From NCBI RefSeq assembly GCF_903914075.1, contig NZ_CAIWNQ010000009.1:62001-126000 (forward strand): a stretch of DNA of 64,000 nucleotides. Direction: 5' to 3'. The notes below the pieces were generated by a model that ran no database searches, was not told where the DNA came from, and was given only the letters and a program-made list of their open reading frames with translations. Made by a program: the position numbers and the translations under genes. Every line of letters begins with the position of its first letter. The stretch's first letter is position 1. The DNA comes from Ruegeria sp. THAF57. GTDB taxonomy: Bacteria > Pseudomonadota > Alphaproteobacteria > Rhodobacterales > Rhodobacteraceae. Below are positions 1-64,000 of this stretch, piece after piece.

Positions 1-1176
1 TTCTTGGCCCGTCACGTCAACGAAAGTTGGGGCAAGGTCAATCGACTCGACCAGAGCATCACAAACCGTTCCGCGCGTGCTGTCAGCTTCGGGCGAAGGG
101 TCGTAAATGATCAGGGGAACCTTGGTCGAAGCGTCGTGGAAGAACGTCTTTTCCCCCATCCAGTGATCGCCCAGAAAATCCCCGTGGTCCGAGGTCAGAA
201 CGATCATGGTATCGTCCATCCGACCGGTTTCTTCCATCCACTCAAACAAGCGGCCCATCTGATCGTCCGCCTGTTTGATCAATCCCATATAGGCCGGGAT
301 CACAGCGTCCCGAACGTCTTCGCGGGAGAAGGCCTGCCCGACCTTGGTATCCATAAAGGCCCTGAGGACCGGATGGGCGTTTTGCCGCTCGGGTTCAGAG
401 CGAATAACAGGCACCACATGTTCAGACCCATACATCGAAGCGTAAGGTTCCGGCACAATGTATGGCCAGTGGGGTTTGATGAAACTCAGGTGACAACACC
501 AGGGTCCGTCATGAGATATCATGAACTCGATCCCTCGCCCGGTCAGGTACGGCGTTTCGCTGTCTTCCTCGGCGATGTTGGCGGGCTCGGCAGAGTTTTT
601 TAGGAACCAGCCCGACAAGACATTGCCGTCCGCATCCAAACCGGAATTGGCAAAGTCATGCCAGGGATTGTCACTCTCATAACCCTTGGCGGTTAGAAAC
701 TTGTTGTATTCCTTCGCCCCGTCAGGGTCGTAATACCCATCCGGCCCTTCTGGAAGCATCCCGTCGTCGCGTTCAAACACATCGAAGCCGCATTCTGCTA
801 CGCGCGCGCCGATCAGGCTGTCAGGCTCCAGACCCAGCCGCGCCATACCCTCGGCATCTGCCCGCATATGAGTCTTTCCGACCAGCCAACACTCCATCCC
901 GGCTTTGCGCAGATGATCCCCCATTGTCATTTCACCTACCTTGAGCGGAATACCGTTCCATGACGCACCGTGCGAATGCACATAGCGCCCGGTATAGGTG
1001 GACATGCGCGACGACCCGCAGATCGGCGACTGGATATAGGCACGATCAAACCGCACCCCACGCGCCGCCAATCGGTCAATATTCGGGGTATGTAAGTGTG
1101 GGTGGCCGTAGCAACTCAGGTAATCCCAGCGGAGCTGGTCAAACATGATGAACAGAATGTTTTTGGCTTTGGCCAA
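1..1176 (-). CDS. Sulfatase / phosphonate monoesterase-like hydrolase (C-terminus cut off)
   Basis: Alkaline-phosphatase-superfamily hydrolase, probably acting on sulfate or phosphonate esters. I read 392 codons; the frame runs off the window edge. Residues 6-15 (NILFIMFDQL) carry the first metal-binding Asp. C53-G-S-S-R57 fits the C/S-x-P/S-x-R formylglycine signature, so a Cys-derived formylglycine nucleophile is expected. A later TSDHGD segment is the second metal site. No signal peptide is seen, so it is likely cytoplasmic. The start is TTG at 1176 with GGGGAGG a few bases upstream; no ATG fits better. It follows nqrM by 65 bp on the same strand but need not belong to that pathway. Phosphonate monoester hydrolase and choline-sulfatase-like enzymes are the alternatives; the substrate cannot be told. 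Confidence 0.85.
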   Translation of the reverse strand, partial: MAKAKNILFIMFDQLRWDYLSCYGHPHLHTPNIDRLAARGVRFDRAYIQSPICGSSRMSTYTGRYVHSHGASWNGIPLKVGEMTMGDHLRKAGMECWLVGKTHMRADAEGMARLGLEPDSLIGARVAECGFDVFERDDGMLPEGPDGYYDPDGAKEYNKFLTAKGYESDNPWHDFANSGLDADGNVLSGWFLKNSAEPANIAEEDSETPYLTGRGIEFMISHDGPWCCHLSFIKPHWPYIVPEPYASMYGSEHVVPVIRSEPERQNAHPVLRAFMDTKVGQAFSREDVRDAVIPAYMGLIKQADDQMGRLFEWMEETGRMDDTMIVLTSDHGDFLGDHWMGEKTFFHDASTKVPLIIYDPSPEADSTRGTVCDALVESIDLAPTFVDVTGQE

Positions 1177-1241
1177 CGCGATGCCTCCCCGATCGTCAGG
1201 ATCGCAGATTAGCCAACCCCTGCCCGTCGGTTAAGCGCAAA

Positions 1242-1484
1242 TCACACCTGCGCTTCGCGTTCCATCTGTTCCAGCATTTTCTTGGCGCGCTTGCATTGCA
1301 ATTGATCGCGCAGCGGGCTGTTTGGGTCGACGTCTTTCTGGCAAACCACGCATTTATCAGCGCCCGAGATTGCGTTCAGGCCGCCGCAGCTACCTTTGAT
1401 GGTCTTCCCCATCAACATGACACCCAGTGACATGCCCACCATCACAAGGGCCAACAGGATAAATGCCAGAATAAAGGTACTCAT
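1242..1484 (-). CDS. nqrM: Na+-NQR maturation factor NqrM (DUF539)
   Basis: 80-residue membrane-anchored protein needed for assembly of the Na+-translocating NADH:quinone oxidoreductase, thought to deliver iron for the Fe centre between NqrD and NqrE. One N-terminal membrane helix spans about residues 4-25. The family's four cysteines are all present: C33 (in SCGGL), C45, C48 and C64. The length matches the family. It lies 15 bp downstream of apbE on the same strand, the usual pairing of NQR accessory genes. In this window the pair is separated from nqrA-F by a 3-kb block of plus-strand genes. Confidence 0.95.
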   Translation of the reverse strand: MSTFILAFILLALVMVGMSLGVMLMGKTIKGSCGGLNAISGADKCVVCQKDVDPNSPLRDQLQCKRAKKMLEQMEREAQV

Positions 1485-1499
1485 ATCAGTCCCTGTTTG

Positions 1500-2525
1500 T
1501 CAGTTGGTGCCCAAAGCGTCTTTGAACGCGGTGCTGTGTACTGTGATATAAGCATCTTCGCCGCCTGTCACATCCCGCGAGATGAAATACACGGCAAGTT
1601 TATGCTTCTCGGCCAGTTCCATACCTTTTTCCTGACCCAGCGCCAGCATCGCCGTCGCCCACGCATCCGCCATCATCGCGTTTTCGGCCAGTACGGTCAC
1701 CGATGTGGTCCGGTGCGTAATCGGTCGCCCTGTGGTTGGGTCGATGATATGCGAATAGCGCACACCGTCCTGTTCGAAGAAATTCTTGTAGTCGCCGGAC
1801 GTCGCCATGCCCAGATCGTCCAACTGCACGATCAACTGCAGGTTCTGCGCCCCTGCTTCGGGTTTCTCGATCCCGATCCGCCAAGCCTCGCCCTTATCGT
1901 TTTCACCCATGGTGACCAGATCGCCGCCGATCTCGACCATGTAATCCTCGATCCCGGCATCCTGCAGGGTGCCTGCAACGGCATCAATTCCGTAACCCTT
2001 TGCGATCGCCGACAAGTTGATTCCCACCCCGACATCCGACTTGGCCAAAGTCCCCGCCTCATGATCCAATGTCAAAAGGCGCGCCTGCCCGACGCTGTTC
2101 AATGCAGCCTGAATGTCTTCGTCCGAGGGAACAGGATCTTCGGGTTTTCGCGGACCAAACCCCCAGAGTTCAATCAGAGGCCCAAGCGTTACATCGAATG
2201 TACCGCCAGATTTTTCGTGGACGTCATTGGCCGCCGCGATGACCAGGGCAAATTCTTCTGAAACCTGCGTCGGCTCGGTGCTCTGAGACTTGGAAAACTT
2301 GGAGACTTCCGAATTTTCATCCCAATTGGACATCTTGGCATTCACGTCTGCCAAGGTTTCCTCAACCGCAACAGCAAGGGCTTCTTCGTCGATGTCCACG
2401 CCAATCGCCGTGATGTTGAAGGTTGTTCCCATCGTCTCGCCAGACAAACGCACGACGTCTGGCTCTTTGTCGAACAAACAGCCGGATACGAGTGTCGCAA
2501 AAGCCAGAACAGGCAAAAGACGCAT
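1500..2525 (-). CDS. apbE: FAD:protein FMN transferase ApbE (lipoprotein)
   Basis: Transfers FMN from FAD onto Thr in the (S/A)GAT motifs of NqrB and NqrC, and possibly of other flavoproteins, on the periplasmic side. 341 residues. The N-terminus MRLLPVLAFATLVSGC is a lipoprotein signal with lipobox Cys16, so the mature protein is membrane-tethered. GETMGTTFNI near the N-terminus and HIIDPTTGRP near residue 260 are characteristic of the family. A longer frame starts at 2585, but ATG 2525 has AGGAGA at good spacing and exposes the lipoprotein signal, so I chose it. It sits between a small membrane protein and nqrM, all on the minus strand. Confidence 0.95.
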   Translation of the reverse strand: MRLLPVLAFATLVSGCLFDKEPDVVRLSGETMGTTFNITAIGVDIDEEALAVAVEETLADVNAKMSNWDENSEVSKFSKSQSTEPTQVSEEFALVIAAANDVHEKSGGTFDVTLGPLIELWGFGPRKPEDPVPSDEDIQAALNSVGQARLLTLDHEAGTLAKSDVGVGINLSAIAKGYGIDAVAGTLQDAGIEDYMVEIGGDLVTMGENDKGEAWRIGIEKPEAGAQNLQLIVQLDDLGMATSGDYKNFFEQDGVRYSHIIDPTTGRPITHRTTSVTVLAENAMMADAWATAMLALGQEKGMELAEKHKLAVYFISRDVTGGEDAYITVHSTAFKDALGTN

Positions 2526-2592
2526 ACGGGAATCTCCTGTGGGAAAGCGTGATCGGCGTATGCCAGTGGCCTTTGGCAGAGTCAAACCAGCC

Positions 2593-2814
2593 TTACAGTT
2601 TCAAGGGCATGAACCCCAGCACAAGCAGGCCAATTCCTGCCGGTAGGCCGAACAGCCATGCTTTTCTTTGCCAACCCGGTGCCTGCTGTTTCCATGTCAT
2701 GCGGAAATTGTGGCCACATACGACCACAACGAAGAAGATCAACGCGGAAACAGGTGGGGTCAGGTAAAGGTCAGACAAAAGGTTGAATATCCTGTATGTT
2801 AGGCGGTTTTTCAC
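2593..2814 (-). CDS. Small two-helix membrane protein next to apbE-nqrM
   Basis: 73-residue protein of unknown function with two hydrophobic segments, about residues 19-34 (VSALIFFVVVVCG) and 53-70 (LFGLPAGIGLLVLGF), joined by a basic, Trp-containing loop. GTG at 2814 is the likely start, but no strong ribosome-binding site precedes it, so the start is uncertain. It lies 67 bp upstream of apbE on the same strand and may be its first operon partner, which would link it to Na+-NQR assembly. That link is inferred from position only. Confidence 0.6.
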   Translation of the reverse strand: MKNRLTYRIFNLLSDLYLTPPVSALIFFVVVVCGHNFRMTWKQQAPGWQRKAWLFGLPAGIGLLVLGFMPLKL

Positions 2815-2888
2815 GCTAGGGGCAATTGAACCCTATACAGGTCGCAAAGCTGCGGTAAGGTAAAATACAAAGGAAGAGGAGATTTCCC

Positions 2889-3413
2889 ATGGCACCAAGC
2901 TCTTATCAGCCCCCAACGCGCGGCGACAAGGCCGAAACCGCGACGCGCAGCCAGTCCGTGGAATCCAACCTTTCCCATTCCCAGACGACTGTTGCGAAAT
3001 TGATGGAAGGCAAAGGCGACGCGGTTTTTGCAGTGCGACCGAACGATACGATCCACTCGGTTGTAAACATCCTCAAGGAAAAGCGGATCGGGGCTGTCGT
3101 CGTGACCGATCAGAACGGGAAACTGCACGGTATCCTGTCCGAGCGCGATATCGTGCGCCGGATGGCGGACACCCCCGGTCAGACACTTCCGCAATCGGTC
3201 GAAGACCTGATGACCCGCGAGGTCAAGACCTGTGCGCCAGAAGATTTGTTGAACGATGTGCTGAAAACCATGACCGAAGGCCGATTCCGCCACATGCCAG
3301 TTCTGAGTGATGGAAATCTGCGTGGTGTCATTACCATTGGCGATGTCGTCCACTTTCGCTTGAAAGAGCTGGAATACGAAGCGTTGCGCATGAAGCAAAT
3401 GATCGTGGGCTGA
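2889..3413 (+). CDS. CBS-domain pair protein
   Basis: 174-residue soluble protein made almost entirely of two CBS motifs, about residues 38-93 and 99-158. These form a Bateman module that binds adenosyl ligands such as AMP, ATP or NAD. The first ends with GILSERDIVRR and the second with GVITIGDVVHFRL, both typical. There is no attached enzymatic domain, so it probably works as a stand-alone regulator or sensor. The first 35 residues are polar and probably disordered. GAGGAG lies just upstream of the ATG. It opens a short plus-strand run with two sugar-nucleotide genes, but no functional link is evident. Confidence 0.88.
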   Translation: MAPSSYQPPTRGDKAETATRSQSVESNLSHSQTTVAKLMEGKGDAVFAVRPNDTIHSVVNILKEKRIGAVVVTDQNGKLHGILSERDIVRRMADTPGQTLPQSVEDLMTREVKTCAPEDLLNDVLKTMTEGRFRHMPVLSDGNLRGVITIGDVVHFRLKELEYEALRMKQMIVG

Positions 3414-3484
3414 GAAACCCCTTGACCTTGGGCCAGTGACAGTATCCCTGATGCGATAAAGTCTGCGATAGGTTCGAGGGTTGC

Positions 3485-4498
3485 ATGAAACGGGTTCTGG
3501 TCACCGGTACGGCGGGTTTCATCGGTTTCCATCTGGCAAAGCTGCTGTTGACCGAAGGGTTTCGGGTGCACGGCTATGACGGGATGACCGATTACTACGA
3601 CGTGACACTCAAACAGCGACGCCACCAGATGTTGTTGCAGACGCCGGGTTTCTCGGCCACCGAGGATTTGCTGGAAAACCACGACCGTCTTGTGCAGGTC
3701 GCGGACGAGTTTCAGCCGGAAATCATCGTGCATCTCGCCGCTCAAGCCGGGGTGCGCTACAGTCTCGAGGATCCGCGAAGCTATATCAACTCGAATGTTG
3801 TGGGCACGTTCAACGTCATGGAGGTGGCGCGCGAACACAAAGTAGAACACCTGCTGATGGCGTCGACGTCGTCTGTCTATGGCGCGAACGAAGAGATGCC
3901 CTTTACCGAGGTTGAAAAGGCTGACACGCCGTTGACGATCTATGCCGCCACCAAGAAGGCAAACGAGGCGATGGGTCATTCCTACGCGCATCTATGGAAC
4001 CTGCCGACGACCATGTTCCGGTTTTTCACGGTATATGGTTCTTGGGGGCGTCCGGATCTGGCTTTGTACAAATTCGTGGACGCGATTTTGGACGACCGCC
4101 CCATCGACATTTACAACCACGGTGACATGTATCGTGACTTTACCTATGTGGACGATCTGGTGCGGGGTATTCGGCTGCTCATCGACGTGCCGCCTGTGCG
4201 GCCGGATAGTCCCGACGACATCGCCGAGGGCGACAGCCTGTCCCCCGCCGCGCCGTGGCGTGTGGTCAATATCGGCAATGGCGACAAGGTGCGGTTGATG
4301 GATTTTATTGAAGCCATCGAAGAAGCCGTCGGAAAGAAGGCCATCCGCAACTACATGCCCATGCAGATGGGGGATGTGCCGGCAACGTGGGCGAACAACG
4401 ATCTGTTGCAGGAATTGACGGGCTATCGGCCACAAACAGATTTCAAAGACGGGATTGCACGCTTTGTCGAATGGTTCCGCGACTACCATGGAAAATGA
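3485..4498 (+). CDS. NAD-dependent UDP-glucuronate 4-epimerase-like
   Basis: 337-residue extended short-chain dehydrogenase, probably interconverting UDP-glucuronate and UDP-galacturonate for surface polysaccharide. The Rossmann dinucleotide motif is at residues 8-14 (GTAGFIG). The catalytic Tyr153/Lys157 lie in YAATKK, preceded by [25 protein letters not shown] is characteristic of the LpsL/Cap1J-type UDP-glucuronate epimerases rather than GalE proper. Its stop overlaps the next start by 4 bp (ATGA), so the two are translationally coupled. Another NDP-hexose 4-epimerase specificity is possible. Confidence 0.85.
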
Positions 4499-5787
4499 CG
4501 CATATGTTTGAAACCGATCCAAACTCGCGCAGAATTGCAGTGATCGGACTGGGCTATGTTGGCCTGCCTCTGGCTGTAGCGTTCGGGAAGTTGGCTCCGG
4601 TGGTTGGGTTTGATATTAACCCCGACCGCATAGGTGCATTACGTTCTGGGCATGATGCCACACAAGAGGTCGAACCCGAAGATCTGCAAGCTGCAACAGG
4701 CCTGACATTCACCTCTGATCCGTCAGAGATCGCGGCCTGCGACACCTATATTGTCACTGTTCCCACGCCGATCACCGCTGGTAAGCAGCCTGATCTGACA
4801 CCTTTGCTGCGCGCGTCGGAAACCGTGGGCCACGTGTTGAAACCCGGCGATCTGGTAATCTATGAATCCACGGTATACCCCGGAGCCACCGAGGAAGACT
4901 GCGTACCGGTTCTTGAGCGCGTGTCGGGTCTGACCTTCAACCGTGATTTCTTTGCAGGTTACAGCCCCGAGCGGATCAACCCCGGTGACAAGACGCACCG
5001 GATCGCGGATATCTGCAAGGTCACATCCGGCTCGACCCCCAAGGTGGCCGATCTGGTGGACGCGCTTTACGCTCGGATCATTTCGGCAGGCACCCATAAG
5101 GCTGAAAGCATTCGCGTGGCCGAGGCCGCCAAGGTGATCGAAAACACGCAGCGCGACCTGAACATCGCGCTGGTCAATGAACTGGCGATGATCTTTGGCC
5201 GGATGGATATAGACACCGATGCGGTTTTGCGCGCCGCGGGGACCAAGTGGAACTTTCTGCCTTTCCGCCCCGGCCTGGTTGGCGGGCATTGCATCGGCGT
5301 CGACCCCTATTACCTGACCCACAAGGCCGAGGCCGTGGGCCATCACCCCCAGATCATTCTGGCTGGGCGACGGTTGAATGACAGTATGGGCGGCTATGTG
5401 GTCTCGCAACTGGTCAAACGGATGATGCGCGATGGGATCAATGTTGCCGCTGCCCGTGTGCTGGTGATGGGGCTGACTTTCAAGGAAAACTGCCCCGATC
5501 TGCGCAATACCCGCGTTGTCGATATTATCCACGAACTGCAGGACTATGGCGTCACGGTCGATGTCTATGATCCCCACGCCGATCCTGCCGCCGCGCAGGC
5601 GGAATACGGAATTTCATTGATCAAGCAGCCGGAAACTGGGGGTTACGACGGCATCGTTCTGGCTGTTGCACATCGGGAATTTCTGACGCTCGACCCCGCT
5701 AAGATACGCGCCCTTGGCAAGGATCAATGCGTATTGTTCGACGTCAAATCCTGCCTGCCGCCCGCGGACAGCGACCTGCGGTTGTAA
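4495..5787 (+). CDS. Nucleotide-sugar dehydrogenase (TviB/WbpO/VipA type)
   Basis: 430-residue UDP-sugar 6-dehydrogenase oxidising the C6 alcohol of a UDP-hexose or UDP-HexNAc to the uronate with two NAD+. N-terminal Rossmann motif [11 protein letters not shown] (about residues 17-27); central segment with YSPERINPG; catalytic Cys266 in [14 protein letters not shown]-terminal domain with [16 protein letters not shown]. These features match the TviB/WbpO branch, which usually acts on UDP-GlcNAc or UDP-GalNAc, better than classical UDP-glucose dehydrogenase. The ATG at 4495 overlaps the epimerase stop. With the epimerase it could make an epimerised uronic-acid donor, but no polysaccharide cluster is adjacent. 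A bidirectional terminator follows. Confidence 0.9.
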
Positions 5788-5789
5788 AA

Positions 5790-5815
5790 AAACCGGCGCT
5801 GTGATGCGCCGGTTT
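5790..5815. terminator. Bidirectional intrinsic terminator
   Basis: Perfect 10-bp stem AAACCGGCGC / GCGCCGGTTT with a six-base loop. A T-run follows on the plus strand, and an A-run precedes it, giving a T-run on the minus strand. It lies between the convergent sugar dehydrogenase and nqrF and can serve both. Confidence 0.9.
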
Positions 5816-5823
5816 TTCATATC

Positions 5824-7047
5824 TTATCCCCCGAAATCGTCCAGCATGATATCTTCGCGGTCCACGCCAAGATCCAGCAGCATGTTGATGACCGATTGGT
5901 TCATGATCGGCGGGCCACACATGTAGAACTCGCAATCTTCAGGCGCGGGGTGGGTCTTGAGGTATTCATCGAACAGCACGTTATGGATGAAGCCGGTATA
6001 GCCTTTCCAATCGTCCTCGGGCTGGGCGTCCGACAGGGCCACATGCCATTCGAAATTGTCGAACTCTTCGGCCAATTGGTCGAAATCCTCGACAAAGAAC
6101 ATCTCTTTCTTCGAGCGCGCGCCATACCAGAAGCTGATCTTGCGGTCCCGGTTTTCCAGACGCTTGAGCTGATCGAAGATGTGGCTGCGCATTGGCGCCA
6201 TGCCTGCACCACCACCGATAAAGACCATCTCTTTCTGCGTGTCGCGGGCGAAAAACTCACCAAACGGGCCTGAGATCGTGACTTTGTCGCCCGGTTTCAG
6301 GTTGAAGATGTAAGACGACATCTGACCGGGCGGGATACCGTCCGACCCCGGAGGCGGCGAAGCCACGCGAACGTTCAGCATGATCATGCCCTTTTCGTCC
6401 GGGTAGTTGGCCATGGAATAAGCGCGCTCGATCGGTTCGGCCACGACGGATTCGTACTGCCAAAGATTGAACTTGTCCCAATCCTCGCGATATTCTTCCT
6501 CAACGTCGAAATCGGTGTATTTCAACGCATGCGCAGGGGCTTCGATCTGGATGTAACCACCAGCGCGAAAGTTCACATCTTCGCCTTCAGGCAGGTCCAG
6601 TGTCAGGGCCTTGATGAAGGTCGCCACGTTTTCATTCGAGCGAACAGTGCATTCCCATTTCTTAACGCCAAAGACCTCTTCTGGGACTTCGATATCCATG
6701 TCCTGCTTGACCGCCACCTGACAGGACAGACGGTCGCCACAGGCGGCCTCGCGCTTGGTGATATGGCTTTCCTCGGTCGGCAGGATTGAACCGCCGCCCG
6801 AATGCACCCGCACCCGGCACTGCGCGCAGGTACCACCCCCGCCACAGGCGGAGGGAACGAACAGTTTCTCGGCCGCAAGGGTTTGCAGAAGTTTGCCACC
6901 GGCGGGGACCGAGATGGTTTTCTCACCGTTGATGGTGATGTTCACGTCCCCGGTCGACACCAGTTTAGAGCGCGCGGCCAGAATGATTGTCACCAGCGCG
7001 ATGACGATTACGGTGAAAAGGGCTACGCCTAAGCTAAAAGTTTCCAT
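5824..7047 (-). CDS. nqrF: Na+-NQR subunit F (NADH-oxidising, FAD and 2Fe-2S)
   Basis: 407-residue entry subunit of Na+-NQR: oxidises NADH on the cytoplasmic face and passes electrons through FAD and a 2Fe-2S centre towards the Na+-pumping subunits. One N-terminal membrane helix (about residues 3-24). Plant-type ferredoxin domain with C68, C74, C77 and C109. FAD-binding [13 protein letters not shown]-binding [15 protein letters not shown] and C-terminal [10 protein letters not shown]. Length matches the family (about 407). Last of six nqr genes, 10 bp after nqrE. Confidence 0.98.
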
Positions 7048-7057
7048 TGCGCCCTCC

Positions 7058-7666
7058 TTACAGTTTCACGCCCGAGAAGGACATGAAGGCCATCGCCATC
7101 AGACCTGCGGTGATGAAGGTGATCCCCAGACCCTGAAGGCCGTCGGGAATGTCCGAGTATTTCAGCTTTTCGCGCACGCCCGCCATCGCGGTAATCGCCA
7201 GCGCCCAGCCAAAGCCGGAAGACAGGCCATAGGTCGCTGCCTCGGCAAAGTTATAGTCGCGTTCCACCATGAACAGCGAGCCGCCAAGGATGGCGCAGTT
7301 CACCGTAATCAGCGGCAGGAAGATACCCAGCGCGTTGTAGAGCGGCGGGAAATACTTGTCCAAAACCATCTCGAGGATCTGAACCATTGCGGCGATCACG
7401 CCGATATAGGAAATCAAGCCAAGGAAGGTCAGGTCCACGTCAGGGAACCCAGCCCAGGCGAGCGCGCCCGGTTTCAGCAGATAGTTCAGCAGCAGGTTGT
7501 TGGCAGGCACAGTGATGGCCTGCACGACCATGACCGAGATGCCCAGACCCAGCGCCGTCGAAATCTTCTTGGACACGGCGATGAAGGTACACATCCCCAG
7601 AAAGAAGCTAAGCGCAAGGTTTTCGACAAAGATGGCCTTTACGGCCAGTGAGATCAGACCTTCCAT
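7058..7666 (-). CDS. nqrE: Na+-NQR subunit E
   Basis: 202-residue integral membrane subunit with six predicted helices. Together with NqrD it forms the inverted-topology pair whose symmetric cysteines hold an iron centre between NqrF's 2Fe-2S and NqrC's FMN. Conserved Cys residues are visible in [14 protein letters not shown] (near residue 26) and in [13 protein letters not shown] (near residue 120). The start overlaps the nqrD stop by one base (TGATG), so expression is coupled. Confidence 0.97.
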
Positions 7667-8319
7667 CAGTGGGCCTCTACCTGCTGGATTTTGTATTCAC
7701 GCTCTTCCACCTGGTTCGGCTTCCATGTGCGGAAGGCCCAGATGATCAGACCGATGATGAAGAATGCCGACGGCGGCAGCAGCAGCATGCCGTTGGGCAC
7801 GTACCAGCCACCGTTGTTGACGGTCTCCAGAATGGTGATGCCAAACAGAGACCCGGCGCCGAACAGCTCACGAATGAAACCGACCAGCAGCAGGATCAGG
7901 CCATAGCCCATACCGTTGCCCATGCCGTCAATGAACGACGCGACGGGCGGGTTCTTCATCGCAAACGCCTCGGCCCGGCCCATCACAATACAGTTGGTGA
8001 TGATTAGACCGACGAACACCGACAGGGTTTTCGAAATTTCAAACGCATAGGCTTTCAGCACCTGATCCACCAAAATCACCAGCGAGGCGATGATCACCAT
8101 CTGCACGATGATCCGGATCGAACCGGGGATCTGGTTGCGCAGGCATGAGATGAAGAAGGACGAGAACGAGGTCACGAACGTCACCGCCAGCGCCATCACG
8201 AAGGATACCTGCAGCGACGAGGTCACCGCCAGCGCCGAACAGATGCCCAGCACTTGCAGCGTAATCGGGTTGTTGTCGACAAGCGGGTCGACCAGCATCT
8301 CTTTTTTGGTCTGAGACAT
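7666..8319 (-). CDS. nqrD: Na+-NQR subunit D
   Basis: 217-residue integral membrane partner of NqrE with about six helices. The two Fe-ligand-type cysteines lie in [16 protein letters not shown] (near residue 60) and [16 protein letters not shown] (near residue 111). The latter is a strong signature of the NqrD/RnfA fold. Its start overlaps the nqrC stop by one base. The polar C-terminus after residue 195 is cytoplasmic. Confidence 0.97.
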
Positions 8320-9134
8320 CAGATTTCTCCTGCTTGCAGTTTGGCCAGGAACGGAGCATAGCCCGCATCCCCCATCCAGAACCTTACAAGGTTATCAACA
8401 CCCACCGAGGTCAGCGTTGCCCCTGCCAGTGCATCCACGTAAAAATCAGGGCCAGCGGCAGGCTGCGATTTGGCGACGGTGATCTGAAGCTCACCCTCAT
8501 CATCGCGCAGCTTCTTGCCATTCCACAGCGCCCTCCAGCGCGGGTTATCCACCTCGGCCCCAAGGCCCGGCGTTTCACCATGCTGATAGAATTGTAGGCC
8601 AAAGATATCGTTGCCGTTGTTCTCCAACGCGATAAAGCCAAAAAGTGTGGACCAAAGGCCGTAGCCATGCAGCGGCAGGATCACCTTGTCCAATTCACCG
8701 GAATCGTCCCGCAGCAGGTAAATCACGCGGTATTTGGATTGGCGTCCGATACCTGCGGGGTCATTGTCCAGCGCGATGCTGAGGTCAGGATCGCTGGCCG
8801 CAGCGATATCATCGAACGTGGTGGCATCGAACTGATCGTCCACGAACTGACCGGTCGACAGTTCCAGCACATGCGGTTCAAAGGCGGCGAATGCCTCGGA
8901 CACGTCGACGCCCGGCTCATACACGCCTGCTACTTGCAGAACATTGACTTGCTTGTCTTTCAGCGCGTTCGCTTCCTGCACAGGACGCAGGCTGACTGCC
9001 GCGGCAGACACAACCATCGAGGCCACCAGACATACGGCAACCGCGACAAAGATCGTTTTGCCAACTGAATCAGGCGAGGCCGCAAGGAACTTGGCAATCG
9101 CGCCTTTAGGCTCTGGGGATTGCGTATCAGACAT
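8319..9134 (-). CDS. nqrC: Na+-NQR subunit C (covalent FMN)
   Basis: 271-residue subunit with one N-terminal helix (about residues 26-48) and a large periplasmic FMN-binding domain. The flavinylation motif is ALAGATLTS, with Thr240 as the predicted site of ApbE-attached FMN. The first motif position is Ala instead of the commoner Ser. [19 protein letters not shown] and [10 protein letters not shown] are family-typical. Start overlaps nqrB's end by 8 bp. Confidence 0.97.
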
Positions 9135-10335
9135 GGCGACGCGCCCTCCGTTTGATGTTTGCCTGAACGACGAAATAGTCGATCAGCGGTGCAAAGACGT
9201 TGCCGAACAAGATGGCCAGCATCATGCCCTCGGGGAAAGCCGGGTTGATCACGCGGATCATCACAACCATGACACCGATCAAGGCACCATAGATATAACG
9301 GCCCATATTGGTGTGGCTGGCGGAAACTGGTTCTGTGACCATGAAAGCCAGACCAAAGGCGTACCCGCCCAGAACGATGTGCCAGTACCAGGGCATCGCG
9401 AACATCGGGTTGGTGTCCGAGCCGATCAGGTTCAGCAGCAGGGTAAAGCCGATCGTGCCCACCAGGCAGCCCACGATCAGGCGATAATTGGCAATCCTTG
9501 TCATCAACAGGAAGGCCAGACCAATCATACACGCCAGCGTCGATGTCTCGCCAAAGCTGCCCTGAATGGTGCCGAAGAAAGCATTGGCCCAGGTAATCCC
9601 ATCAGCCGCCAGCGCCTGAACGCCTTCGGCTGCGGTGATACCCAGCGCGGTCGCTCCGGAAAAACCGTCGACCGGGGTCCAGACTGAATCCCCCGACATT
9701 TGCGCAGGATAGGCGAAATACAGGAACGCCCGCCCCACCAGTGCGGGGTTGAGGAAGTTCTTGCCGGTGCCGCCAAACACTTCCTTGCCGATGACAACGC
9801 CGAAGATGATGCCCAAAGCGACCTGCCACAGCGGTGTAGTCGCAGGCAGGATCAGCGTGTAAAGCATCGAAGTCACAAGAAAGCCTTCGTTGACTTCATG
9901 CCCGCGCACCGTCGCAAAGATAACCTCGAAAATACCGCCCGCGACCAGCGTCGTGATGTAGATCGGCAGGAAATAAAGCAATCCGTGGAACACATTGGCA
10001 AACAGGCTTGAGGGGTCCAGCGAGATGCCGAACATCTGCAACAGGGCGATCCGCCATCCAGTCGCGGCATCCGGCCCCAGCGTGGCAATGGCCGAGTTTG
10101 CCTGATAGCCCGTGTTCCACATCCCCCACAGGATACAGGGGATAGTGGCGATCACGACATAGGTCATGATCCGCTTCATATCCACGTAGGACCGTGCGTG
10201 TGGGGCCACGGTGGTGACGGTTTTCGGAGTGTAGATGAAGCTTTCGACCATCTCGTAGATGGGGAAATACTTCTCGTACTTGCCGCCCTTGGTAAAGTTC
10301 GGCTCGATCCGATCGAAGAAGCTGCGCAAACCCAT
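9127..10335 (-). CDS. nqrB: Na+-NQR subunit B (covalent FMN, riboflavin)
   Basis: 402-residue multi-pass subunit, the core of the Na+ channel and quinone site. The covalent FMN motif is DGFSGATALG, with Thr229 as the predicted phosphoester-linked residue. GHEVNEGFLVTSMLYTLILP and GGTGKNFLNPALVGRAFLYF are hallmark NqrB segments. About nine or ten helices. It lies 5 bp after nqrA, and its last codons overlap nqrC. Confidence 0.97.
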   Translation of the reverse strand: MGLRSFFDRIEPNFTKGGKYEKYFPIYEMVESFIYTPKTVTTVAPHARSYVDMKRIMTYVVIATIPCILWGMWNTGYQANSAIATLGPDAATGWRIALLQMFGISLDPSSLFANVFHGLLYFLPIYITTLVAGGIFEVIFATVRGHEVNEGFLVTSMLYTLILPATTPLWQVALGIIFGVVIGKEVFGGTGKNFLNPALVGRAFLYFAYPAQMSGDSVWTPVDGFSGATALGITAAEGVQALAADGITWANAFFGTIQGSFGETSTLACMIGLAFLLMTRIANYRLIVGCLVGTIGFTLLLNLIGSDTNPMFAMPWYWHIVLGGYAFGLAFMVTEPVSASHTNMGRYIYGALIGVMVVMIRVINPAFPEGMMLAILFGNVFAPLIDYFVVQANIKRRARRHV

Positions 10336-10340
10336 TTGGA

Positions 10341-11684
10341 TCAGCCCTCCTTTTCAATCTTGGTCAGGCAGTCGCGCAGCGCCAGCCCATATTCATATTT
10401 TGCTGGGCAGGCAAAACCGACCAGGCCCAGATCTTCTTCGTCAAGTTCCAGCGCCCCAAGCGCTTGGGCCGTATCCGTATCCATGACTAACAGCGCGCGC
10501 AGCAACTGTGTCGGCAGATAATCCTGCGGCATCAGTTCTTCGAACGTGCCCGTTGGAACCATTGCACGGCGGCCGCCATTCAGGTTGGACGTAAACGCAA
10601 ACAGCTTTTTGGCAAAGGCCGAACCCAGAACCGGTTGAACGGCGTATTTCGACGGCATTGGGCGTATCCAACCCATCGGAATCTGGTCAGGGTCTTCGCG
10701 GATGATAGAAATCTGGCGCGCAAAACGGCCAAGAAACGCGGTGGGGCCGTCAGCTAGTTTTCCCGAGAGGATCGAGCCCGAAATAATCCGCGCGGTGCCG
10801 TCAATTTCGATCTCATCCCGAGTAAGGTCATCTGTCGACGCGCCCATGACCGTGCGGATCAGGCGGGGATGACGTGCACCGGGGCCCGACAGGGCAATCA
10901 CAACATTCGGGTCCAGATGTCCGGTCTGCATCAGCCGGCCAATCGCGATTACATCCTGATATCCGATCGTCCAAACTTGCTTTTCGCCGGCCAGAGGTTC
11001 CAGAAAGTGGATATGAGTCCCGGCCAGCCCAGCCGGATGCGGGCCCGAAAATGCTGCGGCTTCGACATTCGCAAGATCAGACCCCGGCAGCGAGTCACCT
11101 TCCTGTTGACACAGATACGTTTTGCCGTCCGTCAGAAGCGACACCGCCTTCAGCCCTTCGGCAAATGCCTCGCCCGCGTCGTTTATGATGACGGCCGCGT
11201 CACCGGAAAGGGGCTCACTGTCCATTGCGGTGACAAAGATCGCCGTAGGCTTAGAGCCCGGCGCAGGCATTTTCGAATACGGGCGCGTTCGGAACGATGT
11301 CCAAAGACCAGCGGCGCACAGCTTGGCAGTAACGCCTTCCGCGCTGTCCGAGCTACCGGTGCTTGAGAAATCCAAACCCACATCGTTTTGGTCTGATACC
11401 TCGATCACGACGCTCTGCAAGACACGACGCGCGCCACGGTTGACCGCGACGACCTTCCCGGTCAGAGGCGCAACCATCATCGCTGCGGGCATGTCCTTGT
11501 GGCAGAACAGCGGCGTCCCCCGTTGTACCTCGTCGCCTTCCTGAACCAGCATCCGAGGTTTCAGGCCAAGATAGTCACCACCCAGAACCCCAACGGTCGA
11601 AAATTCCGGACCGGGTTGAATCGTCTGTTCCGGCGCGCCCTGCACCGGCAATTCTAACCCCTTTTTCAGTTTGAAAGTTTGCAT
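10341..11684 (-). CDS. nqrA: Na+-NQR subunit A
   Basis: 447-residue cytoplasmic subunit that sits on NqrB near the quinone site; it carries no cofactor. N-terminal MQTFKLKKGLELPVQGAP and the GGDYLGLKPRMLVQEGDEVQ lipoyl-like segment are typical, as is GRFARQISIIRE. The start is set at ATG 11684 (MQTFKL), the conserved family start, not at the upstream in-frame start at 11702. First gene of nqrABCDEF; an inverted repeat lies 39-69 bp upstream. Confidence 0.97.
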   Translation of the reverse strand: MQTFKLKKGLELPVQGAPEQTIQPGPEFSTVGVLGGDYLGLKPRMLVQEGDEVQRGTPLFCHKDMPAAMMVAPLTGKVVAVNRGARRVLQSVVIEVSDQNDVGLDFSSTGSSDSAEGVTAKLCAAGLWTSFRTRPYSKMPAPGSKPTAIFVTAMDSEPLSGDAAVIINDAGEAFAEGLKAVSLLTDGKTYLCQQEGDSLPGSDLANVEAAAFSGPHPAGLAGTHIHFLEPLAGEKQVWTIGYQDVIAIGRLMQTGHLDPNVVIALSGPGARHPRLIRTVMGASTDDLTRDEIEIDGTARIISGSILSGKLADGPTAFLGRFARQISIIREDPDQIPMGWIRPMPSKYAVQPVLGSAFAKKLFAFTSNLNGGRRAMVPTGTFEELMPQDYLPTQLLRALLVMDTDTAQALGALELDEEDLGLVGFACPAKYEYGLALRDCLTKIEKEG

Positions 11685-11722
11685 GTCGCTACGGTCTTCC
11701 AAGCCTTATTGCTGCACCACTC

Positions 11723-11753
11723 CGTTTTGGCACTCACATAGTGGCACAAAACG
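11723..11753. promoter_or_regulatory. Inverted repeat upstream of nqrA
   Basis: CGTTTTG (11723-11729) is mirrored exactly by CAAAACG (11747-11753). Inside it CACT (11731-11734) pairs with AGTG (11740-11743) around a five-base centre. It lies 39-69 bp before the nqrA start codon and could be an operator or a 5'-leader hairpin. No matching regulator family was recognised. Confidence 0.4.
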
Positions 11754-11974
11754 CTGTGAACGTGGGAGCCTTGGAGCAAAAAAAAGCGCGCGGCGCTCAA
11801 TCCTGATCTATGGCTTCCTGTCGATCACGGACCCTTTACGCGCGGATGCTGACAAACGCAAACCCGTTACGGCCAAAATCGGCATCGGATTTTCACTTTC
11901 GGAAGAACAGCCTTATTTTAAGCCTTCCTAAATTGCGTATCGCGCCCGGAATGCTTCCAGTGTAAGCACCCAGA

Positions 11975-13090
11975 ATGGAACACGCTGACACGCTAGAGAT
12001 ATTTTTGGTGGCTACGCCCGGCCTTGAAGCACCGCTTTGTGCCGAAGCGCGAGAGAAGGGATTCGCCAATGTCACCGCCGTTCCCGGCGGGGTGAATTGC
12101 CGTGGGACATGGTCCGAGGTCTGGCGTGCGAACCTGTGTCTTCGTGGGGCCAACAAGGTACTGGTCAGGTTGGGCAGCTTTCCTGCCGTGCATTTGGCCC
12201 AACTTGACAAACGGGCGCGCAAATTTCCCTGGTCTCAGTTTCTGCGCCCCGATGTTCCTGTTCGGGTTGAGGCAACCAGCCGCAAGTCTCGAATCTATCA
12301 CGCCGGGGCCGCCCGCCAGAGGATCGAGCGTGCGATTACCGAAACTCTGGGCGTTCAGGTGTCACCCGAAGCCAGTCTGCGCATATTGTTGCGTATCGAA
12401 AAAGACATCTGCACGTTTTCTGTAGACACATCCGGAGACCCTTTGCACAAGCGCGGTCATAAGCCTGCGGTCGCTAAGGCCCCAATGCGCGAGTCGATGG
12501 CCTCCATGTTCCTGCGCGAATGTGGGTTCGATGGGACAGAGCCGGTACTTGACCCAATGTGCGGATCGGGAACCTTTGTGATCGAAGCGGCGGAAATTGC
12601 TTTGAACCTGAACCCCGGTCGATCGCGCTCATTCGCGTTCGAAAGTCTCAAGACTTTTGATCCCGCCATCTGGGCCGACATGCGGGCCCAACATGCGCCC
12701 TCAGAAGCAGATGTCATGTTTTTCGGCTCGGACCGCAACGCAGGGGCTGTCGACGCTTCGACTTCGAACGCCAAATGTGCAGGCGTCGCCAGTGTCACCA
12801 GATTTCAAACGCGATCTGTCAGCGACATCAAACCCCCGACGGACCGGGCGGGGCTTGTCATCATCAACCCCCCTTATGGTGCAAGGATCGGCGACGAAAA
12901 ACGTCTGCGTTCCGTCTATGGGACGCTGGGCAAGGTCCTGACCTCAAAGTTCAGCGGCTGGAGGGTCGGATTGGTCACAAGTAATGCCTCGCTGGCGCGC
13001 TCCACTCGTCTACCCTTTTTACCTGCGGGACCGGTGGTGGATCACGGCGGCACCAAAATCCGGCTTTATCAAACAAAACCCTTGGCCTGA
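11975..13090 (+). CDS. THUMP-domain class I RNA methyltransferase (RlmL/UPF0020 family)
   Basis: 371-residue S-adenosylmethionine-dependent methyltransferase of the UPF0020 family, most likely methylating the N2 of a guanine in 23S rRNA (RlmL N-half equivalent). Residues about 5-60 plus a THUMP region to about 150 bind RNA. The catalytic domain begins with LDPMCGSGTFVIEAAEIAL (motif I, about residues 190-208), and NPPYG at 298-302 is motif IV for exocyclic-amine methylation. Divergent from nqrA. Gene names such as ypsC or rlmL are used for relatives; orthology is not certain. Confidence 0.85.
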   Translation: MEHADTLEIFLVATPGLEAPLCAEAREKGFANVTAVPGGVNCRGTWSEVWRANLCLRGANKVLVRLGSFPAVHLAQLDKRARKFPWSQFLRPDVPVRVEATSRKSRIYHAGAARQRIERAITETLGVQVSPEASLRILLRIEKDICTFSVDTSGDPLHKRGHKPAVAKAPMRESMASMFLRECGFDGTEPVLDPMCGSGTFVIEAAEIALNLNPGRSRSFAFESLKTFDPAIWADMRAQHAPSEADVMFFGSDRNAGAVDASTSNAKCAGVASVTRFQTRSVSDIKPPTDRAGLVIINPPYGARIGDEKRLRSVYGTLGKVLTSKFSGWRVGLVTSNASLARSTRLPFLPAGPVVDHGGTKIRLYQTKPLA

Positions 13091-13196
13091 CATGGAACAA
13101 ACTACTGTGTTCAAGTCGTCCTCAGCCATTTCCGACGCAACGCACAAAATCCCCCTTGCGCATCCAAATCGCCGGGTATAGACCCCGCGCCACGGT

Positions 13197-13273
13197 CGGA
13201 GTGTAGCTCAGCCTGGTAGAGCACTGTCTTCGGGAGGCAGGGGTCGGAGGTTCGAATCCTCTCACTCCGACCA
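13197..13273 (+). tRNA. tRNA-Pro(CGG)
   Basis: 77-nt cloverleaf: acceptor CGGAGTG/CACTCCG; D-arm GCTCAGCCTGGTAGAGC; anticodon stem CTGTC/GGCAG with loop TTCGGGA, giving anticodon CGG; T-arm with TTCGAAT; discriminator A and encoded CCA. The only tRNA found in the window. Confidence 0.97.
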
Positions 13274-13474
13274 ATAAAATCAATTGCCTGTATTTATTTA
13301 GCGCCTTCCCAAAGCATCGAGTTTTCCTAACATGTTGGGGAAACCTTATTCCCTCACCCGTTCATTTTGTCGGTAAGGTTTGCATCTAATAAACGATGCG
13401 GTCGGTTTGAACTGGTCAGAGTGCCTACGCAGGCGGCGATTGCGGCCCTTACATGGGATCGTTTGACCTACAGC

Positions 13475-13768
13475 TCACTCAACCAGTTCGTAGTGCTTGA
13501 TTAACCTGCTTTCGACCAACTCGGCTTCGGCAGGATCAATATGCGGAGAGCTATAGTCCTCGCCAACAAACTTCTTAAGCGAGGCCAAGTCTTTCCAAAC
13601 CATCACGAAACAGAATTCTCTTGGGCTATCGCTGTGCGGAGTACCCGGTAAAACCTGAACAATCCCTGCAGTTTCTTTCATCATCGGAATTGCGGTTTTG
13701 TGGAAGAATTCCGCAAATTCGTCTTCCTTACCTTCTTTTACCTGAACTTGAAAAATGCGCATTATCAT
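13475..13768 (-). CDS. Antibiotic biosynthesis monooxygenase (ABM)-fold protein
   Basis: 97-residue dimeric alpha+beta-barrel (ABM) domain protein. The N-terminal strand MRIFQVQVKEGKEDEFAEF and the later FVMVWKDLASLKKFVGEDY match the ABM layout. These small proteins are cofactor-free oxygenases, haem-degrading relatives or stress proteins; the substrate cannot be read. GGGAGG with good spacing supports the ATG at 13768; a second ATG lies two codons in. It stands alone, with about 200 bp of non-coding DNA on the tRNA side. A second ABM-like gene at 23826 shares the local pattern GEDY followed by P-AEA. Confidence 0.75.
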   Translation of the reverse strand: MIMRIFQVQVKEGKEDEFAEFFHKTAIPMMKETAGIVQVLPGTPHSDSPREFCFVMVWKDLASLKKFVGEDYSSPHIDPAEAELVESRLIKHYELVE

Positions 13769-13993
13769 GCCGTTTCCTCCCTCAGAGACTTACTGGCGTG
13801 CATAAATGCCTCACACAGGATCATACCATCAGAGCCTGTGAATGTCCTGACTGCGCTTATGCGTCGCTTCGTCGGCGGGGTTATCTGTGGATTGGACCGT
13901 CAAACAAAAGTATAGCGTCTTGGCCGCACCAAATTGCCAGAACAGCAAGAAATACAAAATCGTGCTATGCTGCCCAGTTATAGGGGGCGAACA

Positions 13994-14824
13994 ATGGCTA
14001 CTTTAGATTTTTCTGAATTTGGAACCGCCGAAAAGGAAGGATGGTCCCGGCCCGACACTGCCGAAAGTTATGCGGCCAGTTTGGAAGGCACCGCAGCCCA
14101 AAGCGTCCCGGAACTTTTACGGCAAGCGCGGATCGGCCCAGGAAAGCAGGTGCTGGATCTGTGTTGCGGACCGGGCGTTGTCACCGCCGGGCTGCTTGCA
14201 GCCGGAGCCGAAGCGACTGGCTTGGATTTCTCGCCCGCAATGTTGCAGTTGGCACGCCAAAATGTGCCAGATGCAGTCTTCGTTGAGGGTGATGCTATGA
14301 ACCTTCCTTTTGAAGACGCCTGTTTTGACGCCGTAACAATTGGCTTTGGCATTTTGCATGTTCCAGACCCGGTTAGCGTTCTGCAAGAGGCGCACAGGGT
14401 TCTGCGTAAGGGGGGACGCTTGTCCTTTTCGGTCTGGCATGGCCCAACCATCCCCACAATACTTGGGGATTTGTTTCAAGTGATCGGTCGCTTGGGGGAC
14501 CCGTCAGTTCAGTTGCCGCCCGGCCCCGGTTTGCACGACTATGCTGACCCCGAGATAGTTGACACCACGCTAACAAAAGCGGGCTTCTCGGATATCTCGC
14601 AGAGCTTGGTGCAAAATTTTGTTGAAACGCAAAACGCCGACGGCATGGTCACTTTGTTCATGGAGGGCACAGTTCGGGGTGGTTTGCTTTTGCGCTCGCA
14701 ACCGACCGAAACGCTTGCCGATATTCAGGCGGCTATGAGTGAGCTCATCAAAACCAAATATGGGTCAAATGGCCCTTGGAAGCTTCCGATGCCGTCTGTG
14801 ATTTCAGCGGCAACAGCTATCTGA
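13994..14824 (+). CDS. UbiE/class I SAM-dependent methyltransferase
   Basis: 276-residue methyltransferase. Motif I is VLDLCCGPGVVTAGLLAAG (about residues 51-69), followed by the acidic LDFSPAML ribose site and motif post-I/II around FEDACFDAVTIGFGILHVPD. Overall type resembles UbiE or small-molecule methyltransferases; the substrate is unknown. I start at ATG 13994 behind GGGGGCGAAC, not at the upstream in-frame start 13934. It is the only gene here facing right before a convergent arylsulfatase. Confidence 0.8.
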   Translation: MATLDFSEFGTAEKEGWSRPDTAESYAASLEGTAAQSVPELLRQARIGPGKQVLDLCCGPGVVTAGLLAAGAEATGLDFSPAMLQLARQNVPDAVFVEGDAMNLPFEDACFDAVTIGFGILHVPDPVSVLQEAHRVLRKGGRLSFSVWHGPTIPTILGDLFQVIGRLGDPSVQLPPGPGLHDYADPEIVDTTLTKAGFSDISQSLVQNFVETQNADGMVTLFMEGTVRGGLLLRSQPTETLADIQAAMSELIKTKYGSNGPWKLPMPSVISAATAI

Positions 14825-15019
14825 TGACGTTAGCGCAGGCCAGTCATTGCGCCACCGCGCGCAACCCAACCTGCGTTCTAATGCGATCGCGCAAACCCGA
14901 ACAATGGGGTTGAGAAGGTGAAAAGCCACCGTTTCTTTTCCCTTGGACTAAGCGAACCGCCAGCCCAAGGGTAAAATTGTTCGAAACGTGCCCTGAAAGA
15001 AAAACTCTTTCCGGAAAAG

Positions 15020-16567
15020 CTATTGGTTGCCCGCCCGGCTGGTGAGTTCTTCCATAACGTTGTCGAGGTTAAAGCTGCCGGGTTTTTGCCTTGGCGGAAA
15101 TTCCTCGAAACTTTGCAACCATTGTCCGACATAAGCAGCGGCTGGCGCGATGGCGAACATATGTTCAAGGAACCATCGCTGATAACCCATTGCGTTTTCC
15201 TCCTCGGCTCTCTCGAATGGGTCGCTGCGCAAGTTTGACAGCATTGGTGCGCGCAACACTTCAAAGGGCGAAAGCCAGACGTCGAGGCCATGCGCATTTT
15301 GTTTGAGGAACGTCACCTTGTATTGGTCGTAGCGAAGGGCCGCGACACTGCCGTCATCGGTCCAATAAATAAACTCGCTGCGTGGCCAATCGTCGGTTTC
15401 ACCCGAGAAAGAAGGCAGAAGATTGTAGCCGTCCAGATGCGCCTTGTATTGGCGCCCTATGGCTTGAACGCCGCCTGTCAGCAACTTTTCTTTGATATCG
15501 GGTTCACCAACGGACGCCATTATCGTTGGCAGCATGTCGGCATGTGAGGCCACCCCATTGATCTTGGACCCTGGTTCGATGACCCCCGGCCATTTGATGA
15601 CCGTTGGGACGCGATAGCCGCCTTCCCATTGTGTGTTTTTCTCTCCGCGGAAAGGCGTTGTCCCGCCGTCTGGCCAGGTGAACGTCTCGGCACCGTTGTC
15701 GGTTGAATACATTACGACCGTATTTTCAGAGATGCCAAGCTCATCCAGCTTGTCCAAAAGAACACCGACATGCCCGTCATGCTCGACCATGCCGTCAGGA
15801 TAAACCCCCAGGCCGGTCACGCCTTCGGAGTCCTCCTTGAGATGCGTAAAAATGTGCATCCGGGTGGAGTTCCACCAAAAAAAAAACGGCTTGTCTTGCT
15901 CTACCGCTCTTTCCATGAAATCCAATGCGCTTGCGGTGACTTCTTCGTCAACGGTTTCCATGCGTTTTTTGGTAAGCGGTCCAGTGTCTTCGATTGAACC
16001 ATCTGCAGTTGACTTGATAACGCCCCGCGGACCAAAGTTTTCCTTGAACGCTTCGCTCTTGGGATAATCCGGGTTTTCGGGTTCTTCCTCGGCGTTTAGG
16101 TGATAAAGATTTCCAAAAAACTCATCAAAACCATGGTTTGTGGGAAGGTGTTCGTCACGGTCACCCAGGTGATTTTTGCCAAATTGTCCCGTCATGTAGC
16201 CATGGTTCTTCAAAAGCCCGGCGATGGTAGGATCTTCGACAGGCATGCCCTCTGGCGCACCCGGCAGGCCCACTTTTGTCAGACCCGTGCGGATGGGAGA
16301 TTGCCCTGTGATGAAGGCGGCGCGTCCAGCCGTGCAGGATTGCTCGCCGTACCAATCAGTAAAAAGCGCGCCTTCTTTGGCTATGCGGTCGATATTGGGC
16401 GTCTGATACCCCATCATCCCGTGGTTATATGCGCTGATATTCCAAAAACCGATGTCATCCCCCCAAATTATGAGGAAGTTCATCGGAGGCTCATCTTGGG
16501 CATGAACCGCTGTAGCGGCTGCAGCAAACAAAGCCGCCGCGATAGTGGACTTAATATTATACTTCAT
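15020..16567 (-). CDS. Exported arylsulfatase
   Basis: 515-residue type I sulfatase hydrolysing a sulfate ester in the periplasm. Sec signal MKYNIKSTIAAALFAAAATA with cleavage after VHA (about residue 23). Metal-binding D37/D38 in IIWGDDIG. Formylglycine motif C78-T-A-G-R82, so it should need an anaerobic or aerobic formylglycine-generating enzyme encoded elsewhere. TDNGAETFTWPDGGTTPFRG is the C-side metal and active-site segment of this subfamily. The C-terminal quarter is the usual arylsulfatase domain. No sulfatase-maturation gene or sulfate-ester transporter is adjacent. Confidence 0.93.
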   Translation of the reverse strand: MKYNIKSTIAAALFAAAATAVHAQDEPPMNFLIIWGDDIGFWNISAYNHGMMGYQTPNIDRIAKEGALFTDWYGEQSCTAGRAAFITGQSPIRTGLTKVGLPGAPEGMPVEDPTIAGLLKNHGYMTGQFGKNHLGDRDEHLPTNHGFDEFFGNLYHLNAEEEPENPDYPKSEAFKENFGPRGVIKSTADGSIEDTGPLTKKRMETVDEEVTASALDFMERAVEQDKPFFFWWNSTRMHIFTHLKEDSEGVTGLGVYPDGMVEHDGHVGVLLDKLDELGISENTVVMYSTDNGAETFTWPDGGTTPFRGEKNTQWEGGYRVPTVIKWPGVIEPGSKINGVASHADMLPTIMASVGEPDIKEKLLTGGVQAIGRQYKAHLDGYNLLPSFSGETDDWPRSEFIYWTDDGSVAALRYDQYKVTFLKQNAHGLDVWLSPFEVLRAPMLSNLRSDPFERAEEENAMGYQRWFLEHMFAIAPAAAYVGQWLQSFEEFPPRQKPGSFNLDNVMEELTSRAGNQ

Positions 16568-16714
16568 GTCTTCCTCCCAAAAATACCTGATTCAATTCTC
16601 GACAAAATAACACAAATTCAGTTTTTTGATTTAAGGAATTTGTGGCCCAAATGATCTTCAGTAGACGCTCGACGCTGGCTTGGAAGAAGGTTCAGGCCAG
16701 ATTCAACTGCGGGG

Positions 16715-18256
16715 TCAGAGCATCCATTCAACGGGCAGCCACCTGACGACCGCCGTTAGGGCGCGTTGGAAACCGCTGGTTTCGGGGTCTGCGGTAAAGA
16801 CGGTGACCGTCCCATCTTGCTCTTCTTGCAGCCAGATAATCTCATCGTCTTCACTCAGCTCAACGCGATAGGAAAAATCTGTGTTGGCCAATTTCTCGGC
16901 AAGCGACGCGGCGATCGCCGGGCTTTCGATCATGAGCCCCATTTCAGTGTTCAATCGCGCAGATCTGGGATCGAGGTTGTATGAACCAATAAAGACACGT
17001 TTACCATCCGATCCAAATACCTTTGCATGTAATCCCGATGCCGACCCTGCCAACATTTCTGGCAGGCTTCGTTCGCGATGTTCCTGCCGCAAAGCCCGAA
17101 GCTCCAAAAGTTCTACACCGCTATTCAGCAAGTCTTCCCTGTAGCGCATATAGGCCGCATGAACCGGCATAACGTCGGTCGCGTCCAATGAGTTGGTCAA
17201 GACACGGACTTTAACTCCGGACCTGGCTAGTCCTTCCAAAACTTCGGCACCGCGTTTGCCGGGAATGAAATATGCTGAAACAAGATCCAGTGAGGTTTGA
17301 GAGTCGTTGGCGAATGCTATCAGTTGCTCGACGATCAGATTTTCACTGTCTGCTTGACCCAACCCTTTGGCTGGATCGTCCACGAAAAGGGTAACTTCGC
17401 TCCACTCGACTGTCAGATCACGCGCAGCTATCCGGTCCGCAAGCTCATTGTCTTGGATCGCTTTTTGATAACCCGCGCCAACAGCGGTTTTCCGTGCGGC
17501 ATCCGCCTTGGATTGCAGGCTTTTTTCCGCGGTGGGCTCCAGAAACAAAGCCGCGTCATAGGATGATGAACTGTTCCAATACGCGTCGAATGACTGCGAC
17601 ACCTCATCGACAATTGGGCCAATGGCGATCGTATCTACATCCAGATAGTGCGTTCCAGCCCCATAATCGAAATAGATATCACCGATATTGCGCCCCCCGA
17701 CAATTGTGGCAACCCCATCCACAGTCATTGACTTGTTATGCATCCGACGGTTCAAGCGCCTGAAGTCAAAAGCGTAAGACAGAAGTTTGGGGTTTCTCAG
17801 CGTAAAGGGATTGAAAATGCGCACATGCGCGTTGGGCAGAGCATCCAGTTCAGCAAGCAAGCCATCCAACCCCGAGATGCCGTTATCATCGACCAGCAAT
17901 CTGACCCGCACGCCGCGCTCGGCTGCGGCCCTAAGCTCATCAAGGAGCATCAGACCTGTAACATCGTCTTGCCAAATGTAGTACTGAGCGTCGATGGAAG
18001 ACGTCGCTTGCCGTGCGAATATAGCCCTGGCCGCAAAGGCAGCGCGTCCATTGCCCAAAGGCCGCACCCCGTCAAGGCCGGGGTTTCGTTCGATCGCTTG
18101 TTTGATAGTGGCGCCTAAAGGCCCGTCCCAGTCAGGATCTTGTTTGAGAGTTTGCTCAGAATAGTTTTTCTCAGGAAGTGGAAATGCCAGCTTTAGCCCG
18201 ACCACGGCGATTGTGATCACCACCGCGACAGTCAACAAAATCCTGATCAGCCGCAT
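16715..18256 (-). CDS. Phospholipase D-superfamily protein (cardiolipin synthase-like)
   Basis: 513-residue membrane-anchored phosphatidyltransferase or hydrolase with two complete HKD motifs: H173-x-K175-x4-D180 and H410-x-K412-x4-D417, each followed by GG or GS and N. An N-terminal helix (residues 3-26) anchors it, with the catalytic lobes probably periplasmic. The arrangement resembles YmdC/ClsC-type cardiolipin synthases and related PLD lipases. It lies between two exported hydrolases on the same strand, but with a 188-bp gap to the amidohydrolase end and 147 bp to the sulfatase start. Confidence 0.88.
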   Translation of the reverse strand: MRLIRILLTVAVVITIAVVGLKLAFPLPEKNYSEQTLKQDPDWDGPLGATIKQAIERNPGLDGVRPLGNGRAAFAARAIFARQATSSIDAQYYIWQDDVTGLMLLDELRAAAERGVRVRLLVDDNGISGLDGLLAELDALPNAHVRIFNPFTLRNPKLLSYAFDFRRLNRRMHNKSMTVDGVATIVGGRNIGDIYFDYGAGTHYLDVDTIAIGPIVDEVSQSFDAYWNSSSSYDAALFLEPTAEKSLQSKADAARKTAVGAGYQKAIQDNELADRIAARDLTVEWSEVTLFVDDPAKGLGQADSENLIVEQLIAFANDSQTSLDLVSAYFIPGKRGAEVLEGLARSGVKVRVLTNSLDATDVMPVHAAYMRYREDLLNSGVELLELRALRQEHRERSLPEMLAGSASGLHAKVFGSDGKRVFIGSYNLDPRSARLNTEMGLMIESPAIAASLAEKLANTDFSYRVELSEDDEIIWLQEEQDGTVTVFTADPETSGFQRALTAVVRWLPVEWML

Positions 18257-18444
18257 TCAGGGCTCCGTGTTCAGTACATCAAATAGGCCTTGTTCGTTAA
18301 CATGATCTATCCACGGCTCATTTATCAAGAGTTTAGACCACCGTGTGGTGCGATCGAACTCAGACACCGTGCAACGAAGCGGGTATCTGGGCTGTCAAAT
18401 CGCGGGAAAGGTTTTCCCTCAGTGCCAACTTCCAAATGTTGATA

Positions 18445-20373
18445 TTATCCATCAGTCGGCGCGTTCTTTCGAAAATGCTCCCAAGCGTCGACTTCTTCAC
18501 CTGATGGAAGAATACAAATCCCGGTCTTTCCACCATTAGCACCATCACGGATTTCATAGGTCCCACCGCTTTCTTCACAGAACACAGCCGATGGGTTCGG
18601 GACCTTCACAAGATCGTTGTTTGGCTTCATGCTGGCTTCCTTTGCAATCGGGTATTTTTGGCCCTCGAACACCGTTCCCCATATACCGATCTTGGACAAG
18701 TCCGCAGTCTGGACCTCATAGGGGTTTTGCTCAAGCACAACGAAGTCTGCCTTCTTGCCCGCACGGATCGAACCAATCTCGTCCTCCATTCGCATGAACC
18801 ACGCGGCGTCAATGGTGATTGCGCGCAGGGCCTGATCTATGTCCAGACGCTCTGACCCCGCATTGTTGTTGCCGTTGATCGACACGCGTTCCATCGCATT
18901 TTGTGCCAGCGTCAGCGGGCTGAGAGGTGCCATGGGGCTATCGGAATGCAACCCAATTACCAACCCCTCGTCCGCAGCGCTGCCCAAGGGCACCATAAAG
19001 CGCGCCACATCTGCCCCCAACCACACGTCTGCGTATACGTCAGCAAGGATGTATTGGTAGTAAGGGTTGGCCGACACCACCATACCCAGCGCCTTCATCT
19101 GCCTCAACTGGTCCCGCGTGGCATAAGCAAAATGTTCAAGCGTCGTGCGGTGGTCAAAACGCGGTTTTTCCTCTTGCAGGTCGCGTACGATCTCGATCAG
19201 TAGGCGTGCGGACCCGTCGCCGTTGGTATGAGCGTGCAACTGGAACCCTTCGTTCCAAAAGAACCTGGCCCATTCCAGAATATCCTCAGGCTCGTTCATC
19301 CACTGGCCTTGGTGCCCATCTTTGTAGCCTGGGAACCCGTATTGCGAGAGGCCGCTGTAGATCGCTCCATCCATCATCAGCTTGAAGTGGTTGTCGAACT
19401 TGACCCTGTCGGTGTTCCCTTTCTCCCATTCGCGGATTTCGGCCAGAGCCTCTTGGGGCGATTTCCCGCGCGCTGTGAAATCCGTAATGATTGGCGTCAG
19501 GACGACACGCACCGGGGCTCCGGTTTGTTCGGACACTTTGCGGATCAGATTTGTCTCGCCAACTGGATCACCGAACAGGCCGATGCCCATATCCATCACG
19601 CTTGTTACACCGGCCTGATGGACGATTTCGAAGAAGGTCTCCATGCCTTGCGAGTATCTGGACTCCTCCAGAATGAACGGCATCTTGGGGAAAATGCCGA
19701 CCAGCCCGTTCTCCCACCAGTGGCCGCGCTCCCAGTCGGATTCCTCGGGGAAGATCTGCGCATCTTCTTCGGTCAGCCCAAGCAGTTCGATGGCTGCGTC
19801 ATTCATGAAATGCTCGTGGAACGAGCGATGCCACAGGATCACTGGCGTGTCGGGGAACAGATCGGTCAGGTCATCGCGATAAAGCTCGCCATGCCAGAGT
19901 GGATGATAGCCCCAAGTGATGAAGGGGATTTCAGTGTCCCCTGATTTCTCATATTCAGCCACCAGTTCCTTCAGGCGCTCAACATAGCCTTCCGGTGTGG
20001 TTTCGCCGGGGAACTCTCCGGTCGGTAAAGTCCAGTCATCCGGAGCAATGTAAGGGTACTGTGTCAAAATCGCAGGCAGCGACGGATGAACATGGGGGTC
20101 GATCAGGCCCGGCATAAGGATCTTGTCGGCGAATGTGGTGTCGACAACCGCCCCGGCCTTTACATAGTCGATTAAAGTTTCAAGCGTGCCGACCGACACG
20201 ATACGACCATCTGACACAGCGACAGCCTTCGCTTCGGGAAGCGGCTTTTCCATCGTGATGATTTTATCTGCGGTAAAGATTGTGATGTCGCCATCAGCCG
20301 CATGCACCGGTAACGACAGGCCCGTCACCGAAATTCCCATTGCAAATGCAAACTTAGTCAGGGTCTTGATCAT
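18445..20373 (-). CDS. Exported amidohydrolase family protein (YtcJ-like), copy 1
   Basis: 642-residue metal-dependent amidohydrolase with a Sec signal (MIKTLTKFAFAMGISVTGL, cleavage after VHA). The metal-binding HxH lies in MPGLIDPHVHPS (about residue 92). The composite beta-sandwich is seen at both ends: DGRIVSVG near the start, and GSIRAGKKADFVVLEQNP near residue 575. Family members hydrolyse amides, carbamates or cyclic ureides; the substrate is unknown. The C-terminal tail from about 610 has three Cys and is specific to this copy. ATG 20373 follows GAGGGACGACG, which decides it over the longer frame from 20439. A paralogue of equal length lies at 21687. Confidence 0.88.
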   Translation of the reverse strand: MIKTLTKFAFAMGISVTGLSLPVHAADGDITIFTADKIITMEKPLPEAKAVAVSDGRIVSVGTLETLIDYVKAGAVVDTTFADKILMPGLIDPHVHPSLPAILTQYPYIAPDDWTLPTGEFPGETTPEGYVERLKELVAEYEKSGDTEIPFITWGYHPLWHGELYRDDLTDLFPDTPVILWHRSFHEHFMNDAAIELLGLTEEDAQIFPEESDWERGHWWENGLVGIFPKMPFILEESRYSQGMETFFEIVHQAGVTSVMDMGIGLFGDPVGETNLIRKVSEQTGAPVRVVLTPIITDFTARGKSPQEALAEIREWEKGNTDRVKFDNHFKLMMDGAIYSGLSQYGFPGYKDGHQGQWMNEPEDILEWARFFWNEGFQLHAHTNGDGSARLLIEIVRDLQEEKPRFDHRTTLEHFAYATRDQLRQMKALGMVVSANPYYQYILADVYADVWLGADVARFMVPLGSAADEGLVIGLHSDSPMAPLSPLTLAQNAMERVSINGNNNAGSERLDIDQALRAITIDAAWFMRMEDEIGSIRAGKKADFVVLEQNPYEVQTADLSKIGIWGTVFEGQKYPIAKEASMKPNNDLVKVPNPSAVFCEESGGTYEIRDGANGGKTGICILPSGEEVDAWEHFRKNAPTDG

Positions 20374-20532
20374 CGTCGTCCCTCTAAATGCTATATAGAT
20401 GTAATACTTATATTTTGCCGCAAACGGGATGTATCTCAAAGTGGTATTTAGGCGCCTGTCGTGATGTTGCTAAGGGCCAATCAGGTTTGCTAACGTTGAC
20501 CAATAATTGAAATATATATTTGTGAGGATCTA

Positions 20533-21018
20533 ATGAGAAAACTTCTTGAATGGGTCATTCCGTTGACTTTGGCCAGCGCGTCTTGGGCCCAAAATGATGG
20601 CTGCGACACTCCCGGATGCGAGTTGGCTGATACGATATTCGGCGAGGTTGACAAACACCCCAACAGTTCAATCGACAAGGGCGAATTTTTGGATTTCGGT
20701 CGGTCGGTTTTTACATCGATGGATTCAAACGAAGATAAATCGGTGGACTTTGAGGAATTCTCGACCTTTGACTTCGGGTTCAAAGCTATTGCCCAAGACG
20801 CTGGACGACCAGAAGCCTATGATACCGCGCAGCGGATTCTGTTTGCTATGTTTGACCGCGATGGCAACCTAAGTATCGCCGTGGTAGAGTTTGAAGCCGT
20901 CATGAACGCAGATTTTCATAAAGCGGACCTCGATAACGATGAAAATTTGACCCGCGCCGAATATCTCGATGGCTACATGATAAACATCGCCTATCGCGCG
21001 GCGCTTGAAGGCCAATAA
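20533..21018 (+). CDS. Exported EF-hand calcium-binding protein
   Basis: 161-residue secreted or periplasmic protein with a signal peptide (MRKLLEWVIPLTLASASWA). Three EF-hand-like loops are visible: MDSNEDKSVDFEEF (about residue 63), FDRDGNLSIAVVEFE (about 110) and ADLDNDENLTRAEYL (about 137). An earlier KHPNSSIDKGEF may be a degenerate fourth. Two Cys near the mature N-terminus could form a disulfide. Role unknown; it faces away from the amidohydrolase upstream and converges on the DUF3299 gene. Confidence 0.82.
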   Translation: MRKLLEWVIPLTLASASWAQNDGCDTPGCELADTIFGEVDKHPNSSIDKGEFLDFGRSVFTSMDSNEDKSVDFEEFSTFDFGFKAIAQDAGRPEAYDTAQRILFAMFDRDGNLSIAVVEFEAVMNADFHKADLDNDENLTRAEYLDGYMINIAYRAALEGQ

Positions 21019-21042
21019 GCCGAATACTTGAATGGGTCGGGC

Positions 21043-21561
21043 TCAGTTGAACGACTGAATTTCTTCCGTGGTAATAGCATACCCAACTTTCGCGAGTTGG
21101 GTCTCAGCCTTGTTTAGTGAGAATACCCCGATGGCCCAAACCGGCTCAAACAAAGCCTCCAACTCATAAGGGGTCTCCAATGTAAGAAGAACCAATTGGT
21201 TTGGTGGCGGCGGAGGCACATGAATACATGCGCCGACATATGGCACCAGAAGCGCGGACAAAACCTTGTTTTCTTCAAATTTCAAAGGCACGAGATACCC
21301 CGGCAGGCGAACCCGCAGGCCGTTGTATTTCGTGGTCAGTTGCGCGCCCTTTTCGGCGTCAACGGGTTCTGACAATTCACCATGTTGAACAATGCCACCA
21401 TTTCGAAGGCGCTGAACGACCGTAGTCTCGGCCCCCGGTGCAAGATCTTTCCAGCTTAGTTGCGTAGGTTCAGCATCCAGCGCAAGCACGCCAGCGGGGC
21501 TCAGCACACTTCCGGCGCTTAGGGTCGTCGCAATCAAAAAATCTCTTCGCGTCTGGGTCAT
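21043..21561 (-). CDS. Tat-exported DUF3299 protein
   Basis: 172-residue DUF3299 protein of unknown function. The N-terminus MTQTRRDFLIATTLSAGSVL contains an RR-D-F-L twin-arginine signal. The core GLRVRLPGYLVPLKFEE with VPYVGACIHVPPPPPNQLV and VWAIGVF is the family signature. Members are often found near ABC-type lipoprotein or metal transport genes; none is present here. It converges on the EF-hand gene with a 24-bp gap and lies upstream of the second amidohydrolase on the same strand. Confidence 0.85.
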   Translation of the reverse strand: MTQTRRDFLIATTLSAGSVLSPAGVLALDAEPTQLSWKDLAPGAETTVVQRLRNGGIVQHGELSEPVDAEKGAQLTTKYNGLRVRLPGYLVPLKFEENKVLSALLVPYVGACIHVPPPPPNQLVLLTLETPYELEALFEPVWAIGVFSLNKAETQLAKVGYAITTEEIQSFN

Positions 21562-21686
21562 GGTTCAACCTCTTCCCCTTTGCCACGATTTCAGATCAAC
21601 GCTTTTCGTAAATCAAGAATGGCCCCAAAACTTGTATTCCCCCTCGACAATGGGGCGTATGGTCGTGGATCTTTCCATGTGCTCAT

Positions 21687-23615
21687 TCAGTTGAAAGCCG
21701 GAAGGCCCTTGAGTTTCTTGGGTGAGTGATCGTGGTAATGCGCCTTGTTGCGTGCATGGCGCAACGCGGCTTCAAGTATTTGATCGTCGTTTTCCAGTTC
21801 GATACCTGCCCTGTCATCAGGGTCGCTTTCTACCGGTACCGGTTGTACCCGGCCTTGCAGGACCGTGCCCCAAACGCCAATCTCCTGCAGTTTTATGGGG
21901 TCGACTGTCAAAGGGTTGTCTTCAAGGATCGTAAAATTTGCGAGCTTGCCGGTTTCGATCGAACCGATCTCATCTTCCAATCGCAATGAATATGCCGCCC
22001 CGATCGTTATCCCTTTGAGCGCGTCTTCCGCACTGATCCTCTGGTCCGGTCCCGGCACCCAGCCACTTGTTGCCACGCGGTTCACGGCGGCCCACATAAA
22101 TTTAAGCGGAACAGCAGGTGCCATCGGCATATCGGAATGCAATGAGATGGAAATACCTGCATTCACGGCATCGGCCAAAGGCACCATGCGTTCTGTCCGT
22201 TCGCGTCCGACGCCTTCGGCTGCATATTTGTCAGCCAAAGTCGGCGTATAAACTGCATTCGCACTAACAAGCGCCCCAAGATCCTTGATGCGGACGATCT
22301 GGTCCGGTTGGGCATATCCAAAATGCACCATCACCGTCCGATGGTCGTCGCGCGGGTTGCGCTGCATAGCGGCGTCCAACGTGTCGAGAACGATATCCAG
22401 ACCCCCGTCTCCCAAGTTATGTATATGGATCTGATATCCGGCGTCCCAATACACATCGAACACGTCCTCGAAGAACTCGGGCGTCATGATCCACTGGCCT
22501 TTGTGACCATCCGTGTATCCGTCGCGCATGATCATCAACTGGCTATAGATTGCGCCATCCAAAAGCAGCTTGATCTGCTTGGGCAGGAATTGCGTTCTGC
22601 CCTCGCTCCAACCCAGCATGGCTTCGGTTTCCGTCAGCATACGTTCGGGGCCTTCGGACTCGAGGAACATCCCGCCCAGCGTGCGTCCGTCAGGGATAAA
22701 GTAGAAGTTGAACGGCGTGTCATCCGGCCCGAACGCTTTTGCCACCAAGGCTTGCGCGTTTTGATCTACAGGGCCTGCGGGCTCGGCCAGGGTCGTGATG
22801 CCGTTGCTGTGGTAATAATCCTGCGTGTATTCCAGCGCGTCCACTACCCGGTCGATTGATGCAAAAGCGGGCGCAAACTTCTCAAAGAAGACGTGTTCCC
22901 AGAAGGCGGCCTCCAGAAAATGTCCATTCTCAAGATCAGCCTGCGATATCGCCAGCTGACTTGGCCAGCTTTGAATATAGTCGCCGGTAATGTCCAACTG
23001 CTCGAGCGCCAGAGTGTTGAAGTACATCTCGTGGGTGGAGCGTTGCCAAACAGCAACCGGAACATCTGGCACCAGCTCGTCAAGGATCGCGCGGCTCATG
23101 TCGCCGTGCCAAGTTGAGTGATACCCCCAGACCATCATTGGGCGATCCAGACTGGTATCAAAGCTTTCGACTGCTTCGACCAGTCGGTTTCTGAATGCCT
23201 CCTGATCAATAGCAAGCGGCGCAAAACCGTTTGGGGTTTCCCAGTCTTCGATTGAGATAATGGCATCAGACATCATCACCAACGCCCCAAGCAGAGGGTG
23301 AAGATGCTGTTCGATAAAGCCCGGGACAATCACCTTATCTTCGAATCCACGATCAATTGCATAGCTACCTTCGGGAATACGCTGTTCGATATCAGCCAAG
23401 ACCCCCACATCCACTATGCGGCCATCTTTGACGGCCACCGCTTCCGCCATGGGTGCGTCCGGGTTCATCGTGACGATCTCTTTCCCGACGTAAACGGTGG
23501 TCGCCGGGAATTTTGGAAATTGCTGGTACGCGTCTTGCAGCGCCGAGGATTGTGCGAGGGCGTCAATTGGTAGAAGGGTGAGTGACAGTACGGAAAACAG
23601 TTTTGAAAAATTCAT
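21687..23615 (-). CDS. Exported amidohydrolase family protein (YtcJ-like), copy 2
   Basis: 642-residue paralogue of the protein at 18445. Signal peptide MNFSKLFSVLSLTLLPIDALA. Metal site in VPGFIEQHLHPLLG, and the same layout of sandwich plus barrel ending GSIETGKLANFTILEDNP and IGVWGTVLQGR. QIHIHNLGDG carries the next metal-ligand histidines. Start at ATG 23615 is supported by GAGGTAATGCC; the in-frame start at 23642 would spoil the signal peptide. The Cys-rich tail of copy 1 is replaced by a His/Asp-rich tail here, so the copies have diverged and may take different substrates. Confidence 0.88.
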   Translation of the reverse strand: MNFSKLFSVLSLTLLPIDALAQSSALQDAYQQFPKFPATTVYVGKEIVTMNPDAPMAEAVAVKDGRIVDVGVLADIEQRIPEGSYAIDRGFEDKVIVPGFIEQHLHPLLGALVMMSDAIISIEDWETPNGFAPLAIDQEAFRNRLVEAVESFDTSLDRPMMVWGYHSTWHGDMSRAILDELVPDVPVAVWQRSTHEMYFNTLALEQLDITGDYIQSWPSQLAISQADLENGHFLEAAFWEHVFFEKFAPAFASIDRVVDALEYTQDYYHSNGITTLAEPAGPVDQNAQALVAKAFGPDDTPFNFYFIPDGRTLGGMFLESEGPERMLTETEAMLGWSEGRTQFLPKQIKLLLDGAIYSQLMIMRDGYTDGHKGQWIMTPEFFEDVFDVYWDAGYQIHIHNLGDGGLDIVLDTLDAAMQRNPRDDHRTVMVHFGYAQPDQIVRIKDLGALVSANAVYTPTLADKYAAEGVGRERTERMVPLADAVNAGISISLHSDMPMAPAVPLKFMWAAVNRVATSGWVPGPDQRISAEDALKGITIGAAYSLRLEDEIGSIETGKLANFTILEDNPLTVDPIKLQEIGVWGTVLQGRVQPVPVESDPDDRAGIELENDDQILEAALRHARNKAHYHDHSPKKLKGLPAFN

Positions 23616-23825
23616 GGCATTACCTCGTTCAAGAGAAAACACAGAGGCGATCTTCTACCTGCGCGGTGATTCAATCAACTAAATTTTTCTTCGGTTTTCA
23701 GGACTTATTGCTCATCATGTGCCCTTGAAACCTGCTGAGGGGTCGACGCCACGTCCTGATGCCATGGTATCGTTGTTTGCGATATACACGATTAAGGTTA
23801 GGGCGGTTTCGCGAAAGGGTTAAGG

Positions 23826-24143
23826 ATGATCAAACGCATTTGGCATGGTTACACGACGCATGAAAACGCTGATACTTATCAGGCCTTGCTGCACGACACG
23901 GTGTTTCCCGGCATCGAGGCCAAGAACATCCCGGGCTATCGCAAAATCGAGCTATTGCGCCGGGATCTTGGGCAAGAGGTCGAGTTTATGACCATCATGA
24001 CCTTCGACAGTCTGCAAAACGTCATTGATTTTCAGGGCGAGGATTATGAGCGTTGCTATGTTCCGGCTGAGGCGCAAAGAGTCCTTAGTCGGTGGGATTT
24101 GACCAGCGCACATTATGAAGAAATTGAGCACCACGATTACTGA
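23826..24143 (+). CDS. ABM-like small protein
   Basis: 105-residue single-domain protein, probably of the dimeric alpha+beta-barrel (ABM) fold: strand MIKRIWHGYTT, helix ENADTYQALLHDTVFPGIE, strand VEFMTIMTFDSL, then VIDFQGEDYERCYVPAEA. It looks distantly related to the protein at 13475. Function unknown. It has its own ATG 5 bp after a purine-rich AAGG sequence and precedes an exported protein gene by 137 bp. Confidence 0.7.
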   Translation: MIKRIWHGYTTHENADTYQALLHDTVFPGIEAKNIPGYRKIELLRRDLGQEVEFMTIMTFDSLQNVIDFQGEDYERCYVPAEAQRVLSRWDLTSAHYEEIEHHDY

Positions 24144-24280
24144 AACACGTTGGTCGCAAGATCTTGCCTAGTATCCATAGGTTTCGTTTTGAAACCCGTA
24201 GGGCTAAGGCTATTGTATGCCACAGACGCAATAGTTGGCATTTTCCAACACTCGCTCGAAGTCTTTGTATTTTAAGAAGG

Positions 24281-25087
24281 ATGAGACATTTGCAATTCCT
24301 GAGATTTATTGGATTGGTATTAATTTCGGCATTCATTGGAACAGGCGCTGCGCAGGCGCAGTCAGAAGCTGAAGATCTGGCCAAGCAGTTGGCGAACCCT
24401 GTCGCGGCACTAATCAGTGTGCCGTTCCAACTGAATTATGATGAGAACATCGGGCCAGATGATGGCGGGTCCCGCTGGACCCTGAACATTCAACCCGTCA
24501 TTCCTTTTGACTTGACTGAAGATTTGAATTTGATCTCTCGAACGATTTTGCCCGTTGTGTCCACCGATGGCATCCCAACTGGCGCAGGCAGCGAATTTGG
24601 ATTGGGTGATACGGTCCAAAGTTTCTTTATTTCCCCAAAGCGGCCAACTGCTGGGGGATGGATATGGGGTGCTGGCCCGGTATTTCTGCTGCCAACATCC
24701 ACGGATGACACATTGGGTCTTGGTGAATGGGGCGCAGGCCTAACGGCAGTAGCCCTCAAACAACAGGGCCCATGGACATACGGAGGGTTGACCAACCACA
24801 TCTGGGACATCAGCGGCGACACTGACGTCAACCAGACGTTCTTACAGCCCTTCCTGTCTTACACGACTCCAAATGCATGGACATTCACGCTTAACAGCGA
24901 GTCCACCTATGACTGGGAAGCCGAGCAATGGTCGGTTCCGCTTAACGCGGTCGCAACGAAAGTGACCAAAGTTGGTGATCAACTCATAAGCGTCGGTGGC
25001 GGTGTTCGTTATTGGGCAGATAGCACGGATGCAGGGCCTGAAGGTTGGGGCGCACGTCTGATCCTGACCTTGCTGTTCCCGCGATAG
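24281..25087 (+). CDS. Exported outer-membrane beta-barrel-like protein
   Basis: About 269 residues with a signal peptide (FLRFIGLVLISAFIGTGAAQA). The mature chain alternates polar and hydrophobic residues, with many W/Y/G, consistent with a beta-barrel. It resembles the small transporter or neuromedin-U-like exported proteins common in marine proteobacteria: QLNYDENIGPDDGG, GLGDTVQSFFISPK, GPVFLLPTSTD. ATG 24281 touches AAGAAGG directly; TTG 24290, nine bases from that site, may be the true start and would still keep the signal. Function unknown. Confidence 0.7.
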   Translation: MRHLQFLRFIGLVLISAFIGTGAAQAQSEAEDLAKQLANPVAALISVPFQLNYDENIGPDDGGSRWTLNIQPVIPFDLTEDLNLISRTILPVVSTDGIPTGAGSEFGLGDTVQSFFISPKRPTAGGWIWGAGPVFLLPTSTDDTLGLGEWGAGLTAVALKQQGPWTYGGLTNHIWDISGDTDVNQTFLQPFLSYTTPNAWTFTLNSESTYDWEAEQWSVPLNAVATKVTKVGDQLISVGGGVRYWADSTDAGPEGWGARLILTLLFPR

Positions 25088-25100
25088 TGGTCTGACGCGG

Positions 25101-25823
25101 TCACCCAAAAATATAACCGATACCCCGAACGGTGCGAATGACCTCGGGTTTAGAAGGGTTCCTTTCGATCTTTCGCCGCAGGCGGGAAATGCGCAGGTCG
25201 ATTGAGCGGTCGAAAGGTTCCCAACCGCGGTCGTGGGCCCGTTCTAAAAGCTGGTCCCGGTTCAGAACTCGGCCCCGGTTCTCGGCAAAAACCCGAAGCA
25301 AGTTAAATTCCATCGCGGTCACCGGAATTTCCTGCCCCTCGGTGTCGAAAAGACGCGCCGCGTCCAAATCCAGGCAGCAGCTTCCGAATGGCACTTTGGC
25401 CGCAAGACAGGTTTGGTTGGCAGGAGCGGCCGGTTCGCCACCACCCCCTGCTGCGGGCCAGCGCCGAATGGCAGCTTTGATCCGCGCCTCCAACTCGCGC
25501 AAGTCAACGGGTTTACCAAGATAATCATCCGCACCCATCTCAAGCCCAACAACACGGTCGATGACGTCAGCCGCAGCGGTCAACATAATGACCGGAACTT
25601 CTGTTTCTTGCCGCAGCCGTTGCAATGCAGCCAAACCATTCTGGCCCGGCATGTTGATGTCCAAAACAATCAGATCCGGTGCAGGACCGTCGCTGATACA
25701 GTCAAACAGCGCGTCTGCATTCTCGGCCTCGCGGACGTCAAAGCCGCGCTCGGCCAGGTATTCCGCGACCATTTCCCGAAGATGCGGTTCGTCATCGCAG
25801 ATGATGATGTTTCCATTGCTCAT
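25101..25823 (-). CDS. OmpR-family response regulator
   Basis: 240-residue two-component regulator. Receiver domain residues 5-118 with acidic pair D10/D11, phosphoacceptor D55 (VLDINMPG) and K105-region (LGKP). A Gly/Ala-rich linker is followed by an OmpR/PhoB winged helix from about 150 to 238, ending with RTVRGIGYIFG. The start is ATG 25823, overlapping the stop of the kinase by 4 bp; the upstream extension to 25916 is not conserved-looking. Cognate kinase immediately upstream. Targets unknown. Confidence 0.93.
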   Translation of the reverse strand: MSNGNIIICDDEPHLREMVAEYLAERGFDVREAENADALFDCISDGPAPDLIVLDINMPGQNGLAALQRLRQETEVPVIMLTAAADVIDRVVGLEMGADDYLGKPVDLRELEARIKAAIRRWPAAGGGGEPAAPANQTCLAAKVPFGSCCLDLDAARLFDTEGQEIPVTAMEFNLLRVFAENRGRVLNRDQLLERAHDRGWEPFDRSIDLRISRLRRKIERNPSKPEVIRTVRGIGYIFG

Positions 25824-28078
25824 GACCGGGGCCCGCCTGCCTCGTGCGAATTGAAAATCTGGTCGACCAGTCTTAACAGGTCCTGAGGCGCAATTGGCTT
25901 TTCCATGTATCTGCAATTGTTGGATTTTAGAAACTCTATCGTCTTACGGCTCATTGCGTTACCTGTCACGAAACCAAAGCGGGTCAAGCACTCGGGCTTT
26001 TGCTGCGCAATCAGCTTCAACAATTCCGTCCCATCCATACCCGGCATTGTCATGTCACTGAGTATGACATCGTATTCGTCCCGCTCCAGCAAATCCAATG
26101 CGTCCCGGGAATCGTTGCAAGTTGTCACTTCGTATCCAGCATCCTCGAGAATATCGGAAATCAACTCGGTTACATCTTGCTCGTCGTCGATGCTGAGTAC
26201 CTTCAGCCTCGAGGTGTTCGAGGACAGCGTTTCTTCGGCGTTCGGAGCGGCCTGATCAGGTGATGCTGGTTTCAGGCAAATCCGAAATCTTGCACCTTCA
26301 CCTGGTGCTGTTTCGACGGTCAACCTGCCGCCATGACTGGTCACGATGCGATGGCAAAAGGCCAGTCCAACCCCCGTCCCTTCGCCCGCCACCTTGGTCG
26401 TGAAGAACGGCTCGAAAATCCGGGACTGGATGGCGGGGTCAATTCCATGCCCGTTGTCGTCGACTTCGATGAAAACATGACCAGACTTCGGTTCCGTCCC
26501 GCTGCGCAGTGTGACGCGGCCCTGTTCGCCCAAACTCGCGACAGCATGTTCCGCGTTGACCACAAGATTGGTCAAAACCTGAACAATCTGATCGGGGTCT
26601 GCATCAACACATGGCGCATTTGGGTCCAACTCGACCCGCACATCTGCGCCGGAACTCTTCAACCCGTACCCCGAAATCTCGAGCGCAGCTTCGACAAGAG
26701 TTCCGACATCGCATTGCACAATTTCCATCGGACGTTGGCGGGCCATGGCCAAGAACGCCCGCACGATCCTTGTGCAGCGTTCAGCGGCTTGACCAATACG
26801 TTCCACCCGGCGCTTCAGAACAGGATCATCAACCTTGTCCTGCAACATCAGCGCATAGCCGACGACGATGGACAGAGGGTTGTTCAACTCGTGCGCCACA
26901 CCCGCAAGCAACGATCCCAACGCTGACAATTTCTCGTTCTGATGTGCGATTTCGCGCTGCTTTTCCAGTTCGTCCTGCATCTGCAGGTAATCGGTCATGT
27001 CTCGCGTTGATGATACGATGACGTTCTCACCCTTGAAGTCGATCACCCGGGCCGATGTCAGCCCCTGCATGACGCTTCCATCCTGTTTAAGGAATCGGAC
27101 GGGGTAATTGTCCAACTGCCCCGTGGGTAACAGCGCATCCAGATAGGCCTGTCGATCCTCGGGGTTCAGAAAGAACCCCAGCGTGGTATCCAATTGACCA
27201 AAACGTTCCCGCGAGGCCGGAGGGCAATAGAGGATTCTGCCGTCATCCACACGCGAGACCAGAAAAGGCGTGGGCGAGGCATCAACAATCGTGCGTACCA
27301 GCAGATCGGCTTCGCGCTGCGCCTGCTCAATCTGATCCCGTCCGCTCTGGTCCGAGAGGGTCAGCAACAATTCGCCCGCGTCGCTTTTCCTGCCAGAGAA
27401 GGTGACTGGACGACCATCGCGCGTGTCCAGCCTGGTTTCTGCAACCGTTTGCGCGCTCAACCGGATCAGGGCGTCCTTGCTGTCTGAATGGGGTGCAAAA
27501 TGTCCCCTTGCCGCAACAGCACACGCAAAATCCTCGAACCGAATGCCCGGTTGCACATCTCGCTCGGCAAGACCAACAAAACTCGAGAATGCGGGATTGC
27601 AGACGATCAGGCAGCCATCCCGATCCCACAGGCTGATGCCATCCCTCAACGGGTGAATTGCGCTGTGCAGCAAGTCGCGTGCGGTGTCCGTGTCAACCTG
27701 CCGCGCAGCGGCGTCTTCCCTACCTCCCAGCGGTGCAAGCACATACCCGCGGTCATTGCCGCACTCAAAGCTGGAAACGACCACCACTTGATTGCCTTGC
27801 AGTTCCATCGTGACGCTGGCGTTTCCACCAAGCAACAGGCTCGCGGCCGTTCTTGCAGAACAGACCGTTTCTTCGGCGGTCAACTTCAATGCGTTGGACA
27901 AAATCTCATCAAGAAAAGCGCGTTCTGACAAACTTTCAGGTGCAGGCAGCCCAGCCGGGATGACACCGTTCCATTCCACGCACAAACCAGCCCTGTCGAA
28001 ACGGAAAAAACTGACGGTTGCGTCAGATTTTTGGGGCTGGGACTTGGCGGCGCGTGAATGCATCTGGTTTCTCTTCAA
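25820..28078 (-). CDS. Soluble hybrid sensor histidine kinase (PAS-PAS-HisKA-HATPase-REC)
   Basis: 752-residue kinase with no membrane helix, so it senses a cytoplasmic signal. An N-terminal unrecognised region to about 130; PAS-like domains at about 133-245 and 260-365; coiled-coil EKQREIAHQNEKLSALGS; phosphoacceptor H396 in GVAHELNNPLS; HATPase with N-box NLVVNAEHAV and G-boxes DNGHGIDP, GEGTGVGL. The C-terminal receiver domain starts near 625 with phosphoacceptor D675 (LSDMTMPG). No Hpt domain is visible, so the receiver may act as a phosphate sink or feedback domain for the OmpR-type partner at 25101. A 15-bp repeat element lies 61 nt before its start. Confidence 0.92.
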   Translation of the reverse strand: MKRNQMHSRAAKSQPQKSDATVSFFRFDRAGLCVEWNGVIPAGLPAPESLSERAFLDEILSNALKLTAEETVCSARTAASLLLGGNASVTMELQGNQVVVVSSFECGNDRGYVLAPLGGREDAAARQVDTDTARDLLHSAIHPLRDGISLWDRDGCLIVCNPAFSSFVGLAERDVQPGIRFEDFACAVAARGHFAPHSDSKDALIRLSAQTVAETRLDTRDGRPVTFSGRKSDAGELLLTLSDQSGRDQIEQAQREADLLVRTIVDASPTPFLVSRVDDGRILYCPPASRERFGQLDTTLGFFLNPEDRQAYLDALLPTGQLDNYPVRFLKQDGSVMQGLTSARVIDFKGENVIVSSTRDMTDYLQMQDELEKQREIAHQNEKLSALGSLLAGVAHELNNPLSIVVGYALMLQDKVDDPVLKRRVERIGQAAERCTRIVRAFLAMARQRPMEIVQCDVGTLVEAALEISGYGLKSSGADVRVELDPNAPCVDADPDQIVQVLTNLVVNAEHAVASLGEQGRVTLRSGTEPKSGHVFIEVDDNGHGIDPAIQSRIFEPFFTTKVAGEGTGVGLAFCHRIVTSHGGRLTVETAPGEGARFRICLKPASPDQAAPNAEETLSSNTSRLKVLSIDDEQDVTELISDILEDAGYEVTTCNDSRDALDLLERDEYDVILSDMTMPGMDGTELLKLIAQQKPECLTRFGFVTGNAMSRKTIEFLKSNNCRYMEKPIAPQDLLRLVDQIFNSHEAGGPRS

Positions 28079-28139
28079 ATAGTGAACTTTCTATGTGACC
28101 GCAGGACGTGTCTGTCTGACGTCACCACATAAATCCGTT

Positions 28140-28154
28140 TGTATCAATTGTATC
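28140..28154 (-). promoter_or_regulatory. Shared 15-bp element, copy upstream of the kinase gene
   Basis: On the minus strand this reads GATACA-ATT-GATACA, a 6-bp direct repeat with 9-bp period. The same 15 bases occur at 35238-35252 on the plus strand upstream of the DUF3137 gene. The spacing to the start codon is 61 nt here and 65 nt there, in the same orientation. A regulator site or promoter part is likely. A GCCTGC-TTTG-GCAGGC hairpin lies just upstream (28165-28180). Confidence 0.45.
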
Positions 28155-28186
28155 TGCGCCAAATGCCTGCTTTGGCAGGCGTACAC

Positions 28187-28215
28187 AAAAAAGGCCCCCT
28201 CGTTCAGAGGGGGCC
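28187..28215 (-). terminator. Intrinsic terminator of the exported-protein gene
   Basis: Perfect 8-bp stem GGCCCCCT (28193-28200) / AGGGGGCC (28208-28215), with six A directly left of it, giving a T-run when read on the minus strand. It ends the minus-strand block that begins at 35041. Confidence 0.9.
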
Positions 28216-28234
28216 GATCACTCGTTAAGATAAA

Positions 28235-29254
28235 TCAGTTCAATCGAAGAGTCTTGGGCTTGCTTCCACCCGACTGGACCTTGAGACCGCCATTGCCCGG
28301 GCTTTTGCAATTCATCGAATACTTGGCACCGTTCGACTGGAACTTGGGCGAGACACCTTCGATTTTCACCCAACCGTTTTCCGGGCCGTTGCCGTTGGGA
28401 ATATCCCAGGTGTGCTGCACCACGGCGATCTTGTTGGGTGCTGTCTTGGCGGTAAAGACGTTGCTTTTCTTGCCAGTGTTATGCACGAACCGATACTTGA
28501 TCTGAGCGTTGGCCGTATTGGTGGAAATTGCGGTTGTAGTCTTGATTTTGCAGGCCCCGTTGGGCGGCGCGATTTCAGTCAGTTTCATCGTAGCCTTCTT
28601 TACGGAAACCGGCTGGGTATAGCCTTTAACGCCACCCCCGGCCAAAGGCACGCGCGGCCCTGAGAACTTGCTGCAGACGATCTTGACCGTCTTCGGCGCA
28701 GAATATTCCCAGATTTGGTTATTGGACCCGGCGCCCGACGCCTCGACCGTGGTTTTCAGCGAAACCTTAAAGCTCACCTCGTGGTTAGAACCAAAGATTT
28801 GCTTGTCCGATTTACCCTGGTTGCGCAGGACGGTTGCTTTCATTTCGCACATGCTGACAGCCGCGGATTCGATCGTGCCGACGCTAAGGGCGAAGGGCCA
28901 GTTATAGTCGATGGACTTAGGGCGATTGCCGACCGAATAGGTGACTGTCTTTTTGTAAAATGACGTGCCTTGAACCTTGGCGGCGATACCGAAACCATGG
29001 GTGATTTCAGGCTCCATGGTCCAATTTTTGATCCGCCCTGCGGTGCCGGTGTCATATTTGAGATTGGCACCGACCACGAACTTTCCGTTCAGATCCAGCT
29101 TGGTATAATTCTGACCGTTGCTGAGAACTTTCAGCGAGGTCGGGTTTGTGTTGGTTACGGTCGCCACACCACTGTCGGCCGAGGCCACATGCGGCAAGGC
29201 GGCAAAAATGCCAGAGATCAGAGCTACGGTTTTGATACTGGTTACGGTCTTCAT
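28235..29254 (-). CDS. Exported protein of unknown family
   Basis: 339-residue secreted protein I do not recognise. Signal peptide MKTVTSIKTVALISGIFAAL, cleavage after ASA. The mature chain is rich in Thr, Lys, Ser and Asn with regular beta-strand spacing, and has four Cys (in SMCEM, IVCSK, GACKI, MNCKS) that could form two disulfides. The N-half (to about residue 220) and the C-half (ACKIKTTTAIS to the end) look like separate beta-sandwich units. No transmembrane segment after the signal. ATG 29254 is nine bases from GAAGGA; another ATG two codons earlier is closer to it. It is separated from the protease by 185 bp and may have its own promoter. It could be an effector or substrate of the neighbouring surface module. 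Confidence 0.75.
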   Translation of the reverse strand: MKTVTSIKTVALISGIFAALPHVASADSGVATVTNTNPTSLKVLSNGQNYTKLDLNGKFVVGANLKYDTGTAGRIKNWTMEPEITHGFGIAAKVQGTSFYKKTVTYSVGNRPKSIDYNWPFALSVGTIESAAVSMCEMKATVLRNQGKSDKQIFGSNHEVSFKVSLKTTVEASGAGSNNQIWEYSAPKTVKIVCSKFSGPRVPLAGGGVKGYTQPVSVKKATMKLTEIAPPNGACKIKTTTAISTNTANAQIKYRFVHNTGKKSNVFTAKTAPNKIAVVQHTWDIPNGNGPENGWVKIEGVSPKFQSNGAKYSMNCKSPGNGGLKVQSGGSKPKTLRLN

Positions 29255-29384
29255 AATCATAATTCCTTCAGCTTTCTGTTTGCTTGTGACTGTCTGTCGT
29301 CTGGCACCCGAGAAAGGTTCAAATTTTTTTTGAGGGCCTGTTCGAACTGCGCCTGCGGCGTGAGAATAAGGTTCAGACGTATCT

Positions 29385-29404
29385 GGCAGATGTCCGGCAG
29401 ATGT
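29385..29404. repeat. Tandem 9-bp direct repeat GGCAGATGT
   Basis: GGCAGATGT occurs at 29385-29393 and again at 29396-29404, an 11-bp period (about one helical turn). It lies in the 185-bp gap between the protease gene and the exported-protein gene, 131-150 bp before the latter's start. A protein-binding site is possible. Confidence 0.35.
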
Positions 29405-29439
29405 TTGGAATGTATCGACTTTGTCAGCGCCTTGTGCGG

Positions 29440-30855
29440 TCAGCACCCACCGGATTGCACAAGGCCATAACCAAAGCGCGTATCTCGGCCTGACGGACCA
29501 AGATCAACGGCTGTCTGGCGCAAGATGCGTCGCGCTTTGTCCAGAGACAGCCCGCCAAGGGATGCGTGCCGGGCCAGCAAAGCGGTCACAAGCGGCGCGG
29601 CATAAGATGTCCCCGACCGATAACCGCCGCCTTTCGCTGTAATGACCCATAAGTCGACCCCCGGCGCAGAGAACTCGATATGAGGGCCCTTGTTTGCCTT
29701 GCCATAAATCCGGCGGGCCGCGTCCACTGCTGTCACGGCAATGGTATCGGGGGATGCCGCTGGCAAACGCGGCGCGTTGCTGCTGTCATTTCCGGCGGCT
29801 GCAACCACGACCATGCCACGCGCGCGGGCTATGGCAAGCAATTCTACAAACACCGCGTTAGGCGCGCCTGACATCGACATATTGACCAACTGAACATTGC
29901 GCGCGCGTAGCCAGTCCAGACCCGTGGCAATATCTTCCAACCGTGCACCTTCACGGCCTTTGTCGCGACCAAAGGCTTCGGCCGCAAAAATCTCTGAACC
30001 CGGTGCCAAGCCGATAATCCCGCCTGAGCCATTCCCGGCGATTAACCCTACGACTGCCGTAGCATGGTCGGTTCCCGAGGGCCTGAGCCCCGGCGTCAGC
30101 ACAGACTGACGCTGGATGCGCACCCCGGCAAGCGCCGGGTGGCCCGCCTGAACAGGGCCGTCGATTACTCCGACCCGCACGGCGCGCCGAAGAGCGCAGG
30201 ATTGCTCAGGAGGATCTCCTACCATCGCGGCAGCATAGAGACGCGGCGGGGCCGCAAACCCGTAAATGTGATGGCGGTCAACGTCAGCATCTGGCGCAGG
30301 GATAGCCAAAGCAGCGCGGGCGTCTGCAAGTGTCAGCCCTTGGGGGAAAGCATAAAACAGCATGACCCGGCCCATCTGAGGTAGATTTCGCCTGCGCAAA
30401 AGCTGCGCCCCACGATCTTGCAACACATCCCGTGCCGTTTGCTCTTGTCGCGCTGGGATAAGAACAGTGTATTCCGGTGAACCGTCCGGCGCAGGCACCA
30501 TGTCCCGCGCAGCGCGCTCAGTGTTGCGCTGGCGTTGTGCGCAAAGCGTGATGGACCCAAGGTCTCGTCCGGTTGTTCCACGGATGGCCCAGACAAGGCG
30601 ATAGGTTTCGCCCGCCCGAAGCCCCCGCGACGGCACAGCGATCGTGACTTGGCTGCGTGACCAGCGTAGCACCTGCATTTTGAGGGTCTGACCCCGGCTG
30701 GTCGCGAGAATGTCACTGGGTCTTCCGCCAAAATCGCGGGCTTCAATTCGGATGGTATCTCTGGGCTTTACGCATCCCGTGGCGATGATCCGAAAGTCTT
30801 CGGCCTGCGCTGCAATCGGTAAAGCAAGCAATAGAAGGAGCATGAAAATACGCAT
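29440..30855 (-). CDS. Exported subtilisin-like serine protease (S8)
   Basis: 471-residue periplasmic or secreted subtilase. Signal peptide MRIFMLLLLLALPIAAQA. Residues 20-115 form an IPT/Ig-like beta domain not usual in subtilases. Residues about 127-200 look like an I9/S8 propeptide (YTVLIPA strand, helix, strand, helix, strand). Catalytic triad D232 (GVIDGPV), H264 (TDHATAVVG) and S417 (GTSYAAP), with oxyanion N356 (AAGNDS). The start is ATG 30855, behind GGAGGGG and 2 bp after the anti-sigma stop; an overlapping TTG at 30861 is less likely. Co-transcription with a sigma/anti-sigma pair suggests regulated proteolysis, perhaps of the anti-sigma factor or of the secreted partners. Confidence 0.93.
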   Translation of the reverse strand: MRIFMLLLLLALPIAAQAEDFRIIATGCVKPRDTIRIEARDFGGRPSDILATSRGQTLKMQVLRWSRSQVTIAVPSRGLRAGETYRLVWAIRGTTGRDLGSITLCAQRQRNTERAARDMVPAPDGSPEYTVLIPARQEQTARDVLQDRGAQLLRRRNLPQMGRVMLFYAFPQGLTLADARAALAIPAPDADVDRHHIYGFAAPPRLYAAAMVGDPPEQSCALRRAVRVGVIDGPVQAGHPALAGVRIQRQSVLTPGLRPSGTDHATAVVGLIAGNGSGGIIGLAPGSEIFAAEAFGRDKGREGARLEDIATGLDWLRARNVQLVNMSMSGAPNAVFVELLAIARARGMVVVAAAGNDSSNAPRLPAASPDTIAVTAVDAARRIYGKANKGPHIEFSAPGVDLWVITAKGGGYRSGTSYAAPLVTALLARHASLGGLSLDKARRILRQTAVDLGPSGRDTRFGYGLVQSGGC

Positions 30856-30857
30856 GA

Positions 30858-31466
30858 TCAATCCCCTCCCTCGACTTCGACGCTTTCCACAATCCCCGTT
30901 GCGGCGTTTAGACGGTCCAACGCACGGGCGGCGGCGCCTTCGTCTTTCGCGGCCAGCGTATACAGACCCAAAGCCGACGGCCCGGACACGATGGTCAAGT
31001 CCAATTCCAGCAAAAGGGCGCGGATTTCTTTTTCGGTGGCTGTCGCTGCAAATGCCACTGTCAGGGTTGGCCCAGTGTCCAGAGATTCAGGACCACCATC
31101 GGCCAGCTCGACATCTGGTCCAGTGTTCAAATAGGGCAACGTCGCCTGAACGGCCAGCAAAGCCATTGCTGCAATGGCGGCGATTTTCCAAAGTCCGGGC
31201 TTTGTTGCTTTTGGCTGCGTCACGGAGCGATTTGCATTTGCATCCCGCATAAGCCTTGCCAACCCAAACTCACCCGGAGAGGTTTCGACTTCGGTCCCTT
31301 GCATTTGTATCCGCGCGGCCGTCAAAGCAGCCAACTCGGCCCGTAGTTCGGGATTTGCAGCAACGGCCTGTTCAAGCACACGGCGCTCTTCACCCTCCAA
31401 GGTATCATTTGCAAGAAACACCAACAGGTCTTGAGGTTCATCATCCTCGCTATTTGGACCGGTCAT
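30858..31466 (-). CDS. Membrane anti-sigma factor with propeptide-like periplasmic domain
   Basis: 202-residue single-pass protein. Residues about 10-55 (LLVFLANDTLEGEERRVLEQ) form an anti-sigma domain of the RskA/ChrR-like helical type, without a clear zinc site. A membrane helix spans about 92-111. The periplasmic part ends in a compact unit at 134-199 with strand-helix-strand-helix-strand order (LTVAFA, EKEIRALLLELD, LTIVSG, ALGLYTLAA, RALDRLNA, VESVEVE). This parallels the S8 propeptide region of the next gene's product. It overlaps the ECF sigma gene by 4 bp and ends 2 bp before the protease. Role: hold the sigma factor at the membrane until a periplasmic signal; the protease link is inference. 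Confidence 0.85.
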   Translation of the reverse strand: MTGPNSEDDEPQDLLVFLANDTLEGEERRVLEQAVAANPELRAELAALTAARIQMQGTEVETSPGEFGLARLMRDANANRSVTQPKATKPGLWKIAAIAAMALLAVQATLPYLNTGPDVELADGGPESLDTGPTLTVAFAATATEKEIRALLLELDLTIVSGPSALGLYTLAAKDEGAAARALDRLNAATGIVESVEVEGGD

Positions 31467-32017
31467 GTGGCTGCCTCCTTCATCCGACCTGACAGGCAGC
31501 GCAACAAAAGCTTCTTTGCGTGAAAAATTCGCGTTTTGATCGTGTTTTCAGGGGCGTCAACCACGCGCGAAATCTCGCCGTAACTCATGTCTTCGTAGAA
31601 CGCGAGCTCAATGGCGCTGCGGTGATCGGCTTTAAGCCCCTCAAGACAGAACCGAAGATGTTCGGCCTCTTGCGCGGCGGCAAGGCAGGCCACGGCATCA
31701 GGCCCTTCATCAACCTGCTCGGGCAGGTCATCGCTTGGCGAGATACGTTTATGTTTTCTGAAGTGATCCATCGTCTTCCTGTAGGCAATTCCAAATACCC
31801 AGGTCTTGACAGCAGACCGACCCTCGAACTTACCGGCCGAGCGCCAGACTTCCATGAAGACCTCATGAAGTATGTCGCCCGCTTCGAACGGATCGTTCAT
31901 TTTTGAAGCAATAAATCTGTAAACCGGCTTCTCCAGCGCCCGGTACAAACCGGCCAAAGCGGTCTTGTCCCCGCCCGCGACGGCCTGCAGCAAGGCGTTC
32001 AGTTGTGCGTTATTCAT
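31463..32017 (-). CDS. ECF-family RNA polymerase sigma factor
   Basis: 184-residue extracytoplasmic-function sigma factor. Region 2 runs about residues 25-95, with FEAGDILHEVFMEVW and the -10-binding KTWVFGIAYRKTMDHFRKHKR. Region 4 runs about 120-178, with the helix-turn-helix MSYGEISRVVDAPENTIKTR. No C-terminal extension. ATG 32017 lies 2 bp after the stop of the secreted-protein gene, and its stop overlaps the anti-sigma start, so all are one transcription unit and probably autoregulated. No unambiguous ECF -35/-10 pair was found before 35041. Confidence 0.95.
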   Translation of the reverse strand: MNNAQLNALLQAVAGGDKTALAGLYRALEKPVYRFIASKMNDPFEAGDILHEVFMEVWRSAGKFEGRSAVKTWVFGIAYRKTMDHFRKHKRISPSDDLPEQVDEGPDAVACLAAAQEAEHLRFCLEGLKADHRSAIELAFYEDMSYGEISRVVDAPENTIKTRIFHAKKLLLRCLSGRMKEAAT

Positions 32018-32019
32018 GG

Positions 32020-33153
32020 CTATTGCCTAAGCTGCAAAACAGGTTGCTGGCTTGGCGAAGTGTTCAGTCCACGTACCGAAGACACAGCCAACAGGTTCCC
32101 TGCAGTGTCAAACGCGGCAACCCGCCAGCGCAAAACCCTGATCTTACGCAAGCGATCAAGCGTGAAGTCTTTCAATCGCGTTGACCGTTCTTTGGTATCC
32201 AAAGCGGCGATCTGTTTTGGCGCAAGCCCACCGGCACCCGAATCCAGAAATTCCAGACGATAGAGGCTTGCGTTGGGAACCGGTTGCCAACTGAACACAG
32301 TCGCCGCGCTTAGCCCTGCGCCCGGTTGGGGCGCCGAAAGATTTAGCATTGGCTTGGAGGCTGGATCCGGCGTTTGCGGCTCAATGGGCACGGCGGTGAC
32401 CGTATAGCGCAGATCGGGCACGGATAGCGTAAAGCTGCCTCGCTGTCCGGGCGAGGGTACGAACCGCACCCTGTAGATGCCGGGTCGATCTACCGGCAGC
32501 GGCGGGCTTTCAAATGTGACGCGCCGTGCGCCTGCCAGAACCTGACGAACTCTTCCGACGACACGGAAATCACCCGCGACGTCCGACGGACCGGCAACCT
32601 CCCACGCGCCGTCAAGGATGCCGCGTCCGTTCGTAGTCAACTCAAGCCGGGCCGCCAATTGTGAGCCGCTGGGAACCACCCGGAAAAGACTGTCGTCGTC
32701 AAAGGCAAGATCAGCAAAACGCACGGCCAGTGGACCGCCGCTGGTCGTTTGCAGGCGCAAGGTTGCGGGCGCCGAGGTTCCGTTGAAATCCGTGAAGCTG
32801 CGGGTCAGAACGGCGTTGCCCGCCTGCGCAATCCGTGCCGCTGTTGTCCGGTCAACAACAAGCCGTTCGGACAGTGTTACAAAGATCAGACCACCGCCTG
32901 GATGCTGCACCGTTCGGCGCAGCGGGCCGCCAATAGTACCGCCGGTGCTGAGTTGCGCGCCGGGCGAAGTGACCGTAACGGCTCTTGCTGTTCGCGAGAT
33001 TACCCCGACGCGCCAGTTCAAGGTTATTGCGGATTCACCCGACCCATTGACGCGCGCCGTCGGAGGATTGACGGAAACCGGCCCCGCTGCATGAGCCAAG
33101 CCGCACAAAAGGGACAAGACAAAGCTGAGTATGAGTGTTGGCAGAAATCGCAT
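32020..33153 (-). CDS. Secreted Ig/fibronectin-like protein of the surface module
   Basis: 377-residue exported protein of unknown function. Signal peptide MRFLPTLILSFVLSLLCGLAHA. The N-terminal part (about 24-115) has an Ig-like sandwich pattern beginning VSVNPPTARVNGSG. The C-terminal 90 residues look like a fibronectin-type fold (ATVFSWQPVPNASLYRLEF to LRWRVAAFDTAGNLLAVSSVR). No Cys in the mature chain and no membrane segment. It lies 10 bp after the beta-barrel gene and 2 bp before the sigma factor. A periplasmic or surface partner of the barrel, or the ligand that signals to the anti-sigma factor, is plausible but unproven. Confidence 0.8.
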   Translation of the reverse strand: MRFLPTLILSFVLSLLCGLAHAAGPVSVNPPTARVNGSGESAITLNWRVGVISRTARAVTVTSPGAQLSTGGTIGGPLRRTVQHPGGGLIFVTLSERLVVDRTTAARIAQAGNAVLTRSFTDFNGTSAPATLRLQTTSGGPLAVRFADLAFDDDSLFRVVPSGSQLAARLELTTNGRGILDGAWEVAGPSDVAGDFRVVGRVRQVLAGARRVTFESPPLPVDRPGIYRVRFVPSPGQRGSFTLSVPDLRYTVTAVPIEPQTPDPASKPMLNLSAPQPGAGLSAATVFSWQPVPNASLYRLEFLDSGAGGLAPKQIAALDTKERSTRLKDFTLDRLRKIRVLRWRVAAFDTAGNLLAVSSVRGLNTSPSQQPVLQLRQ

Positions 33154-33163
33154 ACTCCGCCTC

Positions 33164-35041
33164 CTACCTGAAGAAATTCGTTGTTGCGCGAAGGGTCAGG
33201 CCGACCAGAGTATCCTCGTCCCCGCCACTTTCGCTGGCATAGGGCCCGTCGGCGCGGCTTGCGCTCAGAACCAGTTCGGCTGTTGGGTGGAACCGCCACG
33301 CCAGTTCGGTTGCATAATACTCTCCGTCCAGCGCGAAGGGTTCATCAGTGCGCGTTATGCCGGTATCGAGCCGAAAAATCAGATCATCCGGCCGCAGCGC
33401 ATAGCTGAAGCCCAAAGTGGCTTCGTACCGCTCCCATGTATCAAAATCGCCATCCACACGCGTGTATCCCGCGGTGCCATTCACATTCGCCCGATCGTTG
33501 ACGCCATAGTCAAAAGCTGCGTTCAAACTGTGGCTGTCGGTGTCGATATCCAACACCCCCTGATCATCTTCACGGATGCGGACATAATCCAGTGACCAAT
33601 TGCCGACATCCCCCAGCTTGTCGAACCCCACATACAAAGTTGTTGAGGTATAATCCTCCGGCGGGGGTGCCGCGTTGGGGGTCGTCAGCCGATCCTGTTC
33701 GATATAGCCACCCCCAAAACGCAGGGCTGTACCCTGCCAGAACCCCTCGCCCTGCAAGTCATAGCGGAGGTCGGTCAGGACTTGCGAAATCCGATCTTCG
33801 GGCCAGTCGGATGGCCCCCCGACATTGGTTTTCTGAGTATCTGCAAAGATGTTCAAAGCGAACCGGTTGGCGCTGTAATCCATCGTGAGTCGCCAGGTTT
33901 CGGCCCCGACTGCAACACCGGGATTGGCGAGCGAAAAATAGTCCTGATCTGCTTTTTCATAGCCCAACCCCACGGTTAAGGCCCGGTCACCCGCATCCGT
34001 GTTCAAAATGTCGTAGCTTAGGTGGGACAGAACCGCATTTGCACTGGTTTCCGGCAATGGGCCGCCGTCGTCTTCGTCCCATTCGGTCTGTGACCAAACC
34101 GACCCATAATACAATCGCCCACCCAACAATGTCCCGTCCAGCGAAAGCGACGAGCCTTGACCGGAACCTGTCGCGCTGCCGCCATAGGGGTCACCATCGC
34201 CGGTATAGGTCTGCACGGACACCCTGAAGTCCTGCGTAGCAAAAGGTTGGAACGCGAACCTTGCCCCCTGCATGCGGCTGTCTTCGTCCGCCAACCCTGT
34301 GAAGTTGGCGGCTCCCAATGCGTCGGCACTTTGCGACGCGAAGGCCCCCAGTTCCACGCGCTGATCAAACAGGCCCATGTCGACCGATAGACCGCGCCGG
34401 GAAACATCGCCCACAAGCGCGCGGTCATAGTCGAGCATCTGATGGCCCAATCGCCCAGTTAAGTTTGTGGCACCCAGCGTGCGATTGAACTCGAACAGAT
34501 ATTCGGCAATATCTACCGGGTTTTCGGTGATCCTCTCGACGGGGCGCGTTGAGCCCAAGTAACTGACTTGTCCGCGAAAACTACCTTCTTCATTTTCCAC
34601 GCCAAATGAACCGCTGCTTGAGGCGTTTGCGGCTTCGTCGCTGTTGAGAGATTGGATGCTGGCCTCGTGGCTGGCGTCAATGGAAACTGTTAACCGGCTG
34701 CGGGCCGTGGTCAGGAAGCTGTAACTGGCGATCGGCACAAAGCCGCCACCCTCAAGCAGATAGACGGTCACATCGTGGAACTCACCCGCCAAAGGGGTGA
34801 CAATGTTCAGAACAAGCTGTCCATTCTCGACCGCCGCGACATCGGTCATGTCGATGCCGTCAACTTCGATTGCCACCTCTCCGGTCAGGCTGGAAATGTC
34901 GAGCGGCAGGAAAAGCGTTTGCCCGGCTTCCAGCGTCCCAAGATCTTCAATCAGATCCTGCGCGACTGCGGGGGTGGTCGCCATGGCCAATCCACCGATG
35001 CACAAAAAACACCGGACTTTCTGTTTGAATTGCTGCCGCAA
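33164..35041 (-). CDS. Outer-membrane beta-barrel protein of the surface module
   Basis: 625-residue outer-membrane protein. Signal MRQQFKQKVRCFLCIGGLAMATTPAVAQ. Residues about 29-115 form a periplasmic or plug-like domain (DLGTLEAGQTLFLPLDISS). From about 120 there are about 25 amphipathic strands rich in aromatic and Gly residues, ending TNFFR. The terminal FFR rather than plain F is a slight departure from the usual barrel signal. The start is TTG 35041, preceded by GAGGG at about seven bases; no ATG gives a signal peptide. First gene of the operon with the secreted protein, sigma, anti-sigma and protease. Likely a large pore, adhesin or secretion barrel; not recognisably an autotransporter or TonB receptor. 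Confidence 0.82.
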   Translation of the reverse strand: MRQQFKQKVRCFLCIGGLAMATTPAVAQDLIEDLGTLEAGQTLFLPLDISSLTGEVAIEVDGIDMTDVAAVENGQLVLNIVTPLAGEFHDVTVYLLEGGGFVPIASYSFLTTARSRLTVSIDASHEASIQSLNSDEAANASSSGSFGVENEEGSFRGQVSYLGSTRPVERITENPVDIAEYLFEFNRTLGATNLTGRLGHQMLDYDRALVGDVSRRGLSVDMGLFDQRVELGAFASQSADALGAANFTGLADEDSRMQGARFAFQPFATQDFRVSVQTYTGDGDPYGGSATGSGQGSSLSLDGTLLGGRLYYGSVWSQTEWDEDDGGPLPETSANAVLSHLSYDILNTDAGDRALTVGLGYEKADQDYFSLANPGVAVGAETWRLTMDYSANRFALNIFADTQKTNVGGPSDWPEDRISQVLTDLRYDLQGEGFWQGTALRFGGGYIEQDRLTTPNAAPPPEDYTSTTLYVGFDKLGDVGNWSLDYVRIREDDQGVLDIDTDSHSLNAAFDYGVNDRANVNGTAGYTRVDGDFDTWERYEATLGFSYALRPDDLIFRLDTGITRTDEPFALDGEYYATELAWRFHPTAELVLSASRADGPYASESGGDEDTLVGLTLRATTNFFR

Positions 35042-35237
35042 AACTGCGCCCTCGTCGTCTCGTCGCAGTGCAACGCCCTATGCGGCGAAACTGCCTAAAA
35101 TATTGTTTTGCTAAGGATCAGGAGAGAGCAGTAACGAGACAAGCCACTGTAATGTCTCAATTGTTGCTGTTGTGTATCAGCTTGGGTCACGCACTAAATC
35201 ACACAAGGCTTTGGTGCCTGTGCAACGTGTCTGACAG

Positions 35238-35252
35238 GATACAATTGATACA
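35238..35252 (+). promoter_or_regulatory. Shared 15-bp element, copy upstream of the DUF3137 gene
   Basis: GATACA-ATT-GATACA, identical to the minus-strand element at 28140-28154. It lies 65 nt before the DUF3137 start and about 200 bp before the divergent beta-barrel operon start, so it could also serve the latter. Confidence 0.45.
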
Positions 35253-35317
35253 CCCGCAGGGATATTCCGAAGGCTCTGCCCGAAGTAAAGTCTGCACGTA
35301 CCCAGACTGCAAAAGGC

Positions 35318-36292
35318 ATGGTGATGGCTGAATACGAGTTTGTTGAAAGTGCCCCGTTCGAAGCGGGGTTTGCAGAAGTGTATGAATGGCAGATTGCCCC
35401 CTTTTTGCGCGGCAAAGAGGAAGAGCGCCAAGCCGCTATCTCGCGCAGCATGGTCTGGGTGAAACTTATTGGCATTGTCTCGGTCGTTCTGGCTGCTTTG
35501 GCATCGTATTACGTCCACCCGCTCCTGGGTATTTTTCCACTGGGGTTTGGTGGCGGTGCAGCGTTGATTATCTATCTCGAACGCGGAAGCCGCATCAGCA
35601 AGGACGTGTCGGGTTTCGTGCGTCCGATCTTGTGCAAGTTTCTAGGCAACATGGACTTGCACCCACAGGTCCCCGCCGACTTTATGCCAATAGGCCGCCT
35701 TGTTGCCCTGCAGATTTTACCCAAGGCCGAGCGGATACGCGAGGACACAGCCATCACGGGAACATGGCGGGATACAAACTACAAGCTGCTGAAGATGAGT
35801 TGCTCTGAAAGCTATCGCGATCACAATGACGACCGGAAATACAGAACCTTGTTCGCCGGAATCGTGCTTGAGATCGACTGCCCGGTCTACATGCCACGCA
35901 CTGTGTTCGTCAAGGATTTTGGCGAGACCCTGAACAAGCTGTATTCTTGGGCGTCCCGCAATACCTTGCCAACTCATCGCTGGGATTTGGGTGTTGAAGA
36001 TGCCGAACAGGTTTTTGAGGTCTACACTGACGACCCGGCCCAACTTGGTCAGTATCTTAAACCTCAATTCGCCGATACGCTGACGGACATTGCCGGACGG
36101 TTTCAGGGAGGTAAGGATTACTGCGCAGCGGCCTTTTCTGGCAGGCGGTTCTATCTGGCACTCAGCTTGCCGCATAGCTTTTTGGGGTTTGATGTCGCCG
36201 GCGCCCCCCTGAGCGAGGCTAATGACAGCATCCACCGTGCTTTGCGCGATCTGATGACGCCAAGGCAGATCATCGACGCCCTGCACGCCTGA
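35318..36292 (+). CDS. DUF3137 membrane protein
   Basis: 324-residue DUF3137 protein of unknown function. Two membrane helices at about 44-62 and 66-86 follow a short cytoplasmic N-terminus. The remaining 235 residues form a soluble domain with YKLLKMSCSESYRDHNDDRKYRTLFAG-type family spacing and a C-terminal FYLALSLPHSFLGFD. Some family members are linked to fibronectin or lemA-like genes. ATG 35318 and ATG 35324 are both possible; the first has AAAAGG nearby. Divergent from the beta-barrel operon. Confidence 0.82.
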   Translation: MVMAEYEFVESAPFEAGFAEVYEWQIAPFLRGKEEERQAAISRSMVWVKLIGIVSVVLAALASYYVHPLLGIFPLGFGGGAALIIYLERGSRISKDVSGFVRPILCKFLGNMDLHPQVPADFMPIGRLVALQILPKAERIREDTAITGTWRDTNYKLLKMSCSESYRDHNDDRKYRTLFAGIVLEIDCPVYMPRTVFVKDFGETLNKLYSWASRNTLPTHRWDLGVEDAEQVFEVYTDDPAQLGQYLKPQFADTLTDIAGRFQGGKDYCAAAFSGRRFYLALSLPHSFLGFDVAGAPLSEANDSIHRALRDLMTPRQIIDALHA

Positions 36293-36522
36293 GGGGTGTG
36301 GCGTTGGCTTCGCCTGTGCTTTCAGGCAAACGCAATATCGACTGAGCCGAATGGACCGAAATCCGCTTGGAATTTACTTCCCGGAGGGCATTTGGCCGGA
36401 CTCAACGCCCTGTCCGCATTGCGACGTCCTGCGCGCCACCTTTACCGATCACATTTGCCATCTCACCTTCATAATCCAGCGTTTGATTTTCCGGTGACCG
36501 CCCGCGGTAAAGGTCACAAGCT

Positions 36523-37920
36523 TCAATTCAAAGCCTCCCAAACCTCGCTGATCACATCAGCAGCCATCAACACATCATTCCGCGTCGTATCGAATTGCCC
36601 CACCTGAAAGCGGATGATTTTGCGGCCGTTGAACATGCCCTGCGTCAGATAAATCCGACCATCGTCATTCAGCGCATCCACCAGACGTTGCTGCATCGCG
36701 TCGTCACCCGGGCAGCGGAACGAAAACAGGCTCAGGATGGGGCCTGTCGTGATCTCGAACCCGTCCATTGCACCGATTATTTTGGCCAGCTCATTTGCCC
36801 AGTCAACATGGTTGCGGATACGTTCACGCAGGCCATCCAGACCGTAAGAGCGCAGCAGGAACCAGATTTTCAACGCCCTGAACCTGCGGCCCAACGGAAT
36901 TGTCCATTCGGAATAGTTTGTTACCTCGGCCCCTGTGGTTTTCAGGTATTCGGGCTCGATCTTCAAAGTGTTGAGTTGCGGAGTTGCGTCCCGCAAAAAC
37001 TGGATCGCGCAATCGAACTGGGCGCCAAGCCACTTATGTGGATTAAAGACAATAGTGTCATAGCGATCCGCCCCGGCCCACAACGCCTGACGGAACTCGG
37101 GGCAAATCATGGCGGACCCGGCCCAAGCGGCATCAAGATGGGTGTATAGGTCGTGCTTCTGCGCGATATCCGCAACGGCCATCAGATCATCGCAGGCCCC
37201 TACACCCGTACCCCCGGTGATCGCAATGATCCCGGCAGGAACATGCCCGGCGGCTAAGTCGCTTTGAATCGCCGCCTCAAGTGCGCCGGGATCAATCGCG
37301 TAAGTTGACCCCCGCGTCGGCAATTTGACCAGATTGTCCTGCCCGATCCCGGCAACCCAACAGGCCCGGTCAATGGACGAATGCACCTGATCCGAGCAGT
37401 AAACCCGCAGCGCGCCTTTCGTATTCAACCCTTCGCGGTTGCCGGTAAACCCGGTGGCGCGCTCTCGCATGGTCAGCACCGCCGACAAAGTGGCCGAAGA
37501 CGCGCTGTCCTGAATGACCCCTGTCATGCCATCAGGCAGACCAAGTGCCTGGCGCAGCCAATCGACCATCACGGTTTCAACTTCGGTCGCGGCGGGCGAA
37601 GTTTGCCACAGCATGCATTGAGCAGCGATTGTGGTCACCAACATCTCGGCCAACATCGAAGGCGGCGCGGCGTTGGCTGGGAAATAGGCAAAGAAACGCG
37701 GGTGTTGCCAATGGGTCATTCCCGGCATGACGATCCGTTCAAAATCGGCCATGATGGATTCCATCGCTTGCCCCGAGTCTGGCGGCGAAGCGTCAATCTG
37801 GACGGCAATATCCCCCGGTTTTATCTGTGCCCGGACAGGGCGATCCGACAGGGTTTGGTGATAATCGGCAGCCCATTTCGAAATGTGCTGTCCCCAATGC
37901 GAAAACTCATCCCAGTTCAT
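36523..37920 (-). CDS. Group II PLP-dependent amino acid decarboxylase
   Basis: 465-residue decarboxylase of the aromatic-L-amino-acid / glutamate family, removing the carboxylate of an amino acid to give an amine. Schiff-base Lys296 in NPHKWLGAQ and D263 (HLDAAWAG) contacting the PLP pyridine. The N-terminal MTHWQHPRFFAYFPANA is typical of aromatic (Tyr/Phe/Trp) decarboxylases. The start is ATG 37920 (MNWDEF), not the in-frame start at 37950. It stands alone, with a long gap upstream. The substrate is not resolved; DOPA or tyrosine decarboxylase-like is the best guess. Confidence 0.92.
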   Translation of the reverse strand: MNWDEFSHWGQHISKWAADYHQTLSDRPVRAQIKPGDIAVQIDASPPDSGQAMESIMADFERIVMPGMTHWQHPRFFAYFPANAAPPSMLAEMLVTTIAAQCMLWQTSPAATEVETVMVDWLRQALGLPDGMTGVIQDSASSATLSAVLTMRERATGFTGNREGLNTKGALRVYCSDQVHSSIDRACWVAGIGQDNLVKLPTRGSTYAIDPGALEAAIQSDLAAGHVPAGIIAITGGTGVGACDDLMAVADIAQKHDLYTHLDAAWAGSAMICPEFRQALWAGADRYDTIVFNPHKWLGAQFDCAIQFLRDATPQLNTLKIEPEYLKTTGAEVTNYSEWTIPLGRRFRALKIWFLLRSYGLDGLRERIRNHVDWANELAKIIGAMDGFEITTGPILSLFSFRCPGDDAMQQRLVDALNDDGRIYLTQGMFNGRKIIRFQVGQFDTTRNDVLMAADVISEVWEALN

Positions 37921-38604
37921 CCATTCGCCCTTGTGTCGCCCGCTGATCAACTGGACATGACCTCTGCGGCAGTCGTTGTATTTGTAGCTGAAAGACTTCG
38001 GCCTAGACCTAAAAGCCTATATTGGCCTGACCCGTTCCGGAACTGCCAAAATGGGGTGGTTAGATATCAATTTCGCCCTTGCAGCTGCCCCACCCAAGGG
38101 CACCAACAAAAGCGCCGTATCGTTCATCGCGAATTCGCCGGCGCATTTCTTGGCTTAATCGGGAAGAATCCGAGACCGAGCCAGCGCACTTTCCGAAGCT
38201 GTTCCGGCACGGTTACCACCTTCCCCAAATAAACAGCGCGCGCATTTGTTTGATTTCAAGCGCGCCAAAGTGGCTGTTTCTTATGCAAAGCATGGAAACA
38301 GGTCCGTGTTCTGCAGGCGTTTCACACATCAGCAGTAGACCAGAGCACCTCTGCCTGCCTTTAATGTTCTGATATACTGTCGGACCATTTAGGTGAAGGA
38401 AAGGGCAGGTGAAAGGCTGATTGGCAACCCTGTGTCATTCGACCAGCATGAGCAAAACAACGGTTTTGTTTAACGCATTGACTGACATCTGCTACTGCTT
38501 GTGGCGTGTATTTCAGAATCAATGGAGAGGTTTACACCACTTCCTCCTCCATCGGTTAGCCCTGTTTCTGCGGGTTCTTGTGACTAGTGTGAAGGTAAAT
38601 CGGT
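37921..38604. other. 684-bp region without a recognisable gene
   Basis: Upstream region of the decarboxylase (minus) and of the glycosyltransferase operon (plus). Short open frames here have no family features. A nested hairpin at 38231-38279 pairs AAACAGC with GCTGTTT outside and GCGCGC with GCGCGC inside. A shorter AAAAC-AACG-GTTTT hairpin lies near 38454-38467. No tRNA, transposon ends or clear pseudogene was seen. Confidence 0.5.
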
Positions 38605-39576
38605 TTGAAACTTATTGTTCAAATTCCCTGCTACAACGAGGCAGAGACCCTGCCCGCGGTCCTTGCCGACATCCCAAAAGAAATTCCCGGCGTAGACAGC
38701 ATCGAAGTGCAGGTCATTGACGACGGGTCCACTGACAGAACATCAGAGATTGCGCGCGAAAACGGGGCAACATATGTGCTGCGAAACCGGGGCAACAAGG
38801 GCCTTGCCCGAAGCTTTCAGGTTGGAATTGATCACGCGTTGCAGGCAGGCGCGGATATCATCGTCAACACCGACGGAGATAACCAGTATTCTGGTTTGTC
38901 CATTCCCGACCTCGTGGCGCCGATATTGCGCAAAGAAGCGGACATTGTTGTGGGTGACCGCAAACCCGGTGAAAACGTTGAATTTTCTACATTGAAGCGC
39001 CTGTTGCAGCGGTTTGGAACGTCGGTCGTTCGACGGCTTGCCGGGATTGACGTCACCGACGCAGTATCCGGATTTCGCGCATACACCCGTGAAGCCGCCC
39101 TGACGATCAATGTCATGACCAAGTTCAGCTATACCACCGAAACTCTGATCCATGCCGGGCAGACAAACCTGAAAATAGCGTCTGTTCCCGTCAACGTGAA
39201 TCCTGTCGAACGCCCCTCGCGCTTGTTCACGTCGATGGGTGGATTTTTGCGAAAGCAGGCGACAACGATCCTTCGCAGCTATACGATGTATCGACCTCTC
39301 AGCGCCTTTCTGACAATCGGCTTGGTGATGTTGATCATCGGAACAATCCCGGTTTTGCGCTTTCTGTTCTACTATTTTTCCGGCGACGGTGACGGTCGCG
39401 TTCAGTCCTTGATCCTAGGCGGCGTTTTCATTCTGGCAGGGTACATCACGATGATCATCGCGCTACTTAGCGACGCGATTGCAACAAATCGGCGCCTTAC
39501 AGAACAAGTCCTGAGCCGAATGCGGGAACTGGAACTGCGTATCGACACAAATAATCGTGGGAATGGATCGACGTGA
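38605..39576 (+). CDS. GT2-family polyprenyl-phosphate glycosyltransferase
   Basis: 323-residue family 2 glycosyltransferase, like DPM1/GtrB: it probably transfers a hexose from a nucleotide sugar to a polyprenyl phosphate. N-terminal catalytic domain with VQIPCYNEAETLP, the acidic IDDGSTD and the DxD-type NTDGDNQY; GDRKPGENVEF and SGFRAYTREAAL are typical. Two C-terminal membrane helices (about 230-250 and 268-292). TTG at 38605, eight bases after GAAGGT, is the start. Its stop overlaps the next GTG start by 4 bp. Confidence 0.9.
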   Translation: MKLIVQIPCYNEAETLPAVLADIPKEIPGVDSIEVQVIDDGSTDRTSEIARENGATYVLRNRGNKGLARSFQVGIDHALQAGADIIVNTDGDNQYSGLSIPDLVAPILRKEADIVVGDRKPGENVEFSTLKRLLQRFGTSVVRRLAGIDVTDAVSGFRAYTREAALTINVMTKFSYTTETLIHAGQTNLKIASVPVNVNPVERPSRLFTSMGGFLRKQATTILRSYTMYRPLSAFLTIGLVMLIIGTIPVLRFLFYYFSGDGDGRVQSLILGGVFILAGYITMIIALLSDAIATNRRLTEQVLSRMRELELRIDTNNRGNGST

Positions 39577-41102
39577 CGGATATGGGCACGGCAAACGCCC
39601 CGTTTGCCGGGGGCAAACGTATTCTATGGCTGATTTCAATCTTGGGGTCCGTCTATTTCGGTCTTCTTGTGATCTCTTCGTGGACCTTGTTTGACCTTAA
39701 ACCCTTTGGCTGGCAGATATATGACGCTTACTATGCCGCGATATTGGAAGGTCGGTTTGACCTGCCCGCCCGCGTGCTTCGCTACGAAGGCCACTATACC
39801 GCAGACGGAACAGGCTATCTTTATCATGGTGTTGCGCCGCTTTTGACGCGCTTTGCCTTTGGCTGGGCTTGGCCGTTCGAGACAGTCCCCATGAACGGCT
39901 TTTCGATCTGGTTTTGGGCCGTGGTCGGCACGCTGGGCTGGCAGCATGTTCTTGTGACCCTGGCACGGACAGCAGGAGTTTCTGCGGATCGCCGCGTTTT
40001 GGTGCTGGCGCTTTGTGCCGCCTTGTGGGTCGCCGGGCCAGGCCCCGCCCTGGTCATCAACCTTTCATTTTATCACGAACCGATTGCAGTGGCGTTTGCG
40101 ATGTCTGGGCTGTTTGCTGCCGTTTGGACACGCGCGGCGCGTGGCGTGACACCAGCGTCAATTTCAGTCGTTTTGCTTGCCGTTTGCGCAATGGTCGCCG
40201 TGCACGCGCGGCCAAATGTGGCAATCGGGCTTTATGCCGGTGTCGTTTTGGCAATTGGACACGGTTTGTGGCGCGACCGTTCAGCCTTTCTCATCCCCGC
40301 GATCATCGCCATGGGGATTTTGGCCGCAGGCGGGTTCGGATATCTCGGGCTAAATGCTTTGCGATTTGGGGATGCGTTGATCACCCATGGTAGCTATGAA
40401 GGCTCGCGCGTTGTTTATGGCAATGTCTTTTGGGGTATCGAAACCAAGGATTCAATCCGCGCGGCAGCCTTCGAAGAGCATGGTCGTCTGAACCCATTAC
40501 GCGTTGTTCCCAATGCAGCGTTTTACTTGTTCGACGTCCCTTCAGCGTCTTTCTTGACCGGCCTGTCCGACTCGATTCTCGGCCTTTACCGGGCGGTAAC
40601 AGAGCCGATCCTAGGCCATATCAGAGTTGGCGGCCCAAGAACGGGGTTGGTTATGCTATGGCCGCTTTGGTGCCTTCTGGCACTGTTCGGTATCCGCGCG
40701 GCCTGGCGGGACACACAAATGGCAGGGCTTGTGGTCGCGGTTGCGCTGTCGGCTATTGTGACACTGGCCTACGGCACGATCACCTTCCGATACCGCTTGG
40801 ATCTTTGGCCAGTTATCGCAACATTGGCGCTAATGGGTGCCGTGTTCTGTATGCGACCAGATTCCGGCACAGCTGCAAAACCCTGGTTCGTGGGATTGTG
40901 CGCGATGGCGTTTGTTATCGGGACCACCACAACAACAGCATCTGTGTATAAATACGCCTCACCTCTCAGGGAAACGCCGGGGGAGTATTTTGAAAAGTGG
41001 TCCGAAGACGCCTGTCTGAAGCGCGCGGCCCAGATTGGTCTGGCCGTCGAACAAGGTACGAAAACCTGCAGGTCGCATTCTTCGCTTGAGGACGCCGTAT
41101 GA
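39573..41102 (+). CDS. Multi-pass membrane protein, probable GT-C glycosyltransferase
   Basis: 509-residue integral membrane protein with about 10-12 predicted helices. A lumenal loop after the first helix has FDLKPFGWQIYDAYYAAILEG and then RVLRYEGHYTADGTGYLYHG, which fits the acidic loop-1 pattern of GT-C enzymes using polyprenyl-phosphate sugars. GTG 39573 overlaps the GT2 stop (GTGA), and its own stop overlaps the next ATG. The acceptor is not evident. The pairing with a GT2 suggests a two-step periplasmic sugar transfer to lipid, polysaccharide or protein. Confidence 0.75.
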   Translation: MTDMGTANAPFAGGKRILWLISILGSVYFGLLVISSWTLFDLKPFGWQIYDAYYAAILEGRFDLPARVLRYEGHYTADGTGYLYHGVAPLLTRFAFGWAWPFETVPMNGFSIWFWAVVGTLGWQHVLVTLARTAGVSADRRVLVLALCAALWVAGPGPALVINLSFYHEPIAVAFAMSGLFAAVWTRAARGVTPASISVVLLAVCAMVAVHARPNVAIGLYAGVVLAIGHGLWRDRSAFLIPAIIAMGILAAGGFGYLGLNALRFGDALITHGSYEGSRVVYGNVFWGIETKDSIRAAAFEEHGRLNPLRVVPNAAFYLFDVPSASFLTGLSDSILGLYRAVTEPILGHIRVGGPRTGLVMLWPLWCLLALFGIRAAWRDTQMAGLVVAVALSAIVTLAYGTITFRYRLDLWPVIATLALMGAVFCMRPDSGTAAKPWFVGLCAMAFVIGTTTTTASVYKYASPLRETPGEYFEKWSEDACLKRAAQIGLAVEQGTKTCRSHSSLEDAV

Positions 41103-41854
41103 CAAACGATCCACGTGCCACCCTTTCGAGGGCGGCAAAATCCGGCTACGTCGCAACGATGCGAGGCATCGCTTGGGGCCTGAACAAAACAAGCGTCGCT
41201 GACTGGCTCTCGCGCCGGCATCATCGCGGCAGGGGGTATCATTGGGCGTCAAGCCTTATGGCAATCCATGACATAGACGGGCTGATCGCCCTGGACGTTC
41301 CCTGGTGGACCTATGATGCGATTGAAGTCGTCGACGCGTTCCTGAAAACAAGACCAGCCCGTGTATTTGAATACGGCGCGGGGGCCAGCACGATCTGGGC
41401 GGCGCGACGCTCGGCTTCTGTAACGAGCGTTGAGCATGATGCGGATTGGTACGCACGCGTCTTGGAACGGGTCCAGGGTCAGACCAATATATGCCCGGTT
41501 GACCTACGTTTGGCACCTGCTTCGAACGCAAAAGACGTCGCCCTTTCTGACCCTATCTATCTGTCTCAGAAACAAGACATGCGCGGCCTGAACTTTACAT
41601 CCTATGCATCGGAAATTGACAAGGCGGATGGCTCATACGACTTGATAATTATCGACGGTCGCGCACGCCAAGCATGCTTGCGCCATGCTGCAAACCGGCT
41701 GTCACCGGGTGGAATGATCGTCTTCGACAACTCAAAGCGTGCCCGATATCGTGAAGCGATCAGTGAGTCCGGGCTTTCCGTCAAACGCTGCCCCGGCCTT
41801 ACGCCGTCGCTTCCTTATCCAGACGAGACGTCAATTTTGACGGCTCATACCTGA
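41099..41854 (+). CDS. Class I SAM methyltransferase-like protein
   Basis: 251-residue soluble protein with a Rossmann methyltransferase core. FEYGAGASTIWAAR is motif I (about residue 82), with VEHDADWYARV as the acidic ribose-binding strand. YDLIIIDGRARQACLRHA and LSPGGMIVFDNSKRARY are motifs IV and VI. The substrate is unknown; sugar or lipid O-methylation would suit the neighbourhood. 4-bp overlap with the preceding gene. Confidence 0.75.
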   Translation: MTNDPRATLSRAAKSGYVATMRGIAWGLNKTSVADWLSRRHHRGRGYHWASSLMAIHDIDGLIALDVPWWTYDAIEVVDAFLKTRPARVFEYGAGASTIWAARRSASVTSVEHDADWYARVLERVQGQTNICPVDLRLAPASNAKDVALSDPIYLSQKQDMRGLNFTSYASEIDKADGSYDLIIIDGRARQACLRHAANRLSPGGMIVFDNSKRARYREAISESGLSVKRCPGLTPSLPYPDETSILTAHT

Positions 41855-41862
41855 GCCTGGCG

Positions 41863-42786
41863 ATGGAAGAGAACACGCCCTTGCGCGCAGGCTTATGGTT
41901 CAGGCGCGCAATTCGCGTAGCCGGGGTCGTGTTGCTTGTCTTGTCACTGGGTTATATCGCCCGTGAAGTTCAGCGCAATTGGACAGAGGTTTCGCATTGG
42001 CGCCCAAGTTCAACGGAACTTGTCCAACTATTCGGCCTGACGCTTGTCTACATTTTGACGCTGTCCCTGCCTGCCGAAACCTGGCACCAACTGGTTGGCC
42101 TCTACGGCGCGGAACCCCGGCGGCGAACGTGGCGCTCTTTCGGGTTGGCGCAGATTGCACGCTATTTGCCTGGTAATGTGGCCCATCTGATCGGGCGCGC
42201 CATGGTCCTGCGCGACGGCCCGTTAAGCGCGAAACAATTGGGGCTGGCGACGCTGTTGGAATTAGTTGCGATGCCAGCGGGCGCTGTTTTGGCACTTTTG
42301 ATTGCTGCACTCGTCACTCCGGGCGTCGATCAGGTCGCGCACACAATTGGCTGGTCGGATGACACGGTGCGGATTCTCACACTCATTTCTGCTCCCTTGT
42401 TGATTGCAGGTTTGTTCATCACCTCGCGAATAGCGGGGAACAGCGAGAAACTGACCCGCGCTTTTTGTATTGTTGTGCCGATTTGCGCGTTGTTCATGCT
42501 GGGGCTCGGCGCAATCTTTGGAACGGTCGTCTGGATCGTGGGCCAGGGCCCGTTCTTTGTTGCAACTGTCGCGGGCATCTGTGCCTGGCTGGTTGGGTAC
42601 GTAACACCCGGTGCACCTGCCGGCTTAGGCCCGCGCGAGGCAGTTCTGCTACTGCTTCTTTCGAATGTAGTGCCCGCAGGCGGGCTGATCGTAGCTGTTG
42701 CCGTTTTCCGGCTTGTCACAGTCTCTGGCGATTTGGTCTGCTTTGCGATGTGTGCAGCCATCCTGCGCGACGGGGCGCCAGCATAA
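41863..42786 (+). CDS. Lysylphosphatidylglycerol synthetase TM-like / UPF0104 flippase-like protein
   Basis: 307-residue multi-pass protein with about eight helices, of the UPF0104/LPG-synthase membrane type. LAQIARYLPGNVAHLIGRAMVL and VGYVTPGAPAGLGPREAVLL are the diagnostic conserved segments (P-G near the N-half; TPG-PGGLG near the C-half). It lacks the C-terminal aminoacyl-transferase domain of MprF, so it could be a lipid or glycolipid flippase-like partner of the glycosyltransferases. It starts 8 bp after the methyltransferase. Confidence 0.82.
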   Translation: MEENTPLRAGLWFRRAIRVAGVVLLVLSLGYIAREVQRNWTEVSHWRPSSTELVQLFGLTLVYILTLSLPAETWHQLVGLYGAEPRRRTWRSFGLAQIARYLPGNVAHLIGRAMVLRDGPLSAKQLGLATLLELVAMPAGAVLALLIAALVTPGVDQVAHTIGWSDDTVRILTLISAPLLIAGLFITSRIAGNSEKLTRAFCIVVPICALFMLGLGAIFGTVVWIVGQGPFFVATVAGICAWLVGYVTPGAPAGLGPREAVLLLLLSNVVPAGGLIVAVAVFRLVTVSGDLVCFAMCAAILRDGAPA

Positions 42787-42850
42787 GCCCCGCTGCCAAG
42801 TCTTACGTTGTTGCTCATCCTCTGAAATCCAACGCGCAAACCCTCTTTTT

Positions 42851-42894
42851 GCAATTGAGATGCGATTTGGGTGAAAAATTGCTGCAATTTGAGA
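42851..42894. repeat. Direct repeat GCAATT(T)GAGA upstream of napF
   Basis: GCAATTGAGA at 42851-42860 and GCAATTTGAGA at 42884-42894 are 33 bp apart (about three helical turns), 53-96 bp before the napF start. They do not match the FNR consensus TTGAT-N4-ATCAA well. They may bind a nitrate- or redox-responsive regulator. Confidence 0.35.
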
Positions 42895-42946
42895 CAATAA
42901 GCGGAATACTGGCATTAGGGAATCGTCTCTAGCCAGGTCAACCAGT

Positions 42947-43462
42947 ATGGATCGAGTGACCAGCCGACGTGGGTTTCTGAGTGCCAAAATTCTCAGGGAG
43001 GACGGAAACATCGTCCGGCCTCCGGGTGCTTGTGTGAGCGGTTTCGCCGATGCCTGCACAAAATGCGCAGAATGCGTGTCAGCCTGCCCGGAAGGCCTGA
43101 TTTCAATGGAACCCGGTGGCTACCCTGTTTTCAAACCAAACGATAACCCTTGCACGTTTTGTGGTGAGTGCGCGCGCGCCTGCCCGACCGATGCTTTGGA
43201 TATCGAAGGCTTGGCCGACTGGCCCTGGCGGGCTGCGGTACAGGCTTCAAGTTGCTTGTCCATGAACGGTGTAAGCTGTCGTATCTGTCAGGATAATTGC
43301 GACCAGAATGCGCTTCGGTTCAAACTACAGACAGGCGGGCGTGCCGAACCCGCGCTGGATTCCTATGCCTGCAACGGATGCGGGTCCTGCGTGGCGCTGT
43401 GCCCTGTCGATGCGATTATGCTGGAACGGCGCACCCAAGTTCAGATGGAGCCGATTCAATGA
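42947..43462 (+). CDS. napF: Ferredoxin-type protein NapF
   Basis: 171-residue iron-sulfur protein thought to assist maturation of NapA in the cytoplasm. Three 4Fe-4S clusters of the C-x2-C-x2-C-x3-C kind: CTKCAECVSACP (about residue 38), CTFCGECARACP (about 69) and CNGCGSCVALCP (about 145), with a further Cys-rich CRICQDNC stretch near 107. First gene of napFDABC. Its stop overlaps the napD start by 4 bp. Confidence 0.95.
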   Translation: MDRVTSRRGFLSAKILREDGNIVRPPGACVSGFADACTKCAECVSACPEGLISMEPGGYPVFKPNDNPCTFCGECARACPTDALDIEGLADWPWRAAVQASSCLSMNGVSCRICQDNCDQNALRFKLQTGGRAEPALDSYACNGCGSCVALCPVDAIMLERRTQVQMEPIQ

Positions 43463-43746
43463 ATATTTGTGGCTGCCTTACCCATGTATCCCCCGCTCAA
43501 GCTGATGCAGCTGCGTTGGTTATGAATGAGATACCGGGCGTTGAAGTACATGCTCAAACAACCGAAGGCCGGTTCGTTGTCGTTGTCGAAGACACGCCCG
43601 CGCGCCTTGCGTCCGAGATCATCATGGACCTGCACCAGATCCCGGGGGTGCTCTCGGTCACTCTTACCTATCATCATTTTGAGGATATTGCGGACAGCGT
43701 TTCGCGTCCTGATGCCCCAAGCCAAACCACCAGTCGGAGGCCATAG
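43459..43746 (+). CDS. napD: NapA signal-peptide chaperone NapD
   Basis: 95-residue cytoplasmic chaperone that binds the Tat signal of NapA and delays its export until the cofactor is loaded. [17 protein letters not shown] and [21 protein letters not shown] match the family. The ATG at 43459 lies inside a longer frame in another reading; the napF overlap decides the start. Ends 2 bp before napA. Confidence 0.93.
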
Positions 43747-43748
43747 CT

Positions 43749-46241
43749 ATGACTACATCAGAATCTCGCCGAACATTCCTTAAGGCATCTGCCGCCGCTG
43801 CAACCGCTTCTGCCGCTGGAATTCCCCTGGCCGGTGGTCAGGCCAATGCGCAGATTGGCATTCCGGACATTAGCTGGGACAAAGCGCCTTGCCGGTTTTG
43901 CGGAACTGGATGTACCGTCCTTGTTGGCACCAAGAATGGCCGTGTTGTTGCCACGCAGGGTGATCCGAAAGCCGAGGTGAACCGCGGCCTCAACTGCGTC
44001 AAAGGGTATTTTCTGTCCAAGATCATGTACGGCGAAGATCGCCTGACCCAGCCAATGCTGCGTATGAGAGATGGTAAATACGCCAAGGATGGAGAATTCG
44101 AACCGATCTCATGGGACGACGCTTTCGACATCATGGCCGAAAAGTGGAAAGAGACCCTAAAGAACAAAGGCCCCGAGGGCGTTGGAATGTTCGGCTCGGG
44201 TCAGTGGACCGTGTGGGAAGGCTATGCCGCATCCAAACTGATGAAGGCGGGGTTCCGGTCAAATAACATTGATCCCAACGCGCGACATTGCATGGCGTCG
44301 GCTGTTGTCGGCTTCATGCGAACCTTCGGAATTGACGAACCGATGGGTTGTTACGATGACCTGGAGGCTGCGGACACCTTCGTTCTTTGGGGATCGAACA
44401 TGGCCGAGATGCACCCGATCCTATGGTCGCGTCTCACCGACACACGCCTGACAAAAGAAGGCAGCGAGGTTCACGTACTTTCCACGTTCGAACACCGGTC
44501 CTTCGAACTGGCTGACAACGGGATGGTATTCAATCCGCAAACGGACCTGGCCATCCTCAACTATATCGCCAACCACATCATCCAAACGGGCGCGGTGAAC
44601 GAAGAATTCCTGTCCAAGCATGTCAATATCACCAAGACCGACACTGATATCGGTTTCGGCCTTAGGGACGACAATCCACTGCAAGAGGCGGCGGCCAATC
44701 CGAATTCTGGCAAGCTGACCGAGATCAGTTTTGACGAATACGCGGAGTCAGTGAAACCCTACACCCTGGAATACACGGCCGAATTGTCTGGTGTTCCAGC
44801 CGAGAAGCTTGAACACCTTGCGAAGCAGTATGCCGACCCAAACCGCAAGGTCATGAGCCTGTGGACGATGGGTTTTAATCAGCATACGCGGGGCTCGTGG
44901 GTGAACTCGCTGATGTATAATGTGCACCTGCTGACCGGAAAGATTTCCGAGCCCGGCAACTCGCCATTTTCACTCACGGGCCAGCCGTCCGCCTGCGGCA
45001 CCGCGCGCGAGGTGGGCACTTTTGCGCACAGATTGCCAGCCGACTATGTGGTCACCAACCCTGAACACCGCGCAAAGGCCGAGAAAATCTGGAAAGTGCC
45101 TGCGGGCACTATTCCTGAAAAGGTCGGCTTCCACGCTGTTCAGCAAAACCGGATGCTGAACGATGGAGTGTTGAACGCCTATTGGGTCCAATGCACGAAT
45201 AACATGCAGGCCGCCCCGAACATGAACCAAGAGGGTTGGCCGGGTTACCGTAATCCCGACAACTTTATCACTGTGTCCGACCCCTACCCGACCGTAACGG
45301 CGATGTCTGCCGACCTGATCCTGCCGACGGCCATGTGGGTTGAAAAGGAAGGCTGCTACGGCAATGCCGAGCGCCGCACTCAGATGTGGCGGCAACAGGT
45401 TCACGCACCCGGCGACGCCAAGTCCGATCTCTGGCAGCTTATGGAGTTTTCCAAGCGGTTCACCGTCGAAGAAGCATGGGGAGAGGACTTTGTCGCCACG
45501 GCACCCGAAATGGCCGGGAAAACCCTGTACGAGGTTCTCTACAATAACGGCAATGTCGACAAGTTCCCGCTTAGTGAAATTCAGCCGGGACACCCGAATG
45601 ATGATGCAAACCATTTTGGGTTCTATGTTCAGAAGGGCCTGTTTGAGGAATACGCCGAGTTTGGGCGTGGACACGGCCACGACTTGGCACCCTTTGAACG
45701 CTATCACGAAGAGCGCGGCTTGCGCTGGCCGGTCGTGGACGGAAAAGAAACTCTTTGGCGGTATCGCGAAGGCAGCGATCCCTATGTCGAGGCCGGATCC
45801 GAAGTTCAGTTCTACGGGTTCCCGGACAAGAAGGCCAAGATCATCTTCGCACCCTATGAGGCACCGCCGGAAATGCCCGACGAGGAATACGATCTGTGGT
45901 TCTGCACGGGCCGTGTACTTGAACACTGGCATTCGGGCTCGATGACCCGCCGCGTTCCTGAGTTGCACCGGTCATTCCCTCTGGCCGTGATTTACATGCA
46001 CCCCGAAGACGCTGCAGCCCGCGATCTGCGACATGGGCAGGAAATCAAGGTTTCCACGCGGCGCGGTGAAGTCACAAGTCGCGTATCCACCAAGGGACGA
46101 AACAAGGTTCCAAAGGGGCTGATCTTCATGCCTTGGTTCGATGAAGGCCAGTTGACGAACAAGCTGACGCTTGACGCGACCTGCCCACTGTCCAAGCAGA
46201 CAGACTTCAAAAAATGCGCCTGCAAAGTCGAGCGTGTCTGA
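43749..46241 (+). CDS. napA: Periplasmic nitrate reductase catalytic subunit NapA
   Basis: 830-residue molybdoprotein that reduces nitrate to nitrite in the periplasm. Tat signal [20 protein letters not shown]. 4Fe-4S ligands C48, C51, C55 and C83 ([14 protein letters not shown]). The Mo-bis-MGD ligand is C181 (NARHCMASA). The length and [37 protein letters not shown] segments are typical of NapA rather than membrane NarG or assimilatory NasA. Signal-peptide chaperone NapD is encoded just upstream. Confidence 0.98.
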
Positions 46242-46297
46242 AGCAGCGATGACCGCCCCAAGGCGGTCGTCCAGCCAATCAAGAAGGAACATGCAAG

Positions 46298-46726
46298 ATG
46301 AACAAGATAGTCGCCACCGCAGCAGCCCTTCTCATCGCGCTTGGCAGTATTGCGATTGCGCAAGAACTTCGTGACCTGCGCGGAACCCCGCCGGATGCGC
46401 CCAGCGTTGTGAACATGAGCCTTCAGTGGGAAGGCCGAGAGGGCCGAATGGTCCGAAACTACCGCCAACAACCGCCGCTGATTCCGCACTCCATCACGCA
46501 GTATCAGATTGATCTGAGAACCAACCAGTGCCTGTCCTGTCATGATTGGACAAAGGCTGGTGAGCGGAATGCGCCGACGCTTTCGATGACGCATTACTTG
46601 GATCGCGACGGGACCGAGTTGGATCACATCGCCGGAACCCGGTATTTCTGTAACCAGTGTCATGTTCCGCAAGCGGATACCGAACCTCTGGTCACCAACC
46701 TCTTTCAACCGTCGTCCACCGACTGA
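46298..46726 (+). CDS. napB: Periplasmic di-haem cytochrome NapB
   Basis: 142-residue electron donor to NapA in the periplasm, with a signal peptide (MNKIVATAAALLIALGSIAIA). Two c-type haem sites: C78-L-S-C81-H82 and C118-N-Q-C121-H122. PPLIPHSITQYQI is a typical NapB segment. 56 bp after napA. Confidence 0.97.
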   Translation: MNKIVATAAALLIALGSIAIAQELRDLRGTPPDAPSVVNMSLQWEGREGRMVRNYRQQPPLIPHSITQYQIDLRTNQCLSCHDWTKAGERNAPTLSMTHYLDRDGTELDHIAGTRYFCNQCHVPQADTEPLVTNLFQPSSTD

Positions 46727-46755
46727 TCCAAAGCTGATCTGAAAGGAGCACCGAG

Positions 46756-47457
46756 ATGGCAGACTCCCCTGAAAAACGCGGTTGGATAGGCCGGGTATGG
46801 AACGCAATCTGGACACCGGCAGTTGCCTTCAGTTCAGGTTTTTTGCTGCTGGCAGGCTTTCTTGCTGGAATCCTGTTTTGGGGCGGATTTCACTGGACTT
46901 TGGAACTGACCAACACCGAGGAATTCTGCACCTCGTGCCATTCGATGGAAACCAATTTGGGCGAGTACCGGGAAACGATACACTACAACAACCATTCCGG
47001 TGTCCGCGCAATTTGCTCGGACTGCCACGTCCCTCATGAATGGAACCATAAGATCCAAGCAAAGATCATGGCCGTCAAAGATGTGTATCACGAGCTGGTC
47101 GGCACCATCAGCACCACCGAAAAATACGAGGAGCACCGCCTGAGCATGGCATCGGCCGTCTGGAAAAAGATGAAAGCCTCGGACAGTCGCGAATGCCGCA
47201 ATTGTCACAACTTCGATTATATGGACTTTACGATTCAGGAAGCACGCGCAGCATCAGAACACCAGCGCGCGATCGACAACAACATGACCTGTATCGACTG
47301 TCATCAGGGCATCGCCCATAACCTTCCGCCCGGATATCTTGAAAGGTACCAAGAGGTTACAGAGACACTTGCCGGCACCCCCCAAAATTCCGTTCAGGGT
47401 CAACTGGCTGACAATGGCGCTGAAATCCGGTCGTACCTGACCACGCAGGCCGAGTGA
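46756..47457 (+). CDS. napC: Tetrahaem quinol dehydrogenase NapC
   Basis: 233-residue NapC/NirT protein that takes electrons from the quinol pool to NapB. One N-terminal membrane helix (about 22-45). Four CxxCH haem sites at C58, C87, C147 and C179. Length matches NapC. With no napG/napH seen nearby, NapC is probably the sole quinol route. Confidence 0.97.
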   Translation: MADSPEKRGWIGRVWNAIWTPAVAFSSGFLLLAGFLAGILFWGGFHWTLELTNTEEFCTSCHSMETNLGEYRETIHYNNHSGVRAICSDCHVPHEWNHKIQAKIMAVKDVYHELVGTISTTEKYEEHRLSMASAVWKKMKASDSRECRNCHNFDYMDFTIQEARAASEHQRAIDNNMTCIDCHQGIAHNLPPGYLERYQEVTETLAGTPQNSVQGQLADNGAEIRSYLTTQAE

Positions 47458-47470
47458 GAGGGGGCAAGAC

Positions 47471-47728
47471 ATGCTTGAGTTACTTGGAACCATCGGAGCC
47501 AACATTATCAGCCTGCCCGGAATCCTTGGCCTGGCTTTGGGGATGATGACCCGAAATCTGATGCTTGGTGCTGCCATGGGTGGGGTCGTCGGCGTGGTCG
47601 AGACATTGATCTTCGCACACTGGTCCTTTGCCAATATCGAAACGACCGAACTGATCATCGCCGTGATCATCGGGATATGCGCAGGCATGCTGGGAACCGC
47701 TATTCGCATCAAGGGCGCAACGGTTTGA
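47471..47728 (+). CDS. Small hydrophobic membrane protein after napC
   Basis: 85-residue protein that is almost wholly hydrophobic, with two or three helices (ISLPGILGLALGMM, MLGAAMGGVVGVVETLIF, ELIIAVIIGICAGMLGTAI) and Gly-zipper spacing. One Cys. It starts 13 bp after napC behind GAGGGGG, so it is co-transcribed. Family not recognised. It could stabilise or regulate NapC, taking the place of NapE in other operons; this is inference only. Confidence 0.65.
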   Translation: MLELLGTIGANIISLPGILGLALGMMTRNLMLGAAMGGVVGVVETLIFAHWSFANIETTELIIAVIIGICAGMLGTAIRIKGATV

Positions 47729-47925
47729 CCCAGCCGAGACCTGCCCGACGGGTTCTGAGACAGGATTGTCAAAGGTGTGTCGAATTTAAAGTCGGCAATG
47801 CGGGTCTGCGACCAGTTAAATTGCGGGAATTGCACCGCTTTGGAGATTGCAGTTACCGATGTTACAGTCGCGACTCAGAATGATTGTTCAAAACCAATTT
47901 TCAAACAGAGTCAGGGAGACCCGCG

Positions 47926-48411
47926 ATGAAGGGTGACAAGAAAGTAATCGAATACCTTAACAAGGCTTTGCGGCACGAGTTGACAGCAGTCAGCCAATAC
48001 TGGTTGCACTACCGATTGCAGGACGACTGGGGTCTTGGCAGCATGGCTAAAAAAAGCCGCGAAGAGTCGATCGAGGAAATGGAACACGCCGACAGACTCA
48101 TCGAGCGGATCATTTTCCTTGAGGGGCATCCAAATCTTCAAAAACTCGACCCGCTGCGAATCGGTGAAAATCCGAGGGAAACACTGGAATGCGATCTGGC
48201 CGCCGAAAGAAGCGCACGCGCGCTTTACAAAGAGGCACGCGATGTGTGCAGAGATGCGGGCGATTACGTCACGATGAACCTGTTTGAAAACCTGATGTCG
48301 GACGAAGAAGGGCATATCGACTTTCTCGAGACCCAACTGGAACTGTATGACCGCGTCGGGCCTGAATTGTTCGCCCAACTCAACGCGACCAAAATGGAAG
48401 ACGCGGAGTAA
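47926..48411 (+). CDS. bfr: Bacterioferritin
   Basis: 161-residue haem-containing ferritin that oxidises Fe(II) and stores ferric mineral in a 24-mer. All ferroxidase ligands are present: E18, E51, H54, E94, E127 and H130. The haem-ligand M52 is also there. [15 protein letters not shown] is the classic N-terminus, so ATG 47926 after AGGGAG is the start. A long hairpin lies just after the stop. Confidence 0.97.
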
Positions 48412-48808
48412 GCGCGTAAGCGTACCACCTGTCAGGCGGTTTCATTATTGCGCAGTTCGCTTGTTCTGCCTGATGAAACCCTTGCCTGGGTGGTGTTGAT
48501 CGACGGACTGCAAGGTGAAGCTTCACAAGCTAAGGGATATTGCCGAAAATGGCGATGTATTGAAAAATCAGTCTCAGTTTTAGACAGAATCAAATTGGGT
48601 TAGTTTTAGGTATGATGGGTCTTGCAAGATTGGGTAGGCTATACGCCTTTGCAGGATGCGCGGAGTTTCACAATGGCCGCCGAGAAAGGTTGTTCTTTCC
48701 CCTAACCTTGCTGAAACATGAAAAAAAGCTGGGGACAAATTACACAGGCAACGCCGCATGGAATGACAACGCGAAATTTGGTCTCCTTTTCCAGATGGCT
48801 CTGATCTG
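48412..48808. other. 397-bp intergenic region after bfr
   Basis: No convincing gene. It contains the 71-nt hairpin at 48424-48494. A short plus-strand frame at 48612-48809 overlaps the next start by one base and has no family features. The region's right half has a possible promoter for the membrane-protein gene. Confidence 0.5.
48424..48494 (+). ncRNA. Long bulged hairpin after bfr (possible structured RNA)
   Basis: ACCACC (48424-48429) pairs with GGTGGT (48489-48494); CAGGC (48433-48437) with GCCTG (48484-48488); GGTTTCAT (48438-48445) with ATGAAACC (48473-48480). Together they give 19 exact base pairs in a single stem, with only TGT and CTT as a bulge and side-step. The 27-nt loop can form a small GCAG/CTGC stem. 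No T-run follows, so it is not a standard terminator. A 3'-UTR stabiliser, small RNA or palindromic repeat is possible. Confidence 0.5.
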
Positions 48809-49495
48809 ATGCGGGACCGTACCCAAGTATCGGCTTTTGACGTTGCACCTTTCAGCATTGCCGTAGGCTTGATCAGCCTGTTGATCGTCTTCGTCATCTC
48901 TTGGACGACCGGGTCAGACTTTGGCTACCTGACCCGCGACCCTGCGCAACAATTCAAAGCCCCGTCTTATGCAGGATTTCTTTCGAATATGGGCGTTCTG
49001 TTCTGGATGGCCAGCGCGACCGTATCTGCGTTTGGCTTTGCCCTATTAAGTGGCTCGCCACATGCAATGGCATCACGAAGACTTCTGTTGGCCCTGACAT
49101 TTCTTTCGACCGCGTTCTGCCTCGATGACTTTTTCTTGCTGCACGAACGGCTCCCCATTGGTGAGAAGTATTTTTATGGGGGGTACGCTTTGTTCTTGGT
49201 GGGAACTGTCGTTCTTTACCGCCGTCATCTGGGACGGCTGGCCAGTATTCACCTTGTTATCGCGGGTTTGTTCTTTGTGACCTCGATCGGAATAGATTTC
49301 TTTCAGAAGTCAATTCAGGTCTACCTCGGCCAGTATCGCATCCTGTTTGAAGATGGCGCCAAATTCCTCGGAGCGGTGTTTTGGCTAAACTTCTCTTGGG
49401 CGGTAACCACTCAACAAATACTAAGCCTGTGGCCCAACATTTCCGAGCTGCCCGAAGGCCGCCCGAACTCTGACGGCGTAGCAGCAGGCGAATAG
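48809..49495 (+). CDS. Multi-pass membrane protein with acidic/His motif
   Basis: 228-residue membrane protein of unknown function with about six or seven helices. Within helices it carries CLDDFFLLHERLP (about residues 104-116) and YRILFEDGAKFLGAVFW (about 175-191). Paired acidic residues and a histidine inside the membrane could bind metal, as in some membrane hydrolases. Family not recognised. ATG follows no strong ribosome site. Convergent with the crotonase gene. Confidence 0.65.
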   Translation: MRDRTQVSAFDVAPFSIAVGLISLLIVFVISWTTGSDFGYLTRDPAQQFKAPSYAGFLSNMGVLFWMASATVSAFGFALLSGSPHAMASRRLLLALTFLSTAFCLDDFFLLHERLPIGEKYFYGGYALFLVGTVVLYRRHLGRLASIHLVIAGLFFVTSIGIDFFQKSIQVYLGQYRILFEDGAKFLGAVFWLNFSWAVTTQQILSLWPNISELPEGRPNSDGVAAGE

Positions 49496-49518
49496 AACCG
49501 CTGTTCACCATACATCGC

Positions 49519-49562
49519 TAAGGGGCCAAGACCCGGCTTTGTGCGGGCCAACGCACCCCTTA
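49519..49562. terminator. Probable bidirectional terminator-like hairpin
   Basis: TAAGGGG (49519-49525) pairs with CCCCTTA (49556-49562), with an inner CCCG/CGGG stem; CTTTGTT follows. It separates the convergent membrane-protein and crotonase genes. Confidence 0.45.
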
Positions 49563-49697
49563 ACTTTGTTCGCTCAGGCGCGCAGGCGGGCTCGGGAGTT
49601 GATGATAGACTTCCAAATATTCGCCAATGCAATCAGTTAGGGCGGCAGGTCAGTGCGTGTAGACTCCGCCACCCTTGGCCAGCAGGAACAAGCAAAC

Positions 49698-50495
49698 CTA
49701 AGACCCGTGTGAATCAGGAAAGACAGGTTTGCGTTTTTCCTCGAACGCGCGAATACCTTCCTGCGCTTCGTCGCTGCCAAGGGCAATCGACATAAGGCGT
49801 CGCTCGTGCAGCAGATGTGCGTTGAATGCTTCGCGTTCGGGCGCCGCAATCAACGATTTGATAGAAGCCTGCGCCTGACGTGGGCCACGCGACAACGCTT
49901 CGGTCAGGTCCAACGCAGCGCTCAGGGCATCACCGGGCGCAACAACCCGGTTTACTACTCCCATGGTGTACAGCCGTTCGGCCAAAACCGGCTGACCCGT
50001 CAAACACATTTCGGACGCCAACTGGCGTGGCAGGTTCATCGACAGGAAACCAGACCCCCCTCCATCCGGGACCAGCCCCGCGTTGACATAGGCCAGCGTG
50101 AATTTAGCCCCTTCTGAGGCCACTATCATGTCACAGGCAAAAGCAAGGGATGCCCCCGCCCCCGCAGCTCCGCCTTCTACCGCCGCGATCACCGGCAGCG
50201 GACAGGCACGGACGGTTCTGATCATGCTATGCAGAAACTCAATCTGCTCTTCTCGGTCCGGCAGTGGCATTTCGCGTCGCTGCCTGAGCATACGCAAATC
50301 ACCGCCAGCCGAGAAAAACTGCCCGGCCCCGGTGATCACCACGGCCCGAACCGTGGACTCAGGTGCAACAGCATCGCTCAGGGCCTTTTCTACAGGCTCA
50401 TAGACCGAGCGCGACAGCACATTGCGGCGCTCGGGTTCATTGATGGTAATGATCAGAGTTGACCCTTGGGTCTTGAACAAGACAGCTTCGCTCAT
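49698..50495 (-). CDS. Crotonase-superfamily protein (enoyl-CoA hydratase/isomerase)
   Basis: 265-residue crotonase-fold enzyme at the end of the beta-oxidation operon. The oxyanion-hole segment GGAAGAGASLAFACD lacks the first hydratase Glu (Ser there). The second site reads FTLAYVNAGLVPDGGGS, also without the usual P-E. Instead an Asp precedes GGG, as in PaaG-type isomerases. An isomerase or ring-processing step is more likely than ordinary hydration. Last gene, 3 bp after the smaller acyl-CoA dehydrogenase. Confidence 0.88.
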   Translation of the reverse strand: MSEAVLFKTQGSTLIITINEPERRNVLSRSVYEPVEKALSDAVAPESTVRAVVITGAGQFFSAGGDLRMLRQRREMPLPDREEQIEFLHSMIRTVRACPLPVIAAVEGGAAGAGASLAFACDMIVASEGAKFTLAYVNAGLVPDGGGSGFLSMNLPRQLASEMCLTGQPVLAERLYTMGVVNRVVAPGDALSAALDLTEALSRGPRQAQASIKSLIAAPEREAFNAHLLHERRLMSIALGSDEAQEGIRAFEEKRKPVFPDSHGS

Positions 50496-50498
50496 GGG

Positions 50499-51557
50499 TC
50501 AGGCCGCCATAACACGGTGCAACTGAGCATAGCGGTCACCCAGTTGGTGGTCGATCATCGACAGCCGCTTGGCATAATGCGAGCCGGGATATTCCCAGGT
50601 CATGCCGATGCCGCCGTGCAGCTGAATGCTTTCTTCCGAAATCAGCAGTCCGGTGCGGCCGATCAGGTTCTTGGCCATCGCGACAAATTTGCCCGCCTCA
50701 TCCGTTCCCAGCTTGCTTGCCGCCAGAATGGTGATCGCCCGACATTGTTCGATCTCGATTGCCATATCCACCGCGCGATGTTGTAGCGCCTGAAAGCTTG
50801 CGATTGGGCGACCGAACTGTTTGCGCTGTTTGAGGTAGTCTACCGTCATGTCGACCAGAACCTCCATGACACCCACAGCCTCGGCGCACAGCGCCAGACG
50901 GCCCGCGTCCAACGCGGCTTCGATAATGTCTCCGGCATCTTCGCTGATGCAGGTGGCCGCCGCGCTATCGAGGATCAACTCCCCCGCGCCACCGCCGTCG
51001 ATCATGGCATAGTCGATGGTTTCTGGGCTATCGACCAGAAACAGGCCAACCCCGGCTTCGGTTCGCGCCGCGACCAGAGCGCCATCGGCCCCCGGCAGGC
51101 CATAGACCACCGATTTTCGCCCGTTCAGAACCCAGCCGTCACCGGATTTGTCTGCGCTGGTTCGGATCAGCGCCAAGCTGTCCGCATCCGGCTCGAACAC
51201 CGCGAACGTCAGACGCTTTGCGCCCGCGATCATATCCTCGACCAGTTCCTCGGCACCGCAGTCAGCCGCAGCGCGCACGCTCATGAGCGTGGCTAGAATA
51301 GGTTCGGGGCAGAGGCCACGGCCAAGCTCCTCGAACACGGTGGTGATGTCAAAACCAGCGCCGCCGAAGCCGCCCTGATCCTCGGGCACGAAGGCGCCGA
51401 TCAGGCCAAGCTCTGACAACTCTGCCCATTTCGCAGGGGAATGATACGGCGCGGTTTCTATCAAGCCGTTGCGCGTTTCAAAGTCGTACTGGTCCGCAAG
51501 GTAGCGGCGCAACGTGTCCGACAGCATCTGCCGGTCTTCGGTCAGTTTGAAATCCAT
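50499..51557 (-). CDS. Acyl-CoA dehydrogenase, small subunit type (PimD-like)
   Basis: 352-residue flavoprotein of the acyl-CoA dehydrogenase fold. The N-terminal helical domain begins MDFKLTEDRQMLSDTLRRYL, and the C-terminal domain has FGRPIASFQALQHRAVDMAIE and IQLHGGIGMTWEYPGSHYAKR. The isovaleryl-type catalytic Glu position reads DAGRLAL (Gly), and the MCAD-type site is also without Glu. It may therefore be the non-catalytic half of a heterotetramer with the protein encoded 3 bp upstream. Resembles PimD of pimelate operons. Confidence 0.9.
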   Translation of the reverse strand: MDFKLTEDRQMLSDTLRRYLADQYDFETRNGLIETAPYHSPAKWAELSELGLIGAFVPEDQGGFGGAGFDITTVFEELGRGLCPEPILATLMSVRAAADCGAEELVEDMIAGAKRLTFAVFEPDADSLALIRTSADKSGDGWVLNGRKSVVYGLPGADGALVAARTEAGVGLFLVDSPETIDYAMIDGGGAGELILDSAAATCISEDAGDIIEAALDAGRLALCAEAVGVMEVLVDMTVDYLKQRKQFGRPIASFQALQHRAVDMAIEIEQCRAITILAASKLGTDEAGKFVAMAKNLIGRTGLLISEESIQLHGGIGMTWEYPGSHYAKRLSMIDHQLGDRYAQLHRVMAA

Positions 51558-51560
51558 GGC

Positions 51561-52748
51561 TCAGCTCCGGAACATGTCTTTGGCGATGATGTTGCGCTGA
51601 ATCTCGTTCGATCCGCCAAAGATCGAAAGCTTGCGATTATTGAAGTACGTGGCCGCCGATGCGGTGGCTTCTTCGGGCACTGTGCGGGCGTTGTCCGACA
51701 GCTCGGTGGCCGGGAATGGCGCAGCGGCGGCCCCCAACGCAGATTTGGTCAAGCCGTGGATGCGCTGACGGATGACCGTTCCCTTAATCTTGAGCATCGA
51801 GCTTTGCATCCCCGGCGCAGCGCCTTCCTTGGCCGCCGACAACATCGCAAGGTTCATCACCCGCATTGCTTCCAGATCAATCTCCACCTCGGCGATCTCA
51901 GCCGCGAAAACCGGATCTTCAGCCAATGGTTTGCCCATCCGGTGCAACTGCTTCGACAGCCGCTTCAGCCGGTCCAAGTCGCGAAGCGAAAACCCCACCC
52001 CGGCGATATTGGTCCGCTCATGGGTCAGCAGATACTTGGCGATCGTCCAACCCTTGTTTTCCTCGCCCACCAGATTGGCCACCGGCACACGCACATCGGT
52101 GAAGAACACTTCGTTAACCTCGTGCCCGCCTTCCAACAGTTTGATCGGGCGAACCTCGATACCGGGCCGGTTCATATCCACCAGCACAAAACTGATCCCT
52201 TCCTGCGGTTTGCCCTCGGAAGAGGTGCGCACAAGGCAGAAGACTTTGTCGGCGTGCTGACCCAGCGTGGTCCAGGTTTTCTGACCGTTGATCACATAGT
52301 GATCCCCGTCACGGTCCGCGCGGGTTTTCAAGCTGGCCAAATCGGACCCGGCACCCGGTTCGGAATATCCCTGACACCACCAATGGGTCCCGTCCAGTAT
52401 GCGCGGTAGAAATTCGGCCTTTTGCTCGTCCGAGCCAAATTTCAACAGAACTGGCCCCAGCATGCTTACGCCAAAAGCCACGATACGCGGGGCAAAAGCC
52501 ATTGCGCATTCTTCTTCGAAGATATGGCGCTCGACCGCGCTCCAGCCGGGGCCGCCGTATTCCACTGGCCAGGTCGCCGCCAGCCAGTTTCGCGTTTGCA
52601 ACGTGGCGTGCCAGCCTTCCATATCCGCTTTGGTCAGTTCTTCACCGTTGCGGCCCTTGGCAGCCAGCTCCTCGGACAGGTTTTCGGCCAGAAACGTTTT
52701 GACTTCGGCACGAAACGCCTCTTCTTCTGGGGTAAAGCTCAGGTCCAT
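51561..52748 (-). CDS. Acyl-CoA dehydrogenase, large subunit type (PimC-like)
   Basis: 395-residue acyl-CoA dehydrogenase. QGYSEPGAGSDLASLKT binds FAD; the C-terminus has IFGGSNEIQRNIIAKDM. The MCAD catalytic Glu position is Gly, but E244 in THERTNIAG aligns with the isovaleryl-type catalytic base, so this is probably the catalytic subunit of an alpha2beta2 enzyme. It lies between the FadB-like gene (2 bp) and the smaller dehydrogenase. Resembles PimC; substrate likely a CoA thioester of a dicarboxylate or cyclic acid. Confidence 0.92.
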   Translation of the reverse strand: MDLSFTPEEEAFRAEVKTFLAENLSEELAAKGRNGEELTKADMEGWHATLQTRNWLAATWPVEYGGPGWSAVERHIFEEECAMAFAPRIVAFGVSMLGPVLLKFGSDEQKAEFLPRILDGTHWWCQGYSEPGAGSDLASLKTRADRDGDHYVINGQKTWTTLGQHADKVFCLVRTSSEGKPQEGISFVLVDMNRPGIEVRPIKLLEGGHEVNEVFFTDVRVPVANLVGEENKGWTIAKYLLTHERTNIAGVGFSLRDLDRLKRLSKQLHRMGKPLAEDPVFAAEIAEVEIDLEAMRVMNLAMLSAAKEGAAPGMQSSMLKIKGTVIRQRIHGLTKSALGAAAAPFPATELSDNARTVPEEATASAATYFNNRKLSIFGGSNEIQRNIIAKDMFRS

Positions 52749-52750
52749 CC

Positions 52751-54811
52751 TCAGCCCTCCTTGTTGAGATCGTTAAAGGATTTGCCAGCCTCGGCAAGCT
52801 CACGCAGCAGGGCTGGAACCTGCCAGTAATACGGGTCTTCCTTCGCGTATTCCTCAATACGTTGAACCAGAACATCCAGCCCGGTGATATCTGCATATTG
52901 CAGGGGTCCGCCCCAGTGACGCGGAAAGCCGTAACCGAACAGGAACACCGCATCGACGTCGATCGGGCGCAGGGCGATCTTTTCTTCGACCACTCGCGCG
53001 GCCTCAGACACCATCGCGGCCATATAAAAATCCACGATCTCGGCATCCGTAAAGCTACGGGGTGCGATACCTTTGGCCTCGCGCTCGGCTTGCGCATACT
53101 CGGCCACGGCCGGGTTCACGCTGCGGGTCTTGCCGTCATAACTATAGAAACCCTTACCGCTCTTGCGTCCAAACCAGCCCTGCTCGCAGACCCGGTCAGC
53201 GATCTCGACATAGCGTTCCTCGGCCGGACGGAACTCTGCCTGCCGCTTGCGCGTGGCCCAGCCGATATCCTGCCCCGCCAAGTCCGATACAGCGAAAGGG
53301 CCCATTGCAAAGCCAAAACCCTCAAGCGCGGCGTCGATCTGTTCAAACGGCGCACCGTCCAGTTGCATATAGGCGGAAGACTTGCGGTAATGTGCCAGAA
53401 TACGGTTGCCGATAAAGCCGTCGCAAACCTCGGACCGCACAGCGATTTTGCGCAGTTTCTTGGCCAGCCTAAAGCTGGTGGCGACGATTTCGGGCGTGGT
53501 TTCTTTACCGACCACAACTTCCAGCAGGCGCATCACATGAGCGGGCGAGAAGAAGTGCAGCCCGATCACGTCCTGAGGCCGGCTGGTTGTCGCCGCGATT
53601 TCATCGACGTCCAGATACGAAGTATTCGTCGCCAGAACAGCCCCCGGTTTACAGACCTGGTCCAGCTTCCCGAAAACCTCGCGTTTGACGTCCATGGATT
53701 CGAATACCGCTTCGATCAACACATCTGCGTCCGCCAGAGCGGCCATATCGGTGGTGCAGGTCAGCATGCCTAAAACGGCGTCCCGCTGCCCCTCGGTTAG
53801 CTTTCCGCGTTTGACTGCACCGTCGAGGTTCTTGGTGATGGTCTCACGGGCAAAAGCGACGCGGTCCTCTTCCATTTCAATCAGCGTGACAGGCATCCCG
53901 GCCAGCAACATCGCCGTTGCAATGCCCGACCCCATGGTACCACCACCAATTACACCACCAGACTCCAGGTCGCGTGCGTCCGCCTTGGCTTCGGGGATAT
54001 GCGCCACGGCGCGTTCCGCAAAGAACGCATGTTTCAGGCCCTTATGTGCATTACTGGCCAGTGCTTCGACAAAAAGTTCACGCTCTAACTGCAACCCTTC
54101 GACCAGCGGAAGGCTGCTTGCCTCTGCCGCTTTCAATGCGCGGGTTACCACTTCGCCCTTTGCCTTGACGCGGAACGTGTTCAACTCATCTGCGGTGATG
54201 CGGTTGTCTTGTTCAGCCGTAACGCGGGTTTTGAGTGTGCCGTCCAGAACCTGCTGACCAGCGGCCAAGGCAACCGCCTCGGGGTCACCATCCTGCAAGT
54301 CATCCAGCAGCCCAGCATCCAGCGCCGCTTCGGCCGAGATCGGCTTACCCGAGGTGATCATGGTCAAAGCCGTCTTACCATCCACAAGCCGGGGCAGACG
54401 CTGAGTCCCACCTGCACCGGGCAGCAAACCCAGATTAACCTCGGGAAGGCCCAGTTTCAGGCCCTTGATGCCGACCCGCGCCTGACAACTCAGAGCGATC
54501 TCAAGACCGCCGCCCAGTGTCGTCCCGTGCAATACGCAGACTATCGGCTTGGCGCTTGCCTCCAGCAGGTCACAAACCTCGGGCAGACCGGGCTGTTTCG
54601 GCGGCTGGCCAAACTCACGGATGTCAGCACCGGCTACAAAGGTTCGACCCGCAGCAAAAAGAGCGATGACCTTGATTGCGTCGTCCGATGTCACGTCCTG
54701 AATTGCATTCACCAGCCCGACGCGCACGTCATATCCGGCGGCATTAACCGGAGGGTTGTCGATCTTGACAAGGGCGACCTCACCCTCTTTGCGAATTTCG
54801 ACCGCAGTCAT
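52751..54811 (-). CDS. FadB-like enoyl-CoA hydratase / 3-hydroxyacyl-CoA dehydrogenase fusion
   Basis: 686-residue bifunctional enzyme. N-terminal crotonase domain (about 1-200) with both catalytic Glu sites (GGGLEIALSCQ and LPEVNLGLLPGAGGTQRL). The dehydrogenase domain has an NAD motif GGVIGGGTMGSGIA near 297-310 and LHFFSPAHVMRLLEVV. C-terminal helical domains follow, ending in FGYGFPRHWGGPLQYAD. ATG 54811 starts MTAVEIRKEG; the upstream frame to 54892 is an extension. Catalyses two consecutive beta-oxidation steps; PimF-like in this operon. 19 bp after iclR. Confidence 0.95.
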   Translation of the reverse strand: MTAVEIRKEGEVALVKIDNPPVNAAGYDVRVGLVNAIQDVTSDDAIKVIALFAAGRTFVAGADIREFGQPPKQPGLPEVCDLLEASAKPIVCVLHGTTLGGGLEIALSCQARVGIKGLKLGLPEVNLGLLPGAGGTQRLPRLVDGKTALTMITSGKPISAEAALDAGLLDDLQDGDPEAVALAAGQQVLDGTLKTRVTAEQDNRITADELNTFRVKAKGEVVTRALKAAEASSLPLVEGLQLERELFVEALASNAHKGLKHAFFAERAVAHIPEAKADARDLESGGVIGGGTMGSGIATAMLLAGMPVTLIEMEEDRVAFARETITKNLDGAVKRGKLTEGQRDAVLGMLTCTTDMAALADADVLIEAVFESMDVKREVFGKLDQVCKPGAVLATNTSYLDVDEIAATTSRPQDVIGLHFFSPAHVMRLLEVVVGKETTPEIVATSFRLAKKLRKIAVRSEVCDGFIGNRILAHYRKSSAYMQLDGAPFEQIDAALEGFGFAMGPFAVSDLAGQDIGWATRKRQAEFRPAEERYVEIADRVCEQGWFGRKSGKGFYSYDGKTRSVNPAVAEYAQAEREAKGIAPRSFTDAEIVDFYMAAMVSEAARVVEEKIALRPIDVDAVFLFGYGFPRHWGGPLQYADITGLDVLVQRIEEYAKEDPYYWQVPALLRELAEAGKSFNDLNKEG

Positions 54812-54830
54812 AAAAATCTCCTGCTTTCTA

Positions 54831-55556
54831 TCACATATACCCAAGGCTGTGCCTGAGTGTTTGCACCGTGTCGCGCAGCCGTGGCGCCACAACCCGTTCC
54901 AGTTTTTCGGTATTCAGATCAGAGGCATTGGCCCCGCACAGAAAGGCAAATGGCTGCGTGCCCAGAGCAGTTTGGAACGGGACAGCGCAAGCATTGACGC
55001 CGCTGTTCCAGCCTCCGTAGGAAATTACGTAGCCTCTGCTTTCAAGCTGTTCGCGGTCGGCCCGTGCCTGTTCAGTTTCGGCAACCAGCGTTGGGTCAGC
55101 AGCAAGAATGGCGCGACCGGGGGCGCTTTGCTCCATCGGCAGCCGGTGCCCCTCGCTCAGCCACAGCGACGATGCGTTGCGCGGCCTCCAACAGCGGGTC
55201 AACATGGCCGCATCGCCGTGACGCATGGACAGCGCAACCAACACACCGGTGTCGTCAGCCAGTTGCTGCATCACGTTTTCGGCCATTGGCAGAAAGGACA
55301 GCCCGGCGCGTGCCGTGTATCCAAGCGCCATGACCGAAGGCCCAAGCCGGTAGGCCTCGGACGGGTGCAACTGCTCCAAAAACCCCATCGAGGCAAGGGT
55401 GAAGGTCATCCGCGCCACGGTGGATGGGGGCATTCCTGTGCGCCTTGCCAACTCGCGGTTGCCCAGCGAGACATCACCAGGCTTGAACGCCTGCATCACC
55501 TGCAACCCTTTGGCGAGGGTCGAAGCAAACCGGCGATCTCTTTCCGCGTCCGACAT
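54831..55556 (-). CDS. IclR-family transcriptional regulator
   Basis: 241-residue repressor/activator. N-terminal winged helix (about 8-70) with LGNRELARRTGMPPSTVARMTFTLASMGFL. C-terminal effector-binding GAF-like domain from about 85, with FQTALGTQPFAFLCGAN. It probably controls the surrounding operon in response to a catabolic acid or its CoA ester. It sits unusually inside the operon, 6 bp after the thiolase and before fadB. The palindrome at 56930 is a candidate target. Confidence 0.93.
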   Translation of the reverse strand: MSDAERDRRFASTLAKGLQVMQAFKPGDVSLGNRELARRTGMPPSTVARMTFTLASMGFLEQLHPSEAYRLGPSVMALGYTARAGLSFLPMAENVMQQLADDTGVLVALSMRHGDAAMLTRCWRPRNASSLWLSEGHRLPMEQSAPGRAILAADPTLVAETEQARADREQLESRGYVISYGGWNSGVNACAVPFQTALGTQPFAFLCGANASDLNTEKLERVVAPRLRDTVQTLRHSLGYM

Positions 55557-55562
55557 GTGGGC

Positions 55563-56750
55563 TTACACGCGCTCCAGGATCAGAGCGATCCCCTGCCCCA
55601 CGCCGATGCACATGGACAGACAGGCGTAGCGCCCGCCCGTTTCCTCAAGATGCCGCATCGCGGTCAGCACGATCCGCGCACCCGACGCGCCCAGAGGGTG
55701 ACCAACCGCAATCGCACCGCCGTTGGGGTTCAGGCGGCTGTCAGCGGGATCAATCTCTAAGTGTTTGCAGCAGGCCAGAACCTGTGCCGCGAAGGCTTCG
55801 TTGATCTCGATAAGGTCCATGTCATCCAAAGTCAGACCGGCGCGCTGCAGCGCCTTTGGGACTGCAAACGCCGGGCCAATCCCCATGATCCGGGGCGGTA
55901 CGCCTGCGATGGCTCCGGCCACGATCCGCGCGCGCGGCGCGGCACGGTCGGTTCTGGCGCCGATCATCAGCATCGCCGCACCATCATTGACGCCCGAGGC
56001 ATTGGCGGCAGTCGTCACCCCCTCGGGGAAGATCGTCCGCAAAGCCGACATCTTCTCAAGTTGCGTATCCGGACGGGGATGTTCGTCCTGCCCAACGTCA
56101 TGGGTCGCCCCTTTGCGCCCCTTGATGGTGATCGGGGTGATCTCGGTATCAAAGAAGCCACGCGCTCGGGCCGCCTCGTACCGGGCCTGAGAGTTGTATC
56201 CGAACTGATCCGACGCCTCACGTGTGATCTGATAGTCCTGGGCCAGATTATCAGCGGTTTCTGGCATCGGGTATTCCCCATGCATCTCAGCGATGCGCGG
56301 ATTTGGAAAGCGCACACCGATGGCACTGTCAAATATCTGTGCTTGCCTTGCATAGGCGGTTTCGGACTTGGCAATGGTAAAGGGGGCGCGGGTCATGCTT
56401 TCGACACCGCCTGCGACGTACAAAGGAGCCTCGCCAATTGTAACTGAACGCGCGGCGTCCAAAGCGGCTGACATGCCCGAACCGCATAGGCGGTTTACGG
56501 TCTGACCGCCAACCTCAACCGGCAGACCGGCCAGTAATGCGGTGTAGCGGGCCACGTTGCGGCTGTCTTCGCCCGACTGGCAGACATTGCCAAGAATGAC
56601 GTCTTCGATCTCGGACGCGTCGAATGCGCTGCGTTTAACCAGCGCGTCCAAAACCTGTGATGCCAGATCATCGGGCCGGACCGACGCCAGCGCACCGCCG
56701 TGCCGACCAAACGGGCTGCGCAGCCCATCGTAAATATATGCGTCAAGCAT
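55563..56750 (-). CDS. Acetyl-CoA acyltransferase (thiolase, PcaF-like)
   Basis: 395-residue thiolase cleaving a 3-oxoacyl-CoA with CoA to acetyl-CoA. Nucleophile C89 (NRLCGSGMSA), His in GGAIAVGHPLGASGARI, and second Cys in SMCIGVGQGIALI. The N-terminus MLDAYIYDGLRSPFGRHGG resembles beta-ketoadipyl-CoA thiolases; PimB is a plausible role here. Start at ATG 56750 after GAGG; TTG 56756 is an alternative. First gene of the operon. Confidence 0.94.
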   Translation of the reverse strand: MLDAYIYDGLRSPFGRHGGALASVRPDDLASQVLDALVKRSAFDASEIEDVILGNVCQSGEDSRNVARYTALLAGLPVEVGGQTVNRLCGSGMSAALDAARSVTIGEAPLYVAGGVESMTRAPFTIAKSETAYARQAQIFDSAIGVRFPNPRIAEMHGEYPMPETADNLAQDYQITREASDQFGYNSQARYEAARARGFFDTEITPITIKGRKGATHDVGQDEHPRPDTQLEKMSALRTIFPEGVTTAANASGVNDGAAMLMIGARTDRAAPRARIVAGAIAGVPPRIMGIGPAFAVPKALQRAGLTLDDMDLIEINEAFAAQVLACCKHLEIDPADSRLNPNGGAIAVGHPLGASGARIVLTAMRHLEETGGRYACLSMCIGVGQGIALILERV

Positions 56751-57153
56751 TCTCAACCTCTTTGATCAATTGTGCCGGTGTGTACGCGAAAGCCCCAACT
56801 TGCTTGTGGGATAATTCGCTCGCTGCCTGTTCTTCGATCGGCTGGTGGGTTTGGCGCAATACACTCTCCTCAGATGCAGCGCCGTTGTTCTAGCTCCAAG
56901 ACCTAAGTTAGTCAATATGCGGTTTAGTGTTCCGCATAGCGGAATAATAAGGTAGACGATCTCACCCAAAACCCCCCATTCAAATGGGTCGGATTGAAAT
57001 TTCCAGAACAGCCCAACGCGTTGTTTTGACGACCGGCAGATCAGACTGGAAAAGCAATTCCAATTCATGGGAGGATTACATCAAAGAAAAGTGAGCGATT
57101 CAATTTGGTGCAATATCCGTCGCTTGCACAGAAAATTACTATTGGAGACGACG
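56751..57153. other. 403-bp regulatory region between thiolase and psiE-like gene
   Basis: No gene. It carries the divergent upstream regions of both genes and the 15-bp palindrome at 56930-56944. No tRNA or mobile element was seen. Confidence 0.55.
56930..56944. promoter_or_regulatory. 15-bp palindrome, candidate IclR operator
   Basis: TTCCGC-ATA-GCGGAA is a 6+3+6 perfect inverted repeat about 180 bp before the thiolase start. Its size and spacing are typical of IclR-type operators, and an IclR gene is the second gene of the operon. Confidence 0.5.
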
Positions 57154-57618
57154 ATGAGTGGCGGTGAAAACAAATTTGTCCCAGAACACGTAGAGCTGGA
57201 TCCCAACCACGAGGACGCTATCGTTCGATGGTGCAACCGCATGATCCGCCACGGCGTTCGAGCGTTATCTGTCCTCATGCTCGGCATTATTTTGTTGGCA
57301 ATTATTGATGCCGGTTTCACAACCTATCAGAAATTTATGGAACCACCTTTGTACATCCTGGAGGTTAGCGATCTTCTGGCGGTATTCAGTGCTGTTCTGG
57401 TCGTATTGATCGCGATCGAAATCTATACAAATATCACGCTCTACCTGACCGCCGACGTCATCCATATCAAGCTTGTAGTCGCGACGGCCTTGATGGCGGT
57501 CGCTCGAAAGATCATCACGCTGGACGACAAGAGCTTGGACCCTCACTACTTTCTTGGATATGCAGCGATCGGTCTGGCGTTGGGCGTAACGTACTGGCTC
57601 ATAGCAAGAAAACCATGA
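57154..57618 (+). CDS. PsiE-like phosphate-starvation-inducible membrane protein
   Basis: 154-residue integral membrane protein with four helices (about 30-55, 65-90, 100-120, 125-150), matching the PsiE family: LYILEVSDLLAVFSAVLVVLIAIEIYTNI and MAVARKIITLDDKSLDP. Function unknown. ATG 57154 after GGAG; the upstream frame from 57067 is unlikely. Stands alone. Confidence 0.78.
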   Translation: MSGGENKFVPEHVELDPNHEDAIVRWCNRMIRHGVRALSVLMLGIILLAIIDAGFTTYQKFMEPPLYILEVSDLLAVFSAVLVVLIAIEIYTNITLYLTADVIHIKLVVATALMAVARKIITLDDKSLDPHYFLGYAAIGLALGVTYWLIARKP

Positions 57619-57900
57619 GCGGAACCGCCCATCCCCTCCAAGCATTCTGCACAAACTGATTGCCGTCCGGATTTGTTCGGATCAGTCCAACAATCTGGGC
57701 GCTGCGTCGTTCAGGTCTGCTAATACTCGTCGATCTTAAAGAATTGCGGCCATGTGTTGAGTGGACGGCAGGTTACAGGCGCCCGCCACTTGCAAACGTA
57801 TGCGTCAAAATATACATACAAAAAGTGACATTTTGCTACAATGTTTGACTTTTGTATGCCATACACCCCGAGAATTGATCTTTGATGGCTGGATTCGGAA

Positions 57901-58257
57901 ATGGAAGAAAGAGACACACGATCAGCCCTGCGCAGGGGCTTTGCTCTCAAATGCCCGAACTGTGGCAAAGGGCACGTGCTTCACAAGTACCTAAAGGTGA
58001 ATGATACGTGTACTGTGTGCGGTCTGGATCTGACACACGCGCGCGCCGATGATGGCCCTGCGTATTTTACGATTTTGATCGTTGGTCACTTAGCAGGCTT
58101 TGCGCTGCATATTATCTGGTCCGTCTGGGAACCTACGCCGTTGGTAATGGCGACGGTGACATCCGCCGGTGCAGTTGCGCTATCCCTGTTCTTGCTGCCA
58201 CGGTTCAAGGGCGCGCTAATTGGCCTTCAGTGGGCAAAACACATGCACGGGTTCTAA
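57901..58257 (+). CDS. DUF983 membrane protein with zinc ribbon
   Basis: 118-residue DUF983 protein. The N-terminal CPNCGKGHVLHKYLKVNDTC and following CxxC form a zinc ribbon (four Cys). Two membrane helices follow (about 58-78, 85-105), ending PRFKGALIGLQWAKHMHGF. Members often lie near cytochrome oxidase genes; ccoG is 1.9 kb away. Role unknown. Confidence 0.85.
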   Translation: MEERDTRSALRRGFALKCPNCGKGHVLHKYLKVNDTCTVCGLDLTHARADDGPAYFTILIVGHLAGFALHIIWSVWEPTPLVMATVTSAGAVALSLFLLPRFKGALIGLQWAKHMHGF

Positions 58258-58260
58258 GGC

Positions 58261-58279
58261 AGGCTTGCCAAGCAAGCCT
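58261..58279 (+). terminator. Short hairpin after DUF983 gene
   Basis: AGGCTTG / CAAGCCT stem with a five-base loop directly after the stop; only a weak CTTTT follows a few bases later. Weak terminator at best. Confidence 0.35.
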
Positions 58280-58517
58280 AGGCTTTTCGGGCAGATCAAG
58301 GCCCTAGTCGGTTGCGCAACTCCCTTCGGGAAAGCCCGGCTACGCAACACGATCTCCCTCAACCTTCAGCCACGCGACGCTCGCAGGGGCTATTACAGAA
58401 AAAAAGATGCGCCGTCGCAGTAAGTTCCGCGATGGTTTTCCCTGTCGCCTCAAGCGAAACAGAACCCACGTCCATCTTTTCTTAATCTGGCTGAATCTGC
58501 GGTGAGCGTTTGGACTT

Positions 58518-59918
58518 TCAGACAACCATCCAATCGTGCTGATCCGCGTTTTCCAACGCATCGACCAGTTTGCGCAATGCGGTCCCCAAATTCACCGCGG
58601 TATCAGTAGACCCAAGCGCAACCCGGACCGCATTTGGTGCCTTGTCAAGCGCAAAGGCTGCACCGGGCACAAGCCCCAGCCCCGAGCCGCGCAGCTTCAG
58701 AACAAACTCTGTGGCGGAACACCCGTCTGGCAGCGGAAGCCAGACATGAAACGCGTCCTTTGGAACACGGATATCCGGCAGAGATTGACGCAGTACGCCC
58801 TGCCGCCGTTCAGTCTCAAACCGGATCGCGGACAAAATTTTGTCGGCTAGGCCAGAGGTGATCCAATTCGTTGCCAACCTTGCAGAAATCGGTGACACGA
58901 CGCTGCCATTTGCGCGCATCGCCCGCCTGACGTTGTCATTCGACGTGCCGGATGGCGGCACCATAAAGCAAACACGAAGCGACGGTGCCAGACACTTTGA
59001 AAGGGATGATACGTACCACGTCCGCTCTGGTGCAATGGTACAAAGCGGATCCGGCGCCGTGCTTGCAAGCACCCCATATGCATCGTCTTCAATGATCTGA
59101 AGATCGTGCTTGCGGGCAACCTCGGCAATGCGCGCGCGCCGCGCGACGGGCATCGTGATCGTCGTCGGGTTGTGCAAGGTCGGCGTGGTGTAAATGGCAC
59201 GGGGCTTCACGGTCTGGCAAACCTCATCCAGCGCGTCGGGGTCCAGACCGTCCGCATCCATTGGGATAGGTACAACGTTCAGCTTCAGGTGCCGCGCAAG
59301 CGCCAGAAGGCCGGGATAAGTCAATTCTTCGCAGCATATCGTATCGCCCGGCTCGAGTATGAGCGACAAAATAGTCCAAGTTGCGCCCTGCACGCCATTG
59401 CAAATGATGATGTCATCATGCGGCTGAAGCCCCAGATGGCGCTGAAGCCAGAACTGCGCGGCCTGTTGGTCTTCATGACTGCCACCGGGCATCTGGTAGC
59501 GCATCAGAAACTCAACCCCATGTTCGGATCGAAGCGCATCAAAGCCCTGCCACATTCTGCGCACCAGCCCAGCATCCTCTAACCGGGGAGGCACGTTCAT
59601 GCTCATATCGACAGTCTGGTTTTTCGCGCTGCCCGAAACCACCGGATTGGCAGGCCCGGACTCTTTGACATAGGTGCCCTGCCCCACGCGCCCTTCGACC
59701 AAACCGTCTTTTCCCGCAGCCGAATAAGCCCGACTGACGGTGGTGAAATCAATGCCCAGAACACTGGCCAGCGCGCGCTGCGGCGGGAGCCGCTGACCGG
59801 GGCGCAGGACGCCCGCACGAATATCACGCGCAATGGCTTCGGCAATCGCAAGGTACATAGGGCCGTTACCTTCTTCGACGGCCGGAACCCATGCGACATT
59901 TGGCGCGCTGTCATTCAT
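58518..59918 (-). CDS. MocR-type GntR/aminotransferase-like regulator
   Basis: 466-residue transcription factor. N-terminal GntR winged helix (about 18-84) with LRPGQRLPPQRALASVLGID. C-terminal aminotransferase-like domain with PLP Lys308 (SSLSKCLAPSLR) and IIEDDAYGVLAS. ATG 59918 is eight bases after AAGGAG; an in-frame start at 59939 is an alternative. Targets may include itself or the divergent ccoG; the ligand is unknown. Confidence 0.92.
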   Translation of the reverse strand: MNDSAPNVAWVPAVEEGNGPMYLAIAEAIARDIRAGVLRPGQRLPPQRALASVLGIDFTTVSRAYSAAGKDGLVEGRVGQGTYVKESGPANPVVSGSAKNQTVDMSMNVPPRLEDAGLVRRMWQGFDALRSEHGVEFLMRYQMPGGSHEDQQAAQFWLQRHLGLQPHDDIIICNGVQGATWTILSLILEPGDTICCEELTYPGLLALARHLKLNVVPIPMDADGLDPDALDEVCQTVKPRAIYTTPTLHNPTTITMPVARRARIAEVARKHDLQIIEDDAYGVLASTAPDPLCTIAPERTWYVSSLSKCLAPSLRVCFMVPPSGTSNDNVRRAMRANGSVVSPISARLATNWITSGLADKILSAIRFETERRQGVLRQSLPDIRVPKDAFHVWLPLPDGCSATEFVLKLRGSGLGLVPGAAFALDKAPNAVRVALGSTDTAVNLGTALRKLVDALENADQHDWMVV

Positions 59919-59941
59919 TGCTTCACTCCTTGTCTGCATTT

Positions 59942-59962
59942 ATATGCGCTTTGTATGCATAT
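59942..59962. promoter_or_regulatory. Inverted repeat upstream of mocR-type gene
   Basis: ATATGC (59942-59947) and GCATAT (59957-59962) with a nine-base spacer, 24-44 bp before the regulator start. Candidate autoregulatory operator. Confidence 0.35.
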
Positions 59963-60170
59963 TGCAATGCTTCAATCACGCTTGCGTCGCACTTATGGCC
60001 GTCGGGCGGAAAGAACCGCAAGTAAACGAAACACGGAAAGATTTTCGACGTTTTATTCCAACCTTTCAAAGCAGTAGCACGGTGTTTCGCGCCCGATTGG
60101 GGCACAGCGATATGCAAAAACCGACAGAACCCAACTTGGGTACAATCCAAGCAAGATCAGGAAGTAACGG

Positions 60171-61577
60171 ATGTCCTCTCCCTCACTATATGCTCCGCGC
60201 GAACCCATATTTCCCCGTCGCGTGTCAGGCTATTATCGCCGCCTCAAATGGGTGATCCTGATTGTTACGCTGGGAATATACTACGTCACCCCATGGCTCA
60301 GGTGGGATCGGGGCCCAAACCTGTCTGATCAGGCGGTACTGGTCGATATTGCCAATCGTCGGTTTTACTTTTTCTGGATCGAGATCTGGCCGCACGAGTT
60401 CTATTTCGTCGCGGGCCTGCTCATTATGGCGGGTCTGGGGCTGTTCCTGTTCACATCGGCGCTGGGTCGCGTTTGGTGCGGCTACGCTTGCCCGCAGACT
60501 GTTTGGACCGACCTGTTCATTCTGGTCGAGCGATGGATTGAAGGGGACCGCAATGCGCGGCTCAGGCTGCATCGCAGCACGTGGACCCTGCAGAAGTGGC
60601 GGTTGAGCTTGACCAAATGGGCCATCTGGCTGCTGATCAGTGTCGGGACCGGCGGCGCTTGGGTATTCTATTTTGCCGACGCACCAACGTTGCTGGCTGA
60701 CCTGATGGCATTTTCAGCCCACCCGGCCGCCTATTGCACCATCGGCTTCATGACGCTGACAACCTTCATCTTCGGCGGCTTCATGCGAGAGCAGATTTGC
60801 ATTTATGCCTGCCCGTGGCCGCGCATTCAGGCTGCCATGATGGATGAACACACCCTGATCGTAGGCTATCGTGACTGGCGAGGAGAGCCGCGAGGCAAAG
60901 CCAACACATCGGATGCGGGTGATTGCATTGACTGTAAAGCCTGCGTGAATGTCTGCCCGATGGGAATCGACATCAGGAACGGATCACAGATGGAATGCAT
61001 CACCTGCGCCTTGTGCATCGACGCATGCGACGACGTGATGACGCGGATAGGCAAACCGCGCGGGCTGATCGACTATCTTGCGCTGTCCGATGAGCCACTT
61101 GAGAAGGCGGGCGCGGCTCCGCTGTCAACTTGGTCGCATGTCCTGAGACCGCGGAACTTTTTGTATACGGGTCTGTGGGGTTCTGTTGGCCTTGCAATGC
61201 TGGCCGCCCTGTTTGTGCGGACCGACTTCGAAATGACAGTAAGCCCGAACCGCAACCCTTTATACGTGACCCAATCCGATGGCGCGATCCGCAACATCTA
61301 TGAAGTCCGCCTGCGCAACAAAAGCGGCGAAGACAAGATGTTCAATATCAGCCTGGACGGAAACCAGGTACTCGCGCTGGAGGTCGAGGGCGCACCTGCG
61401 GGGTCAGGTGTTATTGTTCCCGCGGATACAACAAGCTTGCGGCGCGTCTATGTCACGGCCGCTCCGCAGGATGCGGCAGCATCCACCGCCCGAACCGAGT
61501 TTCGGTTTCTGGTTCATGACCCTGAAGCAAAGGAATGGATCACGCATGACGCCGTGTTCCATGGCAAGGGCACATAG
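60171..61577 (+). CDS. ccoG: Cytochrome c oxidase accessory protein CcoG (FixG/RdxA)
   Basis: 468-residue membrane iron-sulfur protein that aids copper delivery and reduction for cbb3-type oxidase assembly. About five membrane helices, with VWCGYACPQTVWTDLF (near 105) and ICIYACPWPRIQ (near 210). Two 4Fe-4S binding runs, CIDCKACVNVCPMGID and CITCALCIDAC (near 255-290). C-terminal Ig-like FixG domain. No ccoNOP genes are in the window, so it is away from its usual partners or is a second copy. Confidence 0.92.
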   Translation: MSSPSLYAPREPIFPRRVSGYYRRLKWVILIVTLGIYYVTPWLRWDRGPNLSDQAVLVDIANRRFYFFWIEIWPHEFYFVAGLLIMAGLGLFLFTSALGRVWCGYACPQTVWTDLFILVERWIEGDRNARLRLHRSTWTLQKWRLSLTKWAIWLLISVGTGGAWVFYFADAPTLLADLMAFSAHPAAYCTIGFMTLTTFIFGGFMREQICIYACPWPRIQAAMMDEHTLIVGYRDWRGEPRGKANTSDAGDCIDCKACVNVCPMGIDIRNGSQMECITCALCIDACDDVMTRIGKPRGLIDYLALSDEPLEKAGAAPLSTWSHVLRPRNFLYTGLWGSVGLAMLAALFVRTDFEMTVSPNRNPLYVTQSDGAIRNIYEVRLRNKSGEDKMFNISLDGNQVLALEVEGAPAGSGVIVPADTTSLRRVYVTAAPQDAAASTARTEFRFLVHDPEAKEWITHDAVFHGKGT

Positions 61578-61584
61578 AATAGCG

Positions 61585-61617
61585 CCCGGCCCCCGAGCGC
61601 AGCCGCTTTGGGCCGGG
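61585..61617 (+). terminator. Probable terminator after ccoG
   Basis: CCCGGCC (61585-61591) pairs with GGCCGGG (61611-61617), then TTTC. It lies 8 bp after the ccoG stop and before a convergent gene. Confidence 0.5.
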
Positions 61618-61641
61618 TTTCGCGCGACAGCTAGACGCCGC

Positions 61642-62220
61642 TTAATCGGGGTTAGAAACCCGCAGAATGCGTTCCTGCCCATTTCTCAGATGAAAAATGC
61701 ACCCCTGCTCGCGGACGAGGCTGACCATTCCGGCGCGGTCTAGCCCGGTACACAGGCCACGCATGACGCTGGCCGTGGCACCGTGCGTGACGACGATCGC
61801 CGGGCGCTTCAGGTCTGACAGGAATGCCTTTACCCGCCCGGCAATCATCTCAAAGTTTTCTCCATCCGGACTGCCAAAACTTAGATCGTCGTCGCTGATG
61901 TCGCCTTCGGACCGTTGTCGAATCTCTTGCCTGGTTTGACCTTCCCATTGGCCAAAGCTGATTTCCTGCAGACGATCATCCACACAAAAATCGCGCTCTG
62001 ATCCCAGCACCAGTCGGGCGGTATGCATGGCACGGCCCAGCGGGCTGACGAAAATGTCGCTGGGAATGCGGTCAATCTGTCCCAGAAGTTTTTTCTGAAT
62101 TTCGGCCTGAGCGATTCCTGTCGGCGTCAGCGGGGAATCCTTCCGGCCTTGCAGCTTTCCTTCCCGGTTCCAAACGGTCTCGCCGTGACGCAGGATGAAT
62201 AGTTCCGGATGATTGATCAT
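61642..62220 (-). CDS. Histidine phosphatase family protein
   Basis: 192-residue phosphoglycerate-mutase-like phosphatase. Catalytic motif L-R11-H12-G13-E14 and general-acid DGENFEMI; second His in VVTHGATASVM. Resembles cofactor-independent broad phosphatases (PhoE/CobC-like). The substrate is unknown; near RuBisCO, a sugar phosphate is conceivable. Adjacent to cbbR on the same strand with a 51-bp gap. Confidence 0.9.
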   Translation of the reverse strand: MINHPELFILRHGETVWNREGKLQGRKDSPLTPTGIAQAEIQKKLLGQIDRIPSDIFVSPLGRAMHTARLVLGSERDFCVDDRLQEISFGQWEGQTRQEIRQRSEGDISDDDLSFGSPDGENFEMIAGRVKAFLSDLKRPAIVVTHGATASVMRGLCTGLDRAGMVSLVREQGCIFHLRNGQERILRVSNPD

Positions 62221-62271
62221 GCTACGCCCAAGATCTGAGATTTGTTGCGCTTCCTGATAAGCTAGAACGTC

Positions 62272-63153
62272 TTAGTCTGAAAGCAGTTGTGTGCGGAACT
62301 CTTGCGCGGCGGGCGGCAAACGACGAAAACTGCGATAGACGACGTACCATGTGCGCTTCAGCGATAGCTTGCGACAATCCAACAGCGTCAACCGTTGAGT
62401 TTCGGTTTCCAACTCGGTTGTCTGACCCGAGATAACTGCCAGACCCAATTGCGCCTGAACCGCATGTTTGACGGCCTCGTTTGAGGACAAGACACAAGAC
62501 GTCTGACACTCGAGCCCATGCTCCCTGAATGCACGCTCCATGGCGGCGCGGGTGCCAGAGCCGGGCTCGCGCACAACAAAAGGATACTGTGCCAGCTCGC
62601 TCGGCTCTAGGTCCGTGCGTCCTGCCAGCGGATGATCGGGGGGCGCGATCACGACCAGAGGATTGTCCTTGAAGCGGCGCGCGATCAGATCGGAATCGTC
62701 AGGAGGTTGCCCCGTGATGGCGAGATCGGATTCATTCGAGGCCAGCATCTCAAGAATATTGTCGCGATTGGCCACGCGAAAATCTATTTCGACGCCGGGA
62801 TGGTTCTTTCTGAAGCGGGCCAGATAGTCGGGGATAAAGTAATTCGCGGTAGACACGACAGCGATCCGAAGAACACCTTTTTGTACCCCTTTGAAATGAC
62901 GCAAGTTTTCCCGCAGATCGTCCAGAACACGGTTGATCCGCCTTGCCTGATGCAGGACTTCTTCACCAGCTTCGGTGATTTTAACACCCCGCCCGGCGCG
63001 CTCCAGCAAGGCCAAATCGACTTGCGCTTCGAGCTTTTGCATTTGCAACGATATCGCGGGCTGCGTGACGTTCAGCGCCTCGGCAGCAAGCGTCAAAGAA
63101 CCGTACCGCTCAATCGCTTCGAACATTTCAAGTTGGCGTAGATCTATTCGCAT
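62272..63153 (-). CDS. cbbR: LysR-family regulator CbbR
   Basis: 293-residue LysR regulator divergent from cbbL. N-terminal helix-turn-helix (LTLAAEALNVTQPAISLQMQ, residues 20-39) and long linker helix. The effector domain from about 90 carries GVLRIAVVSTANYFIPDYLARF. Position and sequence style fit CbbR, which activates CO2-fixation genes in response to metabolites such as RuBP. Weak ribosome site, so the ATG is set by conserved length. Confidence 0.92.
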   Translation of the reverse strand: MRIDLRQLEMFEAIERYGSLTLAAEALNVTQPAISLQMQKLEAQVDLALLERAGRGVKITEAGEEVLHQARRINRVLDDLRENLRHFKGVQKGVLRIAVVSTANYFIPDYLARFRKNHPGVEIDFRVANRDNILEMLASNESDLAITGQPPDDSDLIARRFKDNPLVVIAPPDHPLAGRTDLEPSELAQYPFVVREPGSGTRAAMERAFREHGLECQTSCVLSSNEAVKHAVQAQLGLAVISGQTTELETETQRLTLLDCRKLSLKRTWYVVYRSFRRLPPAAQEFRTQLLSD

Positions 63154-63168
63154 TTCTTACATTAGCAA

Positions 63169-63194
63169 TAGTTATATAAAGCTGACAATAACTA
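63169..63194. promoter_or_regulatory. Candidate CbbR operator
   Basis: TAGTTAT (63169-63175) is mirrored by ATAACTA (63188-63194) in AT-rich DNA between cbbR and cbbL. This is the expected place and style (T-N11-A) for a LysR-type regulator. Confidence 0.55.
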
Positions 63195-63263
63195 ATTTGT
63201 AGAAATGTATTCCTTTCTCATATCCTGCCAATGACCAAGGCAACTTCCGTTGCAGAGACTTGA

Positions 63264-64000
<737 letters not shown>

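Follow-up and report, generated by a model that had tools for sequence, protein, structure and literature searches.

A candidate signalling cassette in Ruegeria sp. THAF57 that couples an ECF sigma factor and an anti-sigma factor with a prodomain-like end to an exported S8 protease

Introduction

To our knowledge, many ECF sigma factors still lack both an identified signal and an identified protease that makes the first cut in the anti-sigma factor. A locus in the 64,000-nucleotide stretch of Ruegeria sp. THAF57 DNA analyzed here (the window) raises the question of whether both may be encoded within the same few kilobases, as the genes for an ECF sigma factor and a membrane anti-sigma factor are directly followed by one for an exported S8 protease. 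The cassette joins an exported protease, an anti-sigma factor bearing what is probably a ligand of it, and a promoter pointing to an output.

Results

Gene layout

All five genes of the block were on the minus strand of the ORF listing, and their coordinates bore out the order given in the earlier note: a 625-residue outer-membrane barrel-like protein (33164..35041; TTG start, signal peptide by eye), a 377-residue secreted Ig/FN3-like protein (32020..33153, an ORF), a 184-residue ECF sigma factor (31463..32017), a 202-residue membrane anti-sigma factor (30858..31466) and an exported S8 (subtilisin-like) protease (29440..30861; 473 residues from TTG 30861 or 471 from ATG 30855). The ribosome site of ATG 30855 looked good by eye, and given this start the intergenic gaps were the 10, 2, -4 and 2 bp previously claimed; with TTG 30861 instead, the anti-sigma/S8 junction becomes a 4 bp overlap. 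Also on the minus strand is gene 6 (28235..29260), encoding an exported protein of 341 residues from ATG 29260, its best start as opposed to the GTG 29446 of the mechanical ORF. The terminator noted at the end of the block was found at 28215-28193 on the minus strand (28193..28215) and has a 9-pair stem, eight of the pairs being G-C, and six T in its T run, in a scan that gave 13 sites of such type overall versus 8.7 expected by chance. The barrel, Ig and gene 6 proteins matched no Pfam or NCBIfam family over cut-off, and the barrel label therefore rests on a sequence pattern read by eye.

Sigma factor, anti-sigma factor and protease

The sigma protein had matches over the Pfam cut-offs to Sigma70_r2 (6.4e-14, residues 24-91) and Sigma70_r4_2 (1.1e-11, residues 121-171) and thus has regions sigma2 and sigma4 only, as expected of an ECF sigma factor. 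The NCBIfam anti-sigma matches of the next protein were weak and far below cut-off, and its assignment also draws on the position of its gene directly after that of the sigma factor. Of 18 members, 10 had a zf-HC2 match at E<=1, the window protein not being among those listed. The AlphaFold2 model of the anti-sigma factor (mean pLDDT 81.5, pTM 0.44) predicted a cytoplasmic helical part, a single long helix at residues 93-113 as the membrane helix, and a periplasmic part. Just outside the membrane is VELAD (residues 119-123; 31098..31112, minus strand), a candidate site-1 cleavage region. A linker motif, aromatic-x-x-A-small, was present in 85 of 106 anti-sigma linkers versus a mean of 22 and a maximum of 34 in 200 shuffles, with a regular expression composed after the sequences had been seen; VELAD is a variant that fails this expression. 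A signal peptidase site in the linker was considered and not adopted. No match to the sigma and anti-sigma pair was found among 72,556 plasmid records.

The S8 protein matched PF00082 (Peptidase_S8) with 104 bits, over the Pfam cut-off, and at E<=0.001 no other protein of the 4.28 Mb genome matched this family. Its catalytic triad D234, H266 and S419 (stretch 29605..30162, minus strand, by alignment) and the oxyanion residue N358 did not vary in any of the 51 aligned S8 proteins. Sequence and model (pLDDT 91.2) agree in assigning it to the subtilases by fold, triad and oxyanion Asn, the best folds being pro-Tk-subtilisin (E 4.8e-22) and pro-subtilisin E, with fervidolysin at rank 17. A mycosin, the type VII secretion protease, was rejected (TIGR03921, 98.2 bits versus a cut-off of 278.75). 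In the AlphaFold2 model the protease has its own N-terminal prodomain at residues 129-202 (30256..30477, minus strand), a beta-alpha-beta-beta-alpha-beta block with pLDDT 91-98 up to residue 200, which had no match when searched alone against Pfam.

The periplasmic end of the anti-sigma factor

The periplasmic end of the anti-sigma factor (residues 130-202; 30861..31079, minus strand) resembles a prodomain of the fervidolysin/I9 type, and by predicted fold its best matches are subtilisin inhibitors and propeptides. PF22148, the fervidolysin prodomain, was matched at E<=1 by 15 of 31 anti-sigma domains (best 7.2e-6), and no other Pfam family drew matches from more than one domain. The window domain itself scored 15.2 bits against a cut-off of 21, and one relative (L153) was over it with 26.1 bits. 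The model predicted the beta-alpha-beta-beta-alpha-beta fold of a prodomain with a free C-terminal tail; across relatives the domain usually closes the protein, with a median of 2 residues after it and a maximum of 27. Eight of the best 12 rows of the fold comparison were POIA1, subtilisin propeptides or EpiP, ferredoxin-like folds scored nearly as well, and the Foldseek matches included 3wqb, the ASP-ORF2 complex of Aeromonas sobria. A PDB sequence search with the domain profile gave just one, unrelated, match (E 0.61).

We also compared the domain with the prodomain of the S8 protease. The first profile comparison gave 3.5%, and larger alignments gave 13.5-16.5% in local and 1.8-2.2% in global mode, with other pairs at or below 0.9%; the match is collinear and weak, and the sole such match among the controls. 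The prodomain-like end suggests how protease and switch connect. The earlier note had passed over this feature, as well as the readable promoter TGAACC-N16-CGAC described below.

Conservation of the core and its accessory genes

The conserved core of the locus is the ECF sigma factor, the membrane anti-sigma factor and the exported S8 protease. Of 67 anti-sigma relatives, 61 had an S8 gene nearby, 58 of these at a distance of no more than 200 nt, and 26 of the 27 close S8 relatives adjoined a sigma/anti-sigma pair, so that the protease does not occur mostly without the pair, the outcome that would have spoken against the earlier note. The core link survives rearrangement: 5 of 17 family loci have the anti-sigma gene placed between sigma and S8 but pointing the other way. 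In the phylum-wide sample, the family model picked out an anti-sigma factor in 38 of 398 genomes and 24 of 213 genera. The fetched stretch held an S8 gene for 31 of 32 domain-bearing anti-sigma factors versus 1 of 6 without the domain (p 7e-5, with the relatedness of genomes ignored), and 31 of the 38 loci fetched from other genomes had domain and S8 together.

Outside this core, barrel and Ig form a pair of accessory genes. Nine of the 67 loci, from both Alpha- and Gammaproteobacteria and including Alcanivorax and Cellvibrionaceae, repeat the order barrel-Ig-sigma-anti-sigma-S8, which upholds the idea of the five genes as one system in the sense of an evolutionary unit. Ig homologues were between barrel and sigma in 9 of the 67 loci, and barrel homologues were found in 13 by phmmer, one of them (L053) on the other strand, and in 2 more by clustering. 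The barrel occurred in 3 of 149 family genomes, including the own, every time at this locus; it too is therefore not a gene found mostly apart from the pair.

A promoter motif and the predicted sigma target

TGAACC-N16-CGAC was first spotted by eye in rearranged loci, and a count made afterwards gave 97 sites with this spacing, spread over 59 of 111 loci, versus 0-14 at each of 14 other spacings. Of 60 loci, 22 had the motif downstream of S8 at no more than 400 nt and on its strand, and of 111 loci 12 had it before sigma and 10 before anti-sigma; in these three positions there were no sites at spacings 12-14 or 17-20. The only exact site of the window (29296..29321, minus strand) is after S8 and before gene 6, whose ATG is 61 nt from the first base of this predicted sigma-dependent promoter. 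Two close relatives, L041 and L042, also have a homologue of gene 6 after S8 and, with it, this promoter. These counts and positions suggest that the sigma factor of the cassette reads TGAACC-N16-CGAC, and gene 6 is its predicted target.

The motif also precedes S8 in relatives: a split locus (L028) has TGAACC sites before both S8 and anti-sigma, and another (L036) has a TGAACG variant before S8 and TGAACC before anti-sigma. A small CARDB-type gene that ends 78 nt (L041) and 0 nt (L042) before the barrel is likewise preceded by the motif, so that the whole block could be read from its promoter, and elsewhere the motif is 120 nt (L073) and 358 nt (L077) before the barrel. There was no exact site before S8 or barrel in the window. 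A de novo two-box search covered 66 upstream regions of at most 300 nt ahead of sigma or barrel. Its best motif, of GC-rich words, was in 9 of 52 sigma-first operons (5-7 in five shuffles); among barrel- or Ig-first operons the best reached 3 of 14 (2-3 in shuffles), with no motif common to them, and because of these low counts no de novo motif was accepted.

A large regulon in the own genome was considered and rejected, as 29 N16 sites were found versus 31 for the frame-matched N19 control. All 29 were inside mechanical ORFs of more than 150 residues, including the site in the window, which is in the over-long GTG ORF of gene 6. The N16/N19 counts were 640/526 in 14 genomes with the module and 360/350 in 14 without it, which was not significant (p 0.086); an N18 control in another codon frame (293 with the module, 230 without) was set aside.

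Discussion

A proposed mechanism

Based on gene order, co-occurrence, the domain resemblance and the promoter motif, we propose a signalling cassette in which S8 docks on the tethered domain, the anti-sigma factor is lost and sigma is freed to transcribe, a proposal that we rate as an even chance. The anti-sigma factor would keep the ECF sigma factor at the inner membrane and display the prodomain-like domain in the periplasm, where S8, its own prodomain shed, would recognise it like that prodomain or an I9 inhibitor; we infer this docking from homology and synteny. Docking would lead to the anti-sigma factor being cut or lost, the conserved linker next to the membrane being the most probable place, and its removal would be completed by general proteases. 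The freed sigma factor would then transcribe from TGAACC-N16-CGAC promoters, such as that of gene 6 in the window and, elsewhere, those of CARDB, curlin-repeat, RTX and other secreted proteins, and often of sigma or anti-sigma itself. The barrel and Ig proteins, where present, would likely be a surface input or export arm. Genes for surface proteins may thus be switched on according to the activity state of a secreted protease.

We can extend this proposal to an unlikely but specific form in which the cell reads the occupancy of the protease active site, the anti-sigma factor is a membrane-tethered mimic of the prodomain, and the sigma targets are S8 substrates. When substrate is scarce, idle S8 would attack the anti-sigma factor and more substrate would be made; substrate-filled S8 would spare it and the target genes would be off. 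Gene 6 and the CARDB, curlin-repeat and RTX proteins would then be surface proteins processed by the same S8.

Alternative explanations

S8 could instead be the output and not the sensor. As an inhibitor or folding helper tethered to the membrane, the anti-sigma domain would prevent S8 from doing harm within the cell. S8 would exit to the surface with help from the barrel and Ig proteins, and the free state of the domain would report the amount of S8 left in the cell. We consider this somewhat unlikely. It fits with the general behaviour of I9 proteins, which inhibit and chaperone subtilases. It also fits with ORF2 of A. sobria, which acts so in trans via its C-terminus (PMC5638518) and whose 3wqb structure is in the Foldseek list, and with the sites before S8 and anti-sigma in L028 and L036. 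However, the modelled S8 already has its own prodomain, unlike the propeptide-deficient Aeromonas enzyme, and the window has no exact site before S8 or barrel. Another explanation, which we find quite improbable, is that the domain is a general ferredoxin-like sensor of some other ligand and S8 merely a co-transcribed neighbour. Ferredoxin-like folds are common and scored nearly as well, the domain was present with S8 absent from the stretch examined in 4 of 67 loci, and 7 S8 relatives pair with a different anti-sigma type. On the other hand, PF22148 alone was matched by more than one domain, the domain/S8 association holds through rearrangement of gene order, and in two S8-less loci of the phylum sample a caspase-family protease directly follows the anti-sigma factor (L164, 1.8e-39; L181, 1.7e-10, where the domain itself was not detected).

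In the model of the earlier note, sigma, anti-sigma, barrel and protease share a transcript that they themselves control, with barrel and protease the main regulated output. The tight packing of the genes, the recurring five-gene order, the motif before sigma and anti-sigma in relatives and its positions near the barrel in L041, L042, L073 and L077 all argue for it, so that self-regulation finds support in relatives. In the window it does not, the only exact site being after S8, and barrel-first operons had no common upstream motif. We find this model, too, quite improbable; it is compatible with the docking explanation.

Comparison with known systems

In the literature collection searched, we found no report of an anti-sigma factor with a subtilase prodomain or of fervidolysin together with a sigma factor, and nothing linking the S8 family to sigma/anti-sigma pairs; the portion of PMC7406223 examined named no subtilase. 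If our docking proposal is true, the terminal domain of an anti-sigma factor would predict the protease encoded beside it, a general and easily tested rule.

The published systems closest to the cassette are compared here. SigmaP-RsiP is an ECF sigma/membrane anti-sigma pair in which the signal peptidase SipP makes the site-1 cut (PMC8844934). The cassette shares with this type a sigma factor beside a putative membrane anti-sigma factor with a periplasmic part, for which proteolytic release is a known route, and differs in encoding an exported S8 and in the prodomain-like domain of its anti-sigma factor. The ECF54 group, with carboxypeptidase, subtilase and CHAT proteins in its neighbourhood (PMC8999054), likewise has an ECF sigma factor with a conserved subtilase neighbour. 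As it is described without an anti-sigma factor, and here an anti-sigma gene with a prodomain-like domain adjoins sigma, we did not assign the cassette to it. In A. sobria, ORF2 is an external chaperone encoded beside the subtilase ASP, which a reference title calls propeptide-deficient (PMC5638518). The anti-sigma factor has a fold match to the ORF2 structure, but ORF2 is not fused to a regulator as the domain here is. A chaperone pair of this type was rejected for our locus, since it requires a protease lacking a prodomain. POIA1 (1itp alone, 1v5i with subtilisin) is an I9 inhibitor that is free and not tethered to a transcription switch. Compared by description and not by sequence, animal site-1 protease and SPRING resemble the proposed cassette in that occupancy of a subtilase by its prodomain decides the cutting of a membrane-bound regulator (PMC11231238), although theirs is a eukaryotic Golgi system and SPRING is no anti-sigma factor.

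Organization of the block

Five minus-strand genes encode a barrel-like protein (35041-33164), an Ig/FN3-like protein (33153-32020), an ECF sigma factor (32017-31463), an anti-sigma factor (31466-30858) and an exported subtilisin-like protease, S8 (from 30861, or an ATG at 30855, to 29440). These ORF coordinates bore out the tight packing described in the earlier note. An exported sixth protein (gene 6, from an ATG at 29260 to 28235, minus strand) and a strong terminator after it (28215-28193, minus strand) close the block. The sigma factor and S8 scored over the Pfam cut-off, and the barrel-like protein, the Ig/FN3-like protein and gene 6 had no match over cut-off among the families searched for window proteins. 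The S8 catalytic residues were kept in all 51 aligned proteins, and the window S8 was the sole Peptidase_S8 match across its own 4.28 Mb genome. Immediately 3' of the block is a PAS-containing hybrid histidine kinase that also has a receiver (25820-28078). A DUF3137 protein (35318-36292) is divergent to the barrel gene, and a pyridoxal-dependent decarboxylase is encoded at 36523-37950 (closest NCBIfam model diaminobutyrate decarboxylase, far below cut-off).

The sigma, anti-sigma and protease core in relatives

Relatives of the anti-sigma factor were present in 18 of 149 family genomes, its own included, and sigma, anti-sigma and S8 occurred together in 17 of 18 neighbourhoods outside the window, with no S8 at the other (L039). 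In five of the 17 loci (L028, L031, L033, L036 and L037) an opposite-strand anti-sigma gene lies between sigma and S8. A set of 67 loci came from scanning named species genomes with the seed VxGP[ST]A[LI]GLY from the last domain of the anti-sigma; it shares some contigs with the first set, and conservation of the seed pattern in it is by construction. S8 was found in 61 of these loci, and in 58 of them it lies no more than 200 nt from the anti-sigma (exceptions L080, L085 and L105). Among the six loci without S8, L088 and L090 reach a contig end, and no S8 was seen on the fetched piece of L099, L100, L101 or L106, three of them labelled Deltaproteobacteria and the fourth "bacterium"; the piece was short for L100 and L101. 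At L100, L101 and L106, the anti-sigma with its prodomain-like C-terminal domain is followed by two small exported-looking proteins (~140 and ~105 aa), the second kind alone being called at L099; the one pair tested gave no confident Pfam family. L085, from a record titled Oceanobacillus sp. HTM 045, carries a Rhodobacteraceae-type module, and the title seems mislabelled or the assembly mixed.

Seen from the protease side, S8 relatives (E<=1e-20) occupied 27 places in 24 of the 149 genomes. Eighteen were loci of the anti-sigma set, window included, and L112 was of the same type. Seven more (L110, L111 and L114-L118) adjoin a sigma and an anti-sigma without a detected prodomain-like domain, the L116 anti-sigma being cut by a contig end before the domain region; these constitute a second protease-sigma pairing. 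The C-terminal region of their anti-sigmas is of another kind and in most contains Cys, and the genes are often divergently arranged. One place (L113) had neither partner beside it. The earlier note had considered that homologues might occur mostly without the sigma/anti-sigma pair; for the protease the reverse was found, with 26 of 27 places adjoining it, and its suggestion that the five genes form one system is supported by the relatives' neighbourhoods.

In a phylum-wide sample, to which two genera contribute many loci, the anti-sigma matched in 38 of 398 genomes, its own included (39 matches in total), and all 38 matches outside its own genome were examined for the domain at E<=0.01. S8 lay in the fetched stretch of 31 of 32 loci with the domain versus one of six without it (Fisher p 7e-5, kinship ignored). 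At L164, which has the domain and no S8, a caspase-family protein (3153-3956; PF00656, 1.8e-39) directly follows the anti-sigma, and another (2244-3815; PF00656, 1.7e-10) does so at L181, whose anti-sigma showed no such domain; both appear exported by eye, as if the protease were exchangeable. A strict rule that the domain predicts S8 is opposed by the seven S8 genes with the other anti-sigma type and by L099, L100, L101 and L106, the four loci with the domain and no S8 on the fetched piece.

The barrel and Ig proteins

The order barrel, Ig, sigma, anti-sigma, S8 was found in nine of the 67 loci (L040, L041, L042, L057, L070, L073, L083, L087 and L091), reaching Alcanivorax and Cellvibrionaceae, and five further loci (L068, L077, L078, L089 and L094) have the barrel without Ig ahead of sigma; the barrels of L070 and L087, and the Ig of L097, were assigned by clustering, not direct search. 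The barrel occurred in three of 149 family genomes, every time at a sigma/anti-sigma/S8 locus. At L091 the barrel gene (4576-6324) is split into two ORFs of 292 and 247 aa; a second anti-sigma/sigma pair lies downstream (13072-14333). L097 (Rhodoferax) has a protein that is barrel-like by eye (687 aa; sole match DUF481, sub-cut-off) and an Ig-family protein after S8, with the promoter motif ahead.

A putative promoter motif and the genes behind it

The motif TGAACC-N16-CGAC had 97 sites in 59 of 111 loci, where 14 other spacings had 0-14 sites each (mean 5.2). It lay within 400 nt past the S8 stop, on the same strand, in 22 of 60 loci. In that search spacing 15 gave five sites, spacings 12-14 and 17-20 gave no sites, and the opposite strand was empty at spacing 16. 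Within 250 nt ahead of the sigma and anti-sigma coding cores it occurred in 12 and 10 of 111 loci, respectively, and the remaining spacings between 12 and 20 gave no sites. In eight rearranged loci the form TGAAC-N17-CGAC was found 51-85 nt ahead of the anti-sigma start in six and 44-48 nt ahead of S8 in two (L036 with a TGAACG variant); in L033 it is at the called S8 start. Based on these positions, we infer that the window sigma reads TGAACC-N16-CGAC. The predicted promoter in the window (29321-29296, minus strand) is 118 nt past S8, its first base 61 nt 5' of the gene 6 ATG.

Eleven of the 22 after-S8 sites, window included, had an exported-looking ORF by eye within 170 nt; no convincing ORF was seen behind the other 11. 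Proteins encoded behind motif sites included CARDB proteins (L040, L041), RTX proteins (L092, and L096 as judged from repeats alone), a BTRD1-repeat protein (L048) and a curlin-repeat protein (L051, 2501-2896), so that curli-like fibres may be under sigma control in certain species. The window's own genome had no general surplus of sites (29 versus 31 in a frame-matched control), so the regulon there is probably small.

Proposed mechanism

We propose that S8 would dock on the membrane-tethered prodomain-like domain of the anti-sigma, which is the simplest explanation for this domain travelling with S8 in several gene orders. In the direction that we prefer, S8 would then destroy the anti-sigma. 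The linker between membrane helix and domain has an aromatic-x-x-[AL]-small motif (e.g., FELAG, YEQAS, FQTAS) in 85 of 106 non-identical anti-sigmas, against a mean of 22 and a maximum of 34 in 200 shuffles, for a pattern written after the data were seen and which the window version, VELAD, falls outside. Such local conservation, in a linker that is loose elsewhere, would be expected of a dedicated cleavage site, for which the motif is a candidate.

The rival direction is that the domain would instead restrain S8. Destruction of the anti-sigma is preferred on two grounds: the domain is part of the regulator and not of a free inhibitor, and gene 6, not the protease, is the output visible in the window. 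That output also bears on the idea that sigma, anti-sigma, barrel and protease regulate themselves as one block, which we consider unlikely: the earlier note had the barrel and protease as targets of the switch, and the visible output here is gene 6 instead. The part of that claim that may hold elsewhere concerns the close relatives L041 and L042, in which additional sites lie ahead of a CARDB-type gene immediately 5' of the barrel, so that the block there may be under the sigma.

Comparison with known systems

Three precedents bear on the mechanism: Aeromonas sobria ORF2 acts in trans, through its C-terminus, as both inhibitor and chaperone (PMC5638518), S1P-SPRING is a subtilase governed by prodomain displacement (PMC11231238), and an ECF anti-sigma has an identified site-1 protease (PMC8844934). 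ECF54 has a subtilase neighbour as here but is described as having no anti-sigma (PMC8999054), whereas the window has one.
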